A stretch of DNA of 64,000 bases from Zygnema cylindricum (Eukaryota > Streptophyta > Zygnematophyceae > Zygnematales > Zygnemataceae). Each line of letters starts with the position of its first letter. Positions within the stretch are counted from its first letter, which is position 1. The position numbers and the translations under genes are program-made. The notes under the pieces were generated by a model. That model did not search any database. It was not told where the DNA came from and saw nothing but the letters and a program-made list of their open reading frames with translations. The stretch lies in assembly GCA_037447655.1 (NCBI GenBank), contig JBBHKE010000065.1, positions 1 to 64,000 of the forward strand, written 5' to 3'. This document shows, piece by piece, positions 1 through 64,000 of the stretch.

Positions 1-470
1 CTTCTCGCTCCATTGGGTCCCTCTGTCTTTCCTCCTCTCTCTATTTTGTTTGCTTTGTCGAACTCCTCTCCTTGATATCCGCCTGCCCCCTCTTTCCTTC
101 GTCCCCTCTTCCCCCCTTTCACCTCCCACGCCCTCGTCAATCTTGGCTCCCCCCGCTCCCGTCCTTTGCTTTTGGCCCTTTTTACTTTCTTTGCCCTTAC
201 CCGTATCTGCCCCTAGAGTCCATTTACATTTTTTTAACACCAATTCACGTGTGATGTTTTTAAATAGGGTGCAATTCGCATGACCATTTCTTTTCACAAC
301 GAAACAATTTGTGTGCAATAAGTAAGACCAACTCTTAAAATTGACTTTATCCTAAAACAGACTCAAACCTTATAAATGTCTTTACTCTAAAATAGAAGCA
401 AATCACACTATTTGTGGTGACTATGGACAAAGCACTGCCTGAATAAGTTTCAGAATCTCGAGCTAAAAAA
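1..470. other. Pyrimidine-rich non-coding stretch
   Basis: The first 230 bases are C/T-rich with no purine-rich interruption, like a low-complexity tract or a pyrimidine-rich 5' leader. The rest is AT-rich. Short open frames exist on the plus strand but consist of Pro/Leu/Ser runs that follow from base composition. I see no domain and no repeat partner elsewhere in the window. Confidence 0.5.
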
Positions 471-477
471 TAGCACA

Positions 478-600
478 TAGTAAATAGTAAAATAGTAAAC
501 TATTTAAGTAGTGAAGTAGTAAAGTAGTAAAATAGTAAAATAGTAAAATAGTGAAGTAGTAAAATAGTAAAATAGTAAAGTAGTGAAGCAGTGAAAGCAG
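478..600. repeat. Degenerate 8-bp tandem repeat (AGTAAAAT-like)
   Basis: About fifteen imperfect units of an octamer of the type AGTAAAAT/AGTGAAGT run head to tail. The array decays into GCAGTGAAAGCAGC at its right edge. It is a simple microsatellite with no coding potential. Confidence 0.8.
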
Positions 601-1076
601 CAAACAGGGCAATGTCGACATTACTTAGATGGCTCATTTTGTGTGTGGTTTTTTTTTTTTTTTTTTTTTGGAGCTTTATTACGAAAGTGTTATGTTAGAC
701 CATCTGAGTATAAAGGCACGAAGGATACAAAAAGCCAAAACCAAAACAGGAAAAACTCACATGAAAGTAGATAAATGAAAAATGAAAATCTTGACAAAAG
801 ATTCAACACATCAAAAACGGCAAACAAATGAAGGATGCCTAAAACAACAACAACCATAAAACTAACAAAAAAAAAACGCACCAAAAGTAAAACTACCCAA
901 TCAATCACCGACATTTTTGAAAAAGCACTTAAAGAAAAATCGAATTACCAAACCCTAGCTCGGGACATGAGATGAGAGATCCATAACACATCGACGATGC
1001 ATAACAACAATAATATATCAAAGAAAGATTGAAGAAGATTGCACAAAAGACACAAAAAGTCAAGACCTTAGGTTGT
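601..1076. other. AT-rich stretch with poly-T tract, no gene seen
   Basis: A long T run lies near 648-669, followed by A-rich sequence. The open frame on the minus strand (690-914) is Phe/Val/Leu-rich and follows from the A-rich plus strand. I see nothing else here. Confidence 0.5.
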
Positions 1077-1200
1077 TTTTGGAAGGCAGGATTCTCGCCT
1101 TTCTATTGGCGTCTCCGTTTGACAATCCGACAAGTGTGCACGGAGAAAAGATGCTTTAAGTGGCGAAAACAACTTTTAACATTCATAGCGATGAGCGATA
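1077..1200. mobile_element. Truncated MITE, TA-type family
   Basis: This is the right half of the inverted-repeat family found complete at 1297-1515 and 4166-4385. It contains the shared core (GGCAGGATTCTCGCC, ACAAGTGTGCACGGAG) and the inner part of the right arm (AAGTGGCGAAAACAAC), then degrades before the terminal CACGGTG. The left arm is missing. Confidence 0.55.
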
Positions 1201-1296
1201 TTAATCAACGATATCAACACTAATATCACGGCGCAAATAATCACGCTCCTTGTATATACCACCGTTCACGCCCCTACCACGCCAACCGGGCGACAC

Positions 1297-1515
1297 TACA
1301 CCGTGAATCACTATTAGTGTCAATGTTTTTTTCGTTTCTTTAAACATTTTTTCTCCGTACACGTATGTCGGTTTCTAAATCTGACGGTTGCGATTGAAAG
1401 GTACGATTCTCAGCTTCTGATTGACGGTCTGAAATTGAAAATCAGAAAAGAGTGTACGGAGAAAGATGATTTAAGTGGCAAAAAATCATTAACCCTAATA
1501 GCGATACACGGTGTA
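1297..1515. mobile_element. MITE, about 219 bp, TA-flanked, long terminal inverted repeats
   Basis: The left end reads TACACCGTGAATCACTATTAG and the right end is its inverted form, ending GCGATACACGGTGTA. The arms continue about 60 bp inward (TTCTCCGTACAC on the left, GTGTACGGAGAAA on the right). The element is bounded by TA on both sides, as expected for Tc1/mariner-type MITEs. It has no open frame. Its right terminus abuts another CACCGTG end (1514 onward), giving a perfect ACGGTGTACACCGT palindrome. Confidence 0.8.
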
Positions 1516-1543
1516 CACCGTGAATTGCTGTTAGTGTTGCTAT

Positions 1544-2219
1544 TAGGGTGGCCTTCCATTAGCGAAAAAGTGGGGTTTTTTACTGACGGCCGTACCGTAC
1601 CGTTTCGTACAGGTCCGTACAATTTTTTTTTTTTTTCAAGGAAAACATCATTACAGAAAAATTTCCAAGGTTGTAGGCGTATATTAGGACCGTCGGATGC
1701 TATTACACTTTTTATCCGAAACGCCACGTCACTAACCCCTACAGTTTGTTAAGACCGTGCAAAAGGGAGGACAATTCTCGAAGACTGAACGTGTAGAAAT
1801 AGACCGCGTGGAAAAGGTAAAAAAAAATCCACGATGTGCGCGCGCGTATATGCGTACACGTCGCATGGGTCATGTGCCTTCCGCCAGGGTGGCTGCGAAT
1901 CCGCCGAAATTAATCCCGTCACGCTCCCACCATCCAAGTTGCCGCCGCCTTCTTGTCGTTGCGTTTTGAAATTTTGGGTAGTACATTTAATGCCCTCTGT
2001 ACGAATCATTAATTACCTCCGCTCGTACAGATATTGCGTTTAGACTTTGCATTTTAAGATTCTTTCAAGATTTTAAGCAACTTATATTAACCTACGTGTT
2101 ACCAACCAGAATGAGCCACGCAAATAAAAAGTGGTTTACTGTCGCGACATAATGGAAGGCACGCCCTTCAATAAAATTTTCCGTACAATTACTGAGACGC
2201 CTAATGGAAGTCCACCCTT
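1544..2219. mobile_element. Non-autonomous inverted-repeat element, about 676 bp
   Basis: The left end TAGGGTGGCCTTCCATTAGC at 1544 is matched in inverted orientation by CGCCTAATGGAAGTCCACCC at 2199-2218, with about two mismatches in 22 bp. The interior holds a poly-T run and a purine/GC-rich part, but no transposase-like frame. It is most likely a deletion derivative of a DNA transposon. Superfamily is not determined. Confidence 0.6.
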
Positions 2220-2435
2220 AGGGTGAACCTCCATCAGGCGAAAAGTGGGGTTCATTACTGGAAAAAGTGCATTTTCGTACAGATCCGGCCCATTTTCGTA
2301 CAGGGCCATACTGTTTTATTTTTATAAAACATGATTACTGGAGATTCGTCAAGATTCTCTAAACTTTTGGGCGACAACGTCGACCGTCCGATTATGAGTT
2401 TTCGAAGCAAAAGGTCACTTCGTCCAATGATTCGC
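2219..2435. other. One-ended transposon-like repeat
   Basis: The sequence TAGGGTGAACCTCCATCAGG at 2219 recurs on the minus strand at about 49,058-49,038, together with the following GCGAAA and a downstream CGTACATTTT-like motif. It therefore belongs to a dispersed family related to, but distinct from, the element at 1544-2219. A convincing inverted partner was not found nearby. Confidence 0.4.
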
Positions 2436-2993
2436 TACACCGTGAATCGTTATTAGACTATAGAAATTATTAGTATCAATAATAAATTAGTGTCATTGAT
2501 TCTAATTTGTGTATCAATACCATTGTGAAAAAAATGTTTAATTGTAATTTCTCTATAACGCTGATTTAGGTATACAGAATCCGCCGTCATTAAATATACG
2601 TTAAAATAGGTAGAAGTACAAAATCTGACAATCCGTACCACGTCGCGTACTTTCAGTGTAATTAATCCATAATTCTAATTTGGGTTTGCGAACGCGTTTG
2701 TCGCTAACTCGACTCCACGTTTATTCTAAGCGCAGTTCTGTATGCAACCGACATAAGTTAACTACAATTTCCGTACGATTTTTGGTAATAAAGTACAATT
2801 TTGTACCAGCAAACACATTCCGTACACCACACTATTCATGAAATAAGTACGGTAATTCCATTGACGCTAATTCACAAGAACCGTAATTAACGTCACGGAT
2901 AAAATAGAATCAGTCACTGTATTTCAGGTATCAATGTCAAAATTTTGGGGCTCCGATATGGAGTACATAAGTCTAATAACGATTCACGGTGTA
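2436..2993. mobile_element. 558-bp element with perfect 24-bp terminal inverted repeats
   Basis: Bases 2436-2459 and 2970-2993 are exact reverse complements. The outermost TA-CACCGTGAATCG matches the ends of the smaller MITEs here, so this is a longer member or relative with a different interior. No protein-coding frame is visible. The intact termini suggest a younger insertion than its neighbours. Confidence 0.8.
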
Positions 2994-3430
2994 GTGTCCT
3001 CAAGGAGGACACTAGCCAATCACCGGACGTGTAAAACGTTTACGGGTGGAAAGGTCACGTACGAGCCGCGCGCCATCGGACATTTGCCACGCGCCTTCGG
3101 ACAGGCAAGAATCAAATCCAACGAAAACCACCAAAAAAATTATTTTTTGAAGAATGTGTCGTGACGCCTCCTCCATGATCCGCTGACATCTGGAATTTGC
3201 GGCGCCACGATGAAACACGAATGACAAAACAGCAACCAAAAATACAAAACACGAACGTACAAATTGTACATTCACGTAGTTTAATTTTCGGATGTACGGA
3301 TACAAGTTCAGATATTGTGCTTTTAGAATCTTTGACTGCTCGCCGTCAGAACAGGAACCTACTTGCTTCCAATCGAAAGAAAGCACGTACACGATAGATT
3401 CCATTGCTGACATGACCTGATGGAGAAGTG
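2994..3430. other. Repeat-derived stretch beginning with a 21-bp hairpin
   Basis: Bases 2994-3014 form a 9-bp perfect inverted repeat around AAG (AGTGTCCTC/GAGGACACT). The same AGTGTCCTC/GAGGACACT pair, wider apart, occurs at 48,833-48,870. In both places it is followed by ACATTTGCCACGCGCC or ACTTGCCACGCACG, so both loci carry the same dispersed repeat. The long minus-strand open frame here is not supported by any motif. Confidence 0.45.
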
Positions 3431-3495
3431 AACGAAGTAATACTGCCAGTAAACGTTTCCGGAAGATTACTGTCGGCGCTTGATGGAGAAGCGGC

Positions 3496-3702
3496 GTAAG
3501 TGTATGTTTTTTCCGTCGCTTAAAACAGCTTTTCTCAGACCCATGTTAGATTGTGAATTTGACGGTTGAGATTGAAAGGTAAGATTCTCAGCTTCCGATC
3601 GGCTGCCTGAAATTAAAAATCGGACTAAGTGTGTAGGGATAAAAGATGTTTTAACTTTTTAAGTGACAAAAAAATTAGTAACACTAATAGTGATACACGG
3701 TG
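3496..3702. mobile_element. Degraded MITE, TA-type family
   Basis: It shares the family core (GAAAGGTAAGATTCTCAGC) and the complete right arm ending AATAGTGATACACGGTG. The left arm is eroded: the terminal CACCGTG is absent and only TTTTTTCCGTCGCTTAAAAC remains. Confidence 0.65.
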
Positions 3703-4165
3703 CTGGTTGCAATCCGCCAACCAAGGCGTTAAAGCAAAGAAGGTTGGGGCTGGTTTGGGGTCGATTTTAGCTCGGCTTGGGTTTGTATAGTTTGGTTTGG
3801 GGGCACGTTTTGCCGAAGCAATTTCTCGAAAAGCACGTTGGGTACATACGTTGGGTATGACGAGTATATAGACGCGTATCGGTGATATTCGTACTTTAGA
3901 TGATATTCTTACTTCCGAGCTTTTGGCAGAGGTCGCAATCGGGCACCAAAATCCGTACCCGACCGTTATCCGACCGCCCGCGTCGGATCCGGAACGGATT
4001 CGGGTGCGAACTTTTGGGGGCCGGCCAGATTCGGGCGGGTGATTCACAAAAAGAAAAAAAACCGGGTACGTTCGGCTAAGCAAAAGACGAAAAAATTTGA
4101 AGGTTTTGTACTGTCCATACTATCCAACATTATTGTACTTTGTATTCTTGGTATCATGGAAGGTA
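3703..4165. other. GGGT/CGGGTA-rich low-complexity stretch, no gene seen
   Basis: The stretch contains short G-rich phrases such as TTCGGGTGCGAAC and ATTCGGGCGGGTG, seen again at 4395-4580 (GGGTACGGGCGGGTGCGGG). A minus-strand open frame of about 150 codons reads through these as Arg/Pro/Lys-rich sequence with no recognisable domain. Confidence 0.4.
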
Positions 4166-4385
4166 TAAACCGTGAATCGCTATTAGTGTTAATGTTTTTT
4201 TGCCACTTAAACCATCTTTTCTCCGTACACGATGGTCAGATTATTGATCCGACGGCTGCGATTTAAAGCCAAGATTCTCACCTTCCGATTGGCAGTCTCT
4301 ATGTGAAAATCGGACAAGTGTGTACGGAGAAAAGGTGTTTTAAGTGGCAAAAAAATTGTTAACCCTAATAGCGATACACGGTGTA
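4166..4385. mobile_element. MITE, about 220 bp, TA-flanked
   Basis: This is the best-preserved small copy. The left arm starts TAAACCGTGAATCGCTATTAG and continues through TTTTTTTGCCACTTAAACC to TTCTCCGTACAC. The right arm mirrors it and ends GCGATACACGGTGTA. The arms are about 60 bp and almost fully complementary, leaving a short central core. A transcript would fold into a long hairpin. Confidence 0.8.
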
Positions 4386-4661
4386 ATTCTGTACTTATTC
4401 GGGTACGGGCGGGTGCGGGTAGTCGCTAAAAATCGAGTTTCGGTTAACTTTTATTTTCGTTAGAGCGTATAGGGTACCGGGTAACAATTTAGAAGCGTGA
4501 CATAACCCGGTCGGGTATCGGGCGCTCAGATTTTGGAAAATTAAAATTGTCGGTTTCGGGTATCTAAAATTTTGACTTTTGCGACCTCTGGTCTCAGGCT
4601 TCAGTACCTAGGGTAGTTTGTAGTGTTTCAACGGGTTGGTTTTGTTATACTTAACTTTATT

Positions 4662-4694
<33 letters not shown>

Positions 4695-5710
4695 GGCTTT
4701 TAGACCACCATTGTTGTGTTTTTAGTCCTTTAAGATTTTGGTCTTTTACCTTTGTTAGACATCAATTTTTTTTAGTGACAATCATGTTTTGTACTTTGGG
4801 TTTTTTTTAGGGTTTGATAGTCGTACCATCGCGTTTTTGGAAATAAAATCTATTCTTACCATCGAGCAAAATGATATGAATCCACCGCAAAAGGAATAAA
4901 TATGTGAAACCTAAAACCTCGCGTAGGACAAAATATACAAAATACAAAAAAAAAAAAAAAAAAAAAAAAGAGAGAGAGAGAAAAAAAAATACAAAATATC
5001 TCTGCCTCAGAAGCAATAAGAGGAAGAGTTTCCCGAATTAGATCGTGTGCCTTAATTAGCTCTCTCTCCCATGGGAGTACGGAAGCAAAAATGGATGACG
5101 TCAGCCTCAAAGAATACGGTCACACGAGAAAAATAAGGAGTCCAAAAAGGAAAAAAAAAAGGTGAATGAGGGAGGCCATTTATAAACTAGAGGATGGATA
5201 GGCGAATAAAACAAAAGATTATTTGTATCGTATTTTGTCCTCTCTCTGCTATGACCTGTGGCAAAAAAAAAAAAAAAAGGCAAAAAGGCAATTTTAGGCA
5301 AATCGTTTTTTTTTTTTTTTTTAGGCAATTTGTATCTTGCTGTGTCCATCTTTTCCTAGCACTTCTTTATAAAACAAAGACAGAAAAATTGCTGAATTGT
5401 AAACAAAATTAGACAAATTTGCAGTTAAATTTTAAAATTTCAGCATACATTGTGAAATTACGTCCAGTCTTTATCGGTGAACAGGAGGACGAGATTGTCG
5501 TTATTGTGGTCAAATTCAATTATTTCTTAAAAAAAAATAGATAATTTTTTTACCTTTCTGTTACCGTACTATCAAGCTAAGAATCACTAACTTGGAAATT
5601 CCGCAAAAGGTTATGTGACTTGTCCAAGATTCTGGATTAGACTCAATCGCGGAATTTTCAGAAAACCATTTACCATTTTTTTTTTTCTCTAATTTTATTA
5701 TAATTATTAT

Positions 5711-5756
<46 letters not shown>

Positions 5757-5980
5757 TCTCCAGTTACTAATCCGAAATGCCTAAAGGAAATATCTCTCCA
5801 GCAATACTGTTCGAGTTGCGCTCGATTTTTGGAAGCACATAATTCTCTCAATACTATCCAAATTGTGTGATATAGTTCTCTATTTGTAGGTCTTGGCCTA
5901 AGCTTTCTACCAAGTTTAATACCATTAAAACCATCAATGAAGACCAGTACATTCGGACCTGTCTGTACATCCTGTCAAAA
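4386..5980. other. AT-rich stretch with long homopolymers, no gene seen
   Basis: The stretch begins with CGGGTA-type low complexity. It then contains T runs near 4662-4693 and 5716-5754, and an A run plus (GA)n near 4946-4990. Open frames are Phe-rich or Lys-rich shadows of these homopolymers. I found no repeat partner and no domain. Confidence 0.5.
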
Positions 5981-6049
5981 GTTCTGATTTTTGTCGAGGT
6001 TCCGATTTCTGTCGAGGCTCCGATTTTTGCCGAGGTTCCGATTTTTGAC
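5981..6049. repeat. 18-bp tandem repeat, about 3.8 copies
   Basis: The units are GTTCTGATTTTTGTCGAG, GTTCCGATTTCTGTCGAG, GCTCCGATTTTTGCCGAG and a partial fourth. Because 18 is a multiple of three, the minus strand reads as a six-residue repeat of the KIGTST type in a 77-codon frame (5854-6087). No other sign of a gene was seen. Confidence 0.7.
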
Positions 6050-6706
6050 TTGACAGACACACTTTGGGACCTGAAAACTTTGCCCATACAGCTAAAAATC
6101 TAACAAATTAAAGCCCTGCATATTTGTTTTATTCTGCAATATCTGGGTACTAAATTTTAGCTGATAACTTCCATTAGCCCATCCATCATCACCAGGCCAA
6201 AATGACAAAAAATAACCTTTGTTGTAGGCTTATCATTAAGTGGGATCTCGTCGCACCAATGACATCTACACCTGTATATCTCATATGAACAGGTATAGGT
6301 TGTACATATAGATGTCTGATCCTCACATTATGAGGTGGCAGTTTCCCCCCTCCCATAAATCCTGAATGGATGCCACGTTCCCTCGACTGCCTCGTTGTGA
6401 CCTCCCATTTGCGGCCATTAATCAGATTAGTTATTTAGTCACCGCCTCTTCCCCCAGTGGGAGATTGTTGTGACTGTGGGCGATGCTCCACCTGCATTCG
6501 GGATAGTCTGATGCCCTGAAACTTTTTTTTTTTTTTTCAAGGAAATTCCTTTGTCGCACCGACAAATATGATTTGTCGTATGTCAACCCTTAAGCATCAA
6601 ACATTTAACATCTAACTTCTAAAATTAAAATATCAAACATACAACATTGAACATTAAACATGTGACATAAAGCATAACACATCAAGTATCAAACATCTAA
6701 CATGTC
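6050..6706. other. No gene seen; AACAT-rich low complexity at right end
   Basis: The right end (from about 6590) is a degenerate series of AACATNNAACAT-like words that resumes after the MITE at 6917-7010. The MITE therefore inserted into pre-existing low-complexity DNA. CCCAGTGGGAGATTGTTG near 6455 resembles a copia polypurine tract followed by an LTR start, but there is no pol or LTR partner. Confidence 0.4.
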
Positions 6707-6916
6707 TACCGCGTATCGCTATTAGTGTTAATAATTTTTTCGCCACTCAAAACATCTTTTCTCCGTACACACTTGTTCGATTTTTACATGGAGACCGCCG
6801 ATCGGAAGGTGAGAATCTTGGCTTTCCAACGCAATCGTCAGATCCATAATCCGACAAGCATGAAAAGATGTTTTAAGTGGCAAAAAAAACATTAACTAAT
6901 AGCGATACATAGTGTA
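6707..6916. mobile_element. MITE, about 210 bp, opposite orientation
   Basis: The termini are TACCGCGTATCGCTATTAG and ...AGCGATACATAGTGTA, and the core is the reverse complement of the core at 4166-4385 (GGAAGGTGAGAATCTTGGC). It sits inside an AACAT-rich tract, with TA on both sides. Confidence 0.75.
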
Positions 6917-7567
6917 GCGTCTAACATTCAACATTGACCATTTAAAATTGGCAATCAACCATCAAACGATCAAATATCGAATGTCAAACGTGGCACATTG
7001 TTGAACAAACTTCACGTTCTAAACAAATTCGACGTAGAACTTGGTACATTAAACCATAGTCAAATGCACGAAAACAATTGGAAACTCTTTATGTGGTTTC
7101 TCCCCATGCTATGCATGTAGTAACAACTATTATAGAGTGCGACTTGACCACATATAGCGTTTCCAATTGTTTTTACCCATTTAAACTAAGCATGAAACTT
7201 CTCTTTTCAAACATTGAACAACAAAGGTTAAAAACTTATAAAAAAAAAAGATATTTAGTATCCGAAATTGAACATATTTGACTATGGGACAACAAATATG
7301 GAGCATTGCACATCACCGATTCCATTAAAAAAAAAAAAAAAAAAAAGGAGAAAGTGAAGACAAAGACATAAACATACCCCACCGGGAACAATAAGACAGA
7401 AAAATTTCAAAAGCACAATATATAACGGCTTGACATTACAACTCCAAATCTTGGTTTTCTTTATAATTTTGATGCTTGAAAAAGCAATAATTACCAAAAT
7501 CTCATCCTGTTCTTCAGAATAAGAAATTTACAAATTTGTGACTCATTTTGAATTTTGCCAAATTTAA
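6917..7567. other. AT-rich stretch, no gene seen
   Basis: The AACAT-like low complexity continues to about 7010, followed by AT-rich sequence with an A run at 7327-7346. The open frames on both strands are short and have no recognisable features. Confidence 0.45.
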
Positions 7568-7573
7568 TTTATT
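7568..7573 (-). terminator. Possible poly(A) signal for the 7772-8770 gene
   Basis: The minus strand reads AATAAA about 200 bases past the stop codon of the candidate gene, in an AT-rich context. This is a plausible cleavage/polyadenylation signal by position and sequence only. Confidence 0.25.
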
Positions 7574-7771
7574 GGCATCCAAACTAATTACAATGATCTC
7601 CCCAAAACTATATTTATAAAAGAAACCAAATTCTACATTTCTAAAATGGCATTATAACTCTAATTTCAAATGCCATATTGAAAATTCAAATTGCTATTGA
7701 CAGCAAAAAAGGAAAACCAAAAACTAAAACAAAAATGCACCAAAACTAGATTCTTTCGTTAGAGTAAAATG

Positions 7772-8770
7772 TTATCTCTTTTTATCATCTAGATCTTTCT
7801 GCAATTTCTCTTCACCGGAAAACTCCAAATCCAAAAATTCCAATAAACCGCTTTCTATAATTTGCGCAACAGAACCTCTCTCCTCCACCCTCCCTCCTCC
7901 CCCTCCTCTCTCTCCTGCCTCTCCTCTCTCTCCTCTCTCTCTCAATTGGCTTTCTTGACCAACCGGATTATCCAGAATCCCCGAAGAATCTAATGAACTT
8001 GGTCCAAAATCCTGGCCAAATTCAGATTCCAAAAACCCCATTTCTCTGAAACTTCCGAACATCCTCGATTCCTCGACGTTGTCTGTTTTTAATTTCATTT
8101 CCCCTGAAATGCCACTTGGCAAACCTAATCCCATCCCACTCCTCTCCTCAAAAAAGGGAATCCCGTGGTCTAATTGATCGCCAGCTGGCATCCACATTAA
8201 CTCCGGTGCGTCGTTTCCTCGAGCGTAAGGTGTCACTTCCTCGTTGGTCAAAAAATCATCTGTCTCCCTAGAACTACCTCCTCCTACAGCTTCTCCCCTA
8301 AATTGAGTGCCACGTGGCATTTGCTGACTCAGCATTGGATCCTCTAGACCCGAAAATTCACTGCATGTTATTTGTCTTTCCCCATTGCCACCTGGCGGTC
8401 TCCAATTGGCCGTAGACGAATCGGGAAAGGGTCCCAAAAATGGGTTTTGAGAAAAAGAAGAAGTGGAGTGTGAAGAAGACGAGTCCTGTGAGGAGGAGAT
8501 GATGCCACGTGGCACTCCCTCCTGCAATAAAAAACTGCCAGCTGTCACAATCTCAGGCGCCGACAACAAGCTTCCAGGTGTCCCCGGGACAAGTGAAGAA
8601 CTGCCACGTGGCATGTTTTGTCCTATTAAACCGCCACGTGGTGCACTCTCAGATGCTATCATGCCATGTGACATAATGTCTGACGTCAGCGTATCAGCTG
8701 CTGACAAGGTGCCACGTGTCATATTTTGTCCTTTTATTGCACCGTGTGGCACATGTTCGCGAGGGGGCAT
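7772..8770 (-). CDS. Candidate protein-coding gene, PRG-repeat protein, unrecognised
   Basis: From the first in-frame ATG (8768-8770) the frame encodes about 332 residues; the open frame itself continues upstream without ATG. The N-terminal half carries degenerate repeats of the type (M/V)PRG(T/S), with a longer unit GQNM(T/P)RG seen twice. The middle is Ser/Gly/Pro-rich. A patch of acidic and Gly/Arg-rich sequence (RERGERGEAGERGGGGG) precedes an acidic, leucine-rich tail (GLLEFLDLEFSGEEKLQKD). All nine CACGTG palindromes that create the PRG codons are spaced by multiples of three, which favours real coding constraint. A CT-rich leader and a TATA-like box lie upstream. The protein matches no family I recognise; the acidic tail would suit a transcription regulator, but that is a guess. 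It could instead be a low-complexity open frame. Confidence 0.45.
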   Translation of the reverse strand: MPPREHVPHGAIKGQNMTRGTLSAADTLTSDIMSHGMIASESAPRGGLIGQNMPRGSSSLVPGTPGSLLSAPEIVTAGSFLLQEGVPRGIISSSQDSSSSHSTSSFSQNPFLGPFPDSSTANWRPPGGNGERQITCSEFSGLEDPMLSQQMPRGTQFRGEAVGGGSSRETDDFLTNEEVTPYARGNDAPELMWMPAGDQLDHGIPFFEERSGMGLGLPSGISGEMKLKTDNVEESRMFGSFREMGFLESEFGQDFGPSSLDSSGILDNPVGQESQLRERGERGEAGERGGGGGRVEERGSVAQIIESGLLEFLDLEFSGEEKLQKDLDDKKR

Positions 8771-8832
8771 TCTGCCACGTGTCGCTGTGGTGCCACGTGT
8801 CGCACGTGTGAGCTGTGAGGGAGTACCACGTG
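8311..8832. promoter_or_regulatory. Cluster of nine G-box/ABRE-like CACGTG palindromes
   Basis: Exact CACGTG occurs at 8311, 8506, 8605, 8635, 8713, 8776, 8794, 8803 and 8827, mostly as GCCACGTGGC or GCCACGTGTC. Degenerate relatives (CCACTTGGC, CCACCTGGC, CCAGCTGGC) lie between them. In plants CCACGTGGC and ACGTGTC are G-box/ABRE sites for bZIP and bHLH factors. The cluster lies within the 5' half of the candidate gene and extends just upstream of its ATG, so it may act as regulatory DNA, as a coding repeat, or both. Confidence 0.5.
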
Positions 8833-9083
8833 GCACGGGAGGGACTCCCAGGGAGGGCTCTTCTTGGAGGGCGAGGAGGAAGGAGGAGGCAGCGGAGGTG
8901 AGACGTGACGTGACAGGGACGGGGAGAGGAGAGGGAAGCTTCCCGGAAGGAGGAGAGGAGAAAGGAGCAGGGAGGAGAAGGAGGGAGGGAAGGAAGGAGG
9001 AGGGAAGGGAGGTGGAGGGGAGGAATGAAGATGGAGAGAGGGAGGGAGGGGGATGAAAGAAGAGGAGATATAGGAGAGAGACT
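8833..9083 (-). promoter_or_regulatory. Pyrimidine-rich leader of the candidate gene
   Basis: On the minus strand this is an almost uninterrupted C/T-rich stretch without an ATG, lying between a TATA-like box and the first ATG at 8770. Long pyrimidine-rich 5' leaders are common in plants. The same frame stays open, so an upstream exon or a non-ATG start cannot be excluded. Confidence 0.35.
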
Positions 9084-9093
9084 TTTATTTAAA
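9084..9093 (-). promoter_or_regulatory. TATA-like box
   Basis: The minus strand reads TTTAAATAAA, about 10 bases before the pyrimidine-rich leader begins. Spacing to a start site in the CT-rich leader would be normal for an RNA polymerase II promoter. Support is positional only. Confidence 0.3.
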
Positions 9094-9404
9094 AGTTTTG
9101 TTAAACCAAAAACAACAACAACAAAAAACAAAATAAAGTAAAAATAAGAAAAAAAAAAAAAAAACCAAAAACAACAACAATGTGATCTGTGACTATTTTT
9201 TGGAAATGGATGGAAGATGTGACAAATGTGACCCTTTTTTTTTCAAATTAAAATGCTGACGTCATCATGGATAAAATAATAATAACAAGAACAACGACAA
9301 TAATAATGATAATAATAATAACAAGAATGCGTGAACCAAATATTTTAAAAAGCAAAAAAGGGAGAGGTGCAAAGAGGTGTCGTACTTTTTTGTCTTCTAG
9401 CCGG

Positions 9405-9622
9405 CGTCGTTTCCGAGGATTGCGTTCCATTTTGTTTTCCGAAATCTGTTGCGAAACTTCTTCGAAATTCGTCAATTTTTGTCTTGTAGTGGTGGAAGAC
9501 GATGGGAAAAATTGGGGTGTATTTAACAATTGGAATTGGTCTTCTTCTATTGGACTTGAGGAAAATTGGAAATCCTCGGAGAAAAAAGGGGTATTCTGAG
9601 CCACATAAGAAAAAAAAAACAA
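9405..9622 (-). CDS. Possible exon with basic nuclear-localisation-like patch, unrecognised
   Basis: The minus frame reads about 70 residues of balanced composition: Ser/Phe/Gln-rich at first, then an acidic stretch and a basic cluster RNPRKRRRLEDKK. It continues directly into GTACGA, a possible splice donor, after which the frame becomes hydrophobic low complexity. It might be a 5' exon of a gene extending left, perhaps joining the 7772-8770 frame, though the TATA-like box lies between them. No family recognised. Confidence 0.22.
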
Positions 9623-9837
9623 AAAGTAAAAAAGTGAAAATTTGAGAGGGAGGAAATAAAATGGAAATAGAAAGGAAAAATGAAATTTAAATTTAAATTT
9701 GATATTTGCATGTATGTTTTTCTTTTTGTACCCTTTGTTTTGTGAAATTTCACAAAAAATTTAAGAAATGGGTTTTTTTGATATTGGAATAATTTATAGA
9801 CCAAATTGAAAATATATATAATTAAAAAAAAAAAAAC

Positions 9838-9871
<34 letters not shown>

Positions 9872-10269
9872 TACTGTGGCAAAATTGCCTGGATGTTATT
9901 TAGGCAACGCAGTTGGGTTCCACAAAACTCCTAATCAACAATTTTCTTAAACAATCGTATACTAGAAATGCAAAAAACTAGAAGATTTATTGAGATCAAG
10001 TAGTCAATTGGCAGAAGTTGTACGAGATTTCAAACGAGAAATTTAATAGTGATAATACCCTATATAGTGCGAGGTAAAAGGGGTCGCATACAAAGGGTCA
10101 CAAATAGAAGCAGGAAGAGAATAGATTTCCCCCATATGTGTCATAATGTTTTGCCAAAGTGGCAGTTTCAATAACCCGCCAGAAATAGGGCACCAAGATT
10201 TTGAAATACGCTGCTTGTAAATCAATAAATGTTCTATTAAAACTTTTTTTTTTTTTTTTTGTGTTATTA
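9623..10269. other. AT-rich stretch, no gene seen
   Basis: The stretch contains A-rich runs (9827-9862) and a T run (10,244-10,260). The short minus-strand open frame at 10,043-10,225 has no recognisable domain. Confidence 0.45.
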
Positions 10270-10640
10270 CTTCTTTTATTTATGCTACTAAGATTAGCAA
10301 AAGACTTTTAGCAGCTGATTTCTATCCATAGAACCGGTTCGCGCGATTCCACAATATATAAAAGACCTAACCAATACACCTGATTCGCCCAACATTTCTT
10401 TGATTCAGATCAATGCCTTAAGAGCGAGACATGCTGCTATGTATTCTGCTTCCGTTGAAATGGATCAATTGTCGAGTATAGTAGTGAGCCTCAAGTATTG
10501 TCGGTCCTCCAAAAATAAACGTGTAATCTGACGGCGATATTCCGAAATCAAAATCGTCACCCCAATCTACATATCAATAAACGATGCACTATAATAAACC
10601 CTAAAACAGTCAAAATGTAAGTGCCAAGTCGAGCTCTTCT
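10270..10640 (-). pseudogene. Fossil Ty1/copia RNase H fragment (Copia H)
   Basis: Reading the minus strand across two frames gives DWGDDFD, then FGGPT, then TEAEYIAACLALKALI. These match, in order, the D-A-D-W-x-G-D, the S-x-G-x-x-F and the S-x-T-E-A-E-Y-x-A motifs of copia RNase H. The fragment is heavily mutated and I could not identify its LTRs or RT. Sequence to the right (to about 10,800) may hold more of it, but is too decayed to call. Confidence 0.6.
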
Positions 10641-11445
10641 CGAAAGATCCTTTTTACTGCCGAGTAATAGACTTTTCTAAACCTTTGGAAAAATCGGCTC
10701 ATAATTAAAACAACACGCGAAATGTCTTATGGCATCCTAACACTCAAATAAATAAGGCACCTGATTGCTTCATGATACGAAACATCTATTGTATCCTCCT
10801 GAAATTTGCAAATATGTAAATTAGCGTCGAATAGTGTAAAGAGCGGGCTTGTGTCCAGTGTGGGAAATTGCTACAAGACCTATTGCACGTTTGCTCTTGG
10901 CTCAACGCAATATTTCCCTTTTTGTCCCAAATCAATCTCGCACATCTCTTAAGTCCATTACCTCATTATATAAATCAAGGTAGCTATTCAATTTGTAGAA
11001 CAAGATATTAGAAAATTATCCGTATCTAACGAAAATATTTATTCGATGCGTTGCTTCTTTTTCTCGTTAACTCTAATATCCCACGTAATGCATACAAAAC
11101 CAAAATCTAACAAAAAATTATGAACGCAAAGATACCAAGCACGTGGCAACTGCTTCAATCTATAAGAGTATTTCGAAGACGTCATACTGTACCTTACGAG
11201 GAAGACACGCCTTTGGGTACTTTTATATAGGTTTTTTGGTGTAACCTTCTAATCTCTACGTTTATTTGGTGGATGTTTTTTTTACTAACGTCTGCGAAGG
11301 CAACTATCATTTGCAACGAGTCAAATTTCACAATAGGAGCGTAAATATGTTGCTTCGTTTAGTTGACTTCTATTTTATAACCTCAACCGATGCGCCAGTT
11401 TTAGTTTTAAATGTTAGGATATTTTGTGAATCAACGGATTAACCT
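10641..11445. other. Possible decayed copia remains, no gene seen
   Basis: Short peptides on the minus strand faintly recall the region before copia RNase H, but nothing reaches a level I would call. No repeats or RNA genes are visible. Confidence 0.35.
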
Positions 11446-11580
11446 TTTTGTTTAGTATGAGTTTGGTTCACTTTGAGTATGTGATAGCCCTTTTGTTAAG
11501 TATGAGTTTGGTTCACTTTGAGTATGTGTTAGCCCTTTTGTTTAGTATGAGTTTGGTTCAGTTTGAGTATGTGTTAAAAT
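11446..11580. repeat. 45-bp direct repeat, three copies
   Basis: Units start at 11,446, 11,491 and 11,536. Each contains AGTATGAGTTTGGTTCA and TTTGAGTATGTG. Copies differ by only a few substitutions, so the expansion is fairly recent. Confidence 0.85.
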
Positions 11581-11909
11581 ATTGTTCAGCTTACGTCGGC
11601 AATTAAGCCTTTGATACGTTTTGTTTAAGATCGAGTATTTTGTTACGTAATTATTTATTGCGTGTCGTTTGGTATTGAACGGTCGTCTAATCATTTAGTG
11701 CGTAGGAGCGTGGTACAATATTTTGGTCCAACGTACGATTAAGGTCCGCATACTTATGTTTTATTAGGCGCCCACTTTTGTTTTGGCGCCAAACTGTCCA
11801 ATGAGTGTGAGGGGTCGTGTGAGTGGAGTTTGAGTAGAGTTAGTGACGTGAGGGGAAGAATTCGTGCAAAGTAAGCTTTCTTTTAGTGTTCGTATTTAAG
11901 TAGCCAATG
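11581..11909. other. Intergenic sequence, no gene seen
   Basis: Mixed-composition sequence ending in a G-rich patch near 11,810-11,850. No open frame or repeat partner was recognised. Confidence 0.4.
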
Positions 11910-12577
11910 TTTCTTTGGTTTCTATCTCTCTCTACCTTCTATCTAGTTAAAACAAAAGAGATAAAATTTGAATGCCTTTTTTCAACACGGAACGTTTTTC
12001 AACCTCCATTGAGCTCGTGCCTTACTCTCAATTGGCATTTGCTCTTCCCCATTTACTATCTTTCAAAGCCGCTTTAGAATAAGTTGATCCCGAATGAAAT
12101 TTTTCCACACGGCATAATTAGTGCCATTAGAGACAACTAATTTCCTCGACATTTTATAAATTTCTTCATTTTCTAATTCTTCATTAAAATTCGAATATTT
12201 TTTTACATTTGTTTTTCTCTTCCTAATCCTCTTTTCATCTATTTCTTTTTCGCTTCTCCACCAAAAGGATTGGCAAATGGATACAAATTCTTTTCTCTTC
12301 TCTCACTCAAATAGGATTGGAAACGCGAATCTACATAACGCATTAAGGTGTCAAACATTTTTTCAAATTTCTCCTCTATATTCAGATTCTTTTCAAATTG
12401 AGCACCGCAAAAATTGAACTCTATCTCTCTCTCAAAAGCTGTCAATGGGGAAAGAATGTCTCTATTTTTCTTCGTCCCCATAATCTCTCTCTATCTCCAA
12501 ATAACGAGCTCCGACACCAATTGTTAGATCTTTTAATAAAATTCAATGTAAAATAAATATTAAAAAACCATAAATAA
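11910..12577 (-). mobile_element. Family B element, copy 1, downstream part
   Basis: This stretch is the reverse complement of 27,800-28,465. It carries a primer-binding-like CAATTGGTGTCGGAGC (near 12,521-12,506), a gag-like frame (12,239-12,481), and a degraded F-N/D-G-x-N-Y-x-x-W-K gag motif near 12,100. Copia A inserted at 12,578-17,034 and split it from its upstream part at 17,035-17,670. Copy 2 at 27,180-28,465 shows the uninterrupted arrangement. Confidence 0.75.
12239..12481 (-). pseudogene. Gag-like fragment of family B
   Basis: An 80-codon open frame homologous to the one at 27,855-28,127. Both contain a coiled-coil-like segment (NLNIEEKFEKMFDTLMRYVD) followed by a basic stretch. 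Further downstream in both copies is the motif GTNYAVWK, typical of the N-terminal part of copia-type gag proteins. No nucleic-acid-binding zinc knuckle or pol follows. Confidence 0.6.
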
Positions 12578-13140
12578 TGTTGAGATTCTGCTGAAGTGAC
12601 CATAAGATCGACCAATTACAAGACAGGAAGCTAAGGAAAACAAATCTCTAAATGAGAAAGCAAGGCTTAATTACTGAACAAAGAAGGAAGATAAATTAAT
12701 GATACAACAAAATAAGCACTCAGTGCAAAATAACAGCAGGGAAAAATTGGAGAGAATCATTCAATAAATTGATGACTGGTTGATGCATAGCTTTGGTACA
12801 TTTTTATGTGTAGGTGTAGTGTAGACCTATGCAACTTGCGTGTCACGTAAAGAAATAGAATCTATCTTGTGACACACGTAGACCAATCAAAGACGGCCAA
12901 GTACAAAATGTCCGAATGCTTTTTCATCACGTATACTCAAAATTTGCGCCTACTTGAGTTCCCGTACTCTTCAAATCAAGGACCACGTTTTCACGAAAAC
13001 TTGACGTCTACGTATATGTACCCTCACGTCTATCAACCGTACATATAACTAACAAGACTCCGGTTGATTCATTCACACGTCACTTTGACTATGTTTGTCT
13101 TTCTGGTCCTTAGCTGAAAATGGACACAAAATTCTTAACA
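12578..13140 (-). repeat. Copia A 3' LTR
   Basis: 563 bp, starting TGTTGAGATTCTG and ending ATTCTTAACA on the plus strand. It matches 16,470-17,034 throughout with scattered substitutions, showing that the insertion is not recent. Termini are TG...CA with short inverted repeats. Confidence 0.9.
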
Positions 13141-13152
13141 CCCCCTCTCTGA
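13141..13152 (-). other. Copia A polypurine tract
   Basis: The minus strand reads CAGAGAGGGGG directly before the 3' LTR. This is the expected plus-strand DNA primer of a copia element. Confidence 0.8.
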
Positions 13153-13725
13153 TCATTTTCTGCTGACTATCAATTGTCCACAGTAAATAAGACCAACTCC
13201 TGTGAGCTGATTACAAACAACAATTTTATCTCGAGGAACCCCATTCGTCAAGTGATCTACTGTTTGTTGAGCTGAACTAACAAACTCAAACTTTAAAACT
13301 TTCTTTTCAACATGTTCTCTCACAAAATGTGTTTGAATGTCTATATGTTTTGTCCTTGCATGGTAAACTAGATTTTTCATCAAAGCAATGCTACTCTGAT
13401 TATTTGTGAGAATCAATGTTTCCTCTATGAGTTCAAACCCTATCTCAGAATAAAAATTGCGAAGCCAAATGGCTTCCTTTGCTGCTTGAGTAGCCGCCAC
13501 GTATTCCGCCTCCGTGCTTGATAACGCCACAAAAGATTGACGTTTCGAACTCCAACTTATAGGTCCTCCAGAACACGTGAAAATCCAGCCGGTAGTGCTC
13601 CTCCTTGTGTCGAGGTCGCCTCCCCAATCCGCATCAACATAGCCGAAAAAATCAATGTCTCCAGTGTTCTTCAAGAATTGTAGGCCATAATTTAAAGTCC
13701 CTTTCACATAACGTAAAATCTCCCC
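13153..13725 (-). pseudogene. Copia A RNase H domain
   Basis: Open frame of about 190 codons beginning at YVKGTLNYGL. It contains the copia RNase H landmarks DADWGGDLDTRRSTTGW, LSSTEAEYVA, NNQSSIAL and ARTKHIDIQTHFVRE. The catalytic acidic residues of the first two motifs are present, while the usual DN of the third motif reads NN. It is the C-terminal part of the polyprotein, ending close to the polypurine tract. Confidence 0.85.
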
Positions 13726-13796
13726 CTCCCCCTTTCCCTCTCCCCCTCCCTCGCATCTCCCTCTCCCTCTCCCTTCCCCATCTCTCTCCCACAGCT
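13726..13796 (-). repeat. Purine-rich filler replacing RT coding sequence
   Basis: About 70 bp of G/A-rich sequence on the minus strand lies between RPDLATAV and the RNase H start. It takes the place of the roughly 20 conserved codons normally found there. It resembles the G/A-rich low complexity at 8940-9056 and is not present in other copia elements in the window. Confidence 0.7.
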
Positions 13797-15029
13797 GTAG
13801 CTAAATCAGGGCGTGTGCCAACCATTAAGTACATCAAGCTACCCACTGCCTCTTTGTAAGGGACTTGCCTCATCTGTTCTTTCTCAAACTCTAACTTAGG
13901 ACTCATTTCCTTTGAAAGCTTTTGACTCGGGTCTAAAGGTGTTGATACGGGAATACAACCTTCCATACCAAAACGTTTTAATACTTCTTTTGTATCTTTT
14001 TGTTGATTCATGGAGACTATACAAGCATCATTTTTGATTTCTATACCAAGAAAGTAACTTAATTCTCCAAAATCAGTTGTCTCAAATTTGCTATTCCAGA
14101 ACCGTTTGAAATTTTCAATCTCGGCTGACAGATAACCAAACACACTCATGTTATCGACATAAACTGAGACAATCACTAAGTTTTTGTCTTCCCCAATAGT
14201 GTGCACTACTTTATCTGTGTGACATCTATCAAAGCCATCTTTTCTCGTTTCGGTGTCAAGTTTGATGGTCCAACACCTAGGACTTTGTTTTAGACCGTAT
14301 ATAGATTTGTGTAGTTTACACACCATGTGTTCTTTTCCTAGTTCTATCATGCCCTCTGATTGTTCCATGTACACTTCTTCCTCTAAATCCCTACTTAGGA
14401 ATGCAGTTTAGTTGATGCATCTGTATACCCTCTGCTGCCCCTAAGGCTATTAAACTTCTGAGACTATAAAACTTCACTACTGGTGAAAAAGTCCCAATGT
14501 AGTCAACCCCCTCTTCTTGAGAATACCCTTTAGCAACTAACCTCACTTTATATCTTTCCACTGACCCATCTGACTTCCTCTTAATCTTAAAAACCCACTT
14601 ACACCCAACAATGTTTTTCTCTATTGGGCGTTCTACTAAGGTCTAAGTTTTGTTTTTCATCAATGAGTCATATTCTAATTCTATTGCCTCTTTCCATTTT
14701 TTAGAACTCTCCAATGCTTCATGAAAAGTTTGCGGTTCCCCCTTTGCCGCCATAAAACAATAAGCTAATCCCACATCTCTCGTTTCTCCAATAAGCGGTT
14801 TTGGTTTAGCACGTATCCGATTAGATACTCTTTGAGGGGTTACCTTCAATCTCGATTGTTGAATCGGATTCGGAGAGGTTGTAATTTGCGAAGGTTGTGG
14901 TGCCCGTAACTTCTCCACTGGTAAAGATTGAAAGGTTGATGTTCCACAGGGGAAGAGCGAAAGTCTGAACTGGAATGGGAATTGACGTCGATGACGAAGG
15001 ATCCACTTCATGTTTTCTGCTTGGAGTAC
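13797..15029 (-). pseudogene. Copia A reverse transcriptase region
   Basis: After the deletion junction the frame reads a Pro/Ser-rich linker, then GLAYCFMAAKGEPQTFHEAL and WKEAIELEYDSL. The RT core follows: [15 protein letters not shown], a broken stretch near 14,400, KSIYGLKQSPRCW, VSVYVDNMSVFG, GELSYFLGIEI and GTRPDLATAV. The catalytic YVDD is YVDN and there are stops and a frameshift around 14,380-14,640, so no active enzyme is expected. Homologous to Copia B at 33,834-34,890. Confidence 0.85.
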
Positions 15030-15600
15030 CTTGAGCGCATCCTTCACACACCTTAAGATTGTCTTTGGCGTTGACGTCCTCAAGTCCTCGGACCATCTTC
15101 TTTTCAATAAGTCGTTTGAAATTCTACTCCCCCAGATGACCAAGTCGTTGATGCCATAACTCCAAAGTCTTTGCTTCTTTGTTGAAATTCATCTGTGCAT
15201 CTTCCTCATCGAAACGTAGAGAAAAAAGATTGCCTTCCGGATATCCAAGAGCGATTAGCTTTCCCGCACTTATGATTTCACACCTTTCATTTTTCTTTTT
15301 CTCAAATTCGACTTTTAGTCCACTGTTCGCAGCATGCATAACACTAAAAAGGTTATGCTTTAAACCTGGTAAGTATAAAACATCTTTTAGATGACCTTCA
15401 TGACTACTTGGATCACTGTATCATTGTAACTTAACGTTGCCCATTAAACTGGTCTGTATAATCTTATCAACTGCCAGTATGATCCGTCGAGGATTTTGTA
15501 ATGCTGTGAGAGATGAAAAGATGGACTTATAATTAAACATATGATGAGACGCTCCAGAGTCTATAATCCATTCTGAGCATTAGACTGTAAGAGGAAAATT
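15030..15600 (-). pseudogene. Copia A protease and pre-integrase domain
   Basis: The minus strand reads WIIDSGASHHM, the copia aspartic protease active site with its catalytic Asp. This is followed by HLKDVLYLPGLKHNLFSV and the pre-integrase motif LELWHQRLGHLGE. The zinc-binding finger ends at VCEGCAQG, where sequence jumps to the post-integrase linker. Stops and a frameshift interrupt the region. Confidence 0.85.
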
Positions 15601-16440
15601 TTATTCTCACCTTGAATGTTCATGGCAAAAGACTGTTTGTTCTGTTTGTTTTTGACTTTACTACGATAAAGTGAAGACAAATGACCTGGTGTTCCACAAC
15701 TGTAGCAAATAATATTTTCCTTAAAGTTTTCACTCACTTTTTTTTTTAATCTACTGTCAGCAGTGATTATTAGTTTTGCCACATATAGCACAAGCAGTTA
15801 CTAACTCAGTAAGTTTTACTAACTGTTTGCCTTTGGCATAAAGAGTTGCATCTGACTCTTTTTCCTCCTTTATTTTAATTTCAACTTCTTCTTGAATGAA
15901 ATGTTGACATACTACATCAAAGTCTACAGTTGGTTGACTTTTCAAAGCCTTGATCATCATAGCATATTGTGATGGTAATGACCTAAAGAGTGTGAGAATC
16001 AAATCATCATCATTCAGTTTTCTGCAGACTGTGGCTAGGTATAACTTAAGCTCTCTCAGTCTATTTATATGAGTTTCCATAGTATCTCCACTCTCCATAC
16101 AAAAGTCCAGCAATTTGTTTTTTAATTGCATAATATTGGACGGATTAATACGCCCATGTACAGTCCTTAATTTATCCCACATAGCCTTAGGATTTTCCAA
16201 CTCAACTATGTGTAAAGGCTGACTGTCTTCCACTGCTAAAAAAATTAATGTCATTGCCTCGTCTTCCCTGCCTCTTCTTCCCTTTTATCATATCCTGTTG
16301 CCGCTAGAGCTTCAATAGGTTTCAGTTCAGTGCCATCTACAATACCCCAGTAATTCTTAAATTTTAGAATTCGGGTCATCGTTGCATTCCATAAAAATTA
16401 ATTACTACCATTAAAATTCTGGATGTCTGTAATTTAACCT
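15601..16440 (-). pseudogene. Copia A gag
   Basis: The best open part is 15,757-16,254, containing ENPKAMWDKLRTVHG, METHINRLRELKL and LFRSLPSQYAMM, typical of the UBN2-type copia gag. Two zinc knuckles follow (CAICGKTN... and CYSCGTPGHLSSLY). The last Cys of the second knuckle is Tyr, and stops and frameshifts separate the parts. The Copia B gag at 31,034-31,860 is its better-preserved homologue. Confidence 0.85.
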
Positions 16441-16469
16441 AAAGCTCCGATACCAAAGCTCCGATACCA
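16441..16469 (-). other. Copia A primer-binding site, tandemly duplicated
   Basis: The minus strand reads TGGTATCGGAGCTT directly after the 5' LTR, then repeats the same 14 bases. It matches the complement of the 3' end of plant initiator tRNA-Met (TGGTATCAGAGC) with one mismatch. Copia B has a single copy at the same position. Confidence 0.85.
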
Positions 16470-17034
16470 TGTTAAGATTTTGCTGAAGTGGCCATAGGAT
16501 CGACCAATTACAAAACAGGTAGCTAAGGAAAAAAAATCTCTATATGAGAAAGCAAGGCTTAATTAGTGAACAAAGAAGGAAAATAAATTAATGACATGAC
16601 AAAATAAGCATTCAGTGCAAAATAGCAGCAGGGAAAAATTGGAGAGAATCATTTGATAAATTGATGACTGATTGATGCATAGCTTTGATACATTTTTATA
16701 TGTGTAGGTGTAGTGTAGATCTATGCAACTCGCGTGTCACGTAAAGAAATAGAATCTAACTTGTGACACATGTAGACAAATCAAAGATCGCCAAGTACAA
16801 AATGTCCGCATGGTATTTCGTCACGTATACTCAAAATTTGCGGCTACTTGACTTCCCGTACACTACAAGTCAAGGACCATGTTTTCAGGAAAACTTGACG
16901 TCTACGTATATGTACCTTCACGTCTATCAACAGTACATATAACTAATAAGACTCCGGTTGATTCATTCACACGTCACTTTACCTATGTTTGACTTTCTGC
17001 TCCTTAGCTGAAAATGGACACAAAAATCTTAACA
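16470..17034 (-). repeat. Copia A 5' LTR
   Basis: 565 bp, plus-strand ends TGTTAAGATT and AATCTTAACA, forming a perfect 10-bp terminal inverted repeat. Pairs with 12,578-13,140. The equivalent LTR of Copia B lies at 30,483-31,033. Confidence 0.9.
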
Positions 17035-17670
17035 AATATATACCCAGCGGATGCTCATAAATGACAAGAGGATAATTGGCCGAATAAACTATAAAAGTGG
17101 TTTAGCTTCGCAGAGATGTCTTTTCTTTTCCACATAATTGTTTTCCTTGAAGATCTTTTGGTTGTTTCTCATCTCCGTTTACTATTATCCACAAATTTTT
17201 TTAAATGAGCTCCCCATTAATACATTTTTTCCATGCTGCGTAATTACAGCCATTGAATAACACGGTTTTGCCGGCCATGCAAAAATTACCTTTTTTACTG
17301 CCAACATTGAAGTTTTCGTCCAAATCACTTTTCAATTTAACTTTGCACAATCGTTTCTTTTTATATTTTGGCCACTTCTTTTGTATCACTACCGTCGATA
17401 TCATCTGGATCTGGATCTGGGTTATCAAGCACCTTAAAGTTTTCCCTTTGGTGAGTAGCCGAGAGTCGCTTATTCGAAAGTGCGAAAAAATCATCAAACA
17501 AAGTTTGTACACGATCTTTTGCCAATGACACTCTCACTTGTTTTTCTATCTCTTTTTCAACATCAAATTGTTTTGCACTAAAACCTTTCGCATTATGTTC
17601 AGTTGTGTTAGATTACTCCGGAGTGGGAGCAAATATACTTGCAGGTGAAAAACCATTTTTCTTTTCTTGC
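17035..17670 (-). mobile_element. Family B element, copy 1, upstream part
   Basis: This is the reverse complement of about 27,180-27,790. In one minus frame it reads AKQFDVEKEIEKQVRVSLAK and VQTLFDDFF, then a Pro/Asp-rich linker; a second frame gives GKTVLFNGCNYAAWKK. This gag-like module is cut by Copia A at 17,034/17,035. No pol domain is present. Confidence 0.7.
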
Positions 17671-18627
17671 CATATGTCATGTCGTAAGACGTCGGCGGGC
17701 ATTATTAAGCCGACAAATACTAATTATGCCTTGATGACGTAACATGTCTGTACGGGAACTTATAGCACGAAATACGGACAAGACAAGGACCGGATTATGT
17801 ACTCACGTACGGTACAGAGTGAACGCTATACGGTGTCAACATGGAACCGGACTGCGGTACGGCATTGGATGCCCAAACTCAACGGCTCCGAACTTGACGG
17901 ATGTCGAAGTCGTGGACCCTCGAAGGTTCATGTATTTATTTTTTGCTTAGCGTAGGGAGGGTTTTTATCCTCGAGATGTAGATGTAAGGCATCGCGAGGC
18001 GGCCACGCAGCGGCCGTCTCTAGGAACTCGCAGCGTTTGAGCATAGAAACATGCACGCTCAGAGACACATAGGAATTAGGGTAGCTGTATAGTTAGCTCA
18101 AAGCATAGGATAAATGCCAAATGGCAAGATTGAACCATTTGCAAATTTACCACGCGAATCCAACATTGTGAAGTTGTCGTTTTGTGACAAGCTTTTTCTC
18201 GGGATTTGTCGAACTTGTGATCCTTAAGGTTTTTCGCATTAATATTAGTCACATGCTAGTTTTGAGTTAGGGTTTCTTTCCGGGCCATATTTTATGCAAG
18301 TAATTGTCTGTGAGCTTCTTATCTTCTCTTGTATCAAGTCCTTACCTAATCTACCAGCGCAAACCAGCTTGCAAGGTTTCCCTCCAGATTGCTGGCTACT
18401 TGCTGTGGTGTATGAATTGTGTTATGTGGATTTAGTGTTTTCTTGTTGTCAGAGCGTTGACCTTGCGGTCCAGCTCTCCTTTAAGTCTAATTTCGGGGAA
18501 CACCGGCTTTCTCGGCTTCTTCGTCTGGTTGGAGGAGGGTTATTTTTTGCTGGTTGGACTGATGTAGCGAAAATCAAAGACTTCAGGGCCTAGTGGCTAC
18601 TGTCGCTAATATTCCCGTGTTAAATTT

Positions 18628-18770
18628 GTCTTTCTTTTTCTTCAATTTGTAGTTTCTTCAATTAGTTATTTCTGCAATTTGTTCTTTCGTTTTCTTCAAT
18701 TTGCAGTTTCTTCAATTTGCTGTTTCTTCAATTTGTTGTTTCTTTAATTAGGTTCTTTTTCAATTTGCTT
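18628..18770. repeat. TTTCTTCAATTTG-type short tandem repeat
   Basis: About eight degenerate units of the type (G)TTTCTTCAATTTGY lie in the Gypsy 1 leader. Such T-rich tracts are non-coding and may be part of the leader or LTR. Confidence 0.65.
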
Positions 18771-19415
18771 GGTTTATTTTCAACTTTCTTTATTGCTGGT
18801 TTAATTGTGTTTTCCATTCAGTTTATGGTTGAATCGTTGGTATTTTACAATACTTGCTTGTTTTCATTCCATTTATTACCTAGTTTTAGTTAAGTTGCTG
18901 GATCTGAGAGTGTTGAATTATCATGTATCGTTTCTCCTCTTTCTTCTTACCGGATTAACTCACTCAGAAACACCTAGTAAACTTAAAACTTAGAAAAAAA
19001 AAATATACCTTAAAAACATATATACCAATATTGATATAAATTAGATTGCACGAATTATCACGAAAATTATCATTGCTTTATAGTCAGGCAGAGCATGGCC
19101 TAAGGCTGATACGCGTGCCCTAACAGGCTACTAACGAAGTTGGTCATTGAGTTGTGGTGTTTTTCGATAATTTGGGATTGGAGAGGAGTTGGAGCTCCGC
19201 TAGGAGATATTTACAGTTTCATGCTTGGTGCTATCCGCCTAAGGTGAGTAGTTAGTTCCTTGTGGGTGCAGGCGCGCAGTAGGTAGTTAAGTGCAATCGT
19301 TTAGAGGAATTTATCGTAAACAGAAGGTTTTGCTTTATGTTCGGATAGGGCAGTTGTCGCATTTTCTTAGATCTGACCGTGATTAGTCTTAGTTAGCGGC
19401 CACCTGTTTTTCGTT

Positions 19416-19530
19416 ACATTTGGCCTTGTTGGCCCTAATGGTTTCCTGCTTTTTTTTACATCTGGCCTTGTTGGCCCTGATAGTTTTCTGCTTTTATTAA
19501 ATCTGGCCAAAAGTGGCCCTGCATAGGTGA
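19416..19530. repeat. 42-bp repeat, about 2.7 copies
   Basis: Units begin ACATTTGGCCTTGTTGGCCC (19,416) and ACATCTGGCCTTGTTGGCCC (19,458), with a third degraded unit. Each contains the TGGCC...GGCCC motif. It sits just upstream of Gypsy 1 gag. Confidence 0.7.
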
Positions 19531-19738
19531 CATGTTTTCTTTTTGGTGTCGTTTTGCATGAATTGATATACTTCCTGCGTGGTTGATTGGTAGATTCGGC
19601 GGTTGCATTTGCACATCGACCTTGTTTAGTGTGTGTCACATAGAAGCATCCGGATAGGCCGACCGGCTGGTTACATGCCAATAGACTGGAATAATTTACA
19701 CTTTCCACCGGGTACCACTAGAAGATCAAATCTTTACC

Positions 19739-20607
19739 ATGGATTGGCCAGGGATTCCATTCCTGTCGGATCCTCTCCGTTACAGTCTCCTTATCATACT
19801 GATTGGTCTCAGCTTACGGTTATCCAGATCTGGTATCTCTCCCTCTTCCAAGAGTTGGGGGGAAGATTTTGACATAGACTCCCTTGATATCCGGGATTTA
19901 AACTTACCGCCGTCACTTCTTCCATTAGGCGAGACTATACACACTAATTCGGGTCCCTTTAGCGTGGGCATGGCCTCGTCCATGGATACCGGAGGAGGTA
20001 AAAATCAGTTTTGTTTTCGGGTCTCAAGGACAAAATTATCTTTGTCACACTTTCGCATGCTTTTTGATACTGAGATGCGCGATCTCGCGTTCCGATATCA
20101 AGACCGTTATGATTTGCGTGTGGTTTTTTCTTTGCTGGGACGATACTTGAGCGAATCTGCCCTAACTCTCTACACTCGGAAATGTGCGTCAATTTGTGCT
20201 ATGAGTGAAACGGCACCGCCTATCCCGGCTTGTCAGCTATAACTGGCAGCCCGGAAATTCCTTTTCAAGCTACAGTTCCCGCTCGAGTAGCTATGTTGGT
20301 AAATCCGAATCATTACCCTAATCCTTATCCACGCAACCCATGGCCCAATCCGAGACCCCCAAGGGCTCCAGCCATGGGAATATTACCAACTAACCCTGGT
20401 GTTCATATATGTTTTCGATGTGGTAACAGTGGTCACGACGCACGCAGCTGTCCAGATAAGACAACCACGTGTACTCATTGTAACCAAACAAGTCATTATA
20501 TTCACAAATGTCACATTAAAAACCGCGATTTCAGTTATCAAAATCAAATCAGAAATGGCGCTGTACTTGCACGCTCGGCAAAATTGGTCACTCCACCTAA
20601 AAGGTAG
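19739..20607 (+). pseudogene. Gypsy 1 gag with two CCHC zinc knuckles
   Basis: The frame at 19,739-20,242 has a gag-like body (FDIDSLDIRDLNLPPS, FRYQDRYDLRVVFSLLGRYL). A frameshift near 20,235 moves to the frame 20,230-20,607, with a Pro/Asn-rich stretch and two consecutive knuckles, CFRCGNSGHDARSC and CTHCNQTSHYIHKC, both fitting C-x2-C-x4-H-x4-C. These bind genomic RNA in the nucleocapsid. The start codon is uncertain, and TAA at 20,240-20,242 plus the frameshift disrupt the gene. Confidence 0.8.
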
Positions 20608-20705
20608 AGAAAGACACACATCTCAAAATCAGCAGGAGGGATCGAGATAAAGCCGAGATGCACGCTACCGTTGCAGCCATGATGAAGGAGTAGTTTGTCG
20701 CGCTA

Positions 20706-21119
20706 ATGGCGCAGGTCAAACCGCAATTATCTGGAATGGCTCGAACCTTCGTTCACATGCCCTCTTTTGCGGGTCGATCTCTGCGAGAGTCCACTGTTCA
20801 ACAACGAGCAGCTCAGTTTAAAAGGACTCTCGATCATAACCGCGAGTCCAAGTCCATTAACACCCGTATTCCATTATCATTTTCTAAAGAACCACTCTCA
20901 CCTATTGCGGAAACCGCTTCCAGCATCACAGCTGCGGCACTAACAATCCAAGAGAAAAGTATCCAAGACACCTATAGGGTCAAAGAGAGGTTATCAATAC
21001 TGTCCACCATGCTTCAGGATCTGGTGCGGGACACCAAATCCGCGGATCTAACTCAATCTGAGCTATCTGCACATGCATTACAAGCCCTTCAGAACAATCG
21101 AAACTCATTCTCTCTTTAA
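20706..21119 (+). pseudogene. Gypsy 1 gag-protease linker
   Basis: Open frame of 137 codons with an Arg/Ser-rich start and an alpha-helical, Gln/Leu-rich second half (QEKSIQDTYRVKERLSILST). It lies between the zinc knuckles and the protease, so it is probably the gag-pol spacer of the same polyprotein. No known domain was recognised. Confidence 0.45.
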
Positions 21120-21167
21120 GCAATCACTCTTGAAGAGCGCGCCAGTCTTACACCGCACATAAGTTTT

Positions 21168-21522
21168 TTGGATAACAAACTAGGGATATTCACAGTTGAT
21201 GGGTTTGCTCCGGCATTACCTCTCATGGACACCGGCGCTAAACCGATTATCCTTGGGTCAGATTTTTGCAGTCAAAAGAGGTCTTATAGCAGAGAAATTA
21301 CAACCTACAACCACACGTCTTTTGACCTCCGCAAGCACCACAGAAACGGTCCTCGGAATTACAAAGGAACCACTCTGTTTTCAGTTCCAGTGTCAGTCAG
21401 AGACAGATTTCGCAGAAATATATGCCCACGCCTTGGTCACCAAGTGTAGTGATTATGAATGCCTTGTTGGCCAAGACGTGATTTTCTTCGTAGGGGGGGG
21501 GGGGGTTGATATGCACGATTAA
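21168..21522 (+). pseudogene. Gypsy 1 aspartic protease
   Basis: ALPLMDTGAKPIILG carries the D-T-G active-site triad of retroviral-type proteases, preceded by a hydrophobic strand. A frameshift near 21,275 continues as VLGITKEPLCFQFQCQ and YECLVGQDVIF, matching the C-terminal part of the fold. The region ends in an 11-base poly-G run at about 21,492-21,502. Confidence 0.7.
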
Positions 21523-21594
21523 ACATTTTCTTACAGACCGAACAACTTTCCAGAACGTAAAATTTGCTTACCCCATATCTCGGCCCGGCAACCC

Positions 21595-22907
21595 ATGCCT
21601 ACTACTGCCCTTTCGGCGCTGACCTTACCAGCCTATGTCGTAGTTGGCATAGGTGCAGACATCCTTGAATCTCTAACAGCGGAGGAAATCTCACCAAATT
21701 CCTCGGGTTTACCAGAATTATTTAGTACACCTGGATATACCATTGATTCTTCAGATTTTGACCGACTATATAAATTTACTATACCAATTTTTTTATCTAG
21801 TATTCGAGATCCACCCTCCATTACGATAGATCCTTCCGGGTTCTTGCCCATTAAATTGACAACGGTCAATTTACAACCTCACCAAAACGGTCTTTGTATC
21901 TTAGACCTTTTTGCTGGAATTGGGATTTCACTTCTCTCTTGCTTTCGGAACGGTCTTCTGATAAAGCATTACTATTTCGTAGATATTGAACCTTTGGCCA
22001 GACGCGCTCAATTGCACCACTGTCAAGTCTTGCACGAACAGTATCCTCATCTCTTACCCCATTCTGCGTTTCACGATATGCATTCGGCTTTGCCACAAGA
22101 TATCCGGCTAATAGGAAATCATCACTTAATGGAATTGGAACCAATTGATCTCCTCTTTGCCGGATGGGAATGTCAAGGTATGTCTAGGGCCGGGAAAGGT
22201 TTAGGTCTCGCAGATCCGCGTACTAAGCTGTTCCTCGAGGTTGTTCATCTGATCCACTTCTTCCAAAAACTGGATCGTCCTTTAAGATACATCTTAGAGA
22301 ACATTGCAGCTTATAATGACCCCCGACCTACCGTCCTCGCAGATTATAAACGCATATAATCATTGATTGGACCACCGTTAATTATTGATGCCGCACGCCA
22401 CGGTTCGCTGCCCCATCGGGTTCGTTCCAAGTGGACTAACCTAGTGGACATGGGTCGTCTACGAGAGGCTAATATCGCCGTCCGACCACCTAACCTTTCC
22501 ATTCAGGATGCACTTCTTCCATTTCATAAGGTCCATACATGTATACAGACACTGACTATCCTCCTACGTTTGGTCTTAACATTTCGGGCTAGCCGCTACG
22601 TGCATTGCCTACACTAGTTGTATATCCACACTCTCACGCATACTCACAGAATGGACCGGGCATGCTTCAGAATACTCATACAGACAGCTTAGAAGAATCT
22701 ACTGTTGCAAAACGAGAACATCTTTTACATTTTATTCCAGGCACTACTGCCGGTCCGGGACTCACCGAGCGGCAGCGCTGCACCTTACTTGGTCGAGTCA
22801 TGGACCCGCAATCATTGTCATTCGTCTTGGGCATGGGGTTTGCAGTTGTTCGATTTGCACAGAACAATCCTTCTCAATCAGCTGGGGGGGGGGCATACAT
22901 CATTTAA
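21595..22907 (+). pseudogene. Gypsy 1 C5-cytosine DNA methyltransferase domain
   Basis: Motif I is DLFAGIG (21,904-21,924) followed by YYFVDIEPLARRAQ, the S-adenosylmethionine-binding strand. Motif IV is DLLFAGWECQGMSRAGKG with the catalytic Cys at 22,171-22,173; the usual Pro before it is Glu. Next come GLADPRTKLFLE and motif VI LENI (22,294-22,305). After a single TAA (22,357-22,359) the same frame continues with IDAARHGSLPHRVRSKWTN, like motif VIII. A frameshift near 22,600 leads to LPTLVVYP, REHLLHFIPGTT and QRCTLLGRVMD, matching motifs IX-X. This is a complete methyltransferase in one copy, broken by one stop and a frameshift. It lies between protease and RT. The motif VIII and C-terminal style recall Dnmt3/DRM-like and algal retroelement methyltransferases; I am not certain of the class. 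Confidence 0.85.
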
Positions 22908-23343
22908 ACATACAGCATCTAAGTTCGCACCTTGTCTCCGGGGTACAACTTTTCAGCTCTCCCTCTTTCCCTCCGTTGCCAAGTCAGACGCAGCTAACAC
23001 TATTAATGATTTTTTGGTCCCTAGTCATATCGGTTGGTCTCTCCCAGCATACACAGCGGCTAGGTCTCAGGTACCGGCACAAGTTTCTCCACACTGGACA
23101 GCTGCATTTCCGTCTAAAAGTTGGCATCACGCAGTAAACTGTTTGCATCAACTTCCAGTCGAGTATGAATTGGGTCACTCCTTGATAGCAGATGAACAGC
23201 TAGTATTTGCACAAGCCATGGAAGCCATGACCATTAACACGCCTGAAAAACTGACATGGAAATTTGGAATTGGACTAACAAAAACTGAAAACGAAATGTT
23301 AGATGGAGTCATTAACTGATATATAGACGCTTTCGCTATCTCT
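22905..23343 (+). pseudogene. Gypsy 1 methyltransferase-RT linker
   Basis: After an indel in the poly-G run at 22,884-22,892 the frame runs to 23,319, with SHIGWSLPAYTAARSQVPAQ, PSKSWHHAVNCLHQLPVEYE and LTWKFGIGLTKTENEML. No known domain was recognised. Just past a TGA (23,317-23,319) it leads into DAFAISMKDLGRH, the first conserved block shared with Gypsy 2. Confidence 0.5.
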
Positions 23344-24165
23344 ATGAAAGACTTAGGTCGGCACACCACTTACAGAATGTCCATCGACTTAGAGGACGAC
23401 AGACCCATATTTAAACCCAAGCATCGTCTATCAGAAACGGAATGTGAATCCGTGGACAAGCGATGCTCAAAATTAGAGGAAGCTGGTATGATTTATAGGT
23501 CCGATTCCACCTTCGCAGCGCCCACCATCATGCCTCGTAAAAAAGACGCGGATGGAAATTTTACAGAACGTCGTTTGTGTGGGGACTATCAATAACTAAA
23601 CTCACGCACGATTCAGGACCGACATCCAATGTCGTTGGCAGAGGACATTTTTTATCATGTCAGAGGAGCTAAATATTTTAGTATCCTAGATCTTCAATAA
23701 GGGTTTAACCAAATCGAGATAGAGGAAAAGGACCGACACAAGACTGCATTTTGGGGTAGTGACGGATGTTGGGAATGGGCGGTTATGCCTTTCGGACTGA
23801 AAAATGCACCGGCGATATTCCAAAAGGTCATGGACTTTGTCTTGGAGGGATGTTAGTTTGCCCGTTGCTATATCGACGATTTGATAATCGCTTCGGCTAC
23901 TAGAGAGGTACATGCAGTCCATATAGGGTGGGTGTTGAAGAAATTAAAAAAAGTAGGACTTAATTGTCATCCTGCCAAATGTACCTTTGGGGCCGAAGGG
24001 GTCCTATACCTTAGGCATTTTATCTCATCTGAGGGAATTACTCCGTTAGAAGTCAAAGTGGAAGCCGTTGGTAAACTACCGGCCCCAACTGATTTGACTA
24101 GCCTGCGTGCATTTCCAGGGTTAGCCAATTATTACCGGCGGTTCGTTCCTACTTTCAACACACTT
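23344..24165 (+). pseudogene. Gypsy 1 reverse transcriptase
   Basis: Reading one frame with several stops gives HRLSETECE, MPRKKDADGNFTERRLCGDY, GFNQIEIEE, WAVMPFGLKNAPAIFQKVMD and CYIDDLIIAS. It ends with the thumb motif LRAFPGLANYYRRFVPTF. The catalytic YIDD is intact. At least four nonsense changes lie between 23,590 and 23,860. This is the standard gypsy RT series, copying genomic RNA into DNA. Confidence 0.9.
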
Positions 24166-24714
24166 GGATCTCCATTAAATGAACTCTTGAAAAAATCATT
24201 CCTGTTCACGTGGGGACCCTCTCACATCGAGGCATTTCAGGGATTAAAAGACGCACTGTCCACCGCTCCTATCCTACGTCCCCCAAATCATAAATTATCG
24301 TTTTTTCTTCAAAATGACTTTGGTAAGCCCGGTATAGCCGCTATCCTTACTCAAGGCGAACTCACAGGTGAGGAATATGTGGTGGCCTACGCCAGTAGAA
24401 GCAACAATCAAACGGAATCAAATTACAGTAGTTATGAGGGAGAATGCCTTGCCGCGGTTTACGGTATTGTACATTTCCGACATTATCTCTATGGCAAGCC
24501 TTTTACTTTTCTTACTGACCATCAACCATTGCATTGGCTCATAACCAATGACAAATTATCCAACAAATTAGCCCGTTGGGCTCTTATTTTACAGGAATAT
24601 GATATGGAAATAATTCATCGACTCGGGCTCCTAAGCTTGGATGCCGACGGGCTCTCCAGGAACCCTTTGCCCAACTCCATTGATAATGGTGTACGACAAG
24701 ATTTTGATGGCTAA
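24166..24714 (+). pseudogene. Gypsy 1 RNase H and connection
   Basis: Same open frame as the end of RT (23,881-24,714). It carries LLKKSFLFTWGPSHIEAFQ, LSTAPILRPPNH, YVVAYASRSNNQTESNYSSY, EGECLAAVYG, FTFLTDHQPLHWL and ADGLSRNPL, all typical of gypsy RNase H. The first acidic residue, D in the F-x-L-x-x-D-A-S block, is changed or displaced (LQNDFGKPGIAA). Ends at a stop at 24,712-24,714. Confidence 0.85.
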
Positions 24715-24844
24715 AACAGTTGCCTCCCTATTGGCAGGAGCGCATTTGATCTACAGTTTTTCAGCACCTACATATCACAAAACTGAACACGATCCATGTC
24801 GGGACAACGCTTTGATCCTATTTCAATCCACTAAGTCTTTTTAA

Positions 24845-25717
24845 GCGGGCAACCTACTAAGGGAAGAGGAGCGCGTGCGGAAGAGAGCCCAAAGTAACTT
24901 GTGGATGGGGGGCTCACTTATCCGTCTTCTCGCAGATGGAAGTCATCGCCATGTTACTCGGCCGACGGAACGACTATCACTTATTAACCAGATTCATAGT
25001 GACCACGGACACTATGGCACCAAACGGACTTTGAGGTTGGTACAGGCTCGGTATTGGTGGTCAGGCATGCAAGCGGATGTGGCGGCGATGTTGCAAGAAT
25101 GCAGCACATGTTACCGGCTACGAATGTCGTTTTCTAACCTGCAAACCACCCTTCAACCCTTGTCAATTCGAGGGCTCTTCTACAGATGGTCGTGTGACCT
25201 GGCAGGTCCCTTTCTAATTTCTCGAAGGGGCAAGCAGTACATTATGATTATTATCGAAAATTTCAGCAAATGGGTGGAAGTGGTGGCTCTCACGCAGAAA
25301 ACTGCCAAACTCACCACCGCGGCTTTCAAGGAAAATGTGCTCCTTCGATATGGAGCCCCTGCATAAGTACTTACAGACCAAGGAAGCAAGTGCCGCAGAA
25401 AATTTCAGGAGATGCTTGACGAGGTGTTAATCGATCATCGACGGAAAATTCGAGATCATCTTCAAGCAGACGGTTTGGCAGAGAGAGCTGTCCAAACCTT
25501 TAAGCGTGCTTTGCGTAAACATTGCTTAGAAAAACAAATTACCGTGTGGGATGAATCATTAGGGTATATTATTATGGGTTATCGAATTTCTGTACAGGCC
25601 AGTTTGGCAAATTTCAGCCCCTATTATGCGTTATTTGGTCCAAAACCACTACTGGGCAGAAATATACAGAAAGTTGCTAGATTACCTCTTATGTCGGATG
25701 CTCTTTTTCTAGAATAA
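24845..25717 (+). pseudogene. Gypsy 1 integrase
   Basis: The zinc-binding H-H-C-C domain reads IHSDHGHYGTKRT, RYWWSGMQADVA and CSTC. The catalytic core follows with WSCDLAGPF (first Asp), VLTDQGSK (second Asp) and DGLAERAVQTFKRAL (Glu). The core is broken by a stop after RYGAPA (25,366) and by stops near 25,690. This enzyme would join the cDNA to target DNA. Gypsy 2 carries a more decayed homologue. Confidence 0.85.
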
Positions 25718-25935
25718 CTGACTAACCGAGCATTGCTCTTTGCTAGGGAAATGCCAATGGCCTTTGAAAATTTGCAGATTGCTCAACACCGCGACTCCTT
25801 ACGATGCTAGATTACCTCTTATGTCAGATGCTCTTTTTCTAGAATAACTGACTAACCGAGCATTGCTCTTTGCTATGGAAATGCCAATGGCCTTTGAAAA
25901 TTTGAAGATTGCTCAACACCGCGACTCCTTATGAT
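25676..25935. repeat. 130-bp tandem duplication in Gypsy 1
   Basis: Bases 25,676-25,805 are repeated almost exactly at 25,806-25,935. The unit covers the end of the integrase core and the following ATGCCAATGGCCTTTGA block. A length of 130 is not a multiple of three, so it shifts the reading frame. Confidence 0.9.
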
Positions 25936-26565
25936 TCGTAACGACCCGCAGTGGCAGTTACCGTCTTCAACAAAAACCCTTCCGGGTGGGAGATTATGTT
26001 TATTTGCCACAGCAAACCTTTAACACCCTCGACACGGATGTTTCACCTCACATTTTGAGGATTACGAAAATCAACTCCAATGGATTATTAAGCTTATAAG
26101 GGGCAGACACGCGAACTTTACGGGAGCATTCAAAGAATTGTGCCCCTTGCTACCTACCCGATCTTTCCAATAGCATGGACCCGTGGCGGATGCCAATTAC
26201 CGACACGGATGTTTCACCTCACATTTTGAGGATTACGAAAATCAACTCCAATAGATTATTAAGCTTATAAGGGGCAGACACGCGAACTTTATGGGAGCAT
26301 TCAAAGAATTGTGCCCCTTGCTACCTAGCCGATCTTTCCAATAGCATGGACCCGTGGCGGATGCCAATTATCGATGCCACCGAGTGTCAGTTATGTCGAC
26401 GGTCTGATGGAGAGACATCAATGCTTCCCTGTGACTATTGCAACCTGGGATTGCATATAGAGTATTTGAATCCAACTTTGCACGCTATCCCAGCTGGATA
26501 GTGGTTCTGCCACGGATGTCGCGACTTGCCTGCTGTCTTTCCCAACTCCCTTGCAGACTAAGGAG
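25936..26565 (+). pseudogene. Gypsy 1 C-terminal GPY/F-like region and PHD finger
   Basis: The frame reads FRVGDYVYLPQQTFNTL, then ILRITKINSNGLLSL, resembling the GPY/F region behind gypsy integrases. It is followed by CAPCYLPDLSNSMDPWRMPI. From 26,386 it reads CQLC, LPCDYCNLGLH and WFCHGC, the cysteine/histidine spacing of a PHD finger (C4-H-C3). The sixth ligand is Tyr (TGT to TAT) and a TAG precedes the Trp. Gypsy 2 keeps that Cys, confirming the pattern. PHD fingers read histone H3 tail methylation, so this may guide integration. Confidence 0.75.
26031..26372. repeat. 171-bp tandem duplication in Gypsy 1
   Basis: Bases 26,031-26,201 and 26,202-26,372 are near identical, starting GACACGGATGTTTCACC. 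The length is 57 codons, so the frame across the GPY/F-like block is preserved, duplicating that block just before the PHD finger. Confidence 0.9.
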
Positions 26566-26580
26566 CTGGGGGGGGGGGGA
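26558..26580 (+). other. Gypsy 1 polypurine tract
   Basis: AAGGAGCTGGGG continues into an 11-base G run and GAATT. Gypsy 2 has AGGAGCTAGGGG at the same position (37,829-37,850). This is the expected plus-strand primer just before the 3' LTR. Confidence 0.65.
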
Positions 26581-26900
26581 ATTCCAACCTTACTTACCTG
26601 ACCTGGCTTTATCTTTTGTTTCTTCCCAGTCCATATGTGTAGCATGTTTGTTTCCCGGTCCATATGTGTAGCATGTTTGTTTCCCGGTCCATATGTGTAA
26701 CATGTTTGTTTCCAGACAGATTCGTTTATTGTTTTCTCGCTGTATAAATGCTTTGTATGCTGGTTGTTGTCACGAATACTGTAAATATAATGTTGATTGA
26801 CTACATTCTGGTGTTTTTTCGGCGACGCAAGCTAGGTCCAATACATGCCGTTCAAAGTAGACCTGCCATGCACGATACATATAGGCTACGATGCTTGCCA
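26581..26900 (+). repeat. Presumed Gypsy 1 3' LTR remnant
   Basis: Sequence after the polypurine tract has no coding content and includes a TATA-like CTGTATAAATGC near 26,740. I could not align it convincingly to the 5' region, so LTR identity is inferred from position only. It contains the 29-bp repeat listed separately. Confidence 0.35.
26625..26711. repeat. 29-bp tandem repeat, three copies
   Basis: Units start at 26,625, 26,654 and 26,683. Each contains CCCGGTCCATATGTGTAGC and ATGTTTGTTT, with only one or two differences between copies. Confidence 0.9.
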
Positions 26901-27179
26901 AAGTCAGCAAACGCTACTTCTAACTAAAAGTCAAACCTTGTTGTATCACCAAATTAATAAAACAGGATCGTTGCACACGAAAAAAACCAGACAAAAATAT
27001 ATGGGCAACGGAAGCTTTTAAAAAACCAAACATAAAGAATAGTTACAGCCCACAATATTCGGGCAAATACAAACTTTATTTAGCCGTAGCCATTTTTTTT
27101 ACAAAACTCTCTTTTCTTACTTACTCAAAATTAGCACCTCACTCAGACTTAAGAAAGAGATTAAAGCCGTTTTTACCTA
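26901..27179. other. Spacer between Gypsy 1 and family B copy 2
   Basis: AT-rich sequence without open frames or recognised repeats. The exact boundary of either element within it could not be set. Confidence 0.4.
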
Positions 27180-27328
27180 TGTGACAAGAAAAAAATAATG
27201 GATTTTCAACTGCACTTATGTTTGTTCCCACTCCGTAGCAATCTAGCACACCTAAACAACGTAAAAATGGTTTTAGTGCAAAACAATTTGATTGAGAAAA
27301 AGAGAAAGAAAACAACGTGAGAGCGTAA

Positions 27329-27620
27329 ATGTCACAAGAACTTTGTTTGATGATTTTTTTCGCACTTTTGATTCAACGACTCAAGGATGCTCACCAAAGT
27401 GACAATTTACAGTCGTTTGACAGCTCGGATCAGAATCATGATAGTGAAGGTAGTGATTTGGAAGGAGAGGTCGGAAAAGAAGAAGAGAAAAATTGCGTAA
27501 AAAGAAGTCGAAGAGTGACAACGAGGAAGACTTAGATGTTAGTAGTGACAAAGGTAATTTTGACATGGTTGGCAAAACCGTGTTATTTGATGGCTCTAAT
27601 TACCCAGTATGGAAAAAGCA
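27329..27620 (+). pseudogene. Family B gag-like module 1
   Basis: The frame 27,329-27,535 is rich in Ser/Asp/Glu (DSSDQNHDSEGSDLEGEVGK), then basic. A shift of frame yields GNFDMVGKTVLFDGSNYPVW, the copia-type gag N-terminal motif. Homologous to 17,201-17,530 on the minus strand. Confidence 0.5.
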
Positions 27621-27854
27621 TATTTAGAGAGAGCTCATTCAAAAAAAAAAAGTGGAAAATAGCTAACGGAGATAAGATGGAACCGAAAGATCTTCAAGGA
27701 AAGCAATTGTGTGGAAGAGAAAAGACATCTCTGCGAAGCCAAGACACTTGTAAATCTTTTGGCCAGTTATCTTTTTGTCATTAATGTGCGTCAGTAGGGT
27801 ATTATTTATGTTTTTCGAGCATTAGATCCAACAATTGGTATCAAAACTACTTAT

Positions 27855-28127
27855 TTGAAAAAAGAGAGAGCTCATGGAGATAAAGAAGATAGAGATATTA
27901 TTTCCCCCATAACGGATTTTGAGAGACAGATAGAGATCAATTTTTTCGGTGCTCAATTTGAGGAGAATCTGAATATAGAGGAGAAAGTAGAAAAAATATT
28001 TGACAACTTAATACGTTATGTAGATTCCCGTTTTCAGTCCCGACTAAGTGAGAGAAAAGAAAAAAATATCCATCCATCAGCCGATCCTTTTAGTGGAGGA
28101 GCGGATGAGAGAGAGATAAAAAAATAA
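27855..28127 (+). pseudogene. Family B gag-like module 2
   Basis: 90-codon frame with ITDFERQIEINFFGAQFEEN, then a helical charged stretch and RFQSRLSERKEKN. It is followed in another frame by GKLIVFNGTNYAVWKKFI. Homologous to 12,239-12,481. Its AQF-EEN... helix also resembles module 1 of copy 1 (AKQFDVEKEIEKQ), suggesting the two modules are diverged duplicates. Confidence 0.55.
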
Positions 28128-28640
28128 TTTTGAAGAAAAAAGGTAGAAAAAAAAGGTAGAAGAAGATTCGAATTTCGATGAAGAATTAGAAAATGGAGAA
28201 AGTTATACCATGTCGGGAAATTAATTGTCTTTAATGGCACTAATTATGCGGTGTGGAAAAAGTTTATCCAAGGTCAATGTATTCTAAACCGACTTTAGAA
28301 GATAGTAAATGGGGAAAGGTCAAATGCTGATTGAGAGTAAGGGACGAGCTCAATGGAGGTTGAAGGATGTTGCGTGGTGAAAAATGGCATTCTAATTATA
28401 TCTCTCTTATTTTAGTTGGTTAGAAGATAGAGAGTGAGACAGAAACCAACGAAACCGTGGTTGTCCTCTTCGTAATCACGATGACAAAATAAAAGAATAG
28501 AAGAAGATTAAAGAAGTCTTTTCCAAAAAGGGTGGATTGACCGAGATTTGATTATCGTACCTACGGAATCCTTACCGGTCGCAATATGCACCATCTCTAT
28601 CCAATTGATATGAATAAGCCGCCAGACACATGGGGCATTA

Positions 28641-28782
28641 CTTTGTATTAAAGATACAACGTGAAGAAAATCCATCTTACAAAATGAAACTACTTATTGG
28701 ATATAGATTTACTTTGTAATAAAGATACAACGTGAAGAAAACCCATCTTACACAATGAAACTACTTATCGGATATAGATTCA
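28641..28782. repeat. 71-bp tandem duplication
   Basis: Units 28,641-28,711 and 28,712-28,782 each read CTTTGTATTAAAGATACAAC (or the T-to-A variant) through ATGAAACTACTTATTGG. A few substitutions separate them. Confidence 0.85.
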
Positions 28783-28799
28783 GTGGAAAATACGGACGT

Positions 28800-29417
28800 G
28801 CTGAATATTTGGCGCGCAACATATAATGACAGCGACAATTACTACAGACATTTGATCGGACGACTATAAAAAGGGTCAACTGTCCGGGATGTTTTTTTGC
28901 TGGCTAATGCCACAAGCACCACAGATTAACACGTGGAGACATTCTAAACGATGCCAAACAACAAACAAACGGAACTATGGTGTCGAATGTGACTGGTAGC
29001 AGGGAGAAATCGGTGTCGAAATAAAAACGTATAGAAAATATGACGGCTATATAAACGTACTGTACTTTTGTATATAGTTGTACTTTACAGTCTTCTGATT
29101 GGTGGAAGGTTCAATACTTAGTGCTGTGAGTAGTTTTTAAAGACCCAGACAGTTATTCATATTGTGTCTCCAAGAGAACATTTGTATTAGGAGGCTGACT
29201 TTGAACATCCACAACTATTAGGTCAATTGAGCTTTTTCAGTGATTATTTTTGCATTGGACCCAGAGGAGTCTTGTCCTCACAGCGGTGGGATTAGTCAGA
29301 GTCATTGCATGCTAAAATAGAAATACTAGTTTAAAATCTTTTGGGTTGTTCGGTGTATCTAGTGAGGGTGCAGTAGTTGTGCATTCCGTGGGAGGCTATG
29401 GAGCCCACATAATTTCA
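28800..29417 (+). repeat. Copia I: partial 5' LTR of C-family copia
   Basis: The stretch is the diverged reverse complement of the Copia C LTRs. Shared blocks include GAATATTTGGCG, TCTTCTGATTGGTGGAAGG, GTGATTATTTTTGC and GTCTTGTCCTCACAG. It ends AATTTCA exactly where the Copia C LTR ends. The 5' part of the LTR is missing or unrecognisable. Confidence 0.65.
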
Positions 29418-29432
29418 AGTTAAGGGCCCACC
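29418..29432 (+). other. Copia I primer-binding site (internal initiator-tRNA type)
   Basis: AGTTAAGGGCCCACC directly follows the LTR end. It equals the complement of the anticodon-arm segment of plant initiator tRNA-Met (GGTGGGCCCATAAC) with one mismatch. Compare 51,303-51,315 and 59,478-59,493. Confidence 0.6.
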
Positions 29433-29840
29433 ACTTAAGGTGCACATATTGATAATTCAAGATTTATTTATTGGGAAATGATGATAGAAGGGGCACTTTA
29501 GAAACACCTATGGGGCATAGTGTCGATTCATATTTGGTGGCTGCCATCGGGGTTTGAGAAAGCTCGGTGCTCAAGCATATCTACTATCTCAAGATCTACT
29601 AGAAGGATCTCGGATGAGGAGGATGGGGACGTGAAGTCAATTATCATAGAAGAAGAAAAAAGGAAAAAAGAAAGGACGAATTTGGTCAACCAAATGAGTC
29701 TCATTCTTCAAAAAAAGAAAACAAACATCGATATTCTGAAAAAAACACCTTTCAATTTTTTTTTAAAGTTATCATTTGTGGACGCCTTTATCGACTACAC
29801 TAATCAGAGCATGAAATTTTTAGGTATAAAATAGTCACCG
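29433..29840 (+). pseudogene. Copia I gag N-terminal fragment
   Basis: The frame reads WEMMIEGAL, KHLWGIVSIHIWWLPSGFE and RISDEEDGD. This aligns with the start of Copia C gag on the minus strand (59,450-59,150). The rest of the gag and all of pol are absent. Confidence 0.6.
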
Positions 29841-30482
29841 TATACGCTATTTAAAATTTAAAATCTTGAAAAACACATTCTAACCGCTCGATTACGGTAA
29901 TTTGATCTTGGAAAAATAAACGCCTTGCAAACAACTTACACTAATATAGTCTCCGTACATTGTCCGACAAATCGCATTAATAAATCGTGCGTATTCACAC
30001 CAATAAAACGCACCGCCTAACTAATACGTATGAATTTTTTACCACCTTGTTTTTCCCTTTAGAACTAATATTCACCGTCCGCGGTTACAAACTAATTTAT
30101 CGTACTTTAACTTAAAAAAGTACATTTATTACGGCTAACACTGACGTATACCACCTTTTAAGATACAACGACCGAAAATAACCAACCCCAATACAAAGAA
30201 AATGGAACGAACTACACCAACGGAGAATAAAAAGGACGAATTAGCGTATAATAGCAACCATCGGTGTAGTTCCATATAGTTTTGATTTTGCGAGCATTCC
30301 AATTTTCTCTTTTGGCGCTTTTTTTTGCTTAGACAAAGCAGAGTGAAGAGACAAAGGAATAACAGAGAAAAGAAGGTGAAAAACTTTAAAGGAAATGAAA
30401 GGCAGCAAGACAAGGAAAGATGAGAGTAAAATAGATTCTAAAAGAGTTGGAGTGAGAAGAAGGGGTAAAATGAGAGGAAGGT
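29841..30482. other. AT-rich spacer, no gene seen
   Basis: The stretch lies between the truncated Copia I and the Copia B LTR. Minus-strand frames at 30,135-30,525 are hydrophobic (Leu/Ser/Phe) shadows of A/G-rich DNA. No repeats recognised. Confidence 0.45.
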
Positions 30483-31033
30483 TGATAAAATTTTGTGTCC
30501 AATTTCTGATAAAGACAAAAGTCAAAGTTGTTACGTGAGAGAGAAGTCAACCGGAGTCATGTTAGGTAAAGGTACAGTTGATAGATGTGATGGTACATAT
30601 ACGTAGACGTCAAGCTTTGGTGAAAACGTAGTTCTTTACTTGTACCGTACATCAAGTCAAGTCGCTGCAAATTTTGAGTGTACGTGACGAAAAAACATGC
30701 GAACATTTTGTACTTGGCGGTCTTTCATTAGTCTACGTGTGTCACAAGTTAGATTCTATTTCTTTACGTGACACGCAAGTTGCATAGGTCTACAAGACAC
30801 CTACACATATAAAAATGTACCAAAGCTATGCATCAATAATCAATCATCAAGTGAATGATTCTCTCCAATTTTTCCCTATTGCTATTTTTGCACTGAGTGT
30901 TTATTTTGTCGCATAATCTATCTTCTTTCTTGTTTAGTAATTAAGCCTTCCTTTCTCATATAGAGATTTGTTTTCCTTAACTTCATGTCTTGTAATTGGT
31001 CGATCGTATGGCCACTTTTTTTGAATGTCAACA
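30483..31033 (+). repeat. Copia B 5' LTR
   Basis: 551 bp, starting TGATAAAATTTTGTGTCC and ending AATGTCAACA. It is homologous over its length to the reverse complement of the Copia A LTRs, with scattered changes including CACCTACACATATAAAAATG (a likely TATA region) in common. Confidence 0.9.
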
Positions 31034-31045
31034 TGGTATCGGAGC
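31034..31045 (+). other. Copia B primer-binding site
   Basis: TGGTATCGGAGC directly follows the LTR. It is complementary to the 3' end of initiator tRNA-Met with one mismatch (plants usually show TGGTATCAGAGC). It is a single copy, unlike Copia A. Confidence 0.85.
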
Positions 31046-31860
31046 TTTAGGTAAAATTACAGACATCCAGAAATTTAATGGTAGTAATTATTTACTATGG
31101 AAATCTAAGATGACCCGTATTCTAAAATATAAAAATTATTGGGGTATTGTAGCAAGTATAGAACTGAAACCTATTGAAGCTGTAGCGGCAGCAGGATATG
31201 ATAGAAGGGAAGAAGAGGCTGCGCCATTAATTTTTCTAGTAGTGGAAGGCAGTCAGCTTTTACAAATAGTTGAGTTGGAAAATCCTAAGGCTATGTGGTA
31301 TAAATTAAAGATTGTACATGAGTGTATTAATCCGTCCAATATTACGCAATTAAAAAATAAATTGCTAGACTTTAGTATGGAGAGTGGAGATACTATGGAA
31401 ACTCATATAAATAGACTGAAAGAGCTTAAATTACAGCAAGCCGCAGTCGGCACAAAACTGAATGATGATGATTTGATCCTTACACTGTTTAGGTCATTAC
31501 CATCACAGTATACTATGATCACGGCTTTGAAAAGTCAACCTACTGTAGACTTTGATGCGGTATGTCACCATTTCATTCAAAATGAAGTTGAAATTAAAAG
31601 AAAGGAGGAAAAAGAGTCAGATGCAGCATTTTATGCCAAAGGCAAATAGTCAGTAAAACGTACTAAGTTAGTAACTGCTTGTGCTATATGTGGAAAACCA
31701 ATCATCAGACTGCTGACTGTAGATTCAAAAAGAAAGAGACTGAAAACTTCAAGAAAAAGATTGTTTGTTACAGTTGTGGAAAACAAGGTCATAAGTCTTC
31801 AGTTTGTCGTAGTAAAGACAAAAACAGACAAAACAAACCATCTTTTGCCATGACCATACA
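31046..31860 (+). pseudogene. Copia B gag with two zinc knuckles
   Basis: An almost uninterrupted frame begins with LGKITDIQKFNGSNYLLWKS and contains ENPKAMWYKL, METHINRLKELKL and LFRSLPSQYTM. After a TAG (31,647-31,649) and a frameshift, two knuckles follow: CYMWKTNHQTADC, whose first half reads CAICGK in the neighbouring frame, and CYSCGKQGHKSSVC, a perfect C-x2-C-x4-H-x4-C. The N-terminus may start in the leader (ATG 31,008), but the exact start is uncertain. Confidence 0.85.
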
Positions 31861-32488
31861 AGATGAGACTAAACTTTTCCTCCCACAGTCTGATGCTCAA
31901 AAAAGCAAATGGATTAAAGACTTTGGAGCGTCTCATCATATGTGTAATGATAAGTCTATATTTTCTTCTCTCACAGCATTACAAAATCCTCAAAGAATTG
32001 TACTGGCAGATGATAAGATTCTAGAGACTAGTCTAATAGGCAAGGTTAAGTTACAATTATACTGTGATACAGGTAGCCATGAAGGCCATCTAAAAGATGT
32101 TTTATACTTACCAGGTTTAATGCATAACCTTTTTAGTGTTATGCATGCTGTGAGGAGTGGACTAAAAGTTGAATTTAAAAAAAAGAAAAATGAAAGGTGT
32201 GAAATCAAAAGTAGGGGAAAGCTAATCGCTCTTGGATATCCAGAAGGGAATCTTTTTGCTCTACGTTTGGATGAGGAAGATGCACAGATGAATTTCAGCA
32301 AAGAAGCACAAACTTTGGAGCTATGGCATCAACGATTTGGTCATCTGGGAGAGCGGAATCTCAAACGCCTCATCAAAAAGAAGATGGTTCGAGGACTAAA
32401 TGACCTCAACGCCCAAGAAAATCTTAAGGTGTGTGAAAGATGTGCTCAAGGTAAGCAAAGAAGGCTTCCTTTTCATAAAGATGGTTAA
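31861..32488 (+). pseudogene. Copia B protease and pre-integrase domain
   Basis: Same open frame as the second knuckle (31,679-32,488). WIKDFGASHHM is the protease active site; the Asp is present but the usual Ser after it is Phe. Next are GHLKDVLYLPGLMHNLFSVM, LELWHQRFGHLGERNLKRL and VCERCAQGKQRRLPFHKDG, the zinc-binding part leading into integrase. Ends at a stop at 32,486-32,488. Confidence 0.85.
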
Positions 32489-33310
32489 CCCTAACATAGA
32501 AGGAAGCTGGAGCTTATTCATTCTGACTTGAGCGGTCCTCACCTCTTAAGTACTGGAGGTTCTAGATTTTTCATCACATTACGGATGAGTGCAATAGAAA
32601 AGTATGGGTGTACTTCATGAAATCTAAGAGTGAAGCTCTTGAGGAGTTCAAAGAGTTTAAAACCATGGTAGAAAACCAGGCAAGAGAACGGATCCAGATT
32701 TTAAGGTCGGATAATGGGGGGGAATATACCTCCAAAGTTTTTAAGGAAAAATGCAAAACTTGGGGGATACAGCAAGAAATATTTTTGCTCTACGTTTGGA
32801 TGAGGAAGATACACAGGTGAATTTCAGCAAAGAAGCACAAACGTTGAAGCTATGGCATCAACGATTTGGTCATCTGGGAGAGCAGAATCTCAAACGCCTC
32901 ATCGAAAAGAAGATGGTTCGAGAACTTGAGGACCTCAACGCCCAAGAAAACCTTAAGGTGTGTGAAAGATGTGCTCAAGGTAAGCAAAGAAGGCTTCCTT
33001 TTCATAAAGATGGTGAACCCAATCATAGAAGGAAGCTAGCTTATTCATTCTGACTTGAGCGGTCCTCACCCCTTAAGTTCTGGAGGTTCTAGATTTTTCA
33101 TCACATTTACGGATGAGTGCACTAGAAAAGTATGGGTGTACTTTATGAAATCTAAGAGTGAAGCTTTTGAGGAGTTCAAAGAGTTTAAAACCATGGTAGA
33201 AAACCAAGCAGGAGAACGGATCCAGATTTTAAGGTCAGATAATGGGGGGGAATATACCTCCAATGCTTTAAAGGAAAACTGCAAAACTTGTGGGATACAA
33301 CAAGAATTTA
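32253..33310. repeat. 529-bp tandem duplication within Copia B integrase
   Basis: Copy 1 is 32,253-32,781 and copy 2 is 32,782-33,310, with offset constant at 529. Each contains the pre-integrase H-x-x-F-G-H-L-G and zinc Cys motifs, plus the first part of the integrase core through RSDNGGEYTS. Copies differ by a few percent. The first copy has lost several bases (a frameshift near 32,576), whereas the second keeps FFITFTDECTRKVWVYF in frame. Confidence 0.9.
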
Positions 33311-34242
33311 CAGTAGCCTATAGTCAGCAGAAAAACGGAGTATCATAAAGGCTTAACCAAACTTTGGTTGAAATTGCACGTTGTTTAGTACATAGTGCAA
33401 AATTGAATCAAAGCCTATGGGCTGAAGCTATCCTTACTGCAGTTTATTTGAAGAATCGTTCTCCTAGTACTTCTTTGAAAGATATTACACCTGAAGCAGC
33501 TTGGTCAGGCTTTAGACTAGATGTTAAACATTTTAGAGTTTTTGGAAGTAAAACCTTTGTTCAGATCCCAACACAGAATAGAAAGAAATTTCACAAGAAG
33601 AGTTGGGCTGGTGTCTTTGTAGGTAATGACATAAATAGAAAAGCTTACAAAATATGTGACCCAGTTACAAGGAAAGTTCATGTTAGTCGAGATGTGACTA
33701 TAGATGAAGGGAAGGAAAGTAGTTCAGATGTGACAGGTAGTCTTGACCCTTGGTCTGAAGAACCAAAGACTGTCACTGTATTTTTTAACAAACAAGAAAA
33801 ATTGGAAAGTGCGTCTCCACCGACACCAGGTACTCCAAGCAGAGAAGATGAAGTAGAGCCTTCGTCATCGTCGCTAATTTCTATTCTAATTTGGACTTCA
33901 GTCATCCCAGGTGGAACATCAACCTTTCAACCTTTACCAGTGGAGAAGTTATCGGCACCACAACCTTTGCAAATTGCAACCTCTTCGAATCCGATTCAAC
34001 AATCAAGATTGAAGGTAGCTCCTCAAAGAGTTTCTAATCGGATACGTGCTAAACCAAAACGGCTCATTGAAAAAACGAGAGATGTGGGTTTAGCTTATTG
34101 CTTTATGGCTGCAGAGGGGGAACCGCAAACCTTTCATGAAGCTTTGGAGAGTTCTAATTCTCAGAAATGGAAAGAGGCAATAGAATTAGAATATGACTCA
34201 CTAATCAAAAGCAAAACTTGGACCTTAGTAAAATGCCAATAG
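33055..34242 (+). pseudogene. Copia B integrase and linker to RT
   Basis: FFITFTDECTRKVWVYF carries the first core Asp, and ILRSDNGGEYTS the second. After a TAA at 33,346-33,348 the frame resumes with NQTLVEIARCLVHSAKLN, SLWAEAILTAVYLKNRSPS and FRVFGSKTFVQI. The Glu helix is partly lost (QQKNGVS where N-G-V-A-E is expected). A Ser/Pro-rich linker with TPGTPSREDEVEPSSSS precedes RT. Copia A lacks exactly the part from CAQG to this TPSR. Confidence 0.85.
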
Positions 34243-34890
34243 AGAAAAACATTGTGGGGTGTAAATGGGTTTTTAAGATTAAGAGGAAGTCCAATGGGTC
34301 AGTGGAAAGATATAAAGCGAGGTTAGTTGTTAAAGGGTATTCCCAAGATGAGTGGTTTGATTATACTGAAGCTTTCTCACTAGCAGTGAAGTTTAATAGT
34401 CTCAGAAGTTTAATAGCCTTAGGGGCAGCAAAGGGAATGCAGATGCATGAACTAGATATCAAAACTGCATTTCTTAATGGGGATTTAGAGGAAGAAGTCT
34501 ACATGGAGCAACAAGAGGGCATGATAGAACCAGGAAAAGAACACGTTGTATGTAAACAACACAAATCTATATATGGTCTAAAACAAAGTCCTAGGTGTTG
34601 GAACATTAAACTTGACACCCAAATGAGAAAAGAGGTCTTTGAGAGATGTCACACAGATAAAGCAGTTTACACTATTGGGGAAGACAAAAACAAACTTAGT
34701 GATTGTCTTAGTTTATGTTGATGACATGAGTGTGTTTGGTAATCTGTCAGTCGAGATTGAAAGTCAAACATTTTTTGAATAGCGAATTTGAGACAACTGA
34801 TATTGGGGAATTAAGTTACCTTCTTGGCATAGAAATCAAAAATAATGCTTATATAGTCTTCATGAATCAACAAAAATATGCAAAAGAAGT
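34218..34890 (+). pseudogene. Copia B reverse transcriptase, truncated
   Basis: The RT core reads [40 protein letters not shown] and SIYGLKQSPRCWNIKL. A frameshift near 34,690 separates it from YVDDMSVFG, with intact YVDD. A second shift leads to GELSYLLGIEIKN and NQQKYAKEV, where copia homology ends. Confidence 0.9.
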
Positions 34891-35756
34891 ATGCCGACTC
34901 TTATACTTTTTCAATGAACGATTGGGTCGTCACGCTACCTATAAGATGTCGATAAATCTCAAAGATCAGCGCCCAATTTTTAAACTAAGACATCGTCTGT
35001 CACAAACCGAATGGGAAATCCGAATGGGAGGTGGTGGACAAACGATGTACCGAGCTCGAGAAAGCTAGCCTAATCTATTGGTCGGATTCCACATTTGCAA
35101 CTCCCACCATCATGCCTCGGAAAAAGGATTCCGATAGTAATTTTACTGAACGTCGAATGTGCATTGAATAATCAGGAACTAAATGCTAGAACAGTTCAAT
35201 ATCGTCATCCCATGCCCCTCGCCGAGGAAATATATGATCACGTAGGCGGGGCAAAGTATTTTTGCATTTTTGACTTTTGTCAAAGATTCAATCAAATTCA
35301 AACAGAGGAAAAAACAGGCATAAAAATGCCTTTTGGGGTAGTGACAGTCGATAAAAATGGATCGTAATGCCATTTAGACTGAAGAATTATTCAACGGTAT
35401 TTCAAAAAGTCATGGACTCATTCCTCGGGGGTTGTAAGTTTAATAGGTGGTACATCGATGACCTCATCATTGCCTCCGCTACTATTGAGGACCACGAGGC
35501 TCACGTCGAATGGGTATTGACCAAATTGAAAAAGGTTGGATTAAAGTGTCATCCCGCTAAATGTTTTTTTGGAGCCGAGGGAGTGCATTACCTCGGCCAT
35601 TTTATCTCGGCTAAAGAGATCACTCCTTTCGAAGTAAAGGTAGAGGCAATGAGTAAACTACCGGGTCCCACAGACCTCACAAGTTCGCGAGCTCTCCTCG
35701 GTCTTGCTAATTATTATCGCAGGTTCGTACCTAATTTTAGTACAATCGCATCCTGT
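34891..35756 (+). pseudogene. Gypsy 2 reverse transcriptase
   Basis: Three frames join to give LGRHATYKMSINL, MPRKKDSDSNFTERRMC, YFCIFDFCQRFNQIQTEE, MPFRLKNYSTVFQKVMDSF and WYIDDLIIASAT with intact YIDD. SRALLGLANYYRRFVPNF ends the domain. Frameshifts lie near 35,160 and 35,360. Confidence 0.85.
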
Positions 35757-36300
35757 TAAAAGACATTCTCAAGAAAGAAGAGGCTTTTACATGAGGCCCC
35801 GACCAAATTTCCGCATTTCAAAAATTAAAAACTGCCCTATCGAGTGCTCCGATTTTTCGCCCCCCAAATCACAAGCTTTCATTTTGTCTCCAAATAGACT
35901 TTGGAAAACCTAGTATCGTTGCCATTTAAACTCAAAATGAGTTGAACAAAGAAAAATACGTCGTTGCCTACGCGAGTAGAAGCAATAATCGAGCTGAATT
36001 GAATTATAGTAGCTATAAAAAAGAATGTCTAGCCGTGGTGTGAGGAGTCGTTCACTTCCGCCATTATCTATACGAAAAGCATTTTGCGCTTTTATCTGAC
36101 CATCGGCCTTTGCATTGGCTGATAACTAACGATAAGTTTTCCAAAAAGCTAGCCCGTTGGGCTTTGATTTTGCAAAAATATGCGGCTGAAATAATCCACC
36201 GACCCGGTTTGCTCAGCTTAAACGCAGACGGAATTTCCCGAAATCCTTTGCCTCGAATGACAGATAACGGAGTTCGACAAGATTTCGACAATGACGATGT
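35757..36300 (+). pseudogene. Gypsy 2 RNase H
   Basis: Blocks in order: ISAFQKLKTALSSAPIF, RPPNHKLSFCLQIDFGKPS, YVVAYASRSNNRAELNYSSY, FALLSDHRPLHWLITNDKF and GLLSLNADGISRNPL. Several stops and a frameshift interrupt it. The order and wording parallel Gypsy 1 24,166-24,714. Confidence 0.8.
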
Positions 36301-37480
36301 TCTCGCCATGTCTGTGGGTTTTTCTTTTACTTACTGTCTGGCCTTTATTACTAATCCTCGTCTCGCTACAGATCCTAACCGCGATGGGCCCCATCATTTT
36401 TTTTGTATCCTCACAAACTTTCTGGTCGGTATTACCGCTGAAGAAAAACGCAGGGTGAAAAAGAGAGCCAAAAACTACTTTTGGTTTGGAGGATCTTTAG
36501 TTCGTTTGATTGCGGACGGAGGCCAGACGCAAGTCCCACGGCCTACTGAGCATTTTTCTCCAATTGAGCAGATTCACACCCAGCTTGGTAACTACGGTAC
36601 CAAGCGAACGTTAAGCCTAATTCAACGTTAAGCCTAATTCCAACACGGTACTGGTGGTCAGAAATGCAATCCGATGTGGCAACTATTCTGCACAAATGTG
36701 GCACCCGCGACCGTCTCCAAACTTATTTTTTTAATCGGCAGACTATACTCCAACCTCTACCCATTAGGGGTTTATTCTATCGATGGTCAGTCGATTTAGC
36801 CGGACCATTTCCTACTTCGCGTAGGGGAAAACATTAAATCATGATTATAATCGAAAATTTCAGTAAGTGGGTGGAGGTCGTAGCTTTGCCTCACAAGACC
36901 GTAAAGTTAACCACAGTAGCCTTTAAAAAACATGTCTTTATAAGATACGGTGCCCCAGCCTAGATCCTTACAGGTCAAGATACACAATTTTGGAGGGAAT
37001 TTTAAGAGATGCTTGATGAGGCTCTCATCAACCATCGTCGTACTAGTCGCAATCACCCACATGCTGATGGTCTGGCTGAACGACGTTCCGGACATTTAAG
37101 CATGCCTTGCTTAAGTATTGCTTAAAAAAACACATTTCGGTTTGGGACGAGTCCCTCGGCTACATTACCATGGGATATCGTATGTCAGTTTAGGCTTGTT
37201 TAGCAAATTTTAGCCCGTATAATGTCTTATTTGGGCGACAATCGTTGCTCGGTGGGAATATTAAGAAAACTGCAAGCTTTACGTTTATTTTTATGTTTGA
37301 CACAATTTTTTTGGAAGAACTTACTCGTCGTGGTTTGCTTTCACCCGTGAAATGCCCATGGCTTTTGCTTATCTGCAGATTGCCCAGCATCATGACACCC
37401 TTCGGTTTCCCACCACTCGAAGCGGCAGTTACAAGCCGCAACAAAAGCCTTATCGGGTAAGAGACTATGTGTATCTTTGT
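36301..37480 (+). pseudogene. Gypsy 2 integrase
   Basis: The zinc domain reads IEQIHTQLGNYGTKRTLSLI and then, in broken frames, a C-x-x-C region. The core is scattered across frames (RWSVDLAGPFPTSRRG, then LMVWLN, where D-G-L-A-E is expected). A short 18-base duplication (CGTTAAGCCTAATTC) lies near 36,610-36,640. Too decayed to be functional. Confidence 0.7.
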
Positions 37481-37850
37481 AGGCAATCCTTCGACACTTT
37501 GAATACAACGAGGAGGATCCGAATGGAATGTAGGGATTACAAAGAGCGGACACGCGAACGTTCCGGGAGCACTCTAAGAATTGTGCTCAATGTTATTTAC
37601 CGGATTTGTCGCAGGATATAGATCCCATGAGGATGCAAATTATAGAGGCGACAGCATGTACTTTTTGTCATCGATCAAACGTGGAAACTACCATGTTACT
37701 TTGGGACCACTTCAATCCGGATTTTTCACATAGAGTGTTTGGTGCCACCATTGTTTGAAGTTCCGGATGGTCACTGGTTTTGCCACGGATGCCACGAGCT
37801 TCCGATCGTGTTGGCCTGCTCCTCCGCAAGCTTAGGAGCTAGGGGTCGGA
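37481..37850 (+). pseudogene. Gypsy 2 C-terminal PHD finger
   Basis: After YRVRDYVYLCRQSFDTLN, the sequence from about 37,650 reads EATACTFCHRSNVETTMLL and WDHFNPDF in one frame. It then reads FHIECLVPPLFEVPDGHWFC and HGC in another. Combined, this is C-x2-C, (degraded) C-D-x-C, H-x2-C, P-P-L-x-x-x-P-x-G-x-W-x-C-x2-C, the PHD signature. The third and fourth ligands are mutated here but intact in Gypsy 1, and the H-x2-C Cys is intact here but mutated there. Confidence 0.75.
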
Positions 37851-38500
37851 ATAAATGGATCTCTCTCGGATGTGTTCACTCATTTTTCTTCTTTGCCTTG
37901 AATTATTCTTTCTCACTCTAAATCAAGATCTTGTCGCATTCTTTTGCTTTGTTTTCTTTATCATTTTTGCTGCTCAGCTTATTGTGTTGCATTTACATCT
38001 ATGCACGACAGCTCTCATGCCACATAGTATCGGCACATAATTATTGGATGGGGTATCACAAATTATAAACTGTCGCCACGCTAATTTTGTTTGGTATTTA
38101 AATGTGGTAGCACGCAGGTACGACTGCGTACGTTCGAAGTGTAACCGCCGCAAATTACGTGGAGGTACAGAATTGAACAGGCATGAGAGCGACGGCGACT
38201 GGACTTATGATTATCTATCGCATATTTTTGGTGACGCGACGTATGATTTCGAAAACATTGGTAACACAACGTACAATTTCAAACATTGTTGACGCGACGT
38301 ATGATTTCAAAATGTTGGCGACGCACACGGATTGGTTGTAGTTTAAGTCGTGAACCACTGGAGGTTCATGCATTTCCATATAGATTAGGAAGGGATTTAA
38401 TCCGTGATCGTGAATTTTGTAAAGTAGGCATACAGTCCTGGTCTCCAATTGGCCAAGACCTAAAGTAGGCGCAAATCATACATATTATATTCTCACGCTT
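37851..38500 (+). repeat. Presumed Gypsy 2 3' LTR region
   Basis: The region follows a polypurine-like AGGAGCTAGGGG. It starts GAATAAATGGATCTCTCTCG and CGGATGTGTTCACTCATTTT, which recurs twice at about 39,215 and 39,272 with the next 200 bp. A patch at 38,345-38,375 resembles 17,908-17,940 in the Gypsy 1 leader. LTR ends were not defined. Confidence 0.4.
38230..38326. repeat. About 29-bp degenerate tandem repeat, 3+ copies
   Basis: Units GGTGACGCGACGTATGATTT, GGTAACACAACGTACAATTT and GTTGACGCGACGTATGATTT, each followed by C(G)AAAACATT, lie in the Gypsy 2 downstream region. Confidence 0.75.
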
Positions 38501-38578
38501 TTGGTTAATTGAAGTTAATCGAGGTTAGTACTTAGTCAGAATAGTTAGTTCTGTACACTCATTATTTCAGAGTACAAG

Positions 38579-38629
38579 AATTAGTTTTAGGAGATTTTCG
38601 CAGGAATTAGTTTTAGGAGATTTTCGCAA
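38579..38629. repeat. 26-bp direct duplication
   Basis: GAATTAGTTTTAGGAGATTT followed by TCGCA occurs twice in immediate succession. Confidence 0.85.
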
Positions 38630-38830
38630 TTTTTTTTGTTTTGTCTTTTTTTTTTAAGTTATGTACAAATTATCTAAGCTTTCCGCGCCTAGTTTTTTCC
38701 TCACTATCATAGTTTCTTGTAAAATTCCTACAATTTAATTCACTTGGCTTAAGCCAAAGTTCGCAAGGTTTCTCTTCATCAAACTCTGGTGTGGATTCGG
38801 CAACAACAGACTTTCTCATGCTGTGTCTAA

Positions 38831-39014
38831 ACCCTTGTGAATGTATTATGTGCATTTGGGTTGTCTGAACCTTTGTGAATGTATTCTGTGCATTAAGGTT
38901 TGACATGTTGTTTTGCATCTCTACCCTTGTGAATGTATTATGTGCATTTGGGTTGTCTGAACCTTTGTGAATGTATTCTGTGCATTAAGGTTTGACATGT
39001 TGTTTTGCATCTCT
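38831..39014. repeat. 92-bp tandem duplication
   Basis: Units 38,831-38,922 and 38,923-39,014 are practically identical. Each holds two related phrases, TTGTGAATGTATTATGTGC and TTGTGAATGTATTCTGTGC, so the unit itself arose from a shorter repeat. Confidence 0.9.
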
Positions 39015-39183
39015 GTCGCCTTTTTCTACATATTATTTGCGGTTTGCTAAAATACGATTATCTCGGATTCAGATTTCTATTGTTGGTTTGTGGCATCTTT
39101 ATTTGGTTGTTTATTTTATTTATTTAAAATCTTAAACCTAACTCCTGTAAAGGATACATTCAGACCGAGGAGCCTAGTGGCTA

Positions 39184-39297
39184 TCCATCGGCATAGTGAA
39201 TAAATACATCTCCCTCGGATGTGTTCACTCATTTTTTTTATCCATCGGCATAGTGAATAAATACATCTCCCTCGGATGTGTTCACTCATTTTTTTTC
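39184..39297. repeat. 57-bp tandem duplication
   Basis: Units 39,184-39,240 and 39,241-39,297 are almost identical (TCCATCGGCATAGTGAATAA and on). Sequence after it repeats the 37,855-38,010 block, so this may be a second, truncated Gypsy 2 LTR-like copy. Confidence 0.85.
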
Positions 39298-39985
39298 TTT
39301 GCCTTGTCTCATTTTTTCTCACTCTGTATCATATTCTTCTCGCATTCTTTTGCGTTGTTTCCTTTATCATTTTGCTGCTCAGCTGATACTGTTGAATACA
39401 TTCTTCGCATTGAGAACTATGCGCGACATCTATAACAAAAATTGCACTTATTTTTCAAACATAAAAAAATTAATGATAACATCATAAGAGCCTAATTTCA
39501 AGTTGGTGTTTTGACTAGAGGGCGATAATAGTATATAAAATCAAAATTTTGGTTTAATAATCCACACATACACCATAAAGTGAAATAGTTGTGTTAGTAA
39601 TTATAACCTTATCCAAACTAATCTATAGTACGTGTTGAATCTTTTTTATAAATGACCCATTTGTTATAAATAAAATGGATTCGCCGTTATCTAACAATTT
39701 TAACTTCATATTGATATGATAACGCACTATCGCAAACCAAATAAAATAAAAAACAATCGATTATCAAATTCAATTGAAGGTTAAGCTTCACCATTGATGC
39801 AGAAGAAGCCGATACACACATTGGGTGTTATGCGGCAATAAAGATGAACATATTCGAGGCATACATTTGACGGATTCAGCCAAACTGGGGTATATGGACT
39901 GAAAGAAATATAAGGTGCGCACAACATTTTTGGCGCGCTGCATAATCGAACGGACGCCGATTGAGGAATTTATTATTGGACGGTC
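39298..39985. other. LTR-like remnant then AT-rich spacer, no gene seen
   Basis: Bases to about 39,440 repeat the sequence at 37,880-38,010 (CTTTGCCTTG, CGCATTCTTTTGC, TTTGCTGCTCAGC). The rest is AT-rich without recognised features, up to the first copia gag-like peptides near 39,990. Confidence 0.4.
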
Positions 39986-39989
39986 TGCG

Positions 39990-41025
39990 TGAGCCTGGGG
40001 ATCTCCAAATGGTTCTAATTATAAGAACACTATAGTAAAACATTTTATTCTCAAGAGAGTGACGAACGCGATTACACTTCTCTTCATAGAATTGCATAAA
40101 TACACCGAGATTTGGGAAGCTTTGGTCAATCACTTATAGAAGTGGGACTCTTCGCAGCTGGCAGATTAAAAAAATAATGCATATACTTAAAAGAGAGGTG
40201 GGATGAATGAATATTGTAATAATCTTGCTATTTTGTTTGCTGAACTAGCTAGTGGAAGCAGTCCGCAAACTGAGAGAAAGAGAGTAAACCCCCTTATCAT
40301 AAAACTCCCTAACAGAGTGTGAGAACATTATAACAAGGCTTCAAAACTTAGGAGATACTAACTGAAAATGGAATGCTACCGTTGGAATGATTTTCGTGCG
40401 AGGAAGTACCTTAGATCTACGAAGAGGAGCTACTAGTGTACGCATTGGTAGCTAGGACAGATTGGAGAAAGCGTGATGGGAGAAGAAACGGAGACCAAAA
40501 CTTCGGAGGAAATGGAAAGGGAGGAGAACGACCTAATGGACAAGAAATATGATTTCCAAAGATGGGTGTTGTCACTTCTCTAAAAAGCCGAGACATTATA
40601 TGGCTAATTGCACAACATTGGCAGACCTAAGGATCAAAGACGGCCAGCAGAACAATAGCCAAGGAGGGGAAAAAAAGGCCCTCTTTACTATGGTGATTGG
40701 AGACGAGGAGGATGAAGAGGAATTACACATGTAAGAAGAGGAGATGGAGGAGCTTCTCCTCGATGAGAAGGTTGAGAAAGAAGAAAATAAAGTGGAAATA
40801 CCGAGAAAGCAAAAGTGTACGTTCGGAGGTTTGGAGGAGACACTGGAGGAAGGGTGGATAATTAATTTAGGTGCTTTAATGCACATGTTTAAGGACCAAA
40901 GATGGTTCACAAAAATTAGAAAAATTCCCTCGGTAGAAATAAAGTATATAGATGGGAGAGTTGTAAATACTAGCCTGGTAGGATTAGTAGAACTGAAAGT
41001 GTTAGTAAAGGGAAAACTTCTATAG
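39990..41025 (+). pseudogene. Copia G gag and protease
   Basis: Gag peptides near 40,045-40,260 align with Copia C gag 59,120-58,880. The knuckle at about 40,563-40,610 reads CCHFSKKPRHYMANC, with the second Cys replaced by Ser. The frame 40,744-41,025 carries an acidic/Glu-rich linker, then WIINLGALMHMFKDQRWFTK. In that motif the catalytic Asp position is Asn (codon 40,864-40,866), the same as in Copia C. Confidence 0.7.
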
Positions 41026-41889
41026 TCACCCTATCAAAAGTGCTTTATATACTTTATTTAAGCAAAAAAATGGTTTCTACCTCTGTCTTAGATGACAAAG
41101 AATTGTGACATACCTTATTTAAGCAAAAAATTGATTTTTACCTCTGTCTTAGATGACAAAGAATTGTTACAGGAACAATAAATGAATATTCATACCTAGC
41201 TTCAATGATGAAGTATATTTCATAGCTCAAAAGGGTAGGCATATTTCATTGTTCTAAGTAATGGAAAGAAAGGAGTGTACACGTGTGTAAATGATATGAT
41301 GTTCTAGCATAAGCATTTGGGTCATGTTCACATAGATAGACTAGAAAAATAAAAAGATAGTTGATGGACTAGAATACATAAATGAAGTAACAATGGATGA
41401 TTGTAGTGAATGTGCTCAAGGGAAACTCGAAGTATAGAAAAAACATGGAAAGAAGGAAAAAAAAATTGCACTTTATTCTCTAAAACCTAGTAGTGTTGTC
41501 GCAAAGAAAAACCAAACCCACCAAAAGATAGTTCGAGGTATGATTCACAATACTAGTCGAAAAATGTTCTTCTGGGCGACGTTATTTTGACTGCAAATTA
41601 TACTTGTACTCGGAGACTTAAATCGGTCTTCGGGAACAAAACACCAAAAGAATTGAGAACGGAAAAAATCTGACCACACAATAAATACAAACTTGGGGAT
41701 GTAATCCAATAGTTTATGTGGAGCCGACAAAGAGGAAAAAGGAATACGTTTAAAGAGTTGGATAAAAATCTTCGCTGGTTACAGTACAAAGAGGAATTTA
41801 TATCTACAATATGATCCTATTTCACAAATCCATAGTATACACTACATTTGAAGAGAATTGTCAAACGGAAAAAGCGATTGACATGAAAG

Positions 41890-43170
41890 GGGTTTTTAAG
41901 ACTAAAACCAGTGTGTCGAGAGACCTCGCGGTTGGTTTGTAAGAGGTTTCAACAAAACAAAAGCATTGAATATACGGACACTAATGTTGAAATTTTACTC
42001 ATTGCCTTGATTAGTATATTAACGACATATAAGAAAAAACACGTTCACCAAATAGATGTTGAAACAACATTTTTAAATGGGAAATTGGATGGAGAGGTGT
42101 ACATGAAGACCCCGAAGGCGTGTCTTTTCTACGTAAAAGTATATTACGACGGTTTCAATAATCAATTTGTAGATTGAAGCCGGCGCCACGCAAATGGTAC
42201 ATGCGTCTTCAGAAAATACTTGTAGAGTTTGATTTAGTACGGACTACGTTTCGTTGTTAAGTGTACGTAAAAGGTGAAATTGCAGACCAAATCATATTTT
42301 CGATATACGTGAATGATTTTTTAAGGGCGTGCGATAAGCTAGTGAGCATGAACGAGATGAAATGTTAACTTATTTTACATGTTCAAGAAATAATTTGCGA
42401 TCAAGAGGGAACCATTAAATTGAGTCACACAAAGCATTGCAAGGAAATTATTAAATCGTCATTTGTGCTAGATGCGAAAGCGCTTTCTACAGTTATCGAA
42501 TACAAATTTACAAATTAAAATTTTTGAGGAAAAATTGATGTACCATATCGCCCCACAATCGCATGCCTTACGTACTTGAGCGTTAACACACAGCTTGACA
42601 TTTCGACGAGCGTTTTGTCATTTTCCGACCCGATTGAGAGCCTAACAAAGTGCATTTCCAAGAATCTTCCATATTTTGTTGGTATTATTGATTTAGGACT
42701 TCCGTTTCCATTTGGTCCAAATTGCTTGAAGTGTTATAAATATTGCGACGCAATTGGAGCAAGGATTTTGACTTTGGAAAATCTATGTCAGATTGCATTT
42801 TTATCTTTAACGATACGTCAACAATCTTAAAATTTGCACTTATAACCAATTATCCCATTGAGGTCGATGACATCGAAATACATGGCCACGTCGATTTAAA
42901 TAAAAAAGTTATTACTTGAACTGGAAATATCCATTAGATGAATGGTTGTATATTTTGACAATATAACTTCGATAGTGACAGTGACAAGTCTAGTATTTCA
43001 CAAGAGGACAAAATAAGCACGAATTCAATGACACTTCGTGCAAAATTTGGTGACAATTAAAGAGATTTGGTTTTTTAACCTCTCTATTATAGAGGTGGCG
43101 GGTTATAAATTAACTAAGGCGATGATACGCGAAAGTTTTGTTTTGATAAAAAATGAATGCGTGAACACGT
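41890..43170 (+). pseudogene. Copia G reverse transcriptase and RNase H remnants
   Basis: VHQIDVETTFLNGKLDGEVY, LKPAPRKWYMRLQKIL and FSIYVNDFL (YVDD changed to YVND) are followed by YRPTIACLTYLSVNTQLDI. RNase H follows with VGIIDLGLPF, PLRSMTSKYMAT, VVYFDNITSIV and FHKRTK. Each motif is recognisable only when frames are joined. No activity is possible. Confidence 0.65.
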
Positions 43171-46100
43171 TGTCGTTTACCATTTTCTTTTCCTTTGTTT
43201 TTCGTTTCACCGTGATCAATAGAAATAGTTTGACAATCGAATTTAGAGTTTGGTAAAAAGCAAGTCTAATGATTTGACTTGCTACAAATTGTACCTTGAG
43301 ATTTAGAGATGTACATTTTTTTCGGGAATTATGTGGTGGAAGAAAAGTTTTATCTAAACGTTATACTCTTTGGTCAATTACCTTTCTCTTATGGAAAATG
43401 CTTTAGCTTTTGGTGTGACGATCTCTACCTTGTGTGGTGTCGATTTTATCAGCCATAAGTAGAAATGGAAAAACTACAAGATGAAATGGACACTAAACAC
43501 GAAAACAAAACACCATTTAAAAAAAAGGAACAGTAAACCCAAATATGGAAGCACACGACGAAAACGGCGTGGACAAATAAACTTAGACGCGACCGTCAAC
43601 ACTTGTGACGGATTCGATATTCGTCGGTTTGCTAAAAGGTTGATGAGCGTGGTTTCGCAAAATATATCTAACAATCTTAATCTGAGAAAACAAGAGATTG
43701 AGGCGTAAAATAAGAGGCATTGATTGATAAGTTTATAGAGTACAATATTTAACCTTACAACAAAAGATTACACTATGATTATAACCTTATACCTTATGCC
43801 ATATACTTTACATTTTGAAAATGTATTTTTTAACCGAAATAGGGAATTAAAAAAGCCAAAAATATAAGGGAAAAAATGCGATATGAGAATATAATGAAAA
43901 CGTTATATCAAATTATGTTGCAAATGTAGGTAAATTGATGAATAAATTGTTGTTATAACAAAAAGAATGATAAATTAAAAAAGTTAGAAGTGGTTTTTGA
44001 AGTGTCTTGGAAGAGTTTGGGAAATGTTTTGTAGGAGGTTTACAAGTAACATACTTGCAATTTGGGAGGAGGTTTATAAGTGCGGTTTCCTAGTTTTGGG
44101 GGGAAGGAATTTCCAATTTTGGGGGAGGGGAAGAATGGAAAAAAAAAGGTTGATAAATGCAATGGTGTGAAAATAAAAAATATTATATACATATAAAATT
44201 AATATCGATAATTTACATGTATAAACACATTAATAACATAATTTGTCAAAAAATTATACGTTTGGATATTTCCGATTTAACAAATACCTTAGAATACTTT
44301 ACCAAAAAATAAAGATTTCGTTATTATAAAAATTAAATATCTAAAGTTTCACTCGTCAAGCGGTCCTCAAAGATAGTTTGAAAAATTAACTTTTTTGAGG
44401 ATGAAAAGAAAATGATCAATAGATATAGATAGTTTACTCTAATAAGAGTGAAAAAGACTACCGGAAAAAAGTGTGATGAGAAACAAAGAGAAAGAAAAGG
44501 TCATAATAAAAAGGGCAACGGTCAAAAAAAAAATAAGCACAAAAAATGTAATCGCTTTGGCATTTGTTCACCCACGGATTTTTTTTTTTTCGGTGTGTTT
44601 GAAGGGCCAAACTTTTCACAAAAAAAAGGACACGGATAATAATGAATGTTCCCCAAATGATATTTTTTTTGCACTTAATGGAGTTCTCCCATGTTTACTT
44701 TTAAATCGTAGACTCGTTTTAACAAAACACTAAAGACCAAATTTACATCTTTTCTCATTACTAATACGTATCCGTTTGATAAATATCTCCAAGGGTAGAT
44801 TTTCGCATTTGGTTTTTTGCTTTTTGGTATTTTCATTTTGTTTTATGTTTTGTTGTTTTTTCACATTCTATACCATATCTTTGTTTTCTTTCGAGGGTAA
44901 AACCTTCAATTAACATGGTCCCACACTACTTTCATCGGTACAACTAGCCTTAGGACAGGGACAAACGTGTTAAAGATCTTTAAAATATAATTTTTGCTAC
45001 TCATTTGAGTTCTTGATGTTTTTAAATCTTAAATTCATTCTACCAAAATATATTAAACCAAAATTTGATCATTTTTACTTGGTGGGTCTAATGAGTTTGA
45101 TAAAACTCGATTATGACTCGGTTTTCATATATGGTACTTCAATTTACTAAAACCAACCTTGGGCCCTTTAATCAGGAAACACGTCGATTACATTATGCTT
45201 ATCTTAAAGAAAAAAAAAAACAACAAACAAACAAACAATTCACCAACAGTCAAGGGAGATTACATTTTGGCATAAATGGACTCACCTTGACCAATCAAAC
45301 TCCATTTTGGGAAGTCACCCCCATTAGAAAGCAGTTTCTAAAGCGCCTTTAAAATATGTTTTTAAACCTCAACCTCTTTCGACCATTTGCCTAGATGTAT
45401 TTCCTCTTGTGAACTAATTCTGCCTTCACTAATAGTGTTTTGGTCTGTCACCAAAGAGACAGAACAAAAAAGAATAAATAAACAATTCTGAAATCAGATT
45501 TGGAACTGACTTTAAAAACTAGTTTCTTTCCTTTCATGCAACAAAAACAAAGAGTTTTGAAATAACACTAAAAAAAGCCTATACAACAAATTTTATTCCA
45601 CCGGAAAACCAACAGAAAGGTTCCGAAATCAGATTAAAAATCCAAAAAGTTTTTTTTTTTCAAAAAAACAAAAAAAAATAAAAAACATAAAATATAAATT
45701 CAAATCTAAACCTTCTCAGCAAAGTAATAAATCAAAAATATAACACGTCGTTTCAAAATTTTGGCTAGGTTTGGTATAAAGTACAATGAATAACTTTCCC
45801 GCCAACAAATATTGGACAGGAATTATCATACACATGAGAAAATCCACATGAAAATCAAGCTTATTTTTAAACAAAGCGATCAAATTGAAAAACAACCTTT
45901 TACAGCAAGTAATATAGAATATATGTTTATGCAAACTCCTAAAAAAAACATCAATAATTGAACACACAAAATATGAAAAGTAACAAAAAACTAAGGTAAG
46001 GCATGCACACAACTATCACACTTACATTAAACTAACAACATTGCTGTTAAGTAAAATCTTTAGCAGTACATGGACCAAAAAAAAAAAAAAATCCAAAAAG

Positions 46101-47058
46101 GAACAAAAATTGAAGAAATAAAGACAACAACAAAAGAATGCACAATTTCTCACCAATGATGAAAAAAAACCATTTCACTTTACGTTTAAAAAAAGGAGAT
46201 TAAAATTGCGAAGTAGATGTGTTAATCCAATACGCGAAGTGACCTCGAGAGAAACTGCAAAAAAAAAAAACATGTCCTCTTGCTATGCATAGTTTCATTA
46301 CTTACTGAACATTATTCCACAGCTGCAAACATCCAAAGTTTCCCACTCTAATACTCAAAAACCATCCACATTCAGTTTATAATCCACATTAAAAGTTAGT
46401 GAAAACTATTGCAAACGGCTCTATAGAGCACCCTTATTTATCATAAGAAAAAAGTCACCTATTACCTCTGAAATATGGAAAGACATTTACCTGTTTTAGC
46501 AGCTCTTTTAAAAACTAGTGTGACAACTCGGATTCCTTAGTTTCCAAAGAATCTAGAGATTTCGCACCAGAATCTGAAAAAACTCCAAAAATTCCATCAG
46601 CAAACCTATATTGTAAACACCAAGTCAAGTGAAAAAGTGTTATAAAACCCTAACACACACATTGTATTTTTAACAATATTAAAGACAGAGAACAGGATAC
46701 TACATATACTCAGAAAATTCCTTACACAAACTACATCCAAGTTTCCTATATTGAAAAAGAAAGCAGCTATCCAATGGCAAGAACTAGAGCAACTTCCAAA
46801 TCAATTACACAAGTAAGTCATTCATTTTGTAACAAACTCATTTTTCTAACTGCATCTCAAAAGCTTTTCAAAAATTAAAATACATCAAAGAAAAAAATAT
46901 GACATTTTACAAAAGATCTATTTATTTACATGCAAAGTTTCACCGGACCTTCCACCGAATCTTCCAAGAACAAATCATTGCTCATATCTCAAAATCGACC
47001 CTCCGCCGCAAACTGTGGACAAAGGAAGCTGCTGCAGCAGCCGTGGCTATTGTCACAG
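43171..47058. other. Long AT-rich stretch, no gene seen
   Basis: Nearly 4 kb of AT-rich DNA with A/T homopolymers (44,580-44,590, 45,650-45,675, 46,078-46,090, 46,259-46,271). Open frames are short, Lys/Asn- or Phe-rich, and without motifs on either strand. A GGGAGGGG-type patch lies near 44,095-44,130. I recognise no RNA gene, LTR or inverted-repeat element. Confidence 0.5.
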
Positions 47059-47465
47059 TATGTCACAGTATTCTTGCCTACAGGATGTCACAGGATTCTT
47101 GGCTACAGGATGTCACAGGATTCTTGGCTACAGAATGTCACAGGATTCTTGGCTACAGAATGTCACAGGATTCTTGGCTACAGAATGTCGCAGGATTCTT
47201 GGCTACAGAATGTCACAGGATTCTTGGCTACAGGATGTCACAGGATTCTTGGCTACAGGATGTCACAGGATTCTTGGCTACAGGATGTCACAAGATTCTT
47301 GGCTATAGGATGTCACAGGATTCTTGGCTACAGAATGTCACAGGATTCTTGGCTAGAGAATGTCACAAAATTCTTGGCTACAGGATGTCACAGGATTCTT
47401 GGCTACAGAATGTCACAGAATTCTTGGCTACAAGATGTCACAGGATTCTTGGCTACAGAAGGTCC
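47059..47465. repeat. 25-bp minisatellite, about 16 copies, all plus frames open
   Basis: The unit is CAGGATGTCACAGGATTCTT plus GGCTA, with variants GAATGTCACAGG and GAATGTCGCAGG. The first unit is more diverged (CAGTATTCTTGCC). Because 25 leaves remainder one when divided by three and no unit contains a stop in any plus frame, all three plus frames are open. Each cycles through the same 25-residue pattern (MSQDSWLQ, DVTGFLAT, ECHRILGYR). This is a property of the repeat, not evidence of a gene. Confidence 0.95.
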
Positions 47466-47521
47466 TCTTCAAAATGATGTTTCTCTCCTAAAACCTGTTA
47501 TTCTGTTAAGCAGATTCAAAC

Positions 47522-47828
47522 CATAGTTCAAAAGTAGGCGTTTTTATGGTAGGCCTTTGGTCGGCGCCTTTATCGTAAGTTGTGTTATGGGCTTTTCATG
47601 TGAACCTCTTCGATCGCTACTTTGATCAGCGACCGTCCGATCGTCCTAGTCTGACGTAGTAAATAAATTTCTTTGGTCCGAATGTTTTAATTGGTCCAAT
47701 TATTCGTCCAAATGTTTTAATTGGTCCAAATAGGTCCAAATACAATAATGGGTCTTAAGGTCATCCTTTATGTTTTGCGTACAATAAGCATATTGTATGG
47801 GCCTACTTTCACCTACTTTTGAACTATG
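47522..47828. mobile_element. hAT-like MITE, 307 bp, perfect 17-bp inverted repeats
   Basis: CATAGTTCAAAAGTAGG at 47,522-47,538 is exactly inverted as CCTACTTTTGAACTATG at 47,812-47,828. Flanks are ATTCAAAC (left) and ATTCAATT (right), an 8-bp target duplication with two mismatches, as for hAT elements. The interior has repeated AATTGGTCCAA and GTCCAAAT phrases and no open frame. Confidence 0.7.
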
Positions 47829-48620
47829 ATTCAATTAGGGAGTGTAATCTGAAGAGAAGTATAAAACTTTAAAAGAAGTAGAAAACTTCAAAAGGTGAAA
47901 TCTTTACGAGCACCCGCACAAAGATATCAAAATCAGTACGCTAGACTGTAAGTAAAACATGGTATAATCGGTTTGAAATATACTTTGTTTTAAACAAATT
48001 TTTCAACACCTTAAATCACGGTGTGCGACTGTCTGTGCGACGTCGTTCAGCTGTCGCGGACGACCACGACTGATCAACCGCGGCGGTGTTCAAAAAACCT
48101 AAGAGGTTTCTAAACGACACTTGGCGTCATCCGGCAGCTAGCGACAATTGTTCGTTGACACATGGCGCAACTCGAAGCGAACTCCCGGTGATGAATGGAG
48201 ATCTTAGGGTATGTGTCCATGTATTCGTAGCTTTTCATTAGCGATCAGATTATGCGTTGCCACATGACACTCTCACACGTTTAAGTGCATTACGCATATA
48301 AAAAAAAAAAAAACGATGATGGCTGTCGGATATAGCGTGAACAAAAGGAGCTCTCGTCCCAGTAGGTGTTGCCAACAATCGTACGGACACGATTACTAAT
48401 CAAGGTTCCATCATGTCGCACCACCAAGGCACAGATCGCCCACGTTCGTTATTGCCATTGTTACCACGAAGGTTTCTCTTCAAACGCCTAGAATAGTCAA
48501 AGATTTTAAAAGCACAAAATCTGAACATCACATATGCACGGACGACTAAATTGAAGATTTGTAGAATTGTATTAAATTTTAAGATTTGTAAATGTGTAAT
48601 TCATAATTGAACGAATTGTA
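47829..48620. other. Moderately GC-rich spacer, no gene seen
   Basis: Contains a CG-rich patch (48,020-48,200; GTGCGACGTCGTTCAGC, GGCGTCATCCGGCAGC) that stands out from its AT-rich surroundings. No open frame or repeat partner was recognised. Confidence 0.4.
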
Positions 48621-48649
48621 TCATTCTATTTTAAAAACAAAGTCCTTTC

Positions 48650-49058
48650 TGCGAAGGTCAATGGAATGCAAAAAAAAAGACAGAGCATATCTACCCTCAA
48701 ATGTTTGTTCGTCATTTTAGGGGATTTGAAAGCACATGACCTACGCCACATGAAAGGTTGTTCTCTCGTTTCCATCGTGGATCGCATCTGACTTTTCCAA
48801 GTGTACCAATTGTACATGTCCTGTGTGTGGGTAGTGTCCTCATTGAAAAGACTAGAGGACACTTGCCACGCACGAGATAGCACGAAATTTTCTTCCGAAA
48901 AAACAAAATTGGATGGCTAAAGTTACCACACAAAATTTTGGGAAATCTTGCCAAATCTCCAATAAACATGTTTGAAAAAAAAAAACAATACGGCTTGGTG
49001 CAAAAATGTACGGTTTCAAGTAAACAAACACATTATTTCGCTTGACGGAGGTTCACCC
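48650..49058 (-). mobile_element. Dispersed inverted-repeat element fragment
   Basis: The right end (minus strand GGGTGAACCTCCGTCAAGCG) matches the repeat at 2219-2240. Interior bases 48,833-48,885 match 2994-3100 (AGTGTCCTC...GAGGACACT, TTGCCACGC). The same family is thus present in two distant places. No coding sequence. Class unknown. Confidence 0.45.
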
Positions 49059-49510
49059 TCTGTGTAAAACTTTTATGTTAGCATAGAATAAGGTTAAACT
49101 GCCATCAGGCGGGATAGGTTTACTGGTATCAATATCTTGCAAAATCTTCAAGTAGGTCGAAATAGTAAACACCTCTGAAATTCCGTGGTCTCCATTAACC
49201 AACAAAATTAGCAGCCTATGTAAAGCCTCTACGATAATATTTGCCCCTTTCACTTTCTCACTCAATAAGTGCCCCCCAGGCAAAAAAATATTCTTACCAC
49301 CCTCACCCCTGTGAGGACAAGACTCCCTTGAGTCAAACGCAAAAATAATCACTGAATTTGCTCCCTTATGCAGTAAGTTATGGCTGGCCAAAGATGGCTT
49401 ATAAATACAAAAGGTCACCTAGAGAGAGGCGCCTCAAATACGCTAAGTCCCTTAACTCCTACTCATAAATACCTACTACTCTACCCTTGGCCAATCAAAA
49501 GAGTGTATAG

Positions 49511-49563
49511 TACAAGAAGGTACAGTGGTCGATTGTACTTCTTGTACGACCATTGTACAACAT
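49511..49563. other. Interlocked inverted repeats (pseudoknot-capable)
   Basis: GTACAAGAAG pairs with CTTCTTGTAC, while GTACAGTGGTCG pairs with CGACCATTGTAC. The four arms occur in the order 1-2-1'-2', so the two stems cross. The other LTR (59,830-59,880) keeps the first stem in part and the second with wobble or one mismatch. Confidence 0.55.
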
Positions 49564-49864
49564 GGCCTTTTGGTTGACACTTGTCAACTTGGGAGCCATC
49601 GTTCCTCCTCCCATCTTTCCCGGCATCCAATGATGTGTCACCACGTGGCAAAGCGCGCCCCGCTGTTCGGAAGCCGCCAAATATTCATTCGGGTTTGGCG
49701 AGGACGACGAAGGCCGTCGGATCATATATTTTACACGGGTAGATTCGCGTCCGCGAGTGCCGTTTTACTATAGATGTCGTTCCGTCAATTTTGGCTTGTT
49801 TAAGTCAAACTGACGTTTCGATAACACTTTAATTAAACACCGAACCATTTACGTGTATCGTCTC

Positions 49865-49945
49865 TTTTACGCCTAAGTGGATAAGGCGTACATCTATATA
49901 GTTCTTTGTAGACCCAGGTTCAAATCCTGCTAAAAGCAGCATTTT
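49865..49945 (+). other. tRNA-like A/B-box segment in LTR
   Basis: The sequence contains CTAAGTGGATAAGG, like a pol III A box, and about 45 bp later GGTTCAAATCC, a B box. The same pair occurs in the other LTR (60,185-60,255), where an intervening GGAGTAC/GTACTCC stem is perfect. It does not fold as a standard functional tRNA by my reading, so I treat it as tRNA-derived or SINE-like. Confidence 0.4.
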
Positions 49946-50083
49946 GGTAATTTATCAATCTGTTTGATTGCTTGCTTGTCTGCCTGTTTCTTTCAAAGTA
50001 TGGCGCCAGCTATGGTGACTCTCTCCCTCTCTTTACTATAGATTCTAAATTAACAATTGAATATTAATTACTTATTTTCAACA

Positions 50084-50189
50084 CACCCCTCAATTCTTAG
50101 TCAACTTTTAATTTAAGTCCACAATTTTCTCTGCTGAATTTTAACTTAGGAGAAGGCACCGGTTTTGTCATCATGTCTGCAATCATCTT
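50084..50189 (-). pseudogene. Copia C polypurine tract and polyprotein C-terminus
   Basis: On the minus strand MIADMMTKP and SPKLKF, the usual end of copia RNase H, are followed by a stop and GAATTGAGGGGTG, the polypurine tract next to the 3' LTR. It continues from 55,189 onward across the Copia D insertion. Confidence 0.8.
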
Positions 50190-51302
50190 TGTTGTTCTGA
50201 AACTCAGTTTCGTGTGTAAGCTTAAATTCGTGTGTAATTGCTAATTGGGTCAAATATGGAGGATCGAATTGATTCACGGATTGGGGGAGCGAACGTACGG
50301 ATAACTAAAGTAACGTAAGGGACTCTTTGAGTGGGGTGACTCACCATTGATAAATGGACGACGGATCGCGAAGCGATCCAATGTGGAATGAACGAAATGT
50401 TCAAACAGGCATCGCCGTTACGGCGCAGTTGCCACGCAGACAGGACAACGCAGCTACGGTTATTTTGGATGAATATGCTCCACCAGTACAGAGCAACTGC
50501 GACGCAGACAAGTCAACGCAACTGTGGTTACCTTGATGTGATCCGTACGGACAAAGCAGTTGAAGCAACTGCGGATAATATAACTAGTATACATTGTGAG
50601 TAATGATATTTGTTTAGTGGTTACTTAGCGGTAGCTTGGATTTTGACGTACAAAGATTGTGGAGATGTCGGTGTAAATATTATGTACAACATAGGTTTGT
50701 CTTTTTGCTATTAAGTTATTAGTGTAGATTTGGTCGGTCTGACATACCTCGAACTATTCGAGTATACTTAAAATAGTTTAGGAAGATGGTAGATACCGTA
50801 CGGCTGGTATGCCTCCGTAGATTCACTAGTGAACTCTCTGAGTATAACTCGTAGGAATCAGAATATTTTGAGCATCATAATCAAGTTTAATCAAAGCAAT
50901 GGCAGACTGTTGTCTGCACTTTGACCTATTGGTGTGATCACTCTGTTTGGTGCTTTCATGTGAAACTTTATAAAGCTTTTCTATGACATAGAATCTGTAT
51001 GTGTGTGAAGTTTCATTATATTCTATTATCTCAATGAGATTTTGTGAGAAGTCAAAGTGGTTAATTTGTTAGGCTGTCAGCTGTTTTTGGGAAACTCTAG
51101 AGCTTGTTTCTTCTAGATCCCTTAGTGGATTTGGTTATAACTCTGGGAGTTGAAAGTGTCTATAATATAATGCCAATTGGTGCAGTTTAAAGTGATTTTG
51201 ATTATTGTGGAGTAATCTGTGCTGTCGCAAACACAACTGTTTGAAGAGTAGTCTGTGGTGCTTCTTAGAGTAATCCAGGGCTGAAATAGGCTATGGACAA
51301 TA
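50190..51302 (+). repeat. Copia D 5' LTR
   Basis: 1113 bp, starting TGTTGTTCTGAAAC. Its end, GGACAATA, should be GGACAACA (as in the 3' LTR), giving TGTTGT...ACAACA inverted termini. It matches 54,077-55,188 throughout with scattered changes. Confidence 0.9.
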
Positions 51303-51315
51303 GGTTATGGGCCCA
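51303..51315 (+). other. Copia D primer-binding site (internal initiator-tRNA type)
   Basis: GGTTATGGGCCCA immediately follows the LTR and is the exact complement of TGGGCCCATAACC in the anticodon arm of plant initiator tRNA-Met. This points to priming by a tRNA fragment rather than by the tRNA 3' end. Confidence 0.7.
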
Positions 51316-52563
51316 CACCCATGGCTACCTATATTAGATGGATCAAAATATCGCTACTGGAAGGATGCACTCGAGAGCTACTTCGAGATGATGAAGCTAA
51401 TGGATGTGGTGGACGGTACCTTGGCTGAAACATCAAATGGATGGAAAAGGAAAAATCATGAGTGTCTAAGGGTTATCAAGAACTCTTTGATTGAGGATTC
51501 GGTAATGTCATACTTAAGTTTCAAAAAGGCATCTGAATTATGGGAGTGCTTAGAATGTATGTATGCAAAGACTTCTTTATATCATTGGCTTAGCAGTGTT
51601 ACCAAAATAGTTGAATTCAAGTTTGTCGGAGGTAGTATGGAAAAACATTGTATTGACTTACAAGTGTTATTTGCAGAAAATGATTTGGCAGGAGGAAACT
51701 TTACAGATGCCCAACAAGCTATATTATTATTGAAAAGTCTACTTAAAGAATATAAGAGTGCTTTAGATCGATTGGCTTTAATTGATAAAAGGGATTGGAG
51801 CTTAACTGTAGCAAGACGTGTTGTTCTAGATGAAGAGGCTAATAGAAAGGTTTCATCAAGTTAGAGGAATATAAAGGAATCTAAGTCTCACTTTTAGAAA
51901 ATCAAAAAAAATAGCGAGCTCAAAGATCGGCAAAAGAATTGTTTTTATTGTAATGATTTGGGACATACCTTCAGGGTATGTTCGTCATATAAAAGTGCAT
52001 GTGTTATAGGGAACTTCAGAGATGGATGGGACAACAACCTAGTTCGACCATCAACAAGAAGAGAATCAAGTTTTTTCGTGAGTGAGAGACAAGACTCAGC
52101 TGATGACAAAAGGCATACAGTTTGTGGTGACAAATTTATCTACCTACCTACCTTCTATGTTGTTCTGAATGAGGAGAAGGAGGTGACAGCAAAGGATTTG
52201 GTGTCTGTCCCTTTTCCCGACGACAAATTGATGAGTACGAAAGAGTTACAGGAGGAAGAGTTTATTGAAGTAAGGAAAAATGACGAAAGAGAGAAGGACA
52301 CAATTTTAGTGACCTTATTAGATGACAAATCGGTGAGTGAAAATTGCCAACAAGAAATTTTGTTAACTAAAGTAAGAGGAGTTAAAAGAAGAGATGGACA
52401 ATTAGAAGCAAAAACTAGAAATAAGGTGGATGTGGAAATTGGTGAACTAAGAAAAGAACAAAGAAAAAATGTTCAAAAAATTGGATTGAGAAAAGAAGTT
52501 TGTGAGAGTGAAAATTGGAATAGAAATACAAACGTTAAAGAAAATAGAGAGAAAAGAGTGTAG
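51307..52563 (+). pseudogene. Copia D gag
   Basis: One frame of about 419 codons is interrupted only by TAG at 51,862 and 51,895. It begins ATG inside the primer-binding site (MGPHPWLPILDGSKYRYWKD). It contains the copia gag signatures W-x-x-x-L-x-x-Y-F and LWECLECMYAKT, and a perfect zinc knuckle CFYCNDLGHTFRVC at 51,940-51,981. A long Lys/Glu-rich, probably coiled tail runs to a TAG at 52,561. Packaging of the element RNA into capsids would be its role. The tail is unusual for copia gag and may be specific to this lineage. Confidence 0.8.
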
Positions 52564-53790
52564 CTGAAAAGAAAAAGAATCAAAATTAAAATTTCTCGGA
52601 TGAATGAAGTTAATGGGAGTAGCAAATCTACGAAGAAAAACATAGAGGTAAAAACGAAATTTATATTTTTAACATTAAACGATTAGAATACTGTGACTGA
52701 AATGAAAATTTTCAGAAAAGACAAAAGATGTTGAAGAAAACAAAGAGAAGATGCAATATTCAACGTATCAAGGGCAAAAAAAAGCATGCTCATAAAATGA
52801 TTAAGAAAAGAGAGCGGGAGAAATGATTTTTTGAAGGATTTTAGATTTAATGATATTCCTTGTTGAGGTAGTTGAAAAGAAACAAAAATGTTATTTATGA
52901 ATTTTTGAAAACAAAGGAGATAGCAAAAGCAGTGGTAAATCATCAGAAGAAGATCACGTCGCGAAGCAGCGACGCATCATAGCAGGGCAGCCGATGGCAT
53001 GGAAGTATTTGATAAGGGAGGAGGTAAAACAATTGTTTGATGAAAGTGTGTAGAAAATGATATTTTTACAAATACTGATCATATGACTAAGTGACCATTA
53101 CGGGTGGAATTAAGAGTTACTACAGAGGTGTTATATGATTATAGAAAGGACAATTTGAGGTTTATAGCATAGGGGGAGCTGTTATGGGACAATATTCAAA
53201 TATGTTAGTGTGTAGAATTCATAGAAATTAAGGAAATGGTTGATAAAGTTTTTGTGGAAGACAGAGTGTTTTAATACTAAATGATTAAATCAGCAAAGAG
53301 GCAGTTGTCAAGAAGGGGAAGTTTGGAAGACATGGCAAAAACGTAGTGGAAACGGTGGAGATTTAGCGGAAGGAGAAAGCTTCGCAACGCAGCAACGAAG
53401 TATAGCAACGCAGCGGAAAAAGTGGTGTTACAGTGTAAGTGAAAGTGATAGTTTCACATTTAGGACTTACGGGGAGCTGTTACAAGACAACTTCTACAAA
53501 GTGGTGGTTTTTAGCAAGGAAAATGGGAAATTACGACGTCAGCAAAACAGTGGTGATGTATTGTTTTGGCTAATATTTTGAATCATTAGTAGTGGAGGTT
53601 GATAGAGAATTATTAATCTCTAAATTTTTTTTTACGTTCCTCAATTTGTCTGTATCTCCATTACAGTAGAAATTTCTGCATGGACTACTGAGTGTAAAGA
53701 TTTAGGGGAGTGTTGAAATTGAAAGCTTTAGTTCTCAGAAAATGAGGCTGTGAGGAGGAAGTTAAGGGTGAAAAGAGCAGCTGCTAGGGC
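52564..53790. other. Copia D internal non-coding segment
   Basis: No protease, integrase, RT or RNase H motif is found in any frame. AT-rich, with GCGAAGCAGCGACGCATC-like patches at 52,958-52,990 and 53,380-53,420. This is the part that replaces pol in the gag-only element. Confidence 0.6.
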
Positions 53791-54036
53791 TGCGATATAG
53801 AACTAGCGCAGCGTAGTAGCATAGCAGTACACGCTGCATTTTGTATTCATACTACGTTGCGATATAGAACTAGCGCAGCGTAGCAGCATAGCAATACACG
53901 CTGCACTTTGTATTCATACTGCGCTGCGATATCGAACTAGCGCAGCGTAGCAGCATAGCAGTACACGCTGCACTTTGTATTCATACTGCGCTGCAATATC
54001 GAACTAGCGCAGCGTAGCAACACAGCATTACACAAT
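53791..54036. repeat. 67-bp tandem repeat in Copia D, 3.6 copies
   Basis: Units start at 53,791, 53,858, 53,925 and 53,992. Each reads TGCGATATAGAACTAGCGCA through ACGCTGCACTTTGTATTCAT. Similar sequence (AACTAGCGCAGC, GCAGCATAGCAG) is found near the 3' end of Copia E at 62,260-62,310, in the opposite orientation relative to that element. Confidence 0.9.
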
Positions 54037-54065
54037 GCATAATTTATAGGTGCACGAAACTAAAT

Positions 54066-54076
54066 TTTTGGGGGAG
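54066..54076 (+). other. Copia D polypurine tract
   Basis: TTTTTGGGGGAG is directly followed by the 3' LTR (TGTTGTTCTGAAAAC). Confidence 0.75.
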
Positions 54077-55188
54077 TGTTGTTCTGAAAACGCTGTTTCG
54101 TGCGTACGTTACAATTTGTGTGTAATTGCTAATTCGGTTTAATATGGAGGATCGAATTGATTCACGGATTAGGGGAGTGAACGTACGGATAACTAAAGTA
54201 ACGTAAGGGACTCTTTGAGTTGGGTGACTAACCATTGATAAATGGACAATGGATCGCGAAGCGATCCGATGTGGAATGAACGAAATGTTCAAAAAGGCAC
54301 CGCCGGTACGGCGCAGTTCCCACGCAGACAGGACAACGCAACTGCAGTTATTTTGATGAATATGCTCCGCCGGTACGGAGCAGGTGTGACGCAGACAAGT
54401 CAACGCAATTGCGGTTACCTTGATGTGATCTGTACCGACAAAGCAGCTAACGCAGCTGCAGATAACATAGCTAGTATAAATTGTGAGTAATGATATTTGT
54501 TTATTGGTTACATAGTGGTAGCTTGGATTTTGACGTACGAAGATTGTGGAGATGTCGTTGTGAATATTATGTACAACATAGGTTTGTTTTTTGCTAATAA
54601 ATTATTAGTGTAGATTTGGTCGGTCTGACATACCTCGAACTATTCAGGTATACTTACAATAGTTTAGGTAGATGGTAGATACCGTATGGCTGGTATGCCT
54701 CCGTTGACTCACTAGTGAACTCTTTGAGTATAACTCGTAGGACTCAGAATATTTTGAGCATCATAGTCAAGTTTAATGAAAGCAATGGCAAACTGTTTTC
54801 TGCACTTTGACCTGTTGGTGTGATCACTCTGTTTTGTGCTTTCATGTGAAAATTTTTGAAACTCTTCTATAACATAGAATATATATGTGTGTGAAGTTTC
54901 ATATTATTCTGTTATCTTTGTGAGATTCTGTGAGAAGTCAAAGTGGTTAATTTGTAAGGTAGTCAACTAATTTTGGGAAACTCTGGAGCTTGTTTCTTCT
55001 AGATCCCTTAGTGGATTTAGTTATAACTCTAGGAGTTGAAAGTGTCTATAGTATAATGCCTATTGGTGCAGTTTAAGGTGATTTTGATAATTGTGGAGTA
55101 ATCTGTGTTGTCGCAAACACAGTTGTTTGAAGGGCAGTCTGTGATGCTTCCTAGAGTAATCCATGGCTGAAATAGGCTATGGACAACA
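54077..55188 (+). repeat. Copia D 3' LTR
   Basis: 1112 bp, ends TGTTGT and ACAACA, and pairs with 50,190-51,302. Both contain ATGGAGGATCGAATTGATTC and GGTCGGTCTGACATACCTCG. Confidence 0.9.
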
Positions 55189-55633
55189 ATCTCTTTATCA
55201 CTTTTATTAACCTCTTTAATTATTTTATTCTCAACCTTCTCTTTGACAAAGCTTAGTCTTATATCCATATGTTTAGCTTTGAAATGGTGTTTTGGATTAG
55301 TTGCAATTGAATAGCAGCTTGATTATCACAAAAGACATTCTGAGTCCTACATTTCATGAACCTAAGTTTTTCGACTAGAGACTTAATCCACATTAATTAT
55401 TTAGTTGCAGCACAGGAAGCCATGTATTCAGCCTCTATAGTGGATTAAACAACTACTTTGAGTTGTTTGTTACTCCAACAGGAAGCACCAGACCCAATTT
55501 GCAACACATATCTAGTTGTACATCGTCTCAAAGGCGCATCCCAATAACTGGCATCACTCCAAGTGGTAATGGCAGTGTGCTCCCCTCCCAAATGCAACCA
55601 TAATTTCCTTGATCCCACCAAATATCTCAACAC
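55189..55633 (-). pseudogene. Copia C RNase H
   Basis: Minus strand motifs are RYLVGSRKLWLHLGG, TTWSDASYWD, GSGASCWSNKQLKVVV, then after a stop TIEAEYMASCAATK, CDNQAAIQL and SFVKEKVENKI. The catalytic Asp-Glu-Asp set is present. Copia D cuts it after SDKEI. Confidence 0.85.
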
Positions 55634-56580
55634 TCTTTTGGCTGCTTCCCAGTCTCTTTTCCGGGTTCATTTAGACTTCTACTGAGAACACCTACAGCTG
55701 CAACAATGTCCGGACGTGAACAATTCATAAAGTAAATTAAATTGCCTACAATTTGCTGATAATAAATTCGTTCAATAAACTTCTTTTCTTCCTCATCTAT
55801 CTCATCACTCAAAATCACTATCCCTCCTTCTTCACTCCCCTTCGATACTTTCTTTAGGTTTATGGGATTGGTACACCCATTTGCTTTCTCCATATGAAAC
55901 TTTTCTAGCATTATATCGATAGCTTCTTTTTGAGTGAGTCTTATAATTCTATTCCCTATATCTCTCTCCATTTGAATCCCCAAAATGTATTTTGCTTCGC
56001 CGAGATTTTTCATGTCAAACTGACTTCTCATATCTTGTTTGAGTTTGTTAATCATATCTATACACTTGCTTAAGACTAACAAATCATCAACATAAATAGC
56101 AATAAATATCACTGCATTTCCATCCTCGAATATATATATGGAGTGATCTGAACTTATTCTAATGTATCCCAAGCTAATTAGAAAATTCATCTAATTTTAT
56201 GTTCCACAGTCGCGGGGCTTGCTTAAGGCCATAAAGTGATTTTATCAGTTTGCACAACTTGCTTTCTTCTCCACTTTCCACGAATCCTTCCGATTGCCTC
56301 ATGTAGATTTCTTCTTCTAACTCTCCGTGTAAGATGGCGGTTTTAATATCCATCTGATGTATTTCTATATCCGATGTTGCGGCTAAACTTAAGAGGATTC
56401 TGACAAATGGAAATCTAACTATTGGTGCAAAGGTTTCTTGATAGTCTGTTCTTTCTTTTTGAGTATAACCTTTAGCAACCAACCTAGCTTTATATCTTTC
56501 AATGGAATTATCTGGGTTTAGTTTAAGCTTAAAAACCCACTTACATCCAATCAGTTTTCGATCTAGTGGACAGTCTACTT
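55627..56580 (-). pseudogene. Copia C reverse transcriptase
   Basis: Two overlapping minus frames give LIGCKWVFKLKLNPDNSIE, KARLVAKGYTQKERTDYQET, IEIHQMDIKTAILHGELEEE and IKSLYGLKQAPRLWNIKLDE. A frameshift near 56,180 leads to ISSDHSIYIFEDGN, FIAIYVDDLLVLSK with intact YVDD, LGEAKYILGIQMERD and NCSRPDIVAAVGVLSRSL. Apart from the frameshift the enzyme looks complete. Confidence 0.9.
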
Positions 56581-57199
56581 ACTCCCGTGTATTGACCTCC
56601 ATGATGGAAGCCATTTCTTCATTGATGGCAGTGAAACACCAGCTGCTCTCTGGGGTATTTATGGCCTCTAAGTATGTATGAGGTTTATTTGGGAGAGACA
56701 TCTTTGTAAGTTGGTTATTTACTTGTCTTTCTTGAAGCCGTTTACTGCTTCTTCCCCCTTCGAAAGCTGACGCCGGTATAGAAGGCATCCTCGGATTTTT
56801 TTTAGGAAGATTTTCAACTCCTCTATTTTCTAATTCGAGTAATTGATCAAGTTCCTCGTTGGTTTCCACTTTGTATTGTGGTGTTTCTTCGAATATTGTC
56901 TTTTCGTCCATCTCTTTTGGTATATGTGCAAATTGTTCCTTCTCCCCGTCTTCCTTCTCGTCATTTCCAAAGTCAAAGTCAGAAAACTGACCCGGTTCAA
57001 ATCTGACTTTGACTTTTGTGTTATATTTGAAAGGATGAATAGACTTTACTTCATTCATCACAACTATGTGTTTTACCAAAATGATATCTCTCTTTTTCAA
57101 ATCATACACTCGATATCCTTTTGTGCTCTCATCATATCCTACAAGATATCCCGGTTTCCCTCTTCCCTCTAACTTCCATTTAGTTTTATCGGAATCCAA
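56579..57199 (-). pseudogene. Copia C integrase C-terminus and linker
   Basis: 206-codon frame starting KWKLEGRGKPGYLVGYDEST, the conserved end of copia integrase. This is followed by an acidic linker (FDFGNDEKEDGEKEQ) and the pre-RT block EAINTPESSWCFTAINEEM. Confidence 0.8.
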
Positions 57200-58320
57200 A
57201 CTCTAGACTTGACTTTTGAACACTCTCAAACTAGACAAATCTGGTTTTGTTCCTGTCCACCTTTCATACGGAGTTTCCTCCTTATTTGTTAAAGTTAGCA
57301 CTCTATTTTTGATGAAGTTAGAATAGTTTATAGACTCAGCCCAAAATTGCAATCCTATTTTTTAATGAGTTAGCATACTCCTGGACATATCTCCTAAAGT
57401 TCTATTCACTCTTTCTGCTACTCCATTTTGTTCCGGATTATATAGAACAGTTGTCTCATGATGGATTCCTTCTTCATTAAGAAATTCTACAAATTCTTTC
57501 GAGGTGTATTCTTTCCCATTATCACTTCTTATCTCTTTTATTGAGGTTTCATGTAATTTTCACTCCATAATTTGTATTCTTTGAAACATCTTATTACTTG
57601 TGACTTATGTCTAAGAAAATAAACCTTAGTGTATCTAGACAAATCATCTGTAATGGTTAGCATCCATCTCTTCCCCCTATGTGAAGCATACCTAGCTGGT
57701 CCCCAAACATCAGTGTGAACTAGATCTAAAACTTTCTCTTTTCTAAATGTGGATGCCTTTGGAAATGGGAGTCTATGAATCTTCCCTTGGGCACATCCCC
57801 TATAATCATCTGAGGTCTCATCATCTCCAAACTCAATCCCATCCACTATTTCCTTTTTCTTCATTTTCTTTAATCTGTCTAGATTCACATGCCCCAACCT
57901 CTTGTGCCAAAGCATCATATCACTTCCACATAAGTAGAGAACACACTTTTCATTGCAAAGTACAATTCTGAACATTCTTTGACTACCCTTTTCAGCTATG
58001 AAATAAACCTCATTATTAAAGCTAGCTGTAAAGATTCCTCTCTTGGTTCTTGTTTCTAACTCTTTTTCATCCAGAACAGCTGTAGAGACTAGATTCTTGC
58101 TAAGCTGTGGAATGTAAAAAAAATCTGAGAGTGTTACAATCGAAGCCTTTCTATCAACTAGAACTTTTAAATCAACCGATCCAACAAGACTTGTGGTTTC
58201 TACTCTACCATCTCCATAATCTATCTCAACTGTTAGAATCTTTCTTAATTTAGTAAACCACCTCTTTTCCTTGCACATATGCATCAAGGCCCCTGAGTTT
58301 ATGATCCACCCATTCTCGGG
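57200..58320 (-). pseudogene. Copia C protease, pre-integrase and integrase core
   Basis: ENGWIINSGALMHM is the protease site, with Asn (codon 58,297-58,299) where the catalytic Asp should be. The open frame 57,538-58,287 continues through MLWHKRLGHVNLDRLKKM and RGCAQGKIHRLPF, then VLDLVHTDVWGPA and LTITDDLSRYTKVYFLRHK with the first core Asp. After a frameshift near 57,540, EIRSDNGKEYTSKEF and PEQNGVAERVNRTLGDM supply the second Asp and the Glu. The integrase is otherwise well preserved. Confidence 0.85.
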
Positions 58321-59460
58321 TGGATCCCTCTTACCTCCAAAAGCACACTTTTGTCTCCGTAGAATTTATGCATAATTCTCAGTGGTTTTTAGTTTAAGAA
58401 GAAGCTCCTCGAGCTCCTCTTTCGGTTCCGTTACTTCATCTTGTCCCTCGTCATGAACTTGAGTTAGAAAAGCCTTTTTCTTTCCTCCATCTCTTAAGGA
58501 ACCTTGTTCATCTTTGAGTCAGAGATCTCGAAGCTTTACACACTCTGCCATATAATGTTCGGTTTCTTGCATAAGTGACATAGTCCACCTCGAGGAGCTC
58601 CTCTCCCATGTCGATAAAATCTGCCACCTCCTTGTCCTGTTCCTCCAAAGTTTTGATAGGGATTCTTTCATTTTTCCTCATCACGCTTCCGCCAATCAGA
58701 TCCTGCAGCCAATGCTTAACACTCCGACTTCCTCTCCTAAGTTCTATGGTACTCTCTTTCACTAAAATCATCCCCACTCTATCATCCCAATTCCAATTGC
58801 TATCACCTAGATCCTTCAACCGATTAATGATATTCTCATACTATTCAGGCAAATTCATTATCAGGGTATTTACTCTTTATCTCTCATACCATGAGTTACC
58901 TAGACTCTCTAGTTGTCCAAATAATGCTCCTAAATCATTGCAATAATCATTCATACTTCCTCCTTTGTAAGTATAAGCTGAAATCTTATTTTCTGCCAGC
59001 TGTTGCTGCTGCAATGACCCACTTTTATATTTGTTCACAAGAGATACCCAAATCTGAGAGGAAGATCTAACATGCATAAAAGGATTGGCAATACCCTTCA
59101 CTACACTTTTGAGAATTAGTAGCTTAGCCACCTTGTCCTTATAGTTCCAATTTTCATTTTTTGACCGTTCGGTCTGACTCTTTGTCACCATTGCTGGTGG
59201 TGCTGCAGCCGGTATCGTCTTTGATAATGGAGTCCCTTGAGAAGCAACTCCTCCCTTTTCTCCTTCCCATGATAATCTCATCCCCTTCCTCGTCATCGTT
59301 CGTGATGGTGGCTGTGGTGGTGGAGGCGCCAGAAAAACGTGTTCCTCCAAACCCAGGTGGAGGTGGACATCCAATTTGCCGGGACACTATGCCCTATAGA
59401 TGCTTCTCAAAAATTTATCCCTCCATCATCATTTCCCAATAAAGAAAGTCAAATTCATTA
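58321..59460 (-). pseudogene. Copia C gag
   Basis: Blocks in order on the minus strand: MMMEG, IVSRQIGCPPPPGFGGTRF, WNYKDKVAKLLILKSVVKGI, SQIWVSLVNKYKSGSLQQQQ and GGSMNDYCNDLGALFGQLES. Then come DLGDSNWNWDDRVGMILVKE and a degraded knuckle region (CHLCKKPN near 58,575). Stops and frameshifts occur at several places. Copia G 39,990-40,610 and Copia I 29,433-29,840 are relatives. Confidence 0.75.
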
Positions 59461-59477
59461 ACTATGGGCACCCTAGA

Positions 59478-59493
59478 GAGTGGGCCTATAACT
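59478..59493 (-). other. Copia C primer-binding site (internal initiator-tRNA type)
   Basis: The minus strand reads AGTTATAGGCCCACTC directly after the 5' LTR. It matches the complement of the initiator tRNA-Met anticodon-arm segment with about two mismatches. Confidence 0.6.
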
Positions 59494-60407
59494 TGAAATT
59501 TTGTGGTCTCCATTAACCCACAAAATTAGCAGCCTATGTAAAGCCTCTGGATAATATTTGCCCCTTTCACTTTCTCACTCAATATTTGCCGCCCAAGCAC
59601 ACAAATATTCTGACCACCCTCACTTCTGTGAGGACAAGACTCCCCTGAGTCAAACGCAAAAAGAATCACTGAATTTGCTCCCATGAGCAGTAAGTTATGG
59701 CTGGCCGAAATTGGTCTTTAAATACAAAAGGTCACCTGGAGAGAGGCGCCTCAAATACGCTAAGTCCCTTAACTCCTGCTCATAACTACCTACTACTATA
59801 CCCTAGGCCAATCAAAAGAGTGTATAGTACAAGAAGGTACAGTGGCCAATTGTACTTCTTGTATGATCATTGTACAACATGGCATTTTGGTTGACACTTG
59901 TCAACTAGGGAGCCATCGTTCCTCCTCCCATCTTTCCCAGCGTCTTATGATGTGTCGCCACCTGGAAAAGCGCGCCGAGCTGTCCGAAAGCCGCTGAAGA
60001 TTCATTCGGGTTTTGCGGGGGCGACGAAGGCCGTCGGATCATATATTTTACACGGGTAGATTCGCGTCCGCGAGTGCTGTTTGACTATAAATGTCGTTTC
60101 GTCAATTTTGGTCTGTTAAGTCAAATTGACGTCTCGATAACACTTTAATTAATAACCGAACCATTTACGTGTATCGTTTCGTTAATGTCTAAGTGGATAA
60201 GGAGTACGACTATATAGTACTCCGTAAACGCAGGTTCAAATCCAGCTAAAAGCAGCATTTTGGTAATTTGGTAATTTATCAATCTGTCTAATAGCTTGCC
60301 TGTCTGCCTGTTTCTTTCAGACTATGGCGCCAGCTATGGTGACTCTCTCCCTCTCTTTACTATAGAGTCTAAATTAAGAATTGAATATTAATTACTTCTT
60401 TTCAACA
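59494..60407 (-). repeat. Copia C 5' LTR
   Basis: 914 bp, plus-strand ends TGAAATTTTGTGG and CTTTTCAACA. Homologous to 49,176-50,083 over its entire length with scattered substitutions and small indels. Confidence 0.9.
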
Positions 60408-60587
60408 ATTGCAATTGAAGCCAATCCAAATAATCATATCAAAGCTAAGTGTATGGACATAAAATTGAGTTTTATAAGGGAAAAAGAAGAAAATAAAATT
60501 GTGAATCTTGTGTATAGATCTGATGAAGAAATGGTTGTTGATATGATGAGCAAACATGTACAATCCCCCAAAGTTAAACTATTGTAG
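60408..60587 (+). pseudogene. Copia F RNase H C-terminal tail
   Basis: The frame reads AIEANPNNHIKAKCMDIKLS, FIREKEENKIVNLVYRSDEE and MVVDMMSKHVQSPKVKLL, the typical end of a copia polyprotein, on the plus strand. Everything upstream is cut off at the Copia C LTR. Confidence 0.8.
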
Positions 60588-61439
60588 GGAAAAGTGTGGA
60601 CTAAAAGAGATGTTAAAAATAGACTAGAAAATAATGGGAGTGTTGAAATAACTAGATTTGTAGGGTTTTCTCTTGGTCTAAATATATTAGTGTAAGACAA
60701 GAAAAGCGCAGGCAGCTTGTGTTGTTTTGGAAAACCTAAGTCCTCTCTATATCTTGTTGTTATGCTGCCATGTTGCGCTAAGTTTGACATCGAAGATGGA
60801 AACCTTGAGCACTCTACACTTGTTGCTATGCTACGTTGATCTGACATTGCAGCTGCGCTCCTCTAATATCACAATTACGGTGACAAATCATGGTAGACCT
60901 AGCAGTCATTAAAATCACAGCAGAGTCATAGTAGCTATAGTAGTCCGCGCAAGAAAAGTGTTTTGAATATTAGTTAGTTTTTGTGAAGATAAATTGACGA
61001 GGACATGATGTAGTGAGTATGTAACTCCAAAGGGAGTACATAGGTTTCGTGCACTTCAAACACACGTGTTGGTCCATGAAAAAGTCAAGTCTGGTTGTTC
61101 CAGAAGAAGAAGTATAGTTTCAATTGAGGACCCAAGGTACATGTGGAGGTTTATCTTCAGTGATGAAAGAATGCGCTAACAGCGCACAAAATCCGCCTTC
61201 ATTTTTGGAAGAGAATTCTTGACCGCGTTGCCATTTCAGCAGACGAACTTTGACCACGCACTACTTCATTTTAGCGGTTGTCTGCTCTTTGAACGATGTA
61301 AATATTTTATGTACGTTTGACGGTGGGGTTTTTGTGATATAAAGATTAGTGTACCAATGGACTATGGTAATTATGGTTCGGCGTGTTCAGTTGTAGGCTC
61401 ACTTGTATATGTAGGACTTAGATTATTTTAGGAAGTAGG
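60588..61439 (+). mobile_element. Copia F polypurine tract and 3' LTR fragment
   Basis: After the polyprotein end, AATAATGGGAG acts as the polypurine tract and TGTTGAAATAACTAG (60,641) as the LTR start. The LTR runs at least 800 bp to the start of the Copia E LTR without a recognisable end, so Copia E may lie in it. No coding content. Confidence 0.55.
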
Positions 61440-61827
61440 TGTTGTTCTACAACCACCGGTGCAGGTGGAGGAGCAGCAGTAGTAGTAGAAGTAGACATGA
61501 TACACTCTAAGAAGCTATCAATAATCCTACCAAACAGCTGTTCTTAAGTGCTCACCAATTCTTATACAAGCATCCAAACCTCAAAATACTCTATCAGAAT
61601 ATAGAGTAGCATAAACACTGATAACTCCCAAAGTAATAGCACAATTGACATGACAACACTCAAGATATAATACTCAGAAGTTTCCCAAAAACTGTCTGCA
61701 GTTTTACTACTTGGAAGTTTGGATACATAATATGTTCTGAGTCCTAAGTCTTATACTTGTGTTGAATTAACAACACTAGTGTACTTCAGAGGTACGTCAA
61801 ACCACCAAGCTACCACTAATTTGTCAA

Positions 61828-61892
61828 GCTACCACTAAGCTATCACTAAGCTACCACTGAGCTATCACTAAGCTACCACTGAGTTACCCACT
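61828..61892. repeat. 11-bp tandem repeat in Copia E LTR
   Basis: AAGCTACCACT and AAGCTATCACT alternate about six times. Confidence 0.8.
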
Positions 61893-62063
61893 ACGTTGAC
61901 TAGAATTGTATCTATCGCAGTTGCTCTATCCTATACAGAATCACATTAAGAATATCAGACGGTGCGTTGTCCGTACGGACCATATCAAATGTAATCGTGG
62001 TTGCATTGTCCTGTGTGTGTTGCAGCTTCGCTGCTGCGCTGCTCTGCTGCTGCTGTATAACAG

Positions 62064-62204
62064 CTGCTCTGTTGTATAGCGGCTGCGCTGCTCTGTCTCT
62101 ATAGCAGTTGCGCTACTCTGTCTGTATAGCAGCTGCGCTGCTCTGTCTGTATAGTAGCTGCGCTGCTTTGTCTGTATAGCAACTGCGCTGCTCTGAGACT
62201 GAAA
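62064..62204. repeat. 25-bp GC-rich tandem repeat in Copia E LTR
   Basis: Five to six units of CTCTGTCTGTATAGCAGCTG plus CGCTG, near the start of the LTR in element orientation. The GCAGCTGC cores are self-complementary and could form hairpins. Confidence 0.85.
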
Positions 62205-62661
62205 GCTTTCCAAAAAGACAACACTCCCCTAAAGCTTTAGACTTAGTATACCATCACAGCTGCGATGATAAACTAGCGCAGCATCGCAGCATAGCAGGAC
62301 AGCAAATAGCAAGTCACCCAGTCCCACTACATCTCAATGGTGGATTTATCGCAGAGTGGCAGTATAGCAGTGCATCAATTCAACTATTCACTTAATCCCA
62401 CTGCCTCTCTACAATACTTCAGTTTAGGAGCAGGAAGAGCTTTAGTGAGCAAATCAACAATCATTTTTGCATCTGGCAAATAACATAATTTAATCACTCT
62501 AGAGAACACTTTTTCTCTTACAAAGTGTAATTGTACATCCATGTGCTTCTTTTGAAGTGATGATTCGGGTTAGAAGCAATGGCAATGGCAGCCTGGTTAT
62601 CACACGTGATCATCTGTGGACCAACTTGCATGTATCCTAGTTTTTGTAACATGGATTTTAC

Positions 62662-63777
62662 CTATAAGAGTTCTTTGAGGGTCGAGCTTGCTGCCATATA
62701 TTCTGACTCCATTGTCGACTGTGCTGTAGCCTTTTGAAGTTTGCTGCTCCAACAGCAAGTACCGTTCCCAATTTGTAGAACGAATCCCGTGGTGGATTTC
62801 CGGCTTGGCATGTCGCCATAGCTTGCATCACTCCATGTTTGCAGCTTGACTTCTCCTCTGCCTAGAGTGAGTTTGAGATCTTTAGTTCCTGCCAAATATC
62901 TTAAGACTCTCCTTGCTGCATCAAGATTAGATTTTCTTAGATTTTCTGGACTCCTGCTCAGTACCCCGACTGCTACAGCAATGTCAGGACGGGTACAGTT
63001 CATGAAATATATTAAGCTTCCTATTATCTGTCTATAAGGTATTCTTGTCATAGGATCATTCTCCTTTGACTCTAAATACTTGCTAACAATGACACCTGGT
63101 TCTGTCTCTTCTCCCTCTAACTTATGCAGAAACTCCATTGGAGTTAAACATCCTTTTGCCTCCCGTATTCCGTACTCATCGAACATGTTTCCAATAGCCT
63201 CTTTTTGATTCCATTTTATTATTTTCTTATTTCTATCCCTCTCTACCTGGATACCCAAAATATATTTTGCCTCACCGAGGTTTTTCATCTCGAATCGTGA
63301 GTTTAAAACAGTTTTGATTTTGTTAATTCTAGCCACTGATTTGCTAATTAATAGCAAATCATCTACATATACTGCTATATACACTATGCCATTTTCACCC
63401 TTTAGAACGTAGACAGAGTGATCAGAACTTATCCTTTGAAATCCTAGGCTAGTCAAGAATTCATCAAGCTTTAGATTCCACTGTCTGGGGGCATGTTTTA
63501 GGCCGTACAAAGATTTTAGCAACTTGCATACTAAGTGCTCTTTCCCTGGTTCCACATACTTTTCAGGCTGCTGCATATAAATGGTCTCTTCTAGTTCTCC
63601 GTGCAAAAAGGCCGTCTTTACATCCATATGATGAATTTCCATTTTTTTTATAGCAGCTATGGAGAGCAAAATCCTAACTATTGGAAATCTTACAACCGGA
63701 GAAAATGTTTTTTCAAAATCGATTCCTTCTTTTTGATTATAACCCCTTTCCCACAAGTCTGGCCTTATAGCGTTCAA
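62662..63777 (-). CDS. Copia E reverse transcriptase and RNase H
   Basis: 371-codon open frame; the first Met is not a real start, because this is the inside of a polyprotein. RT: EGIDFEKTFSPVVRF, IHHMDVKTAFLHGELEETIY, LKSLYGLKHAPRQWNLKLDE, YIAVYVDDLLLISK (YVDD intact), LGEAKYILGIQVERD and NCTRPDIAVAVGVLSRS. RNase H: LQTWSDASYGDMPSRKSTTG and ESEYMAASSTLKELL, with CDNQAAI after a stop at 62,662-62,664. A frameshift near 63,745 separates it from KWVFKVKLNPDNTIERYKAR upstream. Shares wording with Copia C RT more than with Copia A/B. Confidence 0.9.
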   Translation of the reverse strand: MNAIRPDLWERGYNQKEGIDFEKTFSPVVRFPIVRILLSIAAIKKMEIHHMDVKTAFLHGELEETIYMQQPEKYVEPGKEHLVCKLLKSLYGLKHAPRQWNLKLDEFLTSLGFQRISSDHSVYVLKGENGIVYIAVYVDDLLLISKSVARINKIKTVLNSRFEMKNLGEAKYILGIQVERDRNKKIIKWNQKEAIGNMFDEYGIREAKGCLTPMEFLHKLEGEETEPGVIVSKYLESKENDPMTRIPYRQIIGSLIYFMNCTRPDIAVAVGVLSRSPENLRKSNLDAARRVLRYLAGTKDLKLTLGRGEVKLQTWSDASYGDMPSRKSTTGFVLQIGNGTCCWSSKLQKATAQSTMESEYMAASSTLKELL

Positions 63778-64000
63778 TGGTGTTATCGGGATTTAACTTC
63801 ACTTTGAATACCCATTTGCTGCCGATCGCTTTTCGGTTTGGAGGAAGGTCCACAAGCTCTTATGTTTGAGCATCCATGATGGACTTTATTTCGTCATTTG
63901 CTGCCTCGATCTAGTGATTCTGTTCTGGTGATGAGAAGGCCTCCTGAATGGTCAAAGGCTCCCCTGAGGCTGCCAAGTAGGCAAAGTGAGAGCTTGTTTG
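63745..64000 (-). pseudogene. Copia E RT N-terminal part
   Basis: The minus strand encodes NDEIKSIMDAQT and ELVDLPPNRKAIGSKWVFKV, then IERYKARLV before the frameshift near 63,745. A stop interrupts it at DAQT. It runs off the window. Confidence 0.75.

Follow-up and report, generated by a model that had tools for sequence, protein, structure and literature searches.

Since retrotransposons are usually silenced by methylation, it is puzzling that some carry a DNA methyltransferase (MTase) of their own. We analysed a stretch of 64,000 nucleotides of Zygnema cylindricum (contig JBBHKE010000065.1; hereafter, the window), in which a sequence-only reading had described a Ty3/gypsy retrotransposon encoding both a cytosine MTase and a PHD finger. 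Is this combination a real kind of element, and what would the two domains do in it?

Profile and motif searches revealed an element (copy 1) with gag knuckles, a protease motif, a C5 MTase, reverse transcriptase (RT), RNase H, integrase, and a C-terminal PHD finger, in this order (Table 1), which bears out the polyprotein proposed earlier. All motifs named in the sequence-only reading were found on the + strand in the order first described. The element exceeds the proposed interval of 21595..26565, spanning ~17.9–27 kb of the window, and MDTGA is located ~370 bases before the start of that interval. The RT–RNase H–integrase order of Ty3/gypsy elements, with gypsy-type domains, was present in copy 1 as judged by profiles and tblastn. 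In Pfam searches, Integrase_H2C2 (PF17921) was matched at 3.1e-16, RVT_1 (8.2e-7, 29.4 bits) was barely below its cut-off of 29.6, and rve (PF00665; 1.5e-5, 25.6 bits) was below its cut-off of 32.6. The integrase motifs CDLAGP, LTDQG, and AERAVQTFKR were located at 25193, 25370, and 25478, and the integrase tail contained two tandem duplications, one of 130 bases (25675–25934) and one of 171 bases (26030–26371). Since the protease ORF had no match in a Pfam search, the protease was called from its motif. Stops and frameshifts were present, indicating that copy 1 is dead. We are highly confident that copy 1 is a dead Ty3/gypsy-type retrotransposon, of which Pol carries a DNMT3-like MTase in the protease–RT interval and a PHD finger at the end of the integrase. 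Copia elements surround copy 1. Searches with Rfam and ARAGORN gave no match, nor did Pfam scans for host genes in 1–6002 (+ strand) and 6001–12360 (− strand).

Table 1. Positions in the window of the features of the two element copies and the evidence for each.
Feature	Position	Strand	Evidence
5' terminal stretch A1 of copy 1	17899..18565	+	local alignment to the inter-repeat stretch of copy 2
Two gag zinc knuckles	20410..20511	+	motifs; zf-CCHC E=0.0036, below cut-off
Protease motif MDTGA	21225..21239	+	motif alone
DNMT3-like C5 cytosine MTase	21826..22832	+	PF00145; tblastn of P0001, P0002, P0004, P0019–P0021
RT, broken	23356..24291	+	tblastn of P0019; YIDD 23869; RVT_1
RNase H	24292..24600	+	PF17917 (RT_RNaseH) 1e-30
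Integrase, zinc-binding and catalytic core	24860..25804	+	PF17921, PF00665; tblastn of P0020 and P0021
Integrase C-terminal tail	25848..26374	+	tblastn (P0021 25848–26177, P0020 25887–26558); repeats
PHD finger, copy 1	26385..26519	+	PF00628 with X at the stop; motifs
Copy 2: RT, RNase H, integrase, PHD	34911..37845	+	blastn to copy 1; tblastn; RT_RNaseH 5.3e-11
PHD, copy 2	37646..37792	+	half-finger, PF00628 9.2e-4, 19.6 bits, below cut-off 24; frames
Direct repeat B1, after copy 2 coding end	37849..38042	+	alignment to B2
A2, between direct repeats of copy 2	38334..39003	+	related to 5' flank of copy 1
Direct repeat B2	39255..39453	+	alignment to B1

The MTase of copy 1 was matched by DNA_methylase (PF00145) at 7e-11 (42.5 bits, cut-off 22). 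It is broken by one stop and one frameshift, and the tblastn alignments continued past both to 22832. The motifs DLFAGIG (21904), GWECQG (22162), LENI (22294), and HRVRSKWTN (22414) are in an unrearranged order, as in DNMT3, and the catalytic Cys, the motif VI Glu-Asn, and the HRxRxxWTN-like motif are retained. When the MTase profile was compared with solved structures, DNMT3A/B were the best matches (~1e-19; DNMT3A, 9.5e-20), followed at lower ranks by DRM2 (1.2e-9), HhaI (3.6e-8), and DNMT2 (1.7e-5); DNMT1 was absent among the 59 matches listed. By its profile the MTase is DNMT3-like, and assignment to the DRM, bacterial, or DNMT2 type was rejected because of the lower profile scores. For P0004 taken singly, HaeIII and HhaI (1e-6) ranked narrowly ahead of DNMT3A (1.4e-5). 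A weak structure model of the P0021 MTase (pLDDT 61.8) resembled DNMT3 structures in all of the 50 best listed Foldseek matches, at TM-scores of 0.22–0.49. A phylogeny placed the eight related MTases (window, P0001–P0004, P0019–P0021) in a single clade with support of 100/99, which DNMT3A adjoined at only 78/80. In motif IV, half of the eight have Glu-Cys (WECQG; window, P0001, P0004, P0019) and the other four Pro-Cys (P0002, P0003, P0020, P0021). The Pro-Cys expected of a DNMT3 is thus replaced by Glu-Cys in the window MTase, and its activity is uncertain because of this Glu.

As a protein-search query, the window MTase ORF alone found one relative among 1929 candidates, and a two-sequence MTase alignment found 18 among 7994 scored. 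A scan of viral contigs with P0002 gave 21 IMG/VR loci, presumed to be phage MTases. No relative was confirmed in viral-contig scans with the window MTase, P0001, P0004, the RT ORF, or an integrase-tail–PHD alignment, or in a prokaryote-contig scan with P0021.

The PHD finger of copy 1 contains one in-frame stop and, with this stop read as X, was matched by PF00628 at 4.5e-8 (33.4 bits, cut-off 24). Its motifs CQLC, CDYC, and WFCHGC are located at 26385, 26430, and 26502–26519. The Cys4-His-Cys3 ligands are complete in P0020 and P0021, whereas copy 1, although above the profile cut-off, has Tyr at one zinc-ligand position where both relatives have Cys. The solved-structure relatives were PHF12, BAZ2A/B, ATXR5, and PHF21A for copy 1, CHD4, PHF12, and PHF21A for P0020, and KDM5A/B, ATXR5, AIRE, and UHRF1 for P0021. 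PHD fingers that read H3K4me3 have Trp two positions before the His; this residue is Gly in copy 1 and P0021 and Ala in P0020. In sequence, the fingers resemble readers that bind unmodified H3, not methyl-lysine, and the ligand predicted as most likely is H3K4me0. Double-PHD proteins of the acyl-lysine type (such as DPF3 and KAT6A) also match the copy 1 finger, so that this prediction is tentative. A structure model of the integrase tail with the PHD was weak (pLDDT 51.1).

By blastn, the second copy in the window (copy 2) matched copy 1 in alignments of 1383, 746, and 309 columns, with identities of 68.2%, 68.1%, and 64.7%, respectively. It lacks everything before RT, where a copia element abuts, and the MTase is present in copy 1 only of the two. 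A frameshift splits the copy 2 finger, and the CDxC pair is gone, with the later ligands retained. Mismatches between the copies were counted by codon position (1/2/3): RT–RNase H, 51/45/170; integrase, 42/20/112 and 23/14/56; PHD, 17/19/39 (p=0.0034). The counts show protein-level constraint on these three regions between the two copies.

An LTR pair was sought around copy 1 and was not found. The direct repeats B1 and B2 are identical at 156 of 186 aligned bases (0/300 shuffles as high). Local alignment of 17880–18640 with 38320–39260, covering A1 and A2, scored 122, and none of 200 dinucleotide shuffles was as high (maximum, 97); a coarser earlier test, which covered a longer stretch, did not reach significance (57 vs a shuffle maximum of 61). 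B was not found before A1 (208/300 and 68/300 shuffles as high), nor A2 after copy 1 (191/300). An A-coding-B-A-B layout is suggested only when copy 1 and copy 2 are set side by side.

That a decayed copy sits among copia elements might suggest a chance assembly, in which a gypsy element adjoins or contains unrelated MTase and PHD insertions. The relatives argue otherwise. In the unbroken frame of P0020, rve, H2C2, PHD, and DNA_methylase were all above cut-off. P0021, also unbroken, had RNase H, H2C2, rve, and PHD above cut-off; its MTase was below the Pfam cut-off (16.5 vs 22 bits), yet matched the MTase of the window at 3e-26, and the best solved match of P0021 was Ty3 Gag-Pol (9.8e-44). P0019, an unnamed product of Closterium sp. 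NIES-54, contains MTase and RT. Neither P0020 nor P0021 gave a match to a chromodomain, the mark of chromoviruses, at an E threshold of 0.01. According to the sequence-only reading, copies lacking either domain would point to a chance insertion. Copy 2 indeed lacks the MTase region, but keeps the PHD, and P0020 and P0021 keep both. Because P0019–P0021 share the domain sets, copy 2 has the PHD, and divergence is concentrated at third codon positions, also in the PHD, chance insertion was rejected; together with the single MTase clade, this makes it extremely improbable. The association of MTase and PHD looks like a real element kind. Apparently new here are the C-terminal PHD, the presence of the MTase at two places in Pol, and the replacement of the motif IV Pro by Glu in 4/8 MTases.

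How may the two domains work? The MTase precedes RT in the window and P0019 and precedes integrase in P0020 and P0021, whereas the PHD directly follows integrase in copy 1, copy 2, P0020, and P0021. Since its place is constant and that of the MTase variable, the PHD appears to be tied to the integrase. At the place of the chromovirus chromodomain, it would tether the integrase to nucleosomes, with those lacking H3K4 methylation as the likeliest target. As part of the Pol that also contains RT, the MTase would methylate the cDNA or the fresh insertion, and the new copy would thereby arrive resembling methylated host DNA. Such a reader-plus-writer pairing would parallel DNMT3A/B with ADD. We assign a probability of about 0.5 to the whole statement, namely the identity of copy 1, the integrase-tethering PHD, and the MTase methylating the new copy; the division of labour itself may hold, with the odds slightly against it.

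Alternatively, the PHD may serve the MTase: if Pol stays uncleaved, or is cleaved only in part, the finger would gate methylation by chromatin state, like ADD in DNMT3A/B, and methylation would spread to host chromatin. The DNMT3-like nature of the MTase and the single polyprotein holding both domains in P0020 and P0021 are consistent with this, but the shifting MTase beside a PHD fixed to integrase makes it rather unlikely. Equally doubtful is that MTases of the WECQG branch no longer methylate DNA and are RNA-acting or structural, only the PHD being of importance. Glu beside the catalytic Cys in the window MTase, P0001, P0004, and P0019 would fit such a loss, as would the lack of de novo methylation in yeast by the KnitGypsy-Dnmt3 MTase, a result called inconclusive by its authors in the accessible text of PMC5890265. 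Against it, the window copy retains the catalytic Cys, the motif VI Glu-Asn, and the HRxRxxWTN-like motif, and other clade members have Pro-Cys. Returning to the integrase-tethering PHD, the presence of a finger of the histone-reader type on the integrase of MTase-carrying elements suggests a possible answer to the puzzle: the landing site may be chosen by chromatin state, and the element may mark itself to fit. More tentatively, there may be a Ty3/gypsy lineage, perhaps streptophyte-algal, with its own reader and writer, in which the integrase-PHD picks H3K4-unmethylated nucleosomes and the DNMT3 methylates the incoming copy, the element setting its own chromatin state; the MTase would have moved within Pol, with the PHD fixed to the integrase. 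The relatives have both domains in compact and intact form, which makes binding and methylation directly assayable.

Chromoviruses are Ty3/gypsy elements with a chromodomain on the integrase C-terminus, the place held here by the PHD; the two share a chromatin-reading domain at this end and differ in its kind. Gao et al. reportedly found in 2008 that chromodomains steer integration to heterochromatin. DNMT3A/B, the nearest solved MTases by profile, are host enzymes with Pro-Cys in motif IV, in which ADD precedes the MTase and reads unmethylated H3K4. They likewise combine reader and writer in one protein, the ADD domain being named in the accessible text of PMC12344493. P0019 resembles copy 1 in the MTase before RT, WECQG, and the clade, whereas its MTase is 33% identical to that of the window and its 760-residue model stops in RNase H and thus shows neither integrase nor PHD. 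Tethering of the kind proposed here has a precedent, described in the accessible text of PMC8149907: HIV-1 integration was redirected when the ING2 PHD or the HP1-alpha chromodomain was fused to the integrase-binding domain of LEDGF. Ginger1 DNA transposons also have a Gypsy-type integrase with C-terminal extras, including a PHD in Ginger1-9, but they are DNA transposons in which the PHD is accompanied by Ulp1, and no RT or MTase is mentioned in the accessible text of PMC2836005. The sequence-only reading was correct in naming a precedent among charophytes, as the accessible text of PMC5890265 reports KnitGypsy-Dnmt3 of Klebsormidium nitens, a DNMT3 within a Gypsy Pol. No PHD is mentioned with KnitGypsy-Dnmt3 in the main text of that paper or described in the literature searched. 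Both are Gypsy Pols with an unrearranged DNMT3 MTase, and the ends of the window copies may resemble the DIRS-like A-coding-B-A-B repeats given for KnitGypsy-Dnmt3 in the legend to Fig. 4 of PMC5890265.

An old Ty3/gypsy-type element was recognized by motifs and profiles on the plus strand at ~17.9-27 kb of the window (copy 1). When related proteins were used as tblastn queries, its C5 cytosine methyltransferase (MTase), RT-RNase H, integrase and PHD finger were each mapped independently. The sequence-only reading had reported an MTase together with a PHD finger in a Ty3/gypsy element, and motifs, profiles and tblastn showed that this observation was right. Copy 1 is dead, because its reading frames are broken, its integrase tail carries two tandem duplications, and its PHD finger contains a stop and has one zinc-binding Cys replaced by Tyr.

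Features of the window. The Pfam scan for copia-type pieces, which belong to several elements, took in 10 ORFs; the assignment of 30996-31649 was made by eye.
Feature	Position	Strand	Evidence
Two gag zinc knuckles	20410-20511	+	motifs, profiles
Protease motif	21225	+	motif
C5 MTase	21826-22832	+	motifs, profiles, tblastn
RT with RNase H	YIDD at 23869	+	motifs, profiles, tblastn
Integrase	24860-25804	+	motifs, profiles, tblastn
PHD finger	26385-26519	+	motifs, profiles, tblastn
Copia-type pieces	30996-35068, 51304-51864	+	Pfam RVT_2, Retrotran_gag_2, gag_pre-integrs
Copia-type pieces	13652-14407, 57538-58365, 62662-63792	-	Pfam RVT_2, Retrotran_gag_2, gag_pre-integrs
Tandem array, 25-base unit, 16 copies, 93% matches	47055-47458		

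The combination extends beyond this copy and is more than chance, as indicated by a second copy, related proteins and an MTase clade. Copy 2 (34911-37845), with ~68% DNA identity to copy 1, has the integrase followed by the PHD finger (tblastn). It lacks the part before RT, where a copia element adjoins (RVT_2 in 34197-34721 and 34730-35068), and is therefore uninformative on the MTase. Mismatches between the copies by codon position were 51/45/170 in RT-RNase H, 42/20/112 and 23/14/56 in the integrase, and 17/19/39 in the PHD finger (p=0.0034), which indicates that the finger evolved as protein. Of 2668 candidates in a polyprotein-length search, three proteins had E values of at most 10. P0019, from Closterium, carries MTase, RT and the start of RNase H; P0020 carries MTase, integrase and PHD; and P0021 has the end of RT, followed by RNase H, MTase, integrase and PHD. 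The P0021 MTase scored 16.5 bits against the Pfam cut-off of 22 and was aligned with the window MTase at 3e-26. By eye, P0021 is Cys-rich at residues ~300-480, between RNase H and MTase, in two similar-looking halves; as far as the mapping goes, the window copy has no such stretch at the corresponding position. The ~300 residues after the PHD of P0020 (905-1231) had no Pfam match at E up to 0.01.

In a tree of 23 rows, which also included DNMT3A and 14 other search hits, eight related MTases formed one clade with 100/99 support. Retroelement membership is established in just four of the eight (window, P0019, P0020, P0021), since P0001-P0004 are MTase pieces whose context was not seen. The window ORF alone matched DNMT3B first and weakly (8e-4), and P0004 alone matched HaeIII and HhaI (1e-6) ahead of DNMT3A (1.4e-5). 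The profile of all eight matched DNMT3A/B at 1e-19 to 4e-16, DRM2 at 1e-9, HhaI from 4e-8 and DNMT2 at 2e-5; none of the 59 sequences listed (E up to 1) was a DNMT1. The motif order is unrearranged here, whereas that of DRM is rearranged. With a weak structure model of the P0021 MTase (pLDDT 61.8), every one of the best 50 of 63 Foldseek matches (E up to 0.001) was a DNMT3 structure, with TM-scores of 0.22-0.49. DNMT3A shares a long branch of the tree with P0005 and P0006 and adjoins the retroelement clade at 78/80 only, so that a DNMT3 origin is not proven by the tree alone. All eight retain the catalytic Cys; beside it, the Pro of motif IV (22162-22179 in the window) is present in four of them and replaced by Glu in the window MTase, P0001, P0004 and P0019, giving WECQG.

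The MTase precedes RT in the window copy and P0019, lies between RNase H and integrase in P0021, and precedes the integrase in P0020, upstream of which nothing was seen. The pre-integrase MTases form a clade (99/97), and the pre-RT MTases were grouped in 1% of 200 bootstrap trees. The PHD finger follows the integrase wherever that end was seen (4/4; both copies, P0020, P0021). In our reading, integrase and PHD form a stable unit and the MTase is mobile; a single acquisition is conceivable.

Among the best 60 of 73 structure matches, the PHD of copy 1 resembled PHF12, BAZ2A, BAZ2B, WSTF, MLL3, ATXR5 and PHF21A; that of P0020 (best 60 of 74) resembled CHD4, PHF12 and PHF21A; and PHD matches of whole P0021 (best 60 of 86) were KDM5A/B, KDM5D, ATXR5, AIRE and UHRF1. 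Many of these proteins bind unmodified H3. DPF3 and KAT6A, acyl-lysine-type readers, were likewise among the matches listed. H3K4me3-reading PHD fingers have a cage Trp, and it is missing in all three fingers examined (copy 1, P0020, P0021). These features support a prediction that the finger reads H3K4me0.

The integrase-PHD unit may select chromatin, and the MTase might mark the new element copy. According to the part of PMC8149907 consulted, HIV-1 integration was redirected by fusions of the LEDGF integrase-binding domain with an ING2 PHD or an HP1-alpha chromodomain, so integration can in principle be aimed by a finger on the integrase. Against the mechanism, the KnitGypsy-Dnmt3 MTase showed no activity in yeast, which its authors judge inconclusive (PMC5890265, in part). 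The consulted portions of the literature on retrotransposon MTases (including PMC6338049 and PMC11244446) contained no PHD, nor did the main text of PMC5890265, where DNMT3 in Gypsy Pol is described. In the consulted parts of the literature on PHD with LTR or Ty3/gypsy elements (PMC2836005, PMC5408684, PMC9406493, PMC8149907), the present combination appeared in none; they describe a gypsy-like integrase combined with Ulp1 and PHD in a Ginger1 DNA transposon (PMC2836005) and PHD domains in CR1 LINEs (cited via PMC5408684).

A search for an LTR pair around copy 1 found none. A 645-base inverted repeat flanks this copy (17034-17675 and 27179-27807, 75% identical), perhaps through chance nesting. 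A 194-base repeat (B) 3' of copy 2 recurs 1.4 kb further (156/186 aligned bases identical). The 5' flank of copy 1 and the stretch between these repeats (A) are related (0/200 shuffles as high); a coarser first test was not significant, nor was the far end of the in-between stretch by itself (31/200). Neither a B repeat before the 5' flank of copy 1 nor an A repeat after copy 1 was found. Together the two copies resemble, though neither shows in full, the A-coding-B-A-B layout given for KnitGypsy-Dnmt3 of Klebsormidium nitens in the consulted part of PMC5890265.
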